A DNA stretch of 39,354 nt from an uncultured Opitutia bacterium (GTDB lineage: Bacteria > Verrucomicrobiota > Verrucomicrobiia > Opitutales > Opitutaceae): assembly GCA_903820035.1 (NCBI GenBank), contig CAIJFT010000220.1, forward strand, positions 1 to 39,354, in the 5' to 3' direction. Every line of letters starts with the position of its first letter. The first letter of the stretch is position 1. Under the pieces are notes generated by a model. That model made no database searches, had not been told where the DNA came from, and worked only from the letters and a program-made list of their open reading frames with translations. Positions 1-39,354 of this stretch are shown one piece after another. The translations under genes were made by a program, and so were the position numbers.

Positions 1-1
1 C

Positions 2-733
2 GCGTCAAACCGCATCGTCGTCAACAACGCCGCCATCAAGCCGTGGACGGCCAACACGGTGAAGGTGCGCGCCGAGTACTATTTCAGCGGCGTCGGCCAG
101 ATCTCTTTCGGCGCGTACCGCCGGCATTTCCAGAATTTCTTCGGGGCCACCGTCTTCACCGCGACGCCCGAGTTCCTCGGCCTCTACGGCCTCGATGCCG
201 GTGAATTTGGCGGCTACGAAGTCAGCACGCAGCGCAACGTTCCCGGCACCGTGCGGATCGAAGGCCTCGATTTCAGTTATCGCCAGGCTCTGACCTTCCT
301 GCCGCCCTGGGCGCAGGGCCTGCAGGTCTTCGCCAACGGGAGCCTTGAGCGCACGAACGCCAAGCGCGGCTTCCTCGGCAACAGCAGCTTCAACGAGATT
401 CCCCGCAACGCCGCCTGGGGCGTGAGCTTCACCCGCCCGCGCTACAACGTCCGGCTCAACTGGGTCTGGCGCACCGACCAGATCCGCGGCGAAGTCACCG
501 GCCAAAGCATCGAGACCGGCACGTACAACACCACGCCCGGCTTCACCAAGCTCGACCTGCTGGGCGAGTTCACGTTCTGGCGCAGCTTCGCCGTCTTCGC
601 CAATCTCCGCAACGTGGGCGACGTCCCCGACCGCGGCACGACCGCCGGCCCGAGCACGCCGGAACACGCCACGCTGCGTTACCAGGAACGCTACGGGTCG
701 CTCTGGACGCTCGGGGTCAAGGGCACGTTCTAA
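2..733 (+). CDS. TonB-dependent receptor, C-terminal part (5' end outside the window)
   Basis: The reading frame is open from base 2, so the first ATG-like position at 59 is internal and the true start lies outside the window. The visible 243 residues are the last strands of an outer-membrane beta-barrel and end in the aromatic residue (GTF) usual for outer-membrane proteins. The segment is clearly paralogous to the C-terminus of the receptor ending at 20622. Shared blocks include SNRIVVNN, EYYF-GVGQ, RNFFG/QNFFG-TVF-ATPEFL, QALTFLP, VQVFAN and FGVK/LGVK-TF. The family imports bulky ligands across the outer membrane using TonB energy; in this setting an oligosaccharide ligand is more likely than a siderophore, but that is inference. 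It converges with the next minus-strand gene with only 25 bp between stops. Confidence 0.9.
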   Translation, partial: ASNRIVVNNAAIKPWTANTVKVRAEYYFSGVGQISFGAYRRHFQNFFGATVFTATPEFLGLYGLDAGEFGGYEVSTQRNVPGTVRIEGLDFSYRQALTFLPPWAQGLQVFANGSLERTNAKRGFLGNSSFNEIPRNAAWGVSFTRPRYNVRLNWVWRTDQIRGEVTGQSIETGTYNTTPGFTKLDLLGEFTFWRSFAVFANLRNVGDVPDRGTTAGPSTPEHATLRYQERYGSLWTLGVKGTF

Positions 734-758
734 CGCGGGCGGCCACGACGGGCGGGAC

Positions 759-1829
759 TCAACGCGTCATGGGGTACGCAACGTCGAACTGATGCTCGGC
801 GGCGCGGGGAACGTAGTTGGTGCTTTCCACCAACTCACGCTTCGTGGTGTCAAAGGTGATCACGCGAACCTTGTTTTCCGTCGGGATGAAACGATAGAGC
901 CGCAGGGGGCCCGCCGACGTGTAGTCGGAAAGCAGGGCATGGACAAAATTCCCCATGCTGCCTTGCGCCGCGAGACGCATCGCGGTGGTCCGGCTCTGGT
1001 CGCCGGAGAAAACGAAGCCGATGTTGGCATGCTTCGAGTAGAGCTTCTCCCACAGCTGCGCCGGGCTGTTGCCGAGTTTGCCGTGGATTTTCACCCACGC
1101 CATCCGCCCTTTGGGGTCTTTGAAGAACCCGGCGTCCGCCTGCGGGCGCTGCACTGGACCAAGGTCCATATGGGTGCTGATGAGGGCGCGGCGCCCGGAG
1201 TATTTGGTGAGGAGTTCGCGCGCCCATGCGACGACGTCGTCGGGGGCGTTGCACTCGAGATTAAGGTGAATGAAGTCGAGTCCGCCGGCGGAGAACAACT
1301 GGTAGCTGTTCACATTATTACCGGAGATGTGCTGCGCGGCGCGAGCGGGCTTAAAACAGCCGCCATACCACGGAAAGGACCGGAAACGCTCGGCGGGAAA
1401 ATACCGCTGAAAGAGGGTCGCATCGCCATCGTGTTCCATATCGTGGTTGCCGACGGTAAGCCCGTACGGCACCACGCCGTGCAACCGGTCCAGACACTCG
1501 CGCGCCAAGCGCCACTGGTCCTCATTGTTGATATCTACGATGTCGCCGACGTGGCTGACGAAAACGATGTTTTGCGCGCGGATATTTTCCGCGATCCAGC
1601 GCGTGTGATTTTGGAACACCGGATTCGTGAGCGGGGCGGTACTCGTGGGCGTGCGTTTGGTGGCCCTTCCGTCATAGCCCTGCGAGTCCGGGATGACGAC
1701 GAGGGTGAAGGCCCCGGGCGGCGGCGCATCGAGCCCGACCGCGCGGAGCGCGGGCGCAACGCCCGGCAGCGTGACGAACGCGACCAGCGCAAACCGAAAG
1801 CAGGGACGGAACAGGGCGGTAAAATTCAC
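759..1829 (-). CDS. Secreted calcineurin-like metallophosphoesterase
   Basis: A 356-residue protein with an N-terminal hydrophobic signal segment (about residues 8-30), probably periplasmic. Metallophosphoesterase motifs appear in order: PDSQ (D48, Q50), HVGDIVD (D96), GNHD (N128-D130) and STHMD (H220). The last canonical motif, GHxH, is replaced by GDQS (G276-S279), so one or two metal-ligand histidines are missing or substituted. The start is GTG at 1829; this GTG overlaps the TGA of the upstream receptor (GTGA, 4 bp), pointing to translational coupling. The substrate is unknown. Proteins of this fold cleave phosphomonoesters or diesters, so a phosphorylated ligand of the coupled receptor is one possibility. 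The family assignment is firm and the activity is not. Confidence 0.85.
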   Translation of the reverse strand: MNFTALFRPCFRFALVAFVTLPGVAPALRAVGLDAPPPGAFTLVVIPDSQGYDGRATKRTPTSTAPLTNPVFQNHTRWIAENIRAQNIVFVSHVGDIVDINNEDQWRLARECLDRLHGVVPYGLTVGNHDMEHDGDATLFQRYFPAERFRSFPWYGGCFKPARAAQHISGNNVNSYQLFSAGGLDFIHLNLECNAPDDVVAWARELLTKYSGRRALISTHMDLGPVQRPQADAGFFKDPKGRMAWVKIHGKLGNSPAQLWEKLYSKHANIGFVFSGDQSRTTAMRLAAQGSMGNFVHALLSDYTSAGPLRLYRFIPTENKVRVITFDTTKRELVESTNYVPRAAEHQFDVAYPMTR

Positions 1830-4615
1830 AGTTCGCGGGTCACGCCGAAGTTGAGCGACCAGTCGTAGTAGCGCACCGCGGTCGGATTCGAGGCGTTGCC
1901 CTGGTAGGTGATCTTAGGCGCATCGGTGAGATTCTTGGCACTCAGGTAAAACGACGTCCGGCGGTCCACCCGGAACTTGGAGGAGAAATCGAGCGTGGCG
2001 CGCTCCTTCTCGTAGACATCGAGGGCGCGCCGGGCGCCCACGGAGCTGAGGTAATTTCCCCGCGTGTTGTAGAACAGGCGCAAATCCAGGCCGCCGCGCA
2101 CATAGGAGAGGTTGAGGTTTCCGGTACGCTTCGCGGTGCCGATGAAAGTGAGCGCTCCGTCACCGGGACGCGTCGGGTAGCGGCCGGTGGCATCGACCCA
2201 GGTGTAGTTTGCGCCCAGGCCAAGACCGCTCAACGCGCCGGGCAAAAAGCTGAGCCGCTGCTGCCACTCGGCCTCAAGGCCGCGGACTTTACCGCCGCGC
2301 CCCATTTCGGTGCGGGTGAGCCGGTAGCCGTCGTATTCGCCGCCGACGACGGTCGTCGCCGTGTTGAAATAAAATCCTTCGATTTTTTTATCGAACGCGC
2401 CGAGCGAGATAACCCCGAGCGGTTTCAGGTAGTACTCGGCGCTCACGTCGATGTTGTCGGAGGTGCTCACCTTGAGGTTGGGGTTGCCGTCCGCGAGCGT
2501 GCGGGCGTCGTCATCCACTCGGCGGGCGGGCAACATGGCCGAAGGGCTCGGCCGCGCGACCGTGCGGTTCGCCGAAAAGCGCACGAGCAGTTCGGGCCGC
2601 AGCCGGTAGTTCAGATGCAGGCCGGGCAGGACGTTGTCGTAGGAGGAGGAATTCTTCACGACGACCGACTGGGTCAGGATGCCCTTCGGGGTGCTGAGCT
2701 GGCGGGCCTTGCCCTCGAACTCCGTGCGCTCGAGCCGGGCACCGCTCACCACATTCAGCCGGCCGAACGTCGCACTGCCCATCAGATAGGTGGCGTAGAT
2801 GTCCTCGGTCGTGCTCTTGCGGTTCGACTCGATCAAGATGGCGGAGGCGTTTTCGCCCCGCGTGAACTCGGAATTGCGCGCATAGAAGGCCTCGAGAAAC
2901 GGCGCGACGTTCGGATAGACCGAGGGCAGGACGACGCGGCTGCCGCCCTCGTGGAAGAAACGGTCGTTCACGTAAATTTCCGCCAGCTGCGCCGCGGTCT
3001 TGGGGCCGGTATAGGTCCAGTTGCCGAGCGCGGTGTCCCCGCCAAACACCCAGCTCCGCAATTTCGCGCGCGCCCCGGTCTTAAAGCTCGCCTTGAAGGG
3101 CAGGCCGTCGAGCTCGCGACGGGCGTTGAAGTCGAAGGTGTATTCCTGATCGCGCGAGGGATGCTGGTTCCGGGCGATACTCGTGTGCACGTACTTGGTC
3201 GGATCGTTGATGTTGACGCCATTATCAACCCGGAAGAGCGGGAATTCGCGCACGCTGCGGTCGTAGGAAAGATCGACGCCGTTGAGTGAGAATACCGGGG
3301 TAAAGGTCTGCGTGTACTGGTTGGTCGCGCGGCTGTAGCTGAACTTTGATTCCAGATTCCAGCGGTCAAACTTGTTCTCCATACCTCCCGCCAGTTGCCA
3401 GTTGGCGCTGATCGGCTCGCGAAAGGAGCGGCTGGTGTCGATGCGGCCATTCTTCGAGTTCGCGGAGTCGGGCGTGATATTGGTGCGCGTACCCGGCCGA
3501 TAGACGGCGATGTAATCCTCGAGCGAACGGGTGTCGTTGCTGTAAATGCCGCGCGCCCAAAGGACCGTCGCCGCACTCAGCTTGTAGTCCATGCTGCCCG
3601 AGTATTTCAGCTTCCACGAATCGTCCTCGATCCGGTCCTGCAGCGTGTAGGTGGAAATGTTGAAGTTGTCCGCGGCATCCACCGTGTAGCTGATGCTCGA
3701 CGTGTGATAGCCGCGGTCGGAGCGATAGTGGTTGATCGACGAGTAAACCCCGAGGCGTCCGTCCTTCCCGTAGCGATCGCCGTACTCCAGATTGATCTGC
3801 TTGTCCCAGTTTTGCTGCTGGGCGTTGAAGGCGCCGCCGACGTTGAGTTTGAGCACGCGCTCGGAGAGATCGAAGGCGCGCTTGGAAACGAGGTTGATGC
3901 TGCCGCCGATCGCGTCGCCCTCCATGTCGGGCGTGACGGACTTCATGAGTTCAACGCGCGACAAACTTTCGGCCGGGTAGCCGCTCACGCCGTCGGACCG
4001 GTCGTTGTTGGTGTTGCCGATGCGGACACCGTCGAAAGTGATCGAGTTGAACTCGGATCCGAGGCCGCGGATGTTAGGCCGCACCGGCTGATGCGTGCTG
4101 ATCTCAAGGTAGAGGCCGGGGAGCGACTGCAACACTTCGCCGACTTCGCCGAGCCGAGAGTTGGCGAGCGCATCCTGCGAGGCGACCTTGCGGATGTTCT
4201 CGGAGTTCTTTTGCACGTTGAGGGCCTGTGACTGACCCTCGGCCTGCGCGGTGACCATGAGCTTTTCCATCGCCACAATCTCCGAGGCCAGGCGCAGGGT
4301 CAGCGGAGCCGTTCCGCCGGCGAGCACGATCACCGGAAACTCCTTCGCCTCGGAGCCGGCCGATTCAACGCGGACGCGATAGTCCCCCGATCCCAGTGAC
4401 CCGAAATTAAAGCGCCCCTGGCTGTCCGTGACCGTGGTGTGGGTGGTGCCGACCACCGCAAGCCGGGCGCCTTGGACATAGTTGCCGGTGGCGTCGTTAA
4501 GCACGATGCCCCGGATCGCGCCGGTGGCGGGCGGCTGCGCGGAAAGCAGTTGCGCCACGGCTAGGGAGCCAAGGAGCGTAAGACGGTGCATCAGGATTTT
4601 GAGGGAACGAGCCAT
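1826..4615 (-). CDS. TonB-dependent receptor with N-terminal carboxypeptidase-regulatory-like domain
   Basis: From the ATG at 4615 the protein has 929 residues; an in-frame GTG at 4636 and an ATG at 4591 are alternatives, and none has a clear Shine-Dalgarno. Order of parts: signal peptide (to about residue 27, ending AQ), a CarboxypepD_reg-like beta-sandwich (about 33-110, with TDSQGRF), a plug (about 130-246, with QSLPGLYLE, PNIRGLGSEFNS and GGSINLVSKRAF), then the barrel. The NVQKNSENIR and PDMEGDAIGGSINL blocks resemble the Xanthomonas/Caulobacter receptor class (TIGR01782-like), often linked to plant or algal glycan uptake. The C-terminus ends in Leu instead of the usual Phe. It is divergent from the sulfatase operon at 4822 and coupled to the metallophosphoesterase by a 4-bp overlap. 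Confidence 0.93.
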   Translation of the reverse strand: MARSLKILMHRLTLLGSLAVAQLLSAQPPATGAIRGIVLNDATGNYVQGARLAVVGTTHTTVTDSQGRFNFGSLGSGDYRVRVESAGSEAKEFPVIVLAGGTAPLTLRLASEIVAMEKLMVTAQAEGQSQALNVQKNSENIRKVASQDALANSRLGEVGEVLQSLPGLYLEISTHQPVRPNIRGLGSEFNSITFDGVRIGNTNNDRSDGVSGYPAESLSRVELMKSVTPDMEGDAIGGSINLVSKRAFDLSERVLKLNVGGAFNAQQQNWDKQINLEYGDRYGKDGRLGVYSSINHYRSDRGYHTSSISYTVDAADNFNISTYTLQDRIEDDSWKLKYSGSMDYKLSAATVLWARGIYSNDTRSLEDYIAVYRPGTRTNITPDSANSKNGRIDTSRSFREPISANWQLAGGMENKFDRWNLESKFSYSRATNQYTQTFTPVFSLNGVDLSYDRSVREFPLFRVDNGVNINDPTKYVHTSIARNQHPSRDQEYTFDFNARRELDGLPFKASFKTGARAKLRSWVFGGDTALGNWTYTGPKTAAQLAEIYVNDRFFHEGGSRVVLPSVYPNVAPFLEAFYARNSEFTRGENASAILIESNRKSTTEDIYATYLMGSATFGRLNVVSGARLERTEFEGKARQLSTPKGILTQSVVVKNSSSYDNVLPGLHLNYRLRPELLVRFSANRTVARPSPSAMLPARRVDDDARTLADGNPNLKVSTSDNIDVSAEYYLKPLGVISLGAFDKKIEGFYFNTATTVVGGEYDGYRLTRTEMGRGGKVRGLEAEWQQRLSFLPGALSGLGLGANYTWVDATGRYPTRPGDGALTFIGTAKRTGNLNLSYVRGGLDLRLFYNTRGNYLSSVGARRALDVYEKERATLDFSSKFRVDRRTSFYLSAKNLTDAPKITYQGNASNPTAVRYYDWSLNFGVTREL

Positions 4616-4669
4616 GCGGATTTTCGAGTGGGGCACAGGATGGACGCGAGGCGTGACGGCTCCGCGACC

Positions 4670-4689
4670 TTCGGGTGACGTTCGGGTGA
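4670..4689. promoter_or_regulatory. Tandem TTCGGGTGA direct repeat in a divergent promoter region
   Basis: The 206-bp region between the divergent receptor (start 4615) and sulfatase (start 4822) carries two exact copies of TTCGGGTGA at 4670-4678 and 4681-4689. They are offset by 11 bp, about one helical turn, as expected for two regulator subunits bound to the same face of DNA. No convincing -35/-10 pair was seen. The function is inferred from placement only. Confidence 0.3.
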
Positions 4690-4821
4690 TTTTCCGGCGC
4701 CCGCTTTTCCCCGTTCGGTGTTTTACTGGAAGTGCGACCGCTTCCCGCTATGCCTCTTCGCCATCATCGCAGCCCCTCCCCGCGGCCCAGCACCTCGGCC
4801 CGCTGAATTTTCCCCGTTCCC

Positions 4822-6237
4822 ATGAAGCCCCTTTTTCCCCTGCTGGTCTGCGCACTCGCCGCTTGCACCTTCGCGTTCGGCGCCACGGCCCCCCGCCCCA
4901 ACGTCGTCTTCATCGTCGCCGATGATCTCGGCTACGGCGAACTCGGCTGCTACGGCGGCCGCGACATCCCGACGCCGCAGCTGGACGCGCTCGCGGCCGG
5001 CGGGGTGCGCTTCACCAACGGCTACGTGACGGCGCCGTTCTGCGCCGCCTCGCGCGCGGCCCTCCTCACCGGGCGTTACCAGACGCGGTTCGGGTTTGAG
5101 TTCAATCCCATCGGCGCGAAAAACGCCGCACCCGGCATCGGCTTGCCGGTCGCGGAAAAAACCGTCGCCGATCACCTGCGCGACACCGGTTACGCCACCG
5201 CCCTCGTCGGCAAGTGGCATCTCGGGGGCACCGCCGAATTCCACCCGCAACGGCGCGGCTTCGACGAATTCTTCGGCTTCCTCCACGAGGGCCACACCTA
5301 CGTGCCGGCACCGTGGCACGGGGTCACCACCTGGCTGCGCCGCCGGGCCCTCCCCGACGCGGGTCGGGGCCGTTGGACGTCCCCCGACGGCCGCATCGTC
5401 TGGAGCACGCACCTCAACACCAACGAACCCGACTACGACGCCGACAATCCGATCCTGCGCAACAGCCAACCAGCCGACGAGCGCGGCAACCTCACCGACG
5501 CGTTCACCCGGGAAGCGTGCGACTTCATCGGCCGACATCGCGCGCAGCCCTTCTTTCTCTACCTCGCCTACAATGCGGTCCACAGCCCGATGCAGGGCGC
5601 GGACGCTTACCTGCAGCGCTTCGCGCACATCGAGGACATCCACCGGCGCATCTTTGCCGCGATGCTCGCCCAGCTCGACGACAGCGTGGGCCAGGTGCTC
5701 GCCCGGCTACGCGAAACCGGCGTCGCCGACCGCACCTTGATCGTCTTTCTCAGCGACAATGGCGGGCCGACCAAAGAACTCACCTCCAGCAACGCGCCCC
5801 TGCGCGGCGGCAAAGGCGAACTGCGCGAGGGCGGCATTCGCGTGCCCTTCATCGCCTCGTGGTCCGGCCGCATCCCCGCGGGGCGGGTGGTCGACGATCC
5901 GGTGGGCGCGATGGACGCGACCGCGGCGGCACTGGAAGTCGCCGGCGTGCAGCGCGGGAAGCTCAAACTCGATGGCGTGAGCCTCCTCCCGTTGCTGACC
6001 ACGCAGACCAAGCCCGACCCGGGCCGCGCGCTCTTCTGGCGGGTCGGCAAAAAAAACGCGCTGCGTCGCGGCGATTGGAAACTCATCCGCGAGGGCGCGG
6101 CCTGGCAGCTCTACGATCTCACCCGTGACATCGGCGAGACCAACGATCTGGCCGCGCAGGAGCCGGCGCGCGTGAAGCAACTTGCGTCGCTCTGGGACGA
6201 ATGGAACGCCCAACAAATCGAGCCGCGTTGGCGCTAG
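4822..6237 (+). CDS. Sulfatase (formylglycine-dependent, CAASR active site), possible lipoprotein
   Basis: A 471-residue type I sulfatase that hydrolyses sulfate esters, probably on sugars. Metal ligands are D34-D35 (VADD) and D312-N313 (SDNGG). The formylglycine site is C74-A-A-S-R78, the permitted Ala variant of C-x-P/A-x-R. GKWH (K131, H133), H254 and K331 complete the active-site set, so the enzyme looks intact. The N-terminus is a signal peptide; LAAC (residues 12-15) fits a lipobox, so the mature protein may be a lipoprotein anchored by C15. It heads a run of three sulfatases and a cytochrome protein and diverges from the receptor at 1826-4615. A run of eight A lies at 6049-6056. The substrate cannot be told from sequence. 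Confidence 0.93.
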   Translation: MKPLFPLLVCALAACTFAFGATAPRPNVVFIVADDLGYGELGCYGGRDIPTPQLDALAAGGVRFTNGYVTAPFCAASRAALLTGRYQTRFGFEFNPIGAKNAAPGIGLPVAEKTVADHLRDTGYATALVGKWHLGGTAEFHPQRRGFDEFFGFLHEGHTYVPAPWHGVTTWLRRRALPDAGRGRWTSPDGRIVWSTHLNTNEPDYDADNPILRNSQPADERGNLTDAFTREACDFIGRHRAQPFFLYLAYNAVHSPMQGADAYLQRFAHIEDIHRRIFAAMLAQLDDSVGQVLARLRETGVADRTLIVFLSDNGGPTKELTSSNAPLRGGKGELREGGIRVPFIASWSGRIPAGRVVDDPVGAMDATAAALEVAGVQRGKLKLDGVSLLPLLTTQTKPDPGRALFWRVGKKNALRRGDWKLIREGAAWQLYDLTRDIGETNDLAAQEPARVKQLASLWDEWNAQQIEPRWR

Positions 6238-6369
6238 GCGGCATTTTCCCCTCCCTGCTGGCCGCCGCCGGAGCCGGGCCCAGTGGGTCGCACGGTTTCG
6301 CCGAACCAGGGCAACCCGCTGCCCGCCCCTCACGTCTTAGCCTTCGCGGCAAATCCGCCGCCCTCTCTG

Positions 6370-8313
6370 ATGAACCCGCTGCCCCTTCTTTTCACCGCCC
6401 TGACCCTCGCGCTGGTGGCCCCGCTGGCCGCCGCCGCGCCGAAACCGGCGCGTCCACCGAACATCCTCTTCATCCTCGCGGACGATCTCGGCGCGCATGA
6501 CCTTCACTGCTTCGGCAGCACCTATCACGAGACGCCGCACCTCGACGGTCTGGCCGCCCGCGGCGTGAAAATGACGCAGGCGTATGCCGCGAGTCCGCTG
6601 TGTTCGCCGACCCGCAGCAGCATCCTCGCGGGGGTGCATCCGGCGCGTTCCGGTATCACCGCGCCCGTCTGCCACCTGCCGCAGATCCAGTTGGAGAAAC
6701 AGCTCGCCCCGGGAAATCCCAACACGCGGGCGCTGAACGCGAACAGCGTGACGCGGCTGAAACCGGAGTACGTCACGCTCGCGGAGTCGCTGCACGCGGA
6801 AGGCTACGCGACCGCCCATTTCGGCAAGTGGCACCTCGGCCACAACCTCAGCCCAACGGATCACTACGAACCGCAGGATCAGGGTTTCGAGGTGGATTTT
6901 CCGCACGCCCCCAGGGCGGCCGGTCCCGGCGGCGGCTACCTCGCCCCGTGGAAGTTCATCACGGACCCGACCATCCAGGCACCGGCGGGCACCCATATCG
7001 AAGACCACATGGCGGAGGAGGCGGCCAAGTTCATCCGCACGCACAAGGACCAGCCGTTCTATGTGAACTACTGGGCCTACTCGGTCCATTCGCCGTGGAA
7101 CGCACGGAAGGACTACATCGAACATTTCAAGCAGACCGCGGACCTGAAGAACCCGCAGCACAACCCGCTCTATGCGGCGATGGTCCACAGCCTCGACGAC
7201 GGCGTGGGCCGGTTGCTCAAGGCCCTCGACGACGCCGGCGTGGCGGACAACACGATCATCGTTTTCTTCTCCGACAACGGCGGCTGGTCCTACCGGCCGC
7301 GGGCCACGGATCCCGAGGGATTCACCGACCAACCGGCGACGAGCAACCTCCCGCAACGGAGCGGCAAGGCTTCCCTGTACGACGGCGGCACGCGCGAGCC
7401 GTGCATCATTGTGTGGCCGGGCCAGGTGAGGCCCGGCACGGTCAACGACGCGCTGCTCCAGAGCACCGACTTCTACCCGACGCTCCTCGCGATGGTCGGA
7501 CTCAAGCCGCAGCCGGGCGTGAAACTCGACGGCTTTGACCAGAGTGGCACGCTGCTCGGCCGGCCGTCGCCGCGCGATCGCGTGTTCTGCCATTTCCCCC
7601 ATGGCTCGCCGAGTCAGGCGGTGGAAATCCCGGGCTTCCTCCCGGGCACCTACGTGCGCCGGGGCGACTGGAAACTCATCCGCTTCTACGCCGACAACGA
7701 CGACGGCAGCGACCGGTTCGAGTTGTATGACCTTAAGCATGACGAGGGCGAGTCGCGGAACCTCGCCGGCGCACGCCCCGAGCTCGTGCGCGAACTCAAC
7801 GCGCTCATCAACGAATTCCTCCGGGACACCGCGGCCGTCGTCCCCGTGCGCAATCCCGCCTACCGCCCGACCAGTGCCGCCCCGGCCGGTGGCAAGGCCA
7901 AGGGCAAGGCGAAGGCCAAGGGGAAGGACGACGAATTCACCGGCCTGCAGGGTTGGAAGGCGCGCGGCGTAGGCTATGCGCTGAAAGACGGGATTGTGAC
8001 ACTCACGCCGCAGAACAACGCGCCCTTCCTCGGGGTCGCCGCCGCCATGAACGGGCCCGCCACGATCACCTTTCGGATTCGCTCCGCGGGAACAGGCGAG
8101 GCGCAGATCGAGTGGCTCCCGCCGGGTGCGGGCAAGCCGCAGTCGGTGCCCTACGCCCTCAAAGCCGGCGACTGGCAGGAAATGAGTGTGCGCCTCCCGG
8201 CGACCGGCGCACTCGGCGTCGTCCGCCTCTACGTTCCCGCGCGACCCGAACCGGTCGAGCTCGATTGGATCGAACTCCAAGGCGCCGGGGCGCAGAAGCG
8301 CTGGGACTTTTAG
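6370..8313 (+). CDS. Sulfatase with Lys/Ala/Gly-rich linker and extra C-terminal domain
   Basis: The start is the ATG at 6370, which gives a clean signal peptide (residues 1-23, ending AAAA); the frame stays open upstream to 6283 but without a sensible N-terminus. The protein has 647 residues, longer than the usual 450-550. The catalytic domain has D38-D39, formylglycine site C78-S-P-T-R82, GKWHLGH, SDNGGWS and a late GDWKLIRF block. After about residue 505 a low-complexity linker (507-522, alternating Lys with Ala/Gly) leads to a 125-residue domain with beta-strand-like patterning (523-647). It resembles a sugar-binding or laminin-G-like sandwich but I do not recognise the family. It sits 132 bp behind the previous sulfatase and 44 bp before the next, probably in one transcript. 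Confidence 0.92.
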   Translation: MNPLPLLFTALTLALVAPLAAAAPKPARPPNILFILADDLGAHDLHCFGSTYHETPHLDGLAARGVKMTQAYAASPLCSPTRSSILAGVHPARSGITAPVCHLPQIQLEKQLAPGNPNTRALNANSVTRLKPEYVTLAESLHAEGYATAHFGKWHLGHNLSPTDHYEPQDQGFEVDFPHAPRAAGPGGGYLAPWKFITDPTIQAPAGTHIEDHMAEEAAKFIRTHKDQPFYVNYWAYSVHSPWNARKDYIEHFKQTADLKNPQHNPLYAAMVHSLDDGVGRLLKALDDAGVADNTIIVFFSDNGGWSYRPRATDPEGFTDQPATSNLPQRSGKASLYDGGTREPCIIVWPGQVRPGTVNDALLQSTDFYPTLLAMVGLKPQPGVKLDGFDQSGTLLGRPSPRDRVFCHFPHGSPSQAVEIPGFLPGTYVRRGDWKLIRFYADNDDGSDRFELYDLKHDEGESRNLAGARPELVRELNALINEFLRDTAAVVPVRNPAYRPTSAAPAGGKAKGKAKAKGKDDEFTGLQGWKARGVGYALKDGIVTLTPQNNAPFLGVAAAMNGPATITFRIRSAGTGEAQIEWLPPGAGKPQSVPYALKAGDWQEMSVRLPATGALGVVRLYVPARPEPVELDWIELQGAGAQKRWDF

Positions 8314-8317
8314 CGTG

Positions 8318-8340
8318 AAGGCCAGACGGCCTTTCGTCTG
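8318..8340 (+). promoter_or_regulatory. Two overlapping, mutually exclusive hairpins between sulfatase genes
   Basis: In the 44-bp spacer, AAGGCC (8318-8323) pairs perfectly with GGCCTT (8328-8333) around a 4-nt loop. CAGACG (8323-8328) also pairs perfectly with CGTCTG (8335-8340) around GCCTTT. The two stems share bases, so only one can form. A pyrimidine-rich stretch (ACTCTTTC) follows. This could be a weak intrinsic terminator or processing site that tunes downstream sulfatase expression. Confidence 0.35.
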
Positions 8341-8357
8341 ACTCTTTCGACCCCATC

Positions 8358-10019
8358 ATGAAAAGCGTTCCCGTTCTCCTGACCGCCCTCCTCAGCGTCG
8401 CCTCGTCCCCGCTCTTCGCGGGCCCGCCGGCCAAACCCAACCTGCTCTTCCTGATCACCGACCAGCAGACGATCAGTGCGTTGAGTTGCGCTGGAAACCC
8501 CGACCTAAAGACGCCGAACCTCGACCGACTTGCGGCGCGCGGCGTGCGCTTCACCAAGTCCTACGCGGCACATCCGTTGTGCGTGCCGTCCCGCGCCAGC
8601 CTGTTCTCGTCGCGCCTGCCGCACGAACTCGGCATCTACGGCAACACGATGGACGCCGTGCTGGAGACGAAAGGCGTGCCGACGCTGGGCGAACTCTTCC
8701 AGGCCGCCGGGTACGAGACCGCCTATGCCGGCAAGTGGCATGTGCATTCGGCCTTCCCCGCCTACGAGAAAAAAAAGAACACGATCCCAGGGTTCACCGT
8801 GCTCCCCCTGGGCGGCAAGGATCCGCGACAGGGCGATAAAAAAACCGAGGAGAAGGCCCCGCAGTGCGATCCGTTCGTCGCCGAGGCCGCCGTCCAATTT
8901 CTCCAACAAGCCCACGCCAAGCCCTTCCTGCTCACCGTGTCGCTGCTGAACCCGCACGACATTTGCGAGTTCTCCAGCTTCGAGGGATTCAAGTCCATGC
9001 TCCCCACGGATCCCGCCCAACTGCCCCCGCTGCACGCCAATGTGCATGACACGGGACAATTACCCTCGGAACTCGTCGGCGACGTCCGCAAGACCCGGGA
9101 CTGGACCGACCTCCGTTGGCGGCAGTACCTGTGGCTTTACTACCGGCTCGTGGAGTCCTCCGACAAACTCATCGGCCAGATCCTGACCGCGCTCGAGGCG
9201 AGCGGCCAAGCGGCCAACACGATCGTCGTCTTCACCTCGGACCACGGCGAGATGCTGGGGGCGCACCAGATGGTCACCAAACAGAAACTCTACGAGGAGT
9301 CCGCGGCCGTGCCCCTCATCATCGCGCCGCCCGGGGCGACCGCCGCGGTGGACCGCGAACACCTCGTCAGCGGCGTGGACCTCATGCCAACGTTCCTCGA
9401 CTACGCCGGGATCAACGCCCCGGCCTCGCTGCGCGGACACAGCCTGCGCCCACTGCTGGACGGCAAACCGGTCGCCTGGCGCGAATTTGTCGCCGCGGAA
9501 ACCATGGAGCCCGAGGCCCGCATGATCCGCACGAGCCGGTACAAATACATTTGCTTCGGCGCCGGGAAAAATCGCGAGCAGTTCTTCGACGAGGAACAGG
9601 ACCCCGGCGAACTGCACAACCGGATTGCGGACGCCGCGCTCGCCCCCGAGGTGGAGCGCCACCGCCGTTTCCTGCAGGAGTGGATGCGATCAACCGACGA
9701 CCACTTTGACGCCGGCCCCAAAAAACTGAGCGAAGTGAAACGCCGCGAACTGGCGCGAGCCCGCAAGGGCGCGCCCGCCAAAGCCGAGGCCACCCCTCCG
9801 CCGGCCGCCCCAGCCACGCCGCCGTCCGACGCGGACCGCGCGACCAGCTTCGCCAAGAAGGACACCAATCACGACGGCAAGTTGGACTTGGCGGAATACC
9901 TGGCCAGCCAGAAGGAACCCGACGCCGCCCGGAAGCGCTTTCAACGGTGGGACACCAACAAAGACGGTTTTCTGTCGCGTGAGGAATTCATCACCAGCGG
10001 TGTTGCTCCCGCCAAATGA
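8358..10019 (+). CDS. Sulfatase with C-terminal tandem EF-hands
   Basis: A 553-residue secreted sulfatase with a signal peptide at residues 1-21. The first metal site reads ITDQQ (D35, Q36), and the formylglycine site is C75-V-P-S-R79. The second metal motif is SDHGEMLGAHQM, the pattern of choline-sulfatase and iduronate/heparan-type sulfatases, so it belongs to a different subfamily from its two upstream neighbours. After a Pro/Ala-rich linker (about 470-490) come two EF-hand loops at about 502-513 (DTNHDGKLDLAE) and 532-543 (DTNKDGFLSREE), with acidic residues at the expected ligand positions, so calcium binding is likely. Two oligo-A tracts (8769-8776 and 8838-8844) lie in the gene. The specific substrate is unknown. 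Confidence 0.93.
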   Translation: MKSVPVLLTALLSVASSPLFAGPPAKPNLLFLITDQQTISALSCAGNPDLKTPNLDRLAARGVRFTKSYAAHPLCVPSRASLFSSRLPHELGIYGNTMDAVLETKGVPTLGELFQAAGYETAYAGKWHVHSAFPAYEKKKNTIPGFTVLPLGGKDPRQGDKKTEEKAPQCDPFVAEAAVQFLQQAHAKPFLLTVSLLNPHDICEFSSFEGFKSMLPTDPAQLPPLHANVHDTGQLPSELVGDVRKTRDWTDLRWRQYLWLYYRLVESSDKLIGQILTALEASGQAANTIVVFTSDHGEMLGAHQMVTKQKLYEESAAVPLIIAPPGATAAVDREHLVSGVDLMPTFLDYAGINAPASLRGHSLRPLLDGKPVAWREFVAAETMEPEARMIRTSRYKYICFGAGKNREQFFDEEQDPGELHNRIADAALAPEVERHRRFLQEWMRSTDDHFDAGPKKLSEVKRRELARARKGAPAKAEATPPPAAPATPPSDADRATSFAKKDTNHDGKLDLAEYLASQKEPDAARKRFQRWDTNKDGFLSREEFITSGVAPAK

Positions 10020-10083
10020 AGGCCAAGCCGATGCCCGTGCCGCTGCTCAAGGTCTTGCCGGCGCCAAACGTGCTCCTTTCCTG

Positions 10084-12525
10084 ATGAAGCGAGTGAACCT
10101 CGGCGCGGCCCTCGGGCCGCTCCTCTTCATTCTCGCCCGCGCACTCGCCCCGGCCGCGGTCACGACCGCGCCGGGTTTCGTCGTGGAGCAGATCTACGCG
10201 GTGCCGCGGGAGTCTCAAGGCTCGTGGATCGCCCTCGCACCCGATGGCGCCGGCGGCCTGTTCGCGTCCGACCAATACGGTCCGCTTTACCGGCTCACCC
10301 TGCCCGCGGCCCCGGGCCGCCCCGCGACGGCCACGCCCGTTCCGCTCGCGATCGGCGGAGTCCACGGCCTCACCTGGGTGGGCCGCGATCTCTACGCGGT
10401 CGCCGCCCAAAAGAGCGTGTATCCGACGGGCCTTTACCGCCTGCGTTCCACCCGCGGCGACGGTGAAATGGATCGCGTGGAATTACTGCAGGCACTCGAG
10501 GGTGACGGCGAACACGGGCCGCACGCCGTGATGCCCGCGCCCGACGGGCGCTCCCTGTTCGTGCTGGCCGGCAATGCGACCAAGCTGCCCGACCTCACCC
10601 GCTCCCGCGTGCCTCCCCTCTGGCGCGAGGAGGCCCTGTTTACGCCCCTGCCCGCCGTGATCGGGAGCGAAAACAACGGGCGTCTCGGCGGCAGCTGGAT
10701 CTGCCGCACCGATCTGGACGGGCGACGTTGGGAACTCGTCGCCGGCGGACTGCGCAATGCCTACGCGCTCGCAGTCGATCCCCACGGTGAAGTGTTCACG
10801 TTCGATTCCGACACCGAGTTCGAGATCAACCTGCCTTGGTATCGGCCGACCCGCGTGCTGCATGCGGTCAGCGGTGCCGACTTCGGTTGGCGCCGGGGCC
10901 TCTACAAAGTTCCGGAGGCCGCGCCCGACGGCTGGCCCGCTGTGCTCCCGCTCGGCCTCGGTTCACCGACCGCCGTGTTATTTCCGCGCGAAGCCCGGAT
11001 TCCCGCGAAGCTCCGTCACGCCCTCTGGGTCGCGGATTGGACCTATGGCCGGATCATCGCGCTGCACCTCACGGCCAACGGCGCGACGTTTGCCGCCGAA
11101 CCGGAGGAGATCGTCAGGGGAGTCCCGCTCCCGGTCACCGCCGTGTGCGTCAACCCGGCGGACGGCGCGCTTTACTTCGCCACCGGCGGCCGGCGCACGC
11201 AGTCCGCCATCTACCGGCTCAGCTGGACCGGTGCCGTCCCGCCCGCCGCGGCCAACCCCGTCGCGGTCGCACCGGTCGTGGCGGAGCGCACGGCGTTGGA
11301 GGAATTCCACGGGCGGATCGACGCCCGCGCCGTCGCCCGCGCCTGGCCCGCGCTGGGCCACACCGACGCCACGGTCCGGCGGGCGGCCCGGACGGCGCTG
11401 GAAAGTCAGCCGGTGGCGGAGTGGGCGCCGCGCGCGCTGACCGAGCAATCCCCGCGCCGGGCGCTGGCCGCGCTGCTGGCCCTCGCCCGCGTCGATGCGA
11501 AGACGCACCAAGCCGCCCTGCTCGCCGCGCTCGAACGCCATTTCGGGTCCGGAGTGGATCCTTCGCTCCGCGACGAGGCGCTGCGCGTGCTCACGCTCAC
11601 GCTGATCCGCGGCGGCAAGATTGCACCGGCCTCGCGCGAACGGTGGGCCACGTTGGTGGGCCCCCTTTTTCCGGCCGCGAATCCGGCCCGGAACGCCGAC
11701 ATCCTGGAGATTCTTCTGTATCTGCGTGGCAATGACGCGCTGGCCCGTGGTTTCGCGGCGTTCGACGCCGCGATCACCCGCGAAGCTCAACTCGATCTCG
11801 CCCGCGTGCTCCGGAATCGGCTGACCGAGTGGAGCCCGGCGCAGCGCAGCCGCTACTTGGTTTGGCTGCACCAGACCGGCTCGTGGCGCGGCGGCGCCGC
11901 CTTTGGCGCCTTCCTGAAAGAACTGCGCAACGAAGCCATCGCCGCCGCCCTGCCGGCCGACCGGCCCGCGCTCGAGAAATCGCTGACGGCCTCGATCAAA
12001 ACTGCGCCCGTTGCGGCGCTCCCCGTCGACCGCGGCATCGTGCGCACCTGGCCGGTCGCCGAGTTGACGGCGTTGGTGGAGAAATCATCCGCCCCGCGCG
12101 ATCCCGAACACGGACGCCGGGTCTTCGGCATGGTGGGTTGTTTCACGTGTCATACCTGTCGCGGCGAAGGTGGCGCGCTCGGCCCTGACCTCACCGCGGC
12201 CGGCACGCGGATGGGGACCCGGGATCTCCTCGAAGCCATCATCGATCCAAGCCGCGAGATCAGCGACCAGTACGGCACGTCGCTACTTCGCCTGCGGGAT
12301 GGCCGACAGTTGTCCGGCCGCATCATCAACTACACCGAGCAAGGGCTGGCCCTCGCGGAAAACCTACTCGATCCGGCCAAGGTGGTCCGACTCAAGGACT
12401 CCGAGATCGTCTCGATTGAGCCGTCCAAAATTTCCCTGATGCCGCCGGGGTTGCTCAACGTCCTCACCGCCGACGAAGTCGCCGATCTCCTCGCGTTTAT
12501 CGGCACTGGTCGGAGCACGCCTTAA
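10084..12525 (+). CDS. Beta-propeller / HEAT-like / cytochrome c fusion (PVC-type heme-binding protein)
   Basis: The ATG at 10084 gives a signal peptide (about residues 1-26) and 813 residues; the frame is open further upstream into the previous gene. Residues about 35-380 are a beta-propeller of the soluble sugar-dehydrogenase/sorbosone-dehydrogenase type, with ALAVDPHGEVF, DFGWRRG and VADWTYGRII blocks. Residues about 405-640 are Ala/Leu-rich and look like HEAT repeats. The C-terminus (about 670-813) is the Pirellula/Verrucomicrobium heme-binding domain (TIGR02603-like), with one CxxCH at C686-C689-H690, then GPDLTAAG and IIDPSREIS. It probably transfers electrons from a periplasmic oxidation. 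It lies 64 bp behind the third sulfatase, so co-expression is likely. The oxidised substrate is not known; released sugars are a guess. Confidence 0.87.
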   Translation: MKRVNLGAALGPLLFILARALAPAAVTTAPGFVVEQIYAVPRESQGSWIALAPDGAGGLFASDQYGPLYRLTLPAAPGRPATATPVPLAIGGVHGLTWVGRDLYAVAAQKSVYPTGLYRLRSTRGDGEMDRVELLQALEGDGEHGPHAVMPAPDGRSLFVLAGNATKLPDLTRSRVPPLWREEALFTPLPAVIGSENNGRLGGSWICRTDLDGRRWELVAGGLRNAYALAVDPHGEVFTFDSDTEFEINLPWYRPTRVLHAVSGADFGWRRGLYKVPEAAPDGWPAVLPLGLGSPTAVLFPREARIPAKLRHALWVADWTYGRIIALHLTANGATFAAEPEEIVRGVPLPVTAVCVNPADGALYFATGGRRTQSAIYRLSWTGAVPPAAANPVAVAPVVAERTALEEFHGRIDARAVARAWPALGHTDATVRRAARTALESQPVAEWAPRALTEQSPRRALAALLALARVDAKTHQAALLAALERHFGSGVDPSLRDEALRVLTLTLIRGGKIAPASRERWATLVGPLFPAANPARNADILEILLYLRGNDALARGFAAFDAAITREAQLDLARVLRNRLTEWSPAQRSRYLVWLHQTGSWRGGAAFGAFLKELRNEAIAAALPADRPALEKSLTASIKTAPVAALPVDRGIVRTWPVAELTALVEKSSAPRDPEHGRRVFGMVGCFTCHTCRGEGGALGPDLTAAGTRMGTRDLLEAIIDPSREISDQYGTSLLRLRDGRQLSGRIINYTEQGLALAENLLDPAKVVRLKDSEIVSIEPSKISLMPPGLLNVLTADEVADLLAFIGTGRSTP

Positions 12526-12585
12526 ACCAAATTAGCCTCCGCCGCCCCGTCACCCCTGCGCCTCACGCCGGATCGCAGCGTGGCC

Positions 12586-12603
12586 AGCATCGGCCCCGAT
12601 GCT
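12586..12603 (+). terminator. Stable hairpin after the sulfatase-cytochrome run, without a U-tract
   Basis: AGCATCG (12586-12592) pairs perfectly with CGATGCT (12597-12603) around a GCCC loop. It lies 60 bp after the cytochrome stop and 82 bp before the serine dehydratase start, a natural transcript boundary. No run of T follows, so it is only a weak candidate for an intrinsic terminator. Confidence 0.3.
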
Positions 12604-12685
12604 CCGCTCGACACCGGCGTTGGCTAAGCGAAGCTAGGGAGACTCGAAGCCCCTCGCCGCCTCCCGCTGAACTCTGCGAACGCCC

Positions 12686-14260
12686 ATGCCCGCCACCCTG
12701 CCGCCCAGCATCTTCAACGACGTTATCGGCCCCGTGATGCGCGGGCCGTCCAGCTCGCACTCCGCCGCTTCGGTGCGCATCGGGCGCCTCGCGCGCGACC
12801 TGTGCGGTGGTCAGCCGGAGTGGGTGCTGATCGAGTTCGACACCGAGGGCTCGCTGGCCACGACGCACGCCAGCCAAGGCTCGGACATGGGGTTGTTCGG
12901 CGGCCTGCTCGGTTGGGAGGCGGACGACGCGCGCCTGCCCGATTCGGCGAACGCACTGCGCGCCGCGGGCATCCAGGTTGAGATCCGCATCTCCACGCTG
13001 CACGACCCGCATCCGAACACGTACCGACTGACGCTGCGCAAGGCTGGGGTCGAACACCGGCTGATCGCGCTCTCAACCGGCGGCGGCATGATCGAAGTGG
13101 TCGCGATCGACGGTGCCGCGGTGACGCTGTACGGCGACTACGCGGTAACCGTGCTCGACGTGCACGACGACGGCCGCAGCACGGCCGCCGCGTTGGGCGC
13201 GCGGCCTGACGTCGACGCCGTGGCGATCACGGGGGCGGCGCCGGCGCGCATTGTGGTGTGTGCTCAGTCATTCGTCAGCGACACCGTGCTGGCGACGCTA
13301 CCGGCCGTGCAACGCGTGCGCCGGCTCGGGCCGGTGCTGCCGGTGCGGTCGCGCAAGGACCTCACGGTGCCGTTCCTGCACGCGGGCGAGATGGTGCGGC
13401 GCGCGGACCCGACCGCGCGCAAGCTGTCCGACTGGGCGCTCGAATATGAATGCGCCCGCGGTGGCCTCGGCGAGGCCGCCGTGCTCGAACACATGCGCCG
13501 GATCCTCACGATTATTCGCGGCGGGGTACAACAGGGTCTTGCCGGCACTGTATATCAGGACCGCATCCTGCCGCGGCAGAGCCATCGCTTTGCGGCGATG
13601 CTCGAACGCGGGCAACTACTCGACGGCGGCATCTTGAACCGCGCGATCCTGTACGTGACGGCGCTGATGGAGGTGAAGAGCGCCATGGGCGTCATCGTCG
13701 CGGCGCCGACGGCGGGCTCGTGCGCGACGTTCCCGGGCACCACGGTCGCCGCTGCGGAGGTGCTGGGCAGCGACGAGACGACGACCTTGCGCGCGATGCT
13801 GTCGGCCGGCCTGGTCGGGGTGTTCGTGGCGACGCGTTCAAGCTTCGCGGCCGAAGTCGGCGGCTGTCAGGCCGAGACCGGCGCCGGGGCGGCCATGGCG
13901 GCGGCGGCGCTGGTCGAACTGATGGGCGGCAATGCCGCACAGGCGCTGTCGGCCGCGAGCCACGCGCTGCAGAACGTGCTCGGCCTCGTCTGCGATCCGA
14001 TTGCCAACCGGGTCGAAGCGCCGTGCCTCGGCCGCAACATCGCCGGCGCCGCCAACGCATTCGCCTGCGCCAACATCGCACTGGCCGGCTACGACCACCT
14101 GATCCCGCTCGACGAAGTACTCGATGCGCACCGTCAGATCAGCGAGCGGATGGCGCGCGAGCTGCGCTGCACCGCACTCGGTGGCTTGTCGATCACGCCG
14201 ACGTCGAAGGCGATCGAAGCGCGCCTGTGCGGCAGTGGCGGTTGCGGCAGCTGCGGCTGA
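12686..14260 (+). CDS. sdaA: L-serine dehydratase, iron-sulfur type, single chain (beta + ACT-like + alpha regions)
   Basis: Converts L-serine to pyruvate and ammonia with a [4Fe-4S] cluster. The N-terminal beta domain carries GPSSSHS (20-26) and HASQGSDMGLFGG. Residues about 145-215 look like an ACT regulatory segment. The alpha domain has APTAGSC (C346), GGCQAE (C394), CDP (C436) and APC (C447). The C394-C436-C447 spacing of 42 and 11 matches the cluster cysteines of the Legionella enzyme. At 524 residues it is about 70 longer than E. coli SdaA and looks like a fusion of the separate beta and alpha subunits of Gram-positives. The tail ends with C515, C520 and C523; in Legionella a C-terminal cysteine caps the cluster. 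It has no signal peptide and no tie to the glycan theme. CTG seems favoured over CTC for Leu compared with nearby genes, hinting at transfer. Confidence 0.93.
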   Translation: MPATLPPSIFNDVIGPVMRGPSSSHSAASVRIGRLARDLCGGQPEWVLIEFDTEGSLATTHASQGSDMGLFGGLLGWEADDARLPDSANALRAAGIQVEIRISTLHDPHPNTYRLTLRKAGVEHRLIALSTGGGMIEVVAIDGAAVTLYGDYAVTVLDVHDDGRSTAAALGARPDVDAVAITGAAPARIVVCAQSFVSDTVLATLPAVQRVRRLGPVLPVRSRKDLTVPFLHAGEMVRRADPTARKLSDWALEYECARGGLGEAAVLEHMRRILTIIRGGVQQGLAGTVYQDRILPRQSHRFAAMLERGQLLDGGILNRAILYVTALMEVKSAMGVIVAAPTAGSCATFPGTTVAAAEVLGSDETTTLRAMLSAGLVGVFVATRSSFAAEVGGCQAETGAGAAMAAAALVELMGGNAAQALSAASHALQNVLGLVCDPIANRVEAPCLGRNIAGAANAFACANIALAGYDHLIPLDEVLDAHRQISERMARELRCTALGGLSITPTSKAIEARLCGSGGCGSCG

Positions 14261-14290
14261 AACCGCCGGCGAGTTGCGGGGAGCCTTGGG

Positions 14291-14320
14291 CCTGAACCCA
14301 CGCAGCAAGCTCGCTTCAGG
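14291..14320. terminator. Weak inverted repeat between convergent genes
   Basis: CCTGAA (14291-14296) and TTCAGG (14315-14320) form a 6-bp inverted repeat in the 165-bp gap between the convergent serine dehydratase (stop 14260) and receptor (stop 14426) genes. The loop is long (18 nt) and there is no T-run, so a bidirectional terminator is only a possibility. Confidence 0.2.
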
Positions 14321-14425
14321 TTAGACCCCAACCGTTCGACCACGGGCGAAATAAAACCCGCGGGAAAAGGCCGACTTCAGCGGGGCTCCGGGCGGAAACC
14401 GTACTCTCGCCCGCGCCCCGGCGGC

Positions 14426-17167
14426 TTAAAATCGCACGGTGAGCGTGAGGTCGAACTGCGGCGGCATGACGTAGGTATAACGGTAAACGGCGGCCCCACT
14501 CGCCATCGTCGTAAAGCCGGTCTTGCGCTCCTTGCCGGTGTTCTCGAGGTCGATGAGGTTCTTCACCCCGGCGCGCACGCGAACCTGCTGTCCCCAGATC
14601 TTCTGGTCACGCATCACATAGGCACTCACCCCGTGCGTCGTGCCGCCGACGAGTTCACGGCCATTGCTGATCCCGAGGAGATACGAATCGCGCCAACTGC
14701 CGTTGACGCCGAGGCGCACGCCCTTGAGCGGCGCCCACGTCTCCCGCGCAAAGGCATAATCCACAATCCAACTCGCCGACCACGGCGCCGCCCGCGCCCC
14801 TGTCGGCTTCGTCACAAAGTCGCTCGAGTCCAGAACCTCCTTGGCGTCGGCCATCAGCGCCGGCGCCTCGTCGCCCCGCTTGAGCGCCGCGTCGTAAAAC
14901 GCGCGGAAGGACGAGAAGTCGGGCCGTGTGATCACATCCGCCTTGGCGATGGTGAACCGCGTCTGCAGCCCCTTGAACGGCCGCGCCAGCAGCGTGAGAT
15001 CGAAGCCTTTCGAACTCTCCGTCGATATGACATCGCGGAATTGGTTCACATCGCGCCACGAGCGTTGGTAACGGGGATCGTTCGCGGTGAGGTTGTTCGG
15101 GTTCATCAGATTCTCGATGTCGCCGCCGCTGAACGTCGACGGGGTCCAACGAAATTCGACGTTCTGGCGGTCAATGTGAAAGACCCCGAACGTAAACGTG
15201 AGCCGATTATTGAACAACGCCCCCTTGAGCCCGACCTCCTTGGTCACCCCGGAAATCGGACCGAAGATCTTCATGTCAAACGTCCGCGCGTCCTGCCAAC
15301 GGAACGAATCGGAGTAAACGCCGTAGAGGTTGATATCCGGCGTGAGCACGTAGGTGAGGCCGGCGGTGTAGCTCGTGTTGAATAGGTGCAGGGCGGGATT
15401 CTCCACGTATTCACCGGGCAGGGCATCCGCCCGACTCGGCGGCGCAATGTCCTCGTTGTAACGACCGAACGTACGCTTGCCTTGGTACTCGTAGGTGCGG
15501 TTCCAATCCCAGCGCACGCCGACCAGCGACTGCAGCCGGCCCTTGAAATACACGCCGTTGGCCGAAACCGCCCCGGCGTACGCCTGCCGCCACTCGGTCG
15601 CATCGGCCGCATTGCCAAAGGAAAGCTGCTTGCCCTCAAAGTCAGCCGTCGCGGGCAATTTTTCCAGCGTGAAGCGGTCGAAGAGCGCGCGGGAATAGAA
15701 CTGCGGGTCGTCCAGGTAGAGACGGAAACGCACCCGGTCGTTGGTTTGATTGACGGCGGTCACGACGCCGTTCTCGAACCGCTTCACGTTGTAGAGCGCC
15801 TTCCGGTAGTTGTTCGTGAAATCCTCGCGGTATTCGAGGCTGCCGACAAACGTCTGCTTCATCCAGCGGAAGGGTTGCCAGGGCAGCACCGCCGTGCCGC
15901 GGAACGCATCGACGTCGTTGCCGAAGCGCTTCCAGTCGATCCCCGCGGTGTCGATGTAGGGGCGACCGTTGACGTCAAGGCTCACGGTACTGCTGAAAAA
16001 GTTATCGTTGCGCAGTCCATCCGTGTTCTGGTGGTTGTAAGCCAACTCCAGTCCGAGCGGGCCCACGCGCTGCTCAATCGTAACCGAATAGGTACTGAAG
16101 GGCCGCCCCTGCCGGTCGAAGGAACCGCGCAGGTTGTAGTGCTTGGGGAAACCGCTGACGCGCTTGGTGCCCACGATGACCCCGGCGGCGTTCCGCATCG
16201 CGACGTCGACGTAACCGTCCTCAAGGAGCGAGAGCGAGCCGCCGGCGGGGCCGTTGGTCGAACTGCGATCCGCGGCGGCCAGCGTCGACTGGTTAAACCA
16301 CTTGCCGTCCGAAGTGTACCAAGGCCCGGCACTCGTATAGCCGAGCGAACGGGCGGATTGTTCACGCACGGTGATACCCGAGAAGCCGCGGGCATTTTCG
16401 AAATCGCCCCGCTCGGCCTCGAGCCGGATCAGCGTATGCCGGAACGGCTGCCAGGTGAGCGCCAGGGTCTCGCCCTCCAACTTGTAGGCCGAGGCATCCT
16501 GAAATGTTTTCTCCTGGCGGCGAACCGCATTGAGCCGGAGCGCGAGGCCGTCGCGCAGCTTGCGGTTCAGATCGATTTGGTAGCGATAGGCCCCGTCACT
16601 GCCCACCTGCGCAAAGAGCGCGCCGACGTTTTTCATCAGGGCTCGCTTGGTGAACACCGAACCCTGCCCGCCCGGCTCGACATCGCCGAAAATCAGCGAG
16701 TTTGAGCCTTTGCCGAAATCAATCCGCTCCACGTTGTAGGTGTCGGACGGCACGTACCAGCGAAAGTAATTGCGCGAGACGTTGAAGCGCTGCGACAGCC
16801 CGCGGAACGAGAAATTGTCCGTCTGGTTGTCGTTCTCCATCGTCGGCGCGGCATAGACGTTGGCCACAAAACGTGTGACCTCGTCGGCGGTGTTGAGCCC
16901 GAGATCTTCAATAAAATCGGCCGTCACGGCGTCGATGTTCACCGGCACATCCTTCAGCGCCTGCTTGGTGCGGGTGGCCGATAGCGTTTCATTGGCCGAC
17001 CAGCCGGTGTCGCGTTCCGTGGAGATGATAAACGGCGACAATTGCACGGCCTCGTCGGCGGCGGGAGCGGGCGCGGGCGCCGCGACGAGCGGGGCGGCGA
17101 CGAAGGCGACGCCGAGCACACTGAAAAACCGCCCGCGGGGAAAGGGGAACGAGAGGAGGTTCGACAT
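14426..17167 (-). CDS. TonB-dependent receptor, FhuE/FecA-like class without N-terminal extension
   Basis: The ATG at 17167 is chosen because a signal peptide follows directly (residues 1-30, ending LVAAP); the frame stays open to 17410 with no credible N-terminus there. The protein has 913 residues. A motif VQLSPFIIS (41-49) sits just before the plug, where a TonB box is expected. The plug follows at about 60-180, with VPVNIDAVTADFIEDLG, FSFRGLSQRF and YNVERIDFGKGSNSLIFG, then the barrel, ending VRF. The GKGSNSLIFGDVEPGG block is typical of siderophore-type receptors, but this class is greatly expanded in Opitutaceae and many members sit beside glycan genes, so the ligand is open. It is divergent from the receptor at 17473 and convergent with the serine dehydratase. 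Confidence 0.93.
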   Translation of the reverse strand: MSNLLSFPFPRGRFFSVLGVAFVAAPLVAAPAPAPAADEAVQLSPFIISTERDTGWSANETLSATRTKQALKDVPVNIDAVTADFIEDLGLNTADEVTRFVANVYAAPTMENDNQTDNFSFRGLSQRFNVSRNYFRWYVPSDTYNVERIDFGKGSNSLIFGDVEPGGQGSVFTKRALMKNVGALFAQVGSDGAYRYQIDLNRKLRDGLALRLNAVRRQEKTFQDASAYKLEGETLALTWQPFRHTLIRLEAERGDFENARGFSGITVREQSARSLGYTSAGPWYTSDGKWFNQSTLAAADRSSTNGPAGGSLSLLEDGYVDVAMRNAAGVIVGTKRVSGFPKHYNLRGSFDRQGRPFSTYSVTIEQRVGPLGLELAYNHQNTDGLRNDNFFSSTVSLDVNGRPYIDTAGIDWKRFGNDVDAFRGTAVLPWQPFRWMKQTFVGSLEYREDFTNNYRKALYNVKRFENGVVTAVNQTNDRVRFRLYLDDPQFYSRALFDRFTLEKLPATADFEGKQLSFGNAADATEWRQAYAGAVSANGVYFKGRLQSLVGVRWDWNRTYEYQGKRTFGRYNEDIAPPSRADALPGEYVENPALHLFNTSYTAGLTYVLTPDINLYGVYSDSFRWQDARTFDMKIFGPISGVTKEVGLKGALFNNRLTFTFGVFHIDRQNVEFRWTPSTFSGGDIENLMNPNNLTANDPRYQRSWRDVNQFRDVISTESSKGFDLTLLARPFKGLQTRFTIAKADVITRPDFSSFRAFYDAALKRGDEAPALMADAKEVLDSSDFVTKPTGARAAPWSASWIVDYAFARETWAPLKGVRLGVNGSWRDSYLLGISNGRELVGGTTHGVSAYVMRDQKIWGQQVRVRAGVKNLIDLENTGKERKTGFTTMASGAAVYRYTYVMPPQFDLTLTVRF

Positions 17168-17472
17168 GGTGAAGGTTGGCGCTCGGAACGGAAATCGCCC
17201 GTGGCGTCGTGGGAGAGATTTAACGTCCTGACCGACCACAGTCGAGCGTGCGGAAAAACACGGCCGGACCGACGCAGGCTGCCGGCGCGTCCGCTCGGCC
17301 GCGCTCGACATCGACGGAGAAGCCTCGCCACGGAAAGTTCGTACGCGCATCTTACCGACTCCCCCTGCGTCTTCCTCCGCACCGTCGCACCGGTGCCCGC
17401 AGCGCCCCACCCTTCACCTGCGGTCCGGCTCCCAACCCGACCCGCCCCCCCCCGAGAAACCCGATCTTCACC
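17168..17472. other. Divergent intergenic region between two receptor genes
   Basis: This 305-bp stretch must hold the promoters of both receptors, but no clear -35/-10 pair or Shine-Dalgarno is visible. Two features stand out. GTCGAGCG (17241-17248) and its exact complement CGCTCGAC (17302-17309) form an inverted repeat with a 53-bp gap. A run of nine C lies at 17445-17453, 19 bp before the ATG of the plus-strand receptor. No small gene was found. Confidence 0.5.
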
Positions 17473-20400
17473 ATGAAACGCCCCATTATCATTACCGCCC
17501 TCGGCCGCTGGCTTGCCCTCGCGCTCGCGTCGACCGCCGCCACCTACGCGGCCAACGACAACGCCCCGGGAGCGATCGAGGGCCGCGTGCTCAACACCGC
17601 CACGGGAGAATATCTCGCGAAGGCCCGACTCACCGTCGCCGGCACCGCGCTGGAGATCTTCAGCGGCCCGTCCGGCGAGTTTCGCCTGAGTCCGGTGCCC
17701 ACCGGAGAACTCAAAGTCACCGTGTTCTACACCGGAACCGTGCCGCTGACCGAGACGATCGCGGTCGCCGCCGGCGCCACTGTGCCGCACGACTTTAATC
17801 TCCGCTCAATCAAGGATGGCCGCGCGCGGAGCGGCGACGACAAGGACGTGGTGAAATTGGACGCGTTCACGGTCGCCACCTCCCGGGCGATGGACGGGGC
17901 CGCCGTCGCCATCAATGAACAGCGCTTCGCCCCCAACGTGACCAATGTCGTCGCGGCCAACGAATTTGGCATCAGCGCCGACGGCAGCGTGGCGGAATTC
18001 ATGAAGTACCTGCCGGGCGTCAGCATCAACTACGTCGGCGGCACGGCCAACACGATCTCCATCGATGGCGCACCGACCAACAGCGTGCCGATCACCGTGG
18101 GCGGATTCGACCTCGCGAGCACCTCGAGCGCGAGCACCTCGCGGTCCATCGAACTGCTTCAGCTCTCCATCAAGAATCTCTCGCGGCTGGAACTGCTGCA
18201 ATCCCCCACGCCCGAATCCCCCGGTTCGGCCCTGGCGGGCTCGATCAATCTGGTGCCGACCAACGCCTCTGATTTTAAGCGGCCGGTCCTGGACGTCAGC
18301 GCCTTCTTGATCATGCGCGACAACTACCGTGAGTTCGATCCGACGCCCGGGCCCTATCGGGAGAAATCCTACAAGGTGCAGCCCGGTTTTGATCTGCGCT
18401 ACGTCAACCCCGTCAACCAGCGGCTCGGGTTCACGGTGTCGGCGAGCTACTCGAATCAGTTCCTGCCGCAGGACACGTTTCAAGCCGCATGGCGCGGCGC
18501 CGGCTTGGCGACCAACGGGACCACGTTGCCCGACACCACCGTGGATAAGCCGTACCTGAGCGATTTCACCCTGACGGACGCGCGGAAATTCAATCAGCGG
18601 AAATCATTCGGCGCGACGGTTGACTACAAGCTCACCGCCCGCGACATCCTGTTTTTCGCCTATGACTACGGCACGTTCTCGTCCGAGTATACGAACAACT
18701 CGCTCGCGCTGAATGTGACCAATGTGGCCGCCAACGGATTCAGTCCGACGTTTACGCACGGGCTGCCCGGCGGCGGGTTGACCATGACGGCGGGAGGGCG
18801 CTGGCGCGGAGGTAATACCCACATGCCAACCCTGACCTACCGGCACAACGGTCCCGTCTGGAGTGCGGAAGCGGGTGCGGGCTATTCGCGATCCACGAAT
18901 TATCTGAGGGACAGCGATCGCGGCTACTTTGGCAGCGTCACCGCACGCCGGAGCAATGTGACCCTCTCGTTCGACGGGGTAAATTCCACCGGTCCCGGCA
19001 CGGTCACCGCCAGGGACGGGACGAGTGGCGCGGTCTTTGATCCGTTTCAGTTGAGCAGCTACGTCCTTACGGCGGCGGGAAACCCGAATCCGCGCGATTC
19101 GATCGACGCGAAGAAGACGGCGTATCTCAAGGCGGCGCGGACGTTCACGATCTTCGGATTGCCCGTGAAACTGAAAGAGGGCTTGGATCTGCGGCAGGCC
19201 ATGCGCGATATTCGCGGCACGTCGACCACGGCGAATTTTGTCGGCGCCGACGGGCGCGGCACCACGACGCCCACGGCCACCGGCGGCAGCGACGACGGGG
19301 CCGGCGCCTACGCGGACCGGAACTTTATGGCGCATGGTTCGCCGTACGGTCTGCCGCCGATCGAATGGCCGAACATCACGGCGCTCTACAAGCTCTACGG
19401 CAGCCAGCCGGGCTATTTCGTCTTCGATCAGAATGCGGGCTACCGCAACGCCGTCAGCGTTTCGAAATGGGCGCAGGAAACCATCTCCGCCGGCTTTGTC
19501 CGCGCCGATGTGTCGCTCCTGAACAATCGATTAAAACTAATCGGCGGCGTGCGCGCGGAAAACACCGAGGTCAAGGCGCAGGGCACGCTGACCGACCCGA
19601 CGGGCAATTTCCAAAAGGATGCGAAGGGCAAAGTGCTCCTCGGCGCCAACGGCGCGCCGTTGCTGGTGCTGCCGACCTCAAACACGCTCGGTGTTTCCCA
19701 ACTCACCTTTCTCGATCGCGCGGCCCGGGCCAACAAGGAATACCTGCGGTACTTCCCGAGTCTCAATGCCGCCTACAGCATCGGTGAAAATCTCGTCGTC
19801 CGCGCGTCTTATTATACGTCCGTGGGCCGGCCGGATTACGTCCAGTATACCGGCGGCCTAACCCTGCCCAACACCGAATCGCCGGCCTCGACCAGCAACC
19901 GGATCGTCGTGAACAATGTCGGGATCAAGACGTGGAGCGCCGACACCACCAAGTTGCGCTTCGAGTATTACTTCCAGGGCGTCGGGCAGTTTTCGGTCGG
20001 GGCCTTCCGCCGAGATTTCCGAAATTTCTTCGGCACCACGGTGTTTCGCGCGACCCCGGAGTTTCTCGCCCTCTACGATTTGGATCCGAACGTCTACGGG
20101 CCTTACGACGTCTCGACCCAGTTTAATCTCCCCGATCCCGTGCGGATGACCGGAATGGATTTCAACTACAAGCAGGCGTTGACGTTTCTGCCGCATGCGC
20201 TGCGCGGCGTGCAGGTGTTCGCCAATGCCACAATTCTCCGTCTCACCGGGGCTGATGCCGCTTCGGCCAGTCTGGTCGGCTATGTCCCGCGAACTTATAA
20301 TTGGGGCGTCAGCCTGACGCGCCCGACCTTTGTCCTGCGCGCCGGCTGGAACTACAGCGGTGAGCGCAAGACCTCCTCGCCCCAAACCGGGCGCGGCCTC

Positions 20401-20622
20401 GAGCCCGGCACCTTCCAATGGAAACCCCAGAGCCTTAAGCTCGACGTGCAGGGTGAATATTATTTTTGGCGGCGGGTCGCGGCGTTCGCGAATTTCCGCA
20501 ACCTGACCGACGCGACCGAGGACACCGGGATTTACGGACCCAATACGCCGGGGTTCGCCCGACTGCGGCAGCGCGACGACTATGGTTCCTCGTGGACCTT
20601 CGGCGTTAAATCCACGTTCTAA
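17473..20622 (+). CDS. TonB-dependent receptor with N-terminal carboxypeptidase-regulatory-like domain
   Basis: The ATG at 17473 precedes a signal peptide (residues 1-27, ending TYAA); the frame is open upstream from 17248 but lacks a sensible start. The protein has 1049 residues. Residues about 33-112 form a CarboxypepD_reg-like domain (EGRVLNTATGEYL, SGPSGEF). A VVKLDAFTV motif (126-134) occupies the TonB-box position. The plug (about 145-270) has FMKYLPGVSINY, ISIDGAP and ALAGSINLVPTNASDF, and the barrel ends KSTF. Its last 243 residues are paralogous to the receptor cut by the left window edge. The class is typical of Verrucomicrobiota glycan loci; the ligand is unknown. The downstream genes (antitoxin relic, beta-propeller protein) are on the same strand 102-272 bp away. 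Confidence 0.94.
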   Translation: MKRPIIITALGRWLALALASTAATYAANDNAPGAIEGRVLNTATGEYLAKARLTVAGTALEIFSGPSGEFRLSPVPTGELKVTVFYTGTVPLTETIAVAAGATVPHDFNLRSIKDGRARSGDDKDVVKLDAFTVATSRAMDGAAVAINEQRFAPNVTNVVAANEFGISADGSVAEFMKYLPGVSINYVGGTANTISIDGAPTNSVPITVGGFDLASTSSASTSRSIELLQLSIKNLSRLELLQSPTPESPGSALAGSINLVPTNASDFKRPVLDVSAFLIMRDNYREFDPTPGPYREKSYKVQPGFDLRYVNPVNQRLGFTVSASYSNQFLPQDTFQAAWRGAGLATNGTTLPDTTVDKPYLSDFTLTDARKFNQRKSFGATVDYKLTARDILFFAYDYGTFSSEYTNNSLALNVTNVAANGFSPTFTHGLPGGGLTMTAGGRWRGGNTHMPTLTYRHNGPVWSAEAGAGYSRSTNYLRDSDRGYFGSVTARRSNVTLSFDGVNSTGPGTVTARDGTSGAVFDPFQLSSYVLTAAGNPNPRDSIDAKKTAYLKAARTFTIFGLPVKLKEGLDLRQAMRDIRGTSTTANFVGADGRGTTTPTATGGSDDGAGAYADRNFMAHGSPYGLPPIEWPNITALYKLYGSQPGYFVFDQNAGYRNAVSVSKWAQETISAGFVRADVSLLNNRLKLIGGVRAENTEVKAQGTLTDPTGNFQKDAKGKVLLGANGAPLLVLPTSNTLGVSQLTFLDRAARANKEYLRYFPSLNAAYSIGENLVVRASYYTSVGRPDYVQYTGGLTLPNTESPASTSNRIVVNNVGIKTWSADTTKLRFEYYFQGVGQFSVGAFRRDFRNFFGTTVFRATPEFLALYDLDPNVYGPYDVSTQFNLPDPVRMTGMDFNYKQALTFLPHALRGVQVFANATILRLTGADAASASLVGYVPRTYNWGVSLTRPTFVLRAGWNYSGERKTSSPQTGRGLEPGTFQWKPQSLKLDVQGEYYFWRRVAAFANFRNLTDATEDTGIYGPNTPGFARLRQRDDYGSSWTFGVKSTF

Positions 20623-20724
20623 CCCCACCTCCCCCGCCATTTTTCTAGTCGTTCGCCGCACGCACCCTTGCCTCCATCCGGGTCCAAGATTGGCGCGCTC
20701 GATCGGCGGGTGCACGAGGATAGC

Positions 20725-20898
20725 ATGAATACAATAACCGCAAAAGTCTTCAAAGCGGGAAAGTCTCACGCTCTGCGCCTCCCTCGCTCACTTGGCGTCA
20801 GCGCCAAATCTTACGGGGCAACCCCGATGACCGACGGTTTTATTAGCACCCTTCTCGCTCGCGTTGGAATTACGTCTCTCCCCCCAAAAAATCGATGA
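20725..20898 (+). pseudogene. VapB/AbrB-type antitoxin remnant
   Basis: A 57-codon frame whose first 30 residues (MNTITAKVFKAGKSHALRLP, then RSLGVSAKSY) match the DNA-binding N-terminus of VapB-like antitoxins of the SpoVT-AbrB swapped-hairpin fold. After about residue 30 the similarity stops and the remaining residues look unrelated, so the gene is probably truncated. No VapC (PIN-domain) toxin follows. Codons such as ACA, ATA, AAA, TCT and CTT are more AT-rich than in neighbouring genes, in keeping with a foreign or decaying insert. The stop TGA overlaps the ATG of the next gene (ATGA at 20895-20898), so it could instead act as a short translated leader for that gene. Confidence 0.5.
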
Positions 20899-22103
20899 AT
20901 ACTCTCAATCGTACCCTCGCCGCGTGCTGGTTCGCACTCGCCCTGACCTCGCTCGCGCCGGCGCAGCCCGCGGCGACCGATCCGCTCGCTCCCTGGCTGA
21001 CCGGCGTGACGATTCAGCCCGTCGCCGCTTCCGCAGCGCGGCACACCCTCCACACGTATTACCTGACGCGACCCGAAAGTCCCGACGGTACGCGCGTCTT
21101 GTTCTACGTTTCCACGACCCCCGACGGTCACCACGGCGATTTGCTCGTCCGCGACCGCGCGACCGGCCGGGAAACCGTCATCGCGCGGGACATCGACACC
21201 GAGGACGCGCACCGCGCCGCCTGCCAGCAGTGGATCAGCAACGGGAAACGCGTGGCCTACCACGATGTGAAGGCGGGGCGTTGGAGCGTACACGTCGTGG
21301 ATCTTGCCAGCGGCACCGACCGCAAACTGGCGGAGGACCGCCAGCTTTGTTTCGGCCGCGCGATCGACGACGTCCTGCCGATTTACGGCTGCCACTGGAA
21401 TCCGGGTGCACATCGCGATCTGGAGTTTCTCGACGCCGCGACGGGCGAAATTCGCACCGTGATGACGATTGCCGACGTGGAGAAACGCTACGGCGCCTGG
21501 CTCGCCAAGGAATTCGGCGGGCGCCCCACTTCGATTTTCTTTCCCAATATCTCACCGGACGGGCAGCGCGTCTTCTTCAAGATGTCGGCGCCCGGCCCCG
21601 ACGGCGCGGCGAACAATTTCCGTTCGGCCAAGGCCAGCAATCGCCAGGGCACGGTGGTCTTCGACCTCGTCGCCAAGCAGCCCGCGTTCATGAGTGAGAA
21701 ATGGGGCCATCCGGCGTGGTATCCCGATTCGCGTACGATCACGGAGGCGGGGAACTCATTCTATAGCACCGATGGTGACGGTAAAATCGCCCGCCGCCCC
21801 GGCCTGCCGAAATTGTCCGGGGACCATCCTTCCGTCAGTCCCGATGGAAAACTCTATGTGATGGATGGCCCGCTCACCAACCTCGAAGGCAAACCCGGCG
21901 AATGGGGCGTCGTGGTCTGCGACATCCGGGGCGATCACTACAAGATCCTCCATCGCTTCAATAACAGCCTCGGCGCCAAATCGTGGCGGAAGAACCACCC
22001 GCATCCGATCTTTAGCGCCGATGGCCGCCGCATCTATTTTAACGTAAACGAGAGCGAGTGGACCCAATTGCTCGTGGCCGAGTGCGGGCCCGACCTTCGT
22101 TGA
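20895..22103 (+). CDS. Secreted TolB/PL22-like beta-propeller protein (possible oligouronide lyase)
   Basis: A 402-residue protein with a signal peptide (1-24, ending PAQ). Repeated blades carry the PD40/TolB pattern: SPDGTRVLFYVS, SPDGQRVFFKMS, PDSRTI, SPDGKLYVMDG and SADGRRIYFN. His residues cluster at WGHP (H272), GDHP (H311) and NHPHP (H368, H370). This recalls the manganese-binding histidines of family PL22 oligogalacturonate lyases, whose HxH pair sits near the C-terminus in the same kind of blade. If that holds, it would split unsaturated products from short uronic-acid oligosaccharides; otherwise it may simply be a binding propeller. It lies between two receptor genes and starts by ATGA overlap with the antitoxin relic. 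Confidence 0.7.
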   Translation: MNTLNRTLAACWFALALTSLAPAQPAATDPLAPWLTGVTIQPVAASAARHTLHTYYLTRPESPDGTRVLFYVSTTPDGHHGDLLVRDRATGRETVIARDIDTEDAHRAACQQWISNGKRVAYHDVKAGRWSVHVVDLASGTDRKLAEDRQLCFGRAIDDVLPIYGCHWNPGAHRDLEFLDAATGEIRTVMTIADVEKRYGAWLAKEFGGRPTSIFFPNISPDGQRVFFKMSAPGPDGAANNFRSAKASNRQGTVVFDLVAKQPAFMSEKWGHPAWYPDSRTITEAGNSFYSTDGDGKIARRPGLPKLSGDHPSVSPDGKLYVMDGPLTNLEGKPGEWGVVVCDIRGDHYKILHRFNNSLGAKSWRKNHPHPIFSADGRRIYFNVNESEWTQLLVAECGPDLR

Positions 22104-22477
22104 ACCGTAGCAACCGGCGCTAGAGCGGTGCCGAAATTTCGGTCGCCGCGTTTGAGCCAGCGGCGACAACGCGGTCACGTCCGACGACCACGTTGTCGCT
22201 GCGCTCCCCCGCGGCTACACACTTTCAGGCTGTGCTTTAGCCGGAACGGGCCGGTTGCATTCGCGGCACCGTCCCACGCCAAGCCCGCGGGGTTTGCGCT
22301 CGGACCGGCCTGCGCCTGGCCCGGGTAATAAGCGTGACCGCGCCCAGTGACACCTGTGCGCCAAGCAGGATTTGCCAATCGCGCCGGCGTCGACCACATC
22401 TCGCCAAGCCCGAATACCCCGTAGGTGGAGTCGCTTTCACGTCGTCCGCCGCTCCTTTTTTTCCGAATCCCACCCCG
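22104..22477. other. Structured 374-bp intergenic region
   Basis: No gene is supported here; open frames are short and lack family resemblance. The left third is rich in inverted repeats (listed separately at 22131-22202). The rest is GC-rich sequence leading to the receptor at 22478, with a run of seven T just upstream of its start and no recognisable promoter. The region must carry the end of the beta-propeller transcript and probably the promoter of the receptor. Confidence 0.5.
22131..22202. promoter_or_regulatory. Palindrome followed by two alternative hairpins
   Basis: CCGAAATTTCGG (22131-22142) is a perfect 12-bp palindrome. It abuts hairpin A: GTCGCCGC (22142-22149) with GCGGCGAC (22160-22167), 8 perfect pairs and a 10-nt loop. 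The right arm of A is reused in hairpin B: GCGGCGACAACG (22160-22171) with CGTTGTCGCTGC (22191-22202), 12 pairs with one G-T wobble, extended inward by GGTC/GACC after a mismatch. A and B cannot coexist. The element starts 28 bp after the stop at 22103. It may be a terminator, an attenuator-like switch for the receptor at 22478, or the remains of a small repeat element. There is no T-tract after B. Confidence 0.4.
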
Positions 22478-25400
22478 ATGTTATCTCCTGTCATGAAATC
22501 AGCTCTCGTGTCCTCGGGCCTGACCGGCCTCTTCGCGATTTTCGGCGCCACGACCGCCATCGCTCAATCCATTCCGGCTGTTGGTGCGCCCGCATCCGAT
22601 GCCGTGCTGCTCACCCCCTTCGAAGTCTCCTCGGCCAAGGACACCGGCTACGCGGCCACGGAGACACTCGCCGGCACGCGCATGCGCACGAACCTCCGCG
22701 ACGTCGGCGCCTCGCTCACGATCCTGACGCCGGAGTTCATCCGCGACCTCGGCGTGAATTCATTCGAGCAAGCACTGCTCTACACCCCGAGCGTTGACTC
22801 AACCGAGGGTGACAACACGGACGCCAATCGCGCGAGCGGCACCCAGATGCGTTTCGGCACCGGCCAGTCGTACTCGATCCGCGGTTTCAACACCAACGCC
22901 GGCAATCAATCGATCTCCCACGACTTCTTCACCGCCCTTGAGCCGACGGATAACTATAACCTTGAGCGCATCACGCTCTCGCTCGGACCCAACGCCCTGC
23001 TCATCGGCGTCGGTAATCCGCAAGGCACCGCCGTCACGTCCACGAAGCGCGCCCAATTGCAGCGGCGGAAAACGGAAGTCCAGACGCAGGCGGATACGAA
23101 TGGCTCGCGGCGTATCGCGATCGACCACAATCAGCCGCTCATTAAAGACAAACTGGGCTTTCGCCTGAACGTGCTGCACGACGAAGCCCGCGAGTTCCGC
23201 AAATACGAAGGCAAGAACCAGGAGCGCCTCACCCTCAGTGTTTCCGCCAAGCCTTGGGCCAACACCCGGCTCACGCTCAATCACGAGAGTTATTCCCTCG
23301 GCACCAACACCTCGAGTTTGGTGTGGGGTTTCGACGGCGGGGCCTTGCGCTGGGCGGCCGCCGGCAAACCGACGATCGATTTTGTGCCGGCAGGCCAGAC
23401 CTGGACCGCCACGCGGCCGTATGTAGACGCCGCCGGGAAACCCATTCCGGTCGCACGCGGGGTGGTTGACCCCGACGGCTTGGTCGACTCCCGCAACGAT
23501 TTCGACCCGAACCTGGTCTTGGGGCAGATCACCGGAAACACCCAAGTCTACACGGTCGGGCTCAACCTGCCGAATCCGATGATCAACACCCGCTATCAGG
23601 GCCAGTTGTCGGCGGCGACTTTTGGCGGCGTCTCCAGCCCCAACTACCAATCCGCCAACCCCTGGGCGATGTTCGGTCTCAGCAAGAGCACGAATCTCAA
23701 CGGTGGGACGTGGGCCGATCCTTCCTCCGCCCAACACGGCCGCTGGAGCCAGCTCATGCTGGAGCAAAAACTCGCGGAAGGACTCTTCCTCGAATTGGGC
23801 GGCAACCTGGCGCTCTACAACCAGTCGCAGGCTCCGAACTTTTTCACGACCGTCACGATTGATCCCAACCGCTACCTCCCCGACGGAACACCCAACCCCG
23901 GCTACCTCGTCCCTTACGCCGAGAACAACCAGATGCAGTTTCGTCCGATCAAGAATCGCTCCGCGGAGTATCGCGGCACGCTGTCCTACGAACTCGATTT
24001 GACCAAACACCACCGCTGGTTCGGCAAACACAATTTCGCGGGGCTCTACCAGACCACGCGCTCGGACGCTGACCAGGATCTCACCCGCGTATTTAATCTC
24101 GCCACCGTTGGCCTGCCCGCGGCCGGCGGCTGGTCCGGCGATGCCGTCAACGGCGCGAACGCCCTGCTCACCCGCGCATATTTCGTCAACGGCAACGTGC
24201 CCGTCCTCCCCGACTCCGTGCAGGTGCTCAATCATCTCGCCCAGCTCAACAGCTATGGGAAATTACTGGGCGCGACGGCCAACGAGTCCGCCCCGGTCAA
24301 CCTCAGTCGGATCTCGTTTCTCAACGCCCTCAAAAGCAAGTTCACCTCGACGGCCTTTTCCCTCGGCTGGCAGGCCCGCTGGTTCGACGGGCGCCTGATC
24401 ACCGTCGCCGGTTACCGGGCCGACGACACCAAGAGCTACGGCGTACCCACTGTCCGCAACGTCGCCAACCCCGCCATAGCCGGCTCCGCGACTGACCCAC
24501 TGAAGCAGACTTTCGCCCTCGCCCAGGACGTTCCTTACAACGACCAGCCCTCGATCGTCGCCAACGGGCAGTCCCGCACGTACGGCGGCGTCTATCACGT
24601 GCTGCCCTGGCTCTCGCTCACCGCTAACCAGTCGAGCAACTTCCTGCCGGTGCCGAATGCCTCGTGGGTCGACCCGCTCGGCCGAGCGGCCCCCAATTCC
24701 CTCGGCAAAACCACGGACTACGGCGTGCGCCTCTCGCTCCTCCAAGGCCGGTTGGCGCTCGGTGTAAGTCAATTTACCACGTCGGCCGACAACCAAGCCC
24801 GCAACGCCAACGCCAGCGTCACCGGCACGCGCAACATTCTCGCTCGCCTGCGGACCAACTACAAAGTCTCCGGCGACTCGCATTTCACGGATCTGGCCGA
24901 AGCCGGCGGCTATCCGGTGGATACCGGCAACACCTCCGACACCTGGAGCTACGTCGCCAAAGGCTACGAGATGAATCTGGTCTACAATCCCTCGCGGAAC
25001 TGGCGCGTCTCGCTCTCCGGCAGCGTCAATACCAACAAGCTCGGCACGCACTTGGCCGCCGTCGGCGCCTACCTTAACACCGATTCGAAGTTCCAGGGTT
25101 TGGGCACCTGGAAGAAGCTCGCCGCGGACCTGCGCAAGATCGAGGCCGGGCAAGCTGCTCCGTCCTTCGATCTCAACCCGGCGAATGCCACCGCCCGCGC
25201 CCAGGCCGGGGCGGACGCGCTCTACCTTGAGCAACAAATCGCCGCCCAGGAGAAGAGCTATCTCGACGACGTCGCGCTCACCGGTGTCACCACCGCGCGC
25301 AACGGCAAGTATGCGTTCAACGGACTCATCACCCGGGTCTTTAACGACGGCGTGCTCAAAGGCTGGACGCTCGGCGGCAACTTCCGCTGGCGCAGCGAAA

Positions 25401-25714
25401 ACACCATCGGCTACCAGCGGCTCACGGACCCGTCCGGCGTACCCAACGGCCGCGTTGATGTGAGCCGCCCGCTGTTCGGCGATCCCTTCTGGGATCTCGG
25501 GGCGATGGTTTCCTATCAGCGCCGCATCTTCGGCAATGTGAACCTCCGCACCCAGCTGAATATCCAGAACCTCCCCAACTGGCAGGCCCCGCGATTGGTG
25601 AGATCGGACTACGACACCAACGCGGTCTACGGTGCCACCAACGCCATCGTCCCGGTGCTCTGGGAACTGCGCCGCCCGCGAAATTACGTCCTCACCGCGA
25701 CGTTTGAATTCTAG
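22478..25714 (+). CDS. TonB-dependent receptor, FhuE/FecA-like class without N-terminal extension
   Basis: Starts are possible at ATG 22478 (1078 residues) or ATG 22493 (1073 residues); the signal peptide (ending IAQ) works with both, and the frame remains open upstream to 22334 without a sensible start. The motif VLLTPFEVS (43-51) sits at the TonB-box position. The plug (about 60-190) has VGASLTILTPEFIRDLG, YSIRGFNTN, YNLERITLSLGPNALLIG and NPQGTAV, then a long barrel ending TFEF. It is most like the receptors at 14426 and 33512, not the two with regulatory-like domains. It is followed by an EF-hand sulfatase after 82 bp, which suggests an oligosaccharide ligand. That link is inferred from position. 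Confidence 0.94.
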   Translation: MLSPVMKSALVSSGLTGLFAIFGATTAIAQSIPAVGAPASDAVLLTPFEVSSAKDTGYAATETLAGTRMRTNLRDVGASLTILTPEFIRDLGVNSFEQALLYTPSVDSTEGDNTDANRASGTQMRFGTGQSYSIRGFNTNAGNQSISHDFFTALEPTDNYNLERITLSLGPNALLIGVGNPQGTAVTSTKRAQLQRRKTEVQTQADTNGSRRIAIDHNQPLIKDKLGFRLNVLHDEAREFRKYEGKNQERLTLSVSAKPWANTRLTLNHESYSLGTNTSSLVWGFDGGALRWAAAGKPTIDFVPAGQTWTATRPYVDAAGKPIPVARGVVDPDGLVDSRNDFDPNLVLGQITGNTQVYTVGLNLPNPMINTRYQGQLSAATFGGVSSPNYQSANPWAMFGLSKSTNLNGGTWADPSSAQHGRWSQLMLEQKLAEGLFLELGGNLALYNQSQAPNFFTTVTIDPNRYLPDGTPNPGYLVPYAENNQMQFRPIKNRSAEYRGTLSYELDLTKHHRWFGKHNFAGLYQTTRSDADQDLTRVFNLATVGLPAAGGWSGDAVNGANALLTRAYFVNGNVPVLPDSVQVLNHLAQLNSYGKLLGATANESAPVNLSRISFLNALKSKFTSTAFSLGWQARWFDGRLITVAGYRADDTKSYGVPTVRNVANPAIAGSATDPLKQTFALAQDVPYNDQPSIVANGQSRTYGGVYHVLPWLSLTANQSSNFLPVPNASWVDPLGRAAPNSLGKTTDYGVRLSLLQGRLALGVSQFTTSADNQARNANASVTGTRNILARLRTNYKVSGDSHFTDLAEAGGYPVDTGNTSDTWSYVAKGYEMNLVYNPSRNWRVSLSGSVNTNKLGTHLAAVGAYLNTDSKFQGLGTWKKLAADLRKIEAGQAAPSFDLNPANATARAQAGADALYLEQQIAAQEKSYLDDVALTGVTTARNGKYAFNGLITRVFNDGVLKGWTLGGNFRWRSENTIGYQRLTDPSGVPNGRVDVSRPLFGDPFWDLGAMVSYQRRIFGNVNLRTQLNIQNLPNWQAPRLVRSDYDTNAVYGATNAIVPVLWELRRPRNYVLTATFEF

Positions 25715-25796
25715 TTCCGGTCGCGAGCGGCACCCGGCCCCCGAACCGTTGTCGCCGGAATACTCGGTCAACGCGTCATCCCCTTAAAACCATCTC

Positions 25797-27404
25797 ATGC
25801 GTCGCCTTACCTGCGCCCGATTCTTCCTGCTCGTCCTTCTTTCGGTTTCGGCCGTCCTCGCGGCCCAGAAGGAACCCGCCCCGCGCCCGAACGTCGTCTT
25901 CATTTTCGCCGACGACTGGGGTTGGGGCGATCTTTCCGCCCACGGACACCCCTGGCTGAAGACGCCGCACCTCGACCGGCTGGCGCGCGAGGGAACTGAT
26001 TTTCACCAGTTCAATGTCCTTAATCCCGTGTGCTCGCCGAGTCGCGCCGCCGCGATGACCGGAATGTTTCCCTCGCGCTTCAGTATTCACCAGCACTTCG
26101 CGGCCCCCGAGCAAAACCAGGCCCGCGGCATGCCGGACTGGCTCGACGCCCGCGCCCCGACCGCCGCGCGTTTTTTCCAAAAGGCCGGATACCGTACGGC
26201 GCACTTCGGCAAATGGCATCTGACCAATCGCAACACGCACGGCGCGCCCGTCCCCAACGCCTACGGCTTCGACGAGTTCGCCGTCTTCAACGGCGGCGCC
26301 GAAACCGCCTCCGCCGATCTGCACGCGACACCCGACAACGCCGCGAGGTTCATCGCCGCAAACAAGGCGCGACCGTTCTTCATCAACGTCTGGCTCCACG
26401 AGAGCCATCTGCCGCACGTACCCACGCAAGTCTCGCTGGAAAAATGGGCGCACCTTGACGCGCAGAAGCGCGTTTACGCCGCTGTGATCACCGACGGTGA
26501 CAACGCCGTCGGTCGCGTGCTCGATGCGCTCAAGTCCGCCGGCATCGAGGAAAACACCATCGTGATTTTTTCCAGCGACAACGGCCCCGAGACCACCGCA
26601 CCGAAATCCCAGCTCAGTTCCCGCGACGACGATGCCGGCGTCACCGGCTACGGCGGCTACTACAGCATCGGGTCCACCGGTGGCCTCCGCGGCGAGAAAC
26701 GCAGCCTCTTCGAAGGCGGCGTGCGCGTGCCCTTCCTCGTGCGTTGGCCGGGGCACACTCCCGCCGGGGCGACCAACAACAGCACGGCGTTCACGGCCGT
26801 CGACTTGCTGCCGACCCTCTGCGCCGCCGCGGAAATCTCGCTGCCCTCCGACTATCGGGGAGACGGTGAAAACCTGCTCGCCGCTTTCCACGGCCAACCC
26901 GTCCGGCGCACGCGGCCGATTTTCTGGGAATGGACCGGCAAGGCGGCCGAACCCGATTGGTGGCCGCGACTCGCCGTGCGCGACGGCGATTGGAAACTCG
27001 TCCTCGGCGCCACGGCGCAGCGCGTCGCTTTGCATCGAGTCACCACCGACCGCGCTGAAGTCGTCGATCTGGCCCAGGAGAACCCCGCCATCGTGGCCCG
27101 ACTCACCCAACTCGCCCTTGCGTGGAAAAGCACGCTGCCCACCTCGGTTGATACGTCGTGCCTCAGCGTCGCCGACCGGGCCGCCGCACCGGGCGCGCCC
27201 AAGGCCCCCGCCAAGAAAGCCAGTATCGACCGCGCCGCCGCCTTTGCCCGCATGGACACCAACCACGACGGCGTCCTCACGCTCGAGGAATACGTCGCCG
27301 GCCTGAACGGCGCCGCGAACCTCGAACAGCGTTTCAAAAACTTCGACAAAAACGGCGACGGGAAACTCAGCCGGGAGGAATTCGTGACGCCGTCCGCAAA
27401 ATAA
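25797..27404 (+). CDS. Sulfatase with C-terminal tandem EF-hands
   Basis: A 535-residue secreted sulfatase with a signal peptide at 1-23. Active-site parts: D39-D40 (FADDWGWGD), formylglycine site C79-S-P-S-R83, HFGKWHL, HESHLPH and SDNGPE. It is of the general arylsulfatase-A type and differs from the SDHGEMLG type at 8358, yet both end in the same kind of module. Here EF-hand loops lie at about 487-498 (DTNHDGVLTLEE) and 517-528 (DKNGDGKLSREE), after a Lys/Ala/Pro linker. Calcium binding is likely; the role may be stability or surface attachment. It stands between a receptor (82 bp upstream) and a fucosidase (35 bp downstream), so sulfate removal probably precedes fucose release. Confidence 0.94.
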   Translation: MRRLTCARFFLLVLLSVSAVLAAQKEPAPRPNVVFIFADDWGWGDLSAHGHPWLKTPHLDRLAREGTDFHQFNVLNPVCSPSRAAAMTGMFPSRFSIHQHFAAPEQNQARGMPDWLDARAPTAARFFQKAGYRTAHFGKWHLTNRNTHGAPVPNAYGFDEFAVFNGGAETASADLHATPDNAARFIAANKARPFFINVWLHESHLPHVPTQVSLEKWAHLDAQKRVYAAVITDGDNAVGRVLDALKSAGIEENTIVIFSSDNGPETTAPKSQLSSRDDDAGVTGYGGYYSIGSTGGLRGEKRSLFEGGVRVPFLVRWPGHTPAGATNNSTAFTAVDLLPTLCAAAEISLPSDYRGDGENLLAAFHGQPVRRTRPIFWEWTGKAAEPDWWPRLAVRDGDWKLVLGATAQRVALHRVTTDRAEVVDLAQENPAIVARLTQLALAWKSTLPTSVDTSCLSVADRAAAPGAPKAPAKKASIDRAAAFARMDTNHDGVLTLEEYVAGLNGAANLEQRFKNFDKNGDGKLSREEFVTPSAK

Positions 27405-27439
27405 CCCGCGCACCGCACGCGACACCGCTCACCATTACC

Positions 27440-29230
27440 ATGACGCCCTCGTCCGCCCGCACCGCCGGCCTTCTCCTCGCTGTTGCCGTGCTCACGGCTC
27501 AGCCCGGCCGCGCCGCCGCACCTTCCGCCGCCGAGCTATCGATGGACCAGATGTGGGGCGCCACCACCGCCCTGCCGGGCCTCGATTCCTCCGATCGCGT
27601 CGCGCTCTTCCGCGACGGCAACTACGGCATGTTCATCCACTGGGGCATTTACTCCCACCTCGGCGGGCAATGGCAGGGCCAGACGTTTTACGGGATCGGC
27701 GAATGGATCAAACGGCAGATGAAAATCTCCGAAGCCGACTACATGGCCGAGGCGAGAAACTTTAACCCGACCGCCTTTGATGCCCGCGAAATCGTCCGCG
27801 TCGCGCAAGCCGCGGGGATGAAATGGATCATCATCACCTCGAAGCACCACGACGGCTTCGCGATGTTCAAGTCGGCTCACCCCTTCAACATCGTCGATGC
27901 CTCACCGTTTGCCCGGGACCCGATGAAGGAACTTGCCGCCGCGTGCCGCGCCGCGGGGCTCGGTTTCGGTTTCTATTATTCACACAATCAGGACTGGACC
28001 GCCCCCGGCGGCAACAATGGTCCCAAGCAAAACACCGACGGCTCGCCCGCCTCCTTCGATCACTACTTCCGCGAAAAATGCTACCCGCAGGTGAAGGAGA
28101 TCTGCACGCAGTACGGCCCGCTGAATTTCGTGTGGTTCGACACGCCGGGCAACATGCCCAAGGAGCACGCCGAGAAACTCGCCGCCCTCGTCCGCGAGAC
28201 CCAGCCGGGCGCGCTTCTCTGCAGCCGCGTCGGCTTCGGCCTCGGCGACTACGTCAGCAAGGGCGACATGGAAGTCCCGCCCCGCCGGATGGAAGGCCTG
28301 TGGGAAACCTGCGACACCACGAACGATTCCTGGGCCTACGCTTGGTATGACCAAAACTGGAAAGACCAGAAAGAGATCCTGCACCGTCTCGTGGCCACCG
28401 TCGGCCGCGGCGGCACCTATCTGCTCAACGTCGGCCCCGATGGCACGGGTCGCATTCCCGCCCAAGCGACCAAGTACCTCCTCCAGGCCGGTGCCTGGAT
28501 CAAACGTTACCCGCAGGTCGTGTACTCCGCCGGCGCCTCCCCGTGGGACCACGCGCAACCGTGGGGCGACGTCACCACCTCCGGGCACACGCTCAACCTC
28601 GTCGTCTTCGATTGGCCCCACGACGGCCGGTTGATGCTGGCCGGACTCGAAACCGAAATCGCCGCCGCCGGCGTCGTCGCCGGCGGCAAACTGCTCCCGG
28701 TCACGTGGAAAAAACGCGGGCCATGGACCGAACTCCAACTCCCCGCCGCCCCGCCCGATCGCCCCGCCTCGGTTGTCGCCGTCCGGTTGCAGGCCGCCCC
28801 CCACGTTGACCAAACGCTCGGCGTGCATCCGAACTTCCCCACCCGCCTCCTCGTCGAATTTGCGGCAGTGAACGACGCCACCAAAAAAGAAATTCGCTGG
28901 ATGGAGAAGTTCGGCGAGTGGAAGGCGGCTACCCAAGTCAGTGATTGGAAAACCGGCGGTCATGCCGTCTGGACCGTCAACGTCGCCGCCGCCGGCGACT
29001 ACCAGCTCGACCTAAACTACAAGGGTAACGGCAAACTCGTCTGGCACGTCGAGACTGACGAAGGCGTGAAGCTCCAGAACCAACAAAACTCCTCGCCCCT
29101 TTATCAGGCGCACACCTTCGGGCTACTGACCTTCAAGACCGCCGGCCGCCACACGATCGCGGTCTCGCTCGTCGATGGCCCGCGCGACCAAGCGAGCCTC
29201 CAGGCCATCTGCCTCCGCCCCGTCGAATGA
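27440..29230 (+). CDS. Alpha-L-fucosidase, family GH29, with C-terminal beta domain
   Basis: The ATG at 27440 gives a signal peptide (1-27, ending GRAAA) and 596 residues. GH29 hallmarks are present: GMFIHWGIYS (63-72), TSKHHDGF (133-140), FGFYYSHNQDW, and the nucleophile Asp in FVWFDTPG (D234). WETCDTTNDSWAY and TYLLNVGPDGTG follow. The enzyme removes terminal alpha-L-fucose with retention of configuration, probably in the periplasm. After the barrel, residues about 460-596 form an extra beta-rich region (KTGGHAVWTVNVAAAGDYQL, HTIAVSLVDGP), which could be a carbohydrate-binding module. The stop overlaps the start of the next gene by 4 bp (ATGA). With five other sulfatases nearby, sulfated fucan or a fucosylated sulfated glycan is the likely substrate. 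Confidence 0.94.
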   Translation: MTPSSARTAGLLLAVAVLTAQPGRAAAPSAAELSMDQMWGATTALPGLDSSDRVALFRDGNYGMFIHWGIYSHLGGQWQGQTFYGIGEWIKRQMKISEADYMAEARNFNPTAFDAREIVRVAQAAGMKWIIITSKHHDGFAMFKSAHPFNIVDASPFARDPMKELAAACRAAGLGFGFYYSHNQDWTAPGGNNGPKQNTDGSPASFDHYFREKCYPQVKEICTQYGPLNFVWFDTPGNMPKEHAEKLAALVRETQPGALLCSRVGFGLGDYVSKGDMEVPPRRMEGLWETCDTTNDSWAYAWYDQNWKDQKEILHRLVATVGRGGTYLLNVGPDGTGRIPAQATKYLLQAGAWIKRYPQVVYSAGASPWDHAQPWGDVTTSGHTLNLVVFDWPHDGRLMLAGLETEIAAAGVVAGGKLLPVTWKKRGPWTELQLPAAPPDRPASVVAVRLQAAPHVDQTLGVHPNFPTRLLVEFAAVNDATKKEIRWMEKFGEWKAATQVSDWKTGGHAVWTVNVAAAGDYQLDLNYKGNGKLVWHVETDEGVKLQNQQNSSPLYQAHTFGLLTFKTAGRHTIAVSLVDGPRDQASLQAICLRPVE

Positions 29231-30456
29231 AACTCCGCTTCGCGCTCCTGGCGGCGCTGTCCTCGCTCACCAGCTCCGGCGCCGACCCCGCTCGCGACTT
29301 CGCCGGGCTGCGGGCGCAGGTCGTCGCCCTCGGAGAACTAATGGCTCCTCCCGCCGTCCACGGCGCTGAAGCCTTCGCTCCCGCCGGCAGCATCAAGCCC
29401 CTTTTTTTCGACGGCCTCCCGTATCAGGGAAAAGCGACCCGCGTCTTCGCGTGGCTCGGGCTGCCGTCCGAGCGAACGGGCAAGGTTCCCGGCATCGTGC
29501 TCGTGCACGGCGGCGGCGGCACGGCCTTCAAGGAGTGGGTGCAGCAGTGGAACGCGCACGGCTTCGCCGCACTTTCCATCGCCGTCGAGGGTCAGACCGA
29601 CGAACGCATTCCCGGCGCCCCGCCCGGCGCGCAGTGGAAACGCCACCCCGCCGGGGGCCCAGCGCGCCAGGGCATTTACGGGGATGCAGCCGAGCCGCTG
29701 GCCGACCAATGGATGTATCACGCGCTCGCGGACACGATCCTTGCCCATTCCCTCCTCCGCTCGCTGCCCGAGGTGGACGCCACCCGCGTTGGCGTCAGCG
29801 GCATTTCCTGGGGCGGTGTCATCACGAGCACGGTCCTCGGCCTCGACGCCCGGTTCGCCTTCGGGATTCCCATCTACGGCTGCGGCCATCTCTTCGACGC
29901 CGCCAACCAATACGGCCGCGCCTTGGGCGAAAGTGCGCTCTACCGCGAAGTCTGGGATCCCGTGCGCTACCTTCCCCGGGCCCAGCTGCCGGTGCTGTGG
30001 CTCTCGTGGCCGGAGGACGCCCATTTCCCGCTCGATTGCCAGGCCGCCAGCTACCGGGCGGCGCCCGGGCCTCGGCTCGTTGCGCTCCTCCCCGGCATGA
30101 AGCACTCGCATCCCGCCGGTTGGAATCCGCCCGACGGTTACGCCTTCGCCGCCTCCGTCGTGCGGGAGGGCAAACCGTGGTGCACGCAAACGCGTCTCAC
30201 CCTCCAGCCGGACCGCGCCGAAATTGAATTCACCAGCACCAAACCGCTTGCCCGCGCGACCTTGATCTCGACCACCGGCTCCGGCTTCACCGGCAGTCGC
30301 CGGTGGACCGAATCACCGGCCCGGATCAGACCGCAGGGCGACACCTGGATCGTCACGACGGAGTTACCCGCCGGGACGACCGCGTGGTTCGTGAACGCGC
30401 GCAGCGGGGCACTCACCGTCAGCTCCGATTACCAGGAAACCAACGCCGCCCGATGA
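29227..30456 (+). CDS. Secreted alpha/beta-hydrolase, acetyl-xylan-esterase/dienelactone-hydrolase-like
   Basis: A 409-residue protein with a short signal peptide (1-19). The alpha/beta-hydrolase signature is complete. HGGGG (94-98) forms the oxyanion region, and the nucleophile S194 lies in G-I-S-W-G. An acidic residue is available in PEDAHFPLD (D264 or D270), and the catalytic His is in MKHSHP (H293 or H295). It resembles AXE1/CE7 and S9-like esterases that remove acyl groups from sugars; a peptidase role is less likely in this setting. About 100 residues after the hydrolase fold form a beta-rich tail. It overlaps the fucosidase before it and the putative glycosidase after it by ATGA on both sides, so the three are almost certainly made together. 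Confidence 0.85.
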   Translation: MKLRFALLAALSSLTSSGADPARDFAGLRAQVVALGELMAPPAVHGAEAFAPAGSIKPLFFDGLPYQGKATRVFAWLGLPSERTGKVPGIVLVHGGGGTAFKEWVQQWNAHGFAALSIAVEGQTDERIPGAPPGAQWKRHPAGGPARQGIYGDAAEPLADQWMYHALADTILAHSLLRSLPEVDATRVGVSGISWGGVITSTVLGLDARFAFGIPIYGCGHLFDAANQYGRALGESALYREVWDPVRYLPRAQLPVLWLSWPEDAHFPLDCQAASYRAAPGPRLVALLPGMKHSHPAGWNPPDGYAFAASVVREGKPWCTQTRLTLQPDRAEIEFTSTKPLARATLISTTGSGFTGSRRWTESPARIRPQGDTWIVTTELPAGTTAWFVNARSGALTVSSDYQETNAAR

Positions 30457-31595
30457 AATCCGCTCCGCTCCTCGCGGCCGCGCTTCTCTTGCTCCTCCCG
30501 CCGGGCGCCGCCGCGTCCGCCGCAACTCCCGCGCCCGCCGTCGCCTTCCCCGGTTTCACCTGGGACCGCGTGCCCCTCACTCTCCACTTCGGCCAACGCA
30601 CTGCCGACCTGACCGACGCCGAGATCGAATTTCTGGCCGGACAAAGCCGCTTCATCGTCCTGGAAAAGAGCCACGGTCTCGCGGCGCACGGCAGCACGGA
30701 AGCCGGGATTGCCGCCACCGCGCGCCGCATCGTGCAGCGCAACCCCGCGGCCAAGGTCCTCTTCTATTTCAACGCCTTCATCAACTGGCCCGGCTACGAC
30801 GCGTTCAAGACCTACCGCCCGGAGTGGACCCTCCGCACCCCGGCCGGCGAAGTCGTCAGCCACCCTTCCGGCACACCGCGGCCGGATCCGTCGAACGCGG
30901 AGTTTCGCGAATGGTGGTCCGAGGTCGTCGCCGCGGCCAACCGCGGTGCGCCGCTTGGCGGCGTATTTGCCGACGCCCTACCGCAGGCGCTTTCTCCGGG
31001 CCTCGCCAAGCAGGTCGGCGAGGCCAAGGCCCGCGCGATCGTGGCGGGCCTTCGGGAAATGTTGGCGTTAACCAAGCGCAAACTCGGCGCGAACCGCCTG
31101 GTGGTCGTGAACGGACTTCGCACCACCGATTTCCGTGAAATCCTCGATTGGGAGGGCATTGACGGCGTGATGATCGAGCACTTCGGGGCTTTCAAAACCG
31201 ACTCGCCCGCCGACCTCAAGGCCGACCTCGATTCGCTCGCGCTCGCCGCGGCCAAGGGGAAATTCGTCGTGCTGAAGGGCTGGCCCGGTTTCACGTGGCT
31301 GGACCGGGAAATGATGCAGCGCCCCCGCGACGAATTGCAGCGGCTCGCCCTTGAGCACCTGACCTTTCCGCTGGCGTGCTTCCTCGTCGCCGCCCAACCC
31401 GGTTCGCACTTCTGCTACTCGTGGGGCTATCGCGAGGACCACGGCGTGTTCGAACCTTACCCCGCATTAAATCGACCGCTCGGCCCGCCGCTGGCGGACG
31501 GCAAATGGCAGGGTCTCACCGCCACCCGCGAGTTCGCACATGCTTCCGTCCGGGTCGATCTCACGACCAAGCAGGCCACCATCCGCTGGCGGTAG
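30453..31595 (+). CDS. Putative glycoside hydrolase (GHL15-like TIM barrel), secreted
   Basis: The ATG at 30453 overlaps the stop of the esterase (ATGA) and opens a signal peptide (1-23); 380 residues. The blocks FTWDRVPLTLHFG, IVLEKSHG, AKVLFYFNAFINW and WDREMMQ-like LDREMMQ resemble uncharacterised putative glycoside hydrolases of the GHL type. These are predicted to be TIM barrels. D174 (GVFADALPQ) and E242 (DGVMIEHFG) lie at the ends of likely strands and are the best candidates for a catalytic pair, by inference only. Tight coupling to a fucosidase and an esterase suggests it cleaves the same polymer or a linkage the fucosidase exposes. The true bond cleaved is unknown. Confidence 0.7.
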   Translation: MKSAPLLAAALLLLLPPGAAASAATPAPAVAFPGFTWDRVPLTLHFGQRTADLTDAEIEFLAGQSRFIVLEKSHGLAAHGSTEAGIAATARRIVQRNPAAKVLFYFNAFINWPGYDAFKTYRPEWTLRTPAGEVVSHPSGTPRPDPSNAEFREWWSEVVAAANRGAPLGGVFADALPQALSPGLAKQVGEAKARAIVAGLREMLALTKRKLGANRLVVVNGLRTTDFREILDWEGIDGVMIEHFGAFKTDSPADLKADLDSLALAAAKGKFVVLKGWPGFTWLDREMMQRPRDELQRLALEHLTFPLACFLVAAQPGSHFCYSWGYREDHGVFEPYPALNRPLGPPLADGKWQGLTATREFAHASVRVDLTTKQATIRWR

Positions 31596-31596
31596 C

Positions 31597-31612
31597 CCGG
31601 CGGGTTTGCCGG
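31597..31612 (+). terminator. Short hairpin after the glycosidase gene
   Basis: CCGGC (31597-31601) pairs with GCCGG (31608-31612) around GGGTTT, directly after the stop of the putative glycosidase. The stem is short and no T-run follows, so termination is doubtful. The remaining bases up to the sigma factor start hold no recognisable promoter. Confidence 0.2.
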
Positions 31613-31805
31613 CACGGCGCGACTGCCATCGCAAACTGCCCGTCCGGACTCACCGACGTTTTGCTGCATCCATGTCTCAGATACCTGTGGTCGCATGACC
31701 GCGCCCCTGCTGCCGGGCCGCGCGGGGTGGTTCCCGCGTCCAGCCTGAATCTTCTCGCCATTGTCCGCAGGGCGAACATCTGCTGCCGCCACGCTCGCCG
31801 CCCCT

Positions 31806-32366
31806 GTGAGTTCCCCGCCCCCCGATAACGATTCAACCACCGGCCCTTCGCGGCGCTGGTATCTGGAGGAGGTTCGTCCCCACGAACCCGCCCTGCGGGC
31901 CTGGCTGCGCGCCCGGTTTCCGTGGCTGACCGACGTGGACGATTTAGTCCAGGAGTCGGTGGCGCGACTCTGGCGTCGGTCGACCCGCTCCAACCTGCCC
32001 CCGGTGAGGTCGGCCAAGGCGACGCTGTACTCGATCGCCCGCAATGCCGCGGTGGACCAGGCCCGCCGGCACGCCGTGGTTTCGATCGAGCCTGTCGCTG
32101 ATCTTGCGTCCCTGGCCGTCTTAGATGGTGCCGACACCGTGGAAGCGGTCAGCACCCGGCAGGAACTCGAACTCCTCGCCGGCGCCATCCGCCAGCTTCC
32201 GACCCGCTGCCGCCAAGTGCTCACCCTCACCAAAGTCTACGGTCTCTCCGAACGCGAAGTCGCGGAGCGCCTCGGCATCTCCGAGCACACCGTCCGCACC
32301 CAGGTCGTCCGGGGCCTGGAGAAGTGCACCGACTATTTCCGGAGTCGGGGTATCACGCGGCCATGA
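31806..32366 (+). CDS. ECF-family RNA polymerase sigma factor (FecI-like)
   Basis: The GTG at 31806 is preferred (186 residues); a TTG at 31761 would add 15 residues with no similarity. Region 2 is seen in RAWLRARFPWLTDVDDLVQESVARLW and SIARNAAVDQARR, which bind core polymerase and the -10 element. Region 4 is seen in LPTRCRQVLTLTKVYGLSEREVAERLGISEHTVRTQV, a helix-turn-helix for the -35 element. The stop overlaps the start of the anti-sigma gene by 4 bp (ATGA at 32363-32366). Followed by FecR-like and STN-receptor genes, it forms a complete FecI-FecR-FecA-type set. In such systems the sigma factor is released or activated when the receptor binds its ligand. The target genes probably include the receptor and sulfatases downstream. 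Confidence 0.92.
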   Translation: MSSPPPDNDSTTGPSRRWYLEEVRPHEPALRAWLRARFPWLTDVDDLVQESVARLWRRSTRSNLPPVRSAKATLYSIARNAAVDQARRHAVVSIEPVADLASLAVLDGADTVEAVSTRQELELLAGAIRQLPTRCRQVLTLTKVYGLSEREVAERLGISEHTVRTQVVRGLEKCTDYFRSRGITRP

Positions 32367-33388
32367 ACGAGCCACTGGATGCCGCGGGGAAACGGATGCA
32401 ACGGCAGGCCGCCGAATGGCTGGCGCTGCGGCAGGCGCGCGGCTTCACTCCGGCGGAACACGCTGATTTCTCCGATTGGTGCGCGGCCGATGCGCGGCAT
32501 GCGCAGATTTTCGCGGAGGTCGAAAGGGCGTGGGGCACCCTGGATGGGCTGGCCCGTTATCCCCACTCGCCGGATGTCGCCGCGGACCCGGACTTGCTGC
32601 TCCCCGCCCGGCCCGCGCCCAAGGTGTTCCTCCCCCCCCGCCTCGCCCTCGCGGCGGCGGCGCTGGCGGTTTCAGTTGCCGTCGTGTGGAAGCCGTGGGC
32701 CGAGTCCAAACCCGTGCCACCTCCGGCCGTCGCGGCGGTCGACAGTCGGATCTTGCATTTGCCCGACGGCTCCGTCGTCGAACTCAACGTCGGTGCCCGG
32801 GTCGAGCCGGCGTTTACCCCCGCCGAGCGTCGGGTCAGGCTGCGGCAGGGCGAGGCGCACTTCACCGTCGCGAAGAATCCCGATCGTCCCTTCTGGGTCG
32901 AGGCCAACGGCGTCGCGGTGCGGGCCGTCGGCACCGCGTTCGACGTCCGGCTCGTCGGCGCATCCGTGGAAGTTTTGGTGACCGAGGGCACGGTCCAGGT
33001 TCACCCGCCCGTCGCAACCTCCGCTGCCGGATCCGCCCCGACCGCCTTGGTCAACGAGGGCCAGAAGACCGTCGTTTCCACCCGGCCGCAAAACACCGCC
33101 CCGGTCGTCGAATCGGTTCCGCTCGTCCTGCTCGACCAAGCTCTCGCCTGGCAATCCAGCCGATTCGTGTTCGACGCCATGCCGTTGGCCGACGTCGTGG
33201 AGCGCTTCAATCGGAGCGGAACGAACACCGTGCTCGTCCTCGACGACCCCGGTCTGGCGGCCCTGAAATTCAGCGGCCGCCTGCGGGCCGCGCCTGTCGA
33301 CCGGTTTGTCGAGGTGCTGGAGGCTAACTTCGGGATTCGGGCCGAGCGGCGCAGCGACGGTCGCATCATCCTCCGCCGGGCGCAGTAG
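32363..33388 (+). CDS. FecR-family membrane anti-sigma factor
   Basis: A 341-residue protein. The N-terminal cytoplasmic domain (about 10-55, AAEWLALRQARGFTP, FSDWCAADARHAQIFAEVERAW) is the sigma-binding DUF4880 type. One membrane helix lies at about 92-109 (rich in Ala, Leu and Val). The periplasmic FecR domain follows (about 120-225, with LPDGSVVELN, RRVRLRQGEAHFTV and VRAVGTAFDVR), then a C-terminal domain (about 255-341, ADVVERFNR and DRFVEVLEANFGI) that would touch the receptor's STN domain. It relays ligand binding by the receptor to the sigma factor. A run of eight C at 32632-32639 lies just before the codons for the membrane helix. A one-base slip there would leave only the cytoplasmic sigma-binding part. 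Confidence 0.92.
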   Translation: MNEPLDAAGKRMQRQAAEWLALRQARGFTPAEHADFSDWCAADARHAQIFAEVERAWGTLDGLARYPHSPDVAADPDLLLPARPAPKVFLPPRLALAAAALAVSVAVVWKPWAESKPVPPPAVAAVDSRILHLPDGSVVELNVGARVEPAFTPAERRVRLRQGEAHFTVAKNPDRPFWVEANGVAVRAVGTAFDVRLVGASVEVLVTEGTVQVHPPVATSAAGSAPTALVNEGQKTVVSTRPQNTAPVVESVPLVLLDQALAWQSSRFVFDAMPLADVVERFNRSGTNTVLVLDDPGLAALKFSGRLRAAPVDRFVEVLEANFGIRAERRSDGRIILRRAQ

Positions 33389-33417
33389 TCCTGGCAGCCG
33401 GAGTTTTTACCCGCGCC

Positions 33418-33447
33418 GGAAATTATTTAAACCGTTGTCCCTGCTTG
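33418..33447 (+). promoter_or_regulatory. Candidate FecI-type promoter for the STN receptor
   Basis: In the gap between the anti-sigma gene (stop 33388) and the receptor start (33512), GGAAAT at 33418-33423 equals the -35 element of FecI promoters. TGCTTG at 33442-33447, 18 nt further, shares four of six bases with the FecI -10 TCCTTT. The implied 5' leader is about 55-60 nt. This is a visual match in one place only. Confidence 0.35.
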
Positions 33448-33511
33448 GCGCCGGTTCGTCCGACTTAATACCGTCGCGGTGCTGCTCCCCGCTCGCGCGC
33501 CCACCCCACCC

Positions 33512-36500
33512 ATGCCCCCTTCGAACTTCGCGTTTACCGCCCCGACGTCCGGCTGCTTCGGCCGGCTGCTCCGCCTGGCCCTGCTCACGGTCAGTCTGGG
33601 CGTGTCCTTCTCCGGCGCCGCCGACACCGGGAAAATATCCTTCGACGTGCCCGCGGCCGATGCCGCCGTGGCGCTCAAGCAGTTCGCCGCCCAGGCCGGC
33701 CGCGACATCCTCTATCTGCCGGAATCCGTCCGCGGCACGAAAATGAATGCCGTCCGCGGCGACCTGACGCCGCGCGAGGCGCTCGACCAAATGCTTGCCG
33801 GCACCGCGCTGTCCGCGTCCGAGTCGAAGGACGGCATTTTAGCCGTGCGGCGGACATCGGACCCAAACGGAGCAACGGCGGCACCGTTGAAGGCGGACGG
33901 CAACCGCCCCGCTCCGATCGCAAGTGACGCGGACACCGTCACGCTCTCGCCTTTTGTCCTGTCCGCCGACAAGGACCACGGCTACAGCGCCGGCAGCACG
34001 TTGGCCGGCAGCCGCATCAAATCCCCGCTGAAGGATGTCGCCGCGCAGATCTCCGTTTTCACGCCGGAGCTGATGAATGATCTCGGCCTCACCAACCTCG
34101 AGGAGGTCTATCTCTACTCGACCAACGTCGAAGGCTATCTCGAATACACTCCCGGCGGGGATCAGGGCGTCGGCTTCGGGGCGCTGTCGCTCGTCAACAA
34201 CCATCAGCGCAACGACAGCCGGATCCGCGGCCTGGGGGCGGTGACGATCCTGCGCAGCTTTTTCGAGACGAGCTTCGATATCGACACGTACAACACCGAC
34301 CGCGTGACGATCGCGAGCGGACCGAACGCGATTCTGTTCGGCCTCGGCAACCCCGGCGGAGTGACGGACGCGAGCCTCAAGCAGGCGGAGTTTCGCGATC
34401 GCACCGCGCTCACCTACCGGCGGGACAACTTCGACGCGCACCGCGCCACCCTCGACGTCAACCGGGTGCTGTGGCCGAAGAAGGCCGCGCTGCGGATTGC
34501 CGCCCTCGACGCCAACAACCGCTCGTTTCGCCCGAACCACAGCGACGCGAACCGCCGCCTCTACGGCGCGGTGACTTTGAGGCCGCTGCCCGACACCACG
34601 ATCCGGTTGAACTCGGAGTGGGTGCAACGCGATGCTTCGCGCGCGTCGGCCGTGGTGGTGCACGACTATGTGAGCCCGTGGCTGGACGGCGGAAAACCGC
34701 AGTTCGACAATTCCGGCATCACCGCGGCGACCGCCGCCGCCACCGTGACCGGGCGCATCACCGCCGGCGGTCTCGCCCCGGTGCTGACGCGGAGCGGCAA
34801 CAACTCCATGGTCTTGATGGCCGGCAACACCCCGGGCAATCAGCCGGTCGGCAACTGGCTCAACTCGGTGAACGTGGTCGGGCTCCACACCAAGGCGCCC
34901 GTACTCCAGGATCAGGCCTACGAGTGGAGTTTGATCCGGCCCGAGGTGTTCAACCCGTACGCGAACATCTTCGGCGACGGCAACCTCGTGCGCGAACGCG
35001 GTCGCGTCCTCAACGCCTTCGTCGAGCAAAAGGTGACGCGTGACCTCTACGTCGAGGCGGGATTCGTGAAGGAACACGCCGTCACGCGCCAGGGGAGCTG
35101 GGTCGACGGCAACAACAGCTTCGACATCTTCGTCGATGCGAACCGGTTCCTGCCCGACGGCACGACGCCGAACCCGAACGTGGGCAAACTCTATTCCCAG
35201 TCGAATCCGCTCGGCAACCGCGGCTTCGATGATCGCCGCGAATCCCGCCTCACCGCGTCCTACCAGCTGGACTTTACCACCCGCTCCGGACCTGCCGCCT
35301 GGCTCGGACGCCACCGGTTCGCCGCGATGTATAGCTATTCCGACTACACGACCACGGCCCAGGCCTCCCGGCTGATCATGGCCGGAGCCCCGGGCTTTCT
35401 GTCGGCCGCGGCCAAAACCAACCTCGCCGACACCTCGCGGCTCGTGACCCTGCGCACCTACCTGGGCAACGGCGTCGACCATGTCAGTGCGCCGGTGCCG
35501 GGCGGAGCGCTCGACTTCAAGCCGGTGCTGAACCTGACGGGACCCGGCGGCGAGCCGTTCGAGGCGCGGATGTACGGCAACCCCGATGGTTCCTATCCCG
35601 TGGCCTCGGGCACCGAACAGAATGTCATCTCCCGCTCGCTGGCCGATCAAACCTACCTCCTCAAGGATCGCCTGATCGCGACCTACGGCTGGCGCGAAAG
35701 CCGCGTGCGGATGAAGACGTCCCTGGATACCGCCTCGACGACCGCCCAAGCCAACGGACTTTTCCCGAACCTGGAGAATACCCGCTTCGCGAATAACTGG
35801 GATTACTACGACAACGGCCAGTCCATCAACTGGGGCCTCGTCGGCCGTCCCTTGTCGTGGCTCTCCGTCCACTACGCCGAGTCCGAGAATTTCGCCATCC
35901 AGGCCAGCACGTGGTTCGATCCCTTTGGCCGGCCGATTCCCGGTTCCAACGGCACCGGCAAAGACTATGGCGTCAGCGTCAATCTGGCCGACGGCAAACT
36001 CAACCTGCGGGTCAACCGGTACGTGAACGACCAGAAGAACAGCCGGCCCGACAATACGATCAGCGCCGTGCGCACGATCCCGATGAACGTCGAGCGCCGC
36101 ATTTTGCAGGTCGCGCCGGGCACCCCGATGCTTGGCATGGACCTGAACCGCTACGGCAATGCCAATTACCAGATCACGAACACCTCGGAGGCCAAGGGCT
36201 ATGACATCGAAATGGCGGTGAACCCCACCGCCAACTGGCGCGGCGTCCTCAACGTCGGCCGCCAGCGCACCGAGACGCAGCTCGACGACACCTGGTGGAG
36301 TTGGGTCGAGCAGCGCCTGCCGGTCTGGAAAACGTTTGGCGCCGGCTGGGACACCGAACGCATCACCGCAGCCAGCGCGCTGACGATTCACAACCAATAC
36401 GACCAGTGGGTCGCCACCCAGCGGGACCCGCTGATCGCGAGCAACGGCATCATCGTGGCGAATCAGCGTGAATGGCGCGTGAGCGGAGTCCTGACCTACG

Positions 36501-36853
36501 CGTTCACCGAGGGCCGGCTCCGCGGTCTGACCGCCGGACTCGGCGGCCGGTGGCGCAGCCCCAACAACCTCGGCTACCAACTCACCACCCTGGCCAGCGG
36601 ACAGCGGGTGCTGGACCTCACGCGCCCCTTCAAGGGCGAAAGCGAGTTGGCGATCGATACGTTTGCGACCTACTCCCTGCGCAAGCTGGCGATCTGGCGG
36701 CTGAAGTCCGACTGGAAGCTGCAACTCAACGTACGGAATCTGTTCGACCAGCGGGGGCTCGTCCCGACGCAGGTTTTGACCACGGGCGCGCCTTCGATCT
36801 TCACCTTCCGCAGTCCGCGCCAGGTGATCCTTTCGCTGCAGACCGAATTGTAA
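33512..36853 (+). CDS. TonB-dependent transducer receptor with STN signalling domain (FecA-like)
   Basis: The ATG at 33512 is preferred over the GTG at 33479; 1113 residues with a signal peptide ending near residue 37. Residues about 42-113 are a secretin/TonB short N-terminal (STN) domain (ISFDVPAADAAVALKQFAAQ, ILYLPESVRG, LTPREALDQMLAGTAL). STN domains contact FecR-type anti-sigma factors in the periplasm. VTLSPFVLS (143-151) marks the TonB-box position, followed by plug and barrel with SRIRGLGAVTILR and TIASGPNAILFGLGNPGG. The protein ends in TEL, not an aromatic residue. It is the only receptor of the window whose complete N-terminus shows an STN domain, and it directly follows the sigma and anti-sigma genes. 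A sulfatase follows after 31 bp, so the ligand is more likely a sulfated glycan fragment than an iron chelate. Confidence 0.94.
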   Translation: MPPSNFAFTAPTSGCFGRLLRLALLTVSLGVSFSGAADTGKISFDVPAADAAVALKQFAAQAGRDILYLPESVRGTKMNAVRGDLTPREALDQMLAGTALSASESKDGILAVRRTSDPNGATAAPLKADGNRPAPIASDADTVTLSPFVLSADKDHGYSAGSTLAGSRIKSPLKDVAAQISVFTPELMNDLGLTNLEEVYLYSTNVEGYLEYTPGGDQGVGFGALSLVNNHQRNDSRIRGLGAVTILRSFFETSFDIDTYNTDRVTIASGPNAILFGLGNPGGVTDASLKQAEFRDRTALTYRRDNFDAHRATLDVNRVLWPKKAALRIAALDANNRSFRPNHSDANRRLYGAVTLRPLPDTTIRLNSEWVQRDASRASAVVVHDYVSPWLDGGKPQFDNSGITAATAAATVTGRITAGGLAPVLTRSGNNSMVLMAGNTPGNQPVGNWLNSVNVVGLHTKAPVLQDQAYEWSLIRPEVFNPYANIFGDGNLVRERGRVLNAFVEQKVTRDLYVEAGFVKEHAVTRQGSWVDGNNSFDIFVDANRFLPDGTTPNPNVGKLYSQSNPLGNRGFDDRRESRLTASYQLDFTTRSGPAAWLGRHRFAAMYSYSDYTTTAQASRLIMAGAPGFLSAAAKTNLADTSRLVTLRTYLGNGVDHVSAPVPGGALDFKPVLNLTGPGGEPFEARMYGNPDGSYPVASGTEQNVISRSLADQTYLLKDRLIATYGWRESRVRMKTSLDTASTTAQANGLFPNLENTRFANNWDYYDNGQSINWGLVGRPLSWLSVHYAESENFAIQASTWFDPFGRPIPGSNGTGKDYGVSVNLADGKLNLRVNRYVNDQKNSRPDNTISAVRTIPMNVERRILQVAPGTPMLGMDLNRYGNANYQITNTSEAKGYDIEMAVNPTANWRGVLNVGRQRTETQLDDTWWSWVEQRLPVWKTFGAGWDTERITAASALTIHNQYDQWVATQRDPLIASNGIIVANQREWRVSGVLTYAFTEGRLRGLTAGLGGRWRSPNNLGYQLTTLASGQRVLDLTRPFKGESELAIDTFATYSLRKLAIWRLKSDWKLQLNVRNLFDQRGLVPTQVLTTGAPSIFTFRSPRQVILSLQTEL

Positions 36854-36884
36854 CGCCGCCGGCATCGCCGCTTCGCCCCGTATC

Positions 36885-38375
36885 ATGAAATCCCTGGCAT
36901 CGCTGCTCGCGCTGTTGCTTTTCGCCCACGTTGCGCCCGCCGCGCCCCCGCCCGCCCCGCGGCCCAACATCCTGCTCATCGTCGCCGACGATCTCGGTTG
37001 GGGCGATGTGTCGTACCACGGCAGCCGGATTCCGACGCCGAATCTGGATCGCCTCATGCGCGAGGGCGTGGAACTCGATCACCACTATGTCATGCCCCAG
37101 TGCACGCCCACGCGGTCGTCGCTGCTGAGCGGAGTCTGGTCGAGCCGTTACGATCTCACCCACAGTCAGGGCAAGGCGGGCTCCGGATTTCCCGCAGGCC
37201 TCGTGCTCTTGCCGGAGCTGATGCGGTCCGCCGGCTACACTACGCTGCACGCGGGCAAGTGGCACGTCGGCCCGGCCGCGGGCCAGCGTCCCTGGGAGCG
37301 TGGCTTCGAACACACCTACGGCTCACTGCACGGCACCGTCTCGCCCTGGCACCACCTCGGCCGCCCCAATGCCCTCGGCGATTTTTGGCAGCGCAACGGC
37401 GAGCCCTTGACCGAGGAGGGCGTGCACACGACCGACCTGCTCACGAATCAGGCCATCACCTGGCTGCAGCAACAGGCGGGAAAACCACAGCCGTGGTTTC
37501 TCTACTTGGCGCACTTCGCGCCCCACACGCCCCTGGAGCCGCCGCCGGAGTGGCTGGCGAAATTCGCCGACACCAAATTCGCCGGCGACGAACCGGAAAG
37601 CGCCCGGGCGCGCCGTTACGCCGCCACCGTCGCCCACCTCGACGATGCGATCGGCCGCGTGATCGCCGCGCTCACGGCCACGGGTCAACGGGACAACACG
37701 CTCGTGATCTTCACCTCCGACAACGGCCCGCAGATCGTGCCGTGGGATCCCGCACAAAACGGCGGCACGTCCGGGGAGTTGCGCGGCTACAAGGCGACCA
37801 CCTACGAGGGCGGCATCCGCGTGCCCGCCTTCGCCTGGTGGCCCGCGCGCCTGCAGCCACGGAAATTTGCTCCTCCCGTCCTCGTGGTGGATTGGTTGCC
37901 GACCTTCGCCGCCTTGGCCGGGGCGTCCACGCCGGCAGGCCAAAAACTCGACGGTACCAATATCTGGCCCTGGCTCACCGGCACCGGCGAGCCGCCCGGG
38001 CACCGCGTGATCTACCAAAAATACCTCGGCGGCATGGCCGCCTTGCGCGACGGGGACTGGAAACTCGTGACGCGCGGCGAGAGCCGCTTCGCCCGTTCCC
38101 TGATGCTCGGCGAAAACCGCGGCGATGAACTCTTTAATATCACCCGGGATCCCTTGGAGCGCGAAGATCTCGCCGCGACGCAGCCGGAGGTGCTCGCGCG
38201 CATGCAGCGCTTGCTTGTTGAGCAAATGAAGGGCGACGCTCCCGCCCTTAACGATGGCGTGCCCCAATACTGGTGGTCGCGCTTCCCCGAACAACAACAG
38301 CGCATGGAACGTCGCACCGTAGAAGTGCAGCGCGCCCGGGAGTCGGCTAAAAGCGCGGCGACCAAGCGGCCCTGA
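36885..38375 (+). CDS. Sulfatase, arylsulfatase-B-like
   Basis: A 496-residue secreted sulfatase with a signal peptide at 1-20. Active-site parts: D35-D36 (VADDLGWGD), formylglycine site C73-T-P-T-R77, HAGKWHVG, HFAPHTPL and SDNGPQ, with K around GYKATTYEGG. The LDHHYVMPQCTPTRSSLLSG block resembles arylsulfatase B/I/J and related sugar-6- or sugar-4-sulfatases. The C-terminal tail (about 455-496) is charged and lacks the EF-hands seen in two other sulfatases here. It starts 31 bp after the STN receptor, so it is probably in the regulon of the ECF sigma factor. The stop TGA shares one base with the ATG of the next sulfatase. Confidence 0.94.
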   Translation: MKSLASLLALLLFAHVAPAAPPPAPRPNILLIVADDLGWGDVSYHGSRIPTPNLDRLMREGVELDHHYVMPQCTPTRSSLLSGVWSSRYDLTHSQGKAGSGFPAGLVLLPELMRSAGYTTLHAGKWHVGPAAGQRPWERGFEHTYGSLHGTVSPWHHLGRPNALGDFWQRNGEPLTEEGVHTTDLLTNQAITWLQQQAGKPQPWFLYLAHFAPHTPLEPPPEWLAKFADTKFAGDEPESARARRYAATVAHLDDAIGRVIAALTATGQRDNTLVIFTSDNGPQIVPWDPAQNGGTSGELRGYKATTYEGGIRVPAFAWWPARLQPRKFAPPVLVVDWLPTFAALAGASTPAGQKLDGTNIWPWLTGTGEPPGHRVIYQKYLGGMAALRDGDWKLVTRGESRFARSLMLGENRGDELFNITRDPLEREDLAATQPEVLARMQRLLVEQMKGDAPALNDGVPQYWWSRFPEQQQRMERRTVEVQRARESAKSAATKRP

Positions 38376-39354
38376 TGCAACTCCCCACCGCCCCTCTCAT
38401 GCGAACGTTCTCCCCCTGGTTCGGCCTCCTGCTCGCTGGCGCACTGACCTGCCTCGTCGGCCCGGTCGCGGCCGCGCCAGCCTCCCGCCCGCCGAATATC
38501 CTGTTCATCCTCGCCGACGACCTCGGGTGGACCGGCCTGAGTTGCTACGGCAACAAGGATATCCCCACCCCGCACCTCGACCGCCTCGCCGCCCAGGGCA
38601 TGCGGTTCACGCAGGCGTATGCCGACGCCCAATGCTCGCCCACCCGCGCGGCGTTTCTCTCCGGCCAATACGGCGCGCGCAGCGGCGTCGTGAAGGTGAT
38701 TGCCGAGAAGGAGCCACCGAAGGCGTACCTGCGTCCGCCCGAGGCCAACCTCGCGCTCGCTCCCGACGTAGCCACCCTGGCCCGCACGCTGCGGAGCGCC
38801 GGCTACACCACCGGGCTAAGCGGGAAGTGGCACGTCGCCAACAACGCCTTTGTCGCGCCGCTGCGAAAGCGCGACGACGGAAAATATTTTGACCGCTACG
38901 GCTTTGATTTCGCCGGCGCGGCCAATCCGGCCGAGCAGCGCGAGGACAAGGCGGTGACCGCGATCACCAGCGACATCATCGGCTTCATCGAGCAGAACCG
39001 GGACCGGCCCTGGTTCGCCTACGCCGCCCATCTCACCCCGCACGCACCGTTCGCCGCCCCGCCGGCCCTCGTCGACAAACACGTCGCGCGCGGCTTCAAG
39101 CGCAGCAGCACGCCCGGCGGCCGTTTCGCCGAGCGCACCACCGCCAACTACCTCGCGATGCTCGAACACATGGACAACGAGGTCGGGCGTTTGCTGCAGC
39201 GTCTCGACGCACTCAAACTCACCGATCGCACCGTCGTGATTTTCGCGGGTGACAACGGCAGCCTCTCCCGCGTGACCGACAGCGGCCGGCTGCGCGAAGG
39301 CAAGGGCTCACCCTACGAGGGCGGCACCCGCGTTCCGCTCATCGTGCGCTGGCC
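38375..39354 (+). CDS. Sulfatase, N-terminal part (3' end outside the window)
   Basis: An open frame running off the right edge. It begins at ATG 38375 (TGATG overlap with the previous stop, suggesting coupling) or at the in-frame ATG 38399, which sits closer to the signal peptide. With the first start, D48-D49 (LADDLGW), the formylglycine site C87-S-P-T-R91, SGKWHV, HLTPHAPF and GDNGSLSR are visible. The last is a variant of the usual SDNGG, keeping D and N. It is a different subfamily from the sulfatase upstream. A tandem pair behind the signalling cassette suggests they remove different sulfate positions from one glycan. The C-terminal subdomain is not in the window. Confidence 0.92.
   Translation, partial: MQLPTAPLMRTFSPWFGLLLAGALTCLVGPVAAAPASRPPNILFILADDLGWTGLSCYGNKDIPTPHLDRLAAQGMRFTQAYADAQCSPTRAAFLSGQYGARSGVVKVIAEKEPPKAYLRPPEANLALAPDVATLARTLRSAGYTTGLSGKWHVANNAFVAPLRKRDDGKYFDRYGFDFAGAANPAEQREDKAVTAITSDIIGFIEQNRDRPWFAYAAHLTPHAPFAAPPALVDKHVARGFKRSSTPGGRFAERTTANYLAMLEHMDNEVGRLLQRLDALKLTDRTVVIFAGDNGSLSRVTDSGRLREGKGSPYEGGTRVPLIVRW

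Follow-up and report, generated by a model that had tools for sequence, protein, structure and literature searches.

The distal end of the window probably encodes a switch that senses a sulfated glycan at the cell surface and in response raises the expression of its own receptor and of two sulfatases. The window is the whole of contig G000:C220 (39,354 bp), which belongs to a genome of 6.05 Mb in 469 contigs. It is very likely that the cassette serves cell-surface signaling, and rather likely that a glycan is the signal. Direct observations comprise the domains of the proteins and their folds, the distances between the genes, the association of the STN domain with sigma and FecR genes, and a promoter-like element. 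The finding is a known kind of signaling, located in a lineage that is SusD-free in the genomes checked, on a receptor lineage that tends to have sulfatases. The preliminary description of this DNA is partly supported, being a good observation in a partly wrong frame.

Organization of the Locus

Five genes lie on one strand, encoding an ECF sigma factor, a FecR-type anti-sigma, a TonB receptor with STN and plug domains, and two sulfatases (Table 1). All five were found in the order and with the spacing first described. The FecR ATG stands at 32363 and the sigma reading frame ends at 32366, so that the two genes overlap by 4 bp. The gap between the receptor and sulfatase 1 is 31 bp, and the two sulfatases share one base (spacing −1 bp). 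Sulfatase 2 is incomplete, since the contig end cuts the gene together with whatever comes after it. The neighboring "fucosidase operon" of the preliminary description is real, and comprises a receptor, a sulfatase, a GH29 fucosidase, an AXE1-like esterase, and GHL15 upstream of the cassette.

Table 1. Positions of the features in the window
Feature	Position	Strand	Basis
Upstream glycan block, same strand	22334..31595	+	Pfam; STN absent from its receptor
Upstream block, receptor without STN	22334-25714	+	Pfam
Upstream block, sulfatase	25797-27404	+	Pfam
Upstream block, GH29 fucosidase	ends 29230	+	Pfam
Upstream block, AXE1-like esterase	29227-30456	+	Pfam
Upstream block, GHL15	ends 31595	+	Pfam
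ECF-type sigma factor	31806..32366	+	Pfam Sigma70_r2, Sigma70_r4_2
FecR-type anti-sigma, ATG start	32363..33388	+	Pfam FecR + DUF4880; Foldseek
Candidate ECF promoter GGAAAT-N12-TGTC	33418..33439	+	FecR-receptor gap; word counts + matrix
TonB-dependent transducer receptor, STN + plug	33512..36853	+	Pfam; AF2; Foldseek
Cys-type S1 sulfatase 1	36885..38375	+	Pfam Sulfatase 4.6e-61; CTPTR signature
Cys-type S1 sulfatase 2, cut by contig end	38375..39352	+	Pfam Sulfatase 8.7e-48; CSPTR signature

Three further sulfatases are located at 4822-10019. The contig has 6 sulfatases compared with 0.66 expected from the roughly 102 sulfatase genes in 6.05 Mb, an excess that is descriptive only, because the contig was not randomly chosen. 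The three sulfatases are followed by an 848-residue protein (9979-12525) whose only match is a weak one to cytochrome c in the C-terminal part.

Architecture of the Signaling Proteins

The sigma reading frame opens at TTG 31761, and the GTG at 31806, the start given in the preliminary description, is another possible start. Sigma regions 2 and 4 are both present (Sigma70_r2, 6e-10; r4_2, 6e-16). The FecR-type protein matches the Pfam families FecR (2.4e-15) and DUF4880 (7.6e-10), and a hydrophobic stretch at residues 93-108 was judged by eye to be a membrane segment. The top Foldseek match of its AlphaFold2 model (pLDDT 84) is the C-terminal signaling domain of PupR from Pseudomonas (6ovk, E 2e-17); the model also matches a Parabacteroides anti-sigma factor. 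The receptor, which starts at GTG 33479 or ATG 33512, has 1113 residues and matches STN (1.3e-8) and Plug (8.2e-6). For its AlphaFold2 model (pLDDT 83), FpvA (2o5p) ranks first in Foldseek, FecA takes ranks 38-40, and the first SusC appears at rank 44.

Three features of a FecI/FecR/FecA system were found, namely sigma regions 2 and 4, a FecR with DUF4880, a membrane segment, and a periplasmic FecR domain, and a TonB receptor with STN at its N-terminus; for a fourth, a sigma-dependent promoter before the receptor, there is a candidate element defined statistically. Together with the PupR-type fold of FecR and the FpvA-type fold of the receptor, these Pfam domains bear out the FecI-FecR-FecA architecture proposed earlier. 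In the Fec, Pup, and Fpv systems, a ligand at the receptor is signaled by STN to FecR, freeing the sigma factor. The window cassette has the same three partners as FecI/FecR/FecA, PupI/PupR/PupB, and FpvI/FpvR/FpvA of Proteobacteria, and resembles the last two in the match of its FecR to PupR and of its receptor to FpvA with the signaling (STN) domain. Unlike these systems, it adjoins sulfatases, and its receptor is longer than FpvA (1113 residues compared with 772 in chain 2o5p_A).

Comparison with Glycan Utilization Loci

In the ECF-sigma/anti-sigma SusC/D loci of Bacteroidota, an STN receptor is described as the route by which glycan genes are signaled (PMC7782687, PMC3243724), and in the sigma-controlled SusCs an NTE domain is reported to precede STN (PMC7782687). 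The window locus shares with them the sigma/anti-sigma pair, the STN receptor, and the glycan genes. It differs in that neither SusD nor an NTE match is present, and in that its barrel is nearer to FpvA than to SusC. The cassette receptor gave no Pfam match to the carboxypeptidase-like NTE domain, which two other receptors in the window have. SusD-like_3 (PF14322) was found 0 times in this genome, and SusD_RagB (PF07980) in 0 of the 141 genomes of the class that were sampled, this one included; the Bacteroides control was positive in both searches. Orellana et al. report no SusCD genes in their Verrucomicrobiota MAGs (PMC8857213). The absence of SusD from this genome, from the class genomes, and from published MAGs indicates that it is normal here, and we reject it as a special feature of the locus, since it is common to all the class genomes sampled. 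The proposal of a SusD-less version of the Bacteroidota SusC/D cassette does not hold, given the missing NTE match, the Foldseek ranks of FpvA and SusC, and the class-wide absence of SusD.

A further comparison is offered by CUT loci, in which a TonB receptor is accompanied by glycan genes without SusD, and which He et al. describe in freshwater Verrucomicrobia MAGs (PMC5615132). As in the CUT loci of Xanthomonas and of freshwater Verrucomicrobia, a SusD-free receptor stands beside degradative enzymes. CUT loci also include an inner-membrane sugar transporter and a regulator. The window locus has a regulator, and a scan of 20 ORFs, one probably no gene, from the third gene of the window to the contig end found no such transporter. 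The main text of the CUT account mentions no sigma factor, FecR, or anti-sigma (PMC5615132), whereas the window has them.

Co-occurrence of STN with Sigma and FecR

Of 75 receptors with STN, 70 have a sigma or FecR gene close to their 5′ end, compared with 2 of 32 without it, a difference that is inflated because loci were chosen by STN or FecR (60 among the best-scoring of the 104 rows in which FecR matched five genomes, and 20 on account of a match extending in the direction of the STN region). These counts cover 107 distinct receptors whose upstream sequence is known for 2.5 kb or more, with 29 edge cases set aside. Both exceptions without STN adjoin a short STN-bearing ORF, so they may be split genes. 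Less affected by the choice of loci is the count within this genome, where FecR lies within 3 kb of 8 of 9 receptors with a Pfam STN match and of 2 of 142 others; the two others have STN according to the local profile. Also less affected is a tree of 40 receptors for which the STN portion of the sequences was left out. Its supported branches require 9 or more changes of STN. In 7 of 9 independent pairs, sigma/FecR follows STN, and in 0 it goes the opposite way (p 0.016). Genes in the relatives were called with a codon-bias picker, with starts unrefined, and the labels SULF, SIG, FECR, TBDT, and STN were assigned with local profiles whose seeds are proteins of this genome.

Sigma, FecR, and STN look like an exchangeable front end of receptors. 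It is conceivable, and we suggest it tentatively, that in Opitutaceae sigma, FecR, STN, and the promoter-like element described below constitute a plug-in sensor that glycan receptors have repeatedly gained and lost, the receptor and sulfatases staying in place. Such a sensor would be a SusD-free, FpvA-type counterpart of the sigma-controlled polysaccharide loci of Bacteroidota, in many copies per genome. If the module truly moves between receptors, STN swaps should rewire glycan sensing.

Thirteen FecR matches were found in this genome, and sigma, FecR, and an STN receptor occur together at 10 of the 13 loci (one cut by a contig end). In five related genomes, the window FecR gives between 15 and 26 match rows, a count in which fragments are included. 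The window cassette is one among many such switches in the genome and looks like a known device in a less familiar use. The neighbors of the cassettes in this genome include sulfatases (2 loci), a pyruvyl-transferase-like protein, an FAD oxidoreductase, a metallo-beta-lactamase fold, Gfo/Idh/MocA, and a phytase-like protein. In the relatives, 34 of 40 first-downstream genes were scanned (the other six being four receptors and a pair of ORFs, 111 and 120 aa long), yielding 5 sulfatases and 4 BNR_2 proteins, while the remainder include GH16, pectate-lyase-like, GHL15, FGE, and cytochrome-type genes.

Distribution of the Sulfatases

Both sulfatases carry C-x-P-x-R, the cysteine form of the S1 formylglycine sulfatase signature C/S-x-P-x-R, and the genome has 2 FGE-type matches. 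The nearest solved chains are S1_19 and iota-carrageenan sulfatases for sulfatase 1 and the S1_16 kappa-carrageenan sulfatase 9fo1 for sulfatase 2. These relatives may serve as a lead towards sulfated galactans, not as a substrate assignment. The best matches of the two sulfatases (L088_4, 73-75%, and L088_6, 72-74%, respectively) lie in one locus (L088) of genome G182. There, with a third sulfatase between them, they come after a receptor that is 56-58% identical to the window's and lacks both STN and any sigma/FecR in its vicinity.

In this genome, a sulfatase lies within 4.5 kb downstream of 2 of 10 cassette receptors and of 12 of 141 others (Fisher p 0.23), where random placement gives about 4%. 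In the relatives, a sulfatase lies within 5 kb of 11 of the 54 STN receptors that were located by way of FecR, against a background of 25 of 141 (p 0.68) that comes from this one genome and is incomplete (150 scored out of 181 candidates, with the window receptor added by hand) and whose distances were taken from domain matches, those in the relatives being taken from gene ends and an assumed place of the plug. The count is 9 of 36 for cassette receptors with little sequence missing. Because sulfatases are not commoner near cassettes than near other receptors, we reject the cassette as a sulfatase-specific system.

The receptors related to the window's differ from this background: 12 of 19 have a sulfatase nearby compared with 25 of 141 (p 7e-5), although the relatives may be sulfatase-richer than the own-genome background, and the contig of L090, which is among the 19, measures 4 kb. 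A sulfatase is present near 4 of the 7 that have STN and 8 of the 12 that lack it. In tree pairs, sulfatase and cassette change the same way in 1.3 and the other way in 3.4 of 8 on average (p ~0.6). The sulfatases go with the receptor lineage and not with the sigma/FecR module. A link to sulfatases is supported for the receptor lineage; the claim that the cassette as such is wired to them is not supported. Conservation of sulfatases in relatives, set beforehand as a test, was observed for that lineage.

The receptor relatives come from a search that scored no more than 3 candidates in each genome; two of them are named, from "Opitutae bacterium" and "Opitutus sp. GAS368" MAGs. The relative of highest identity (L066, 76%) is without STN, sigma/FecR, and an adjacent sulfatase; its receptor is followed by genes for an amidohydrolase and an FGE-like protein. 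The receptors of L067 (71%) and L069 (55-57%) keep STN, but neither sigma/FecR in the vicinity nor the promoter-like element accompanies them; they are possibly orphaned or served in trans. L068 duplicates L067, with an equally long contig and the same receptor, and was left out. The two nearest relatives of the window receptor disagree, STN being present in L067 and absent in L066. The lack of STN in L066 and of nearby sigma/FecR in L067 would fit a window cassette that is degenerate or recently assembled and has no working signal path. Yet its reading frames are intact, its codon-position bias is normal, and the expected domains are all there, which makes such a cassette very unlikely.

A Candidate Promoter in the FecR-Receptor Gap

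The gap between FecR and the receptor contains a promoter-like element of the general form GGAAAY-N12-YGTC. The words GGAAA-N14-GTC occur in 6 of 64 FecR-receptor gaps, the window's included, where no single spacing exceeded 3 in 200 rounds of shuffling, and GGAAA-N15-TC in 11 of the 64 compared with at most 5, the element having first been spotted by eye in this counting set and several word pairs and spacings having been tried. A weight matrix built from six other loci scores 7.2 or more before 25 of the 77 receptors with STN in the fetched loci and before 0 of the 40 that lack it. Without the five training sites, the counts are 20 of 72 and 0 of 40 (p 6e-5), with a cut-off set on shorter stretches than those scored and with near-copies (L083/L084) remaining. 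The other 52 of the 77 STN receptors score under the cut-off, and different sigmas might read different sites.

Among the 23 matrix hits in the window, only that at 33418 (score 12.5) lies outside a gene; the best hit, at 26831, is inside a sulfatase ORF. The exact pattern occurs 2 times compared with 0.4 expected, and the other copy is inside a gene. We regard the element as a candidate promoter read by the cassette sigma. An extension of the regulon to the fucosidase block was rejected, as no element was found there (scores −2.1 at 22100-22420 and 4.9 at 25700-25830). Autoregulation of the sigma gene was likewise rejected, with no element before it and a best score of −2.6 at 31500-31830. 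A sigma-70 promoter scan of 30000-39354 found 0 sites, with 0.6 expected.

The element also bears on whether the sigma/FecR pair instead acts in trans, controlling another receptor or a wider regulon while the local sulfatases are expressed separately. The STN receptors of L067 and L069 would suit such an arrangement, cross-talk is conceivable among the 13 FecR matches of this genome, and the presence of sulfatases is not tied to the cassette on the tree. Regulation in trans is nevertheless rather improbable, considering that the sole non-genic hit in the window lies directly in the cassette and that STN and local sigma/FecR change together on the tree.

Signal and Proposed Mechanism

We propose that the ligand is a sulfated glycan, judging from the sulfatases, the fucosidase block, and the related loci. 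Points against a glycan switch include the receptor fold, which is nearest to siderophore receptors, the other cassettes in this genome, which front many other genes, and the relatives L066, L067, and L069, the STN receptors under the matrix cut-off, and the sulfatase counts in tree pairs described above. In both fold and sequence, the receptor is closest to FpvA, FoxA, and FhuE, and Blanvillain et al. describe FecI/FecR systems as mostly tied to iron (PMC1790865). The cassette could then be a true iron (siderophore) system that stands by chance before unrelated sulfatases. This is unlikely in view of the 31-bp and −1-bp spacing to the sulfatases and of the sulfatases beside 12 of 19 related receptors. 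Furthermore, the window has no Fur box (E. coli consensus, up to 3 mismatches, which is a weak test), and no iron family was found among the 10 genes scanned beside the cassettes of this genome, 2 of which matched no family. The sulfatases beside the related receptors, the missing Fur box, and the cassette neighbors agree with the glycan setting, rather than an iron one, that was suggested at the outset.

In the glycan sensor that we favor, the direction of signaling would be that of the Fec, Pup, and Fpv systems. An oligosaccharide would bind the outer-membrane receptor, and the periplasmic STN domain would contact the FecR-like protein, which sits in the inner membrane, at its C-terminal domain, a contact between STN and anti-sigma that has been described (PMC7782687). 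The FecR-like protein would then release or activate the ECF sigma factor, and transcription would start just past 33439, so that receptor and sulfatase levels would go up jointly. This genome has at least 150 plug-domain matches (150 scored out of 181 candidates), or some 25 receptors per Mb, next to roughly 102 sulfatase genes. If the proposal is true, it would explain how SusD-free Verrucomicrobiota choose which glycan genes to express. STN receptors would be sigma-driven and non-STN receptors not, with the element giving a candidate promoter sequence.

Related Sigma/FecR Loci

The window sigma is nearest to those of L102 (58%) and L121 (52%) among the fetched loci. L102, the nearest relative of the sigma/FecR pair, combines an STN receptor with an esterase, a receptor-fused sulfatase domain, and an upstream fucosidase. 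The fused ORF (L102:61-4521, minus strand; G054:C26:1560-6020) may be either a real fusion or an assembly artifact. No second copy was found in 200 genomes of the family (2 candidates scored in each), and no plasmid record covers 80% of the ORF. It has 1487 residues, with the sulfatase at 68-436 joined to a TonB receptor whose plug lies at 624-740 and whose barrel extends to 1435; by eye, the linker has no evident signal peptide. In another locus of the same genome (L105, G054:C25:165000-183040), four FecR matches, four sigma-labeled genes, and several STN receptors are gathered within 18 kb.
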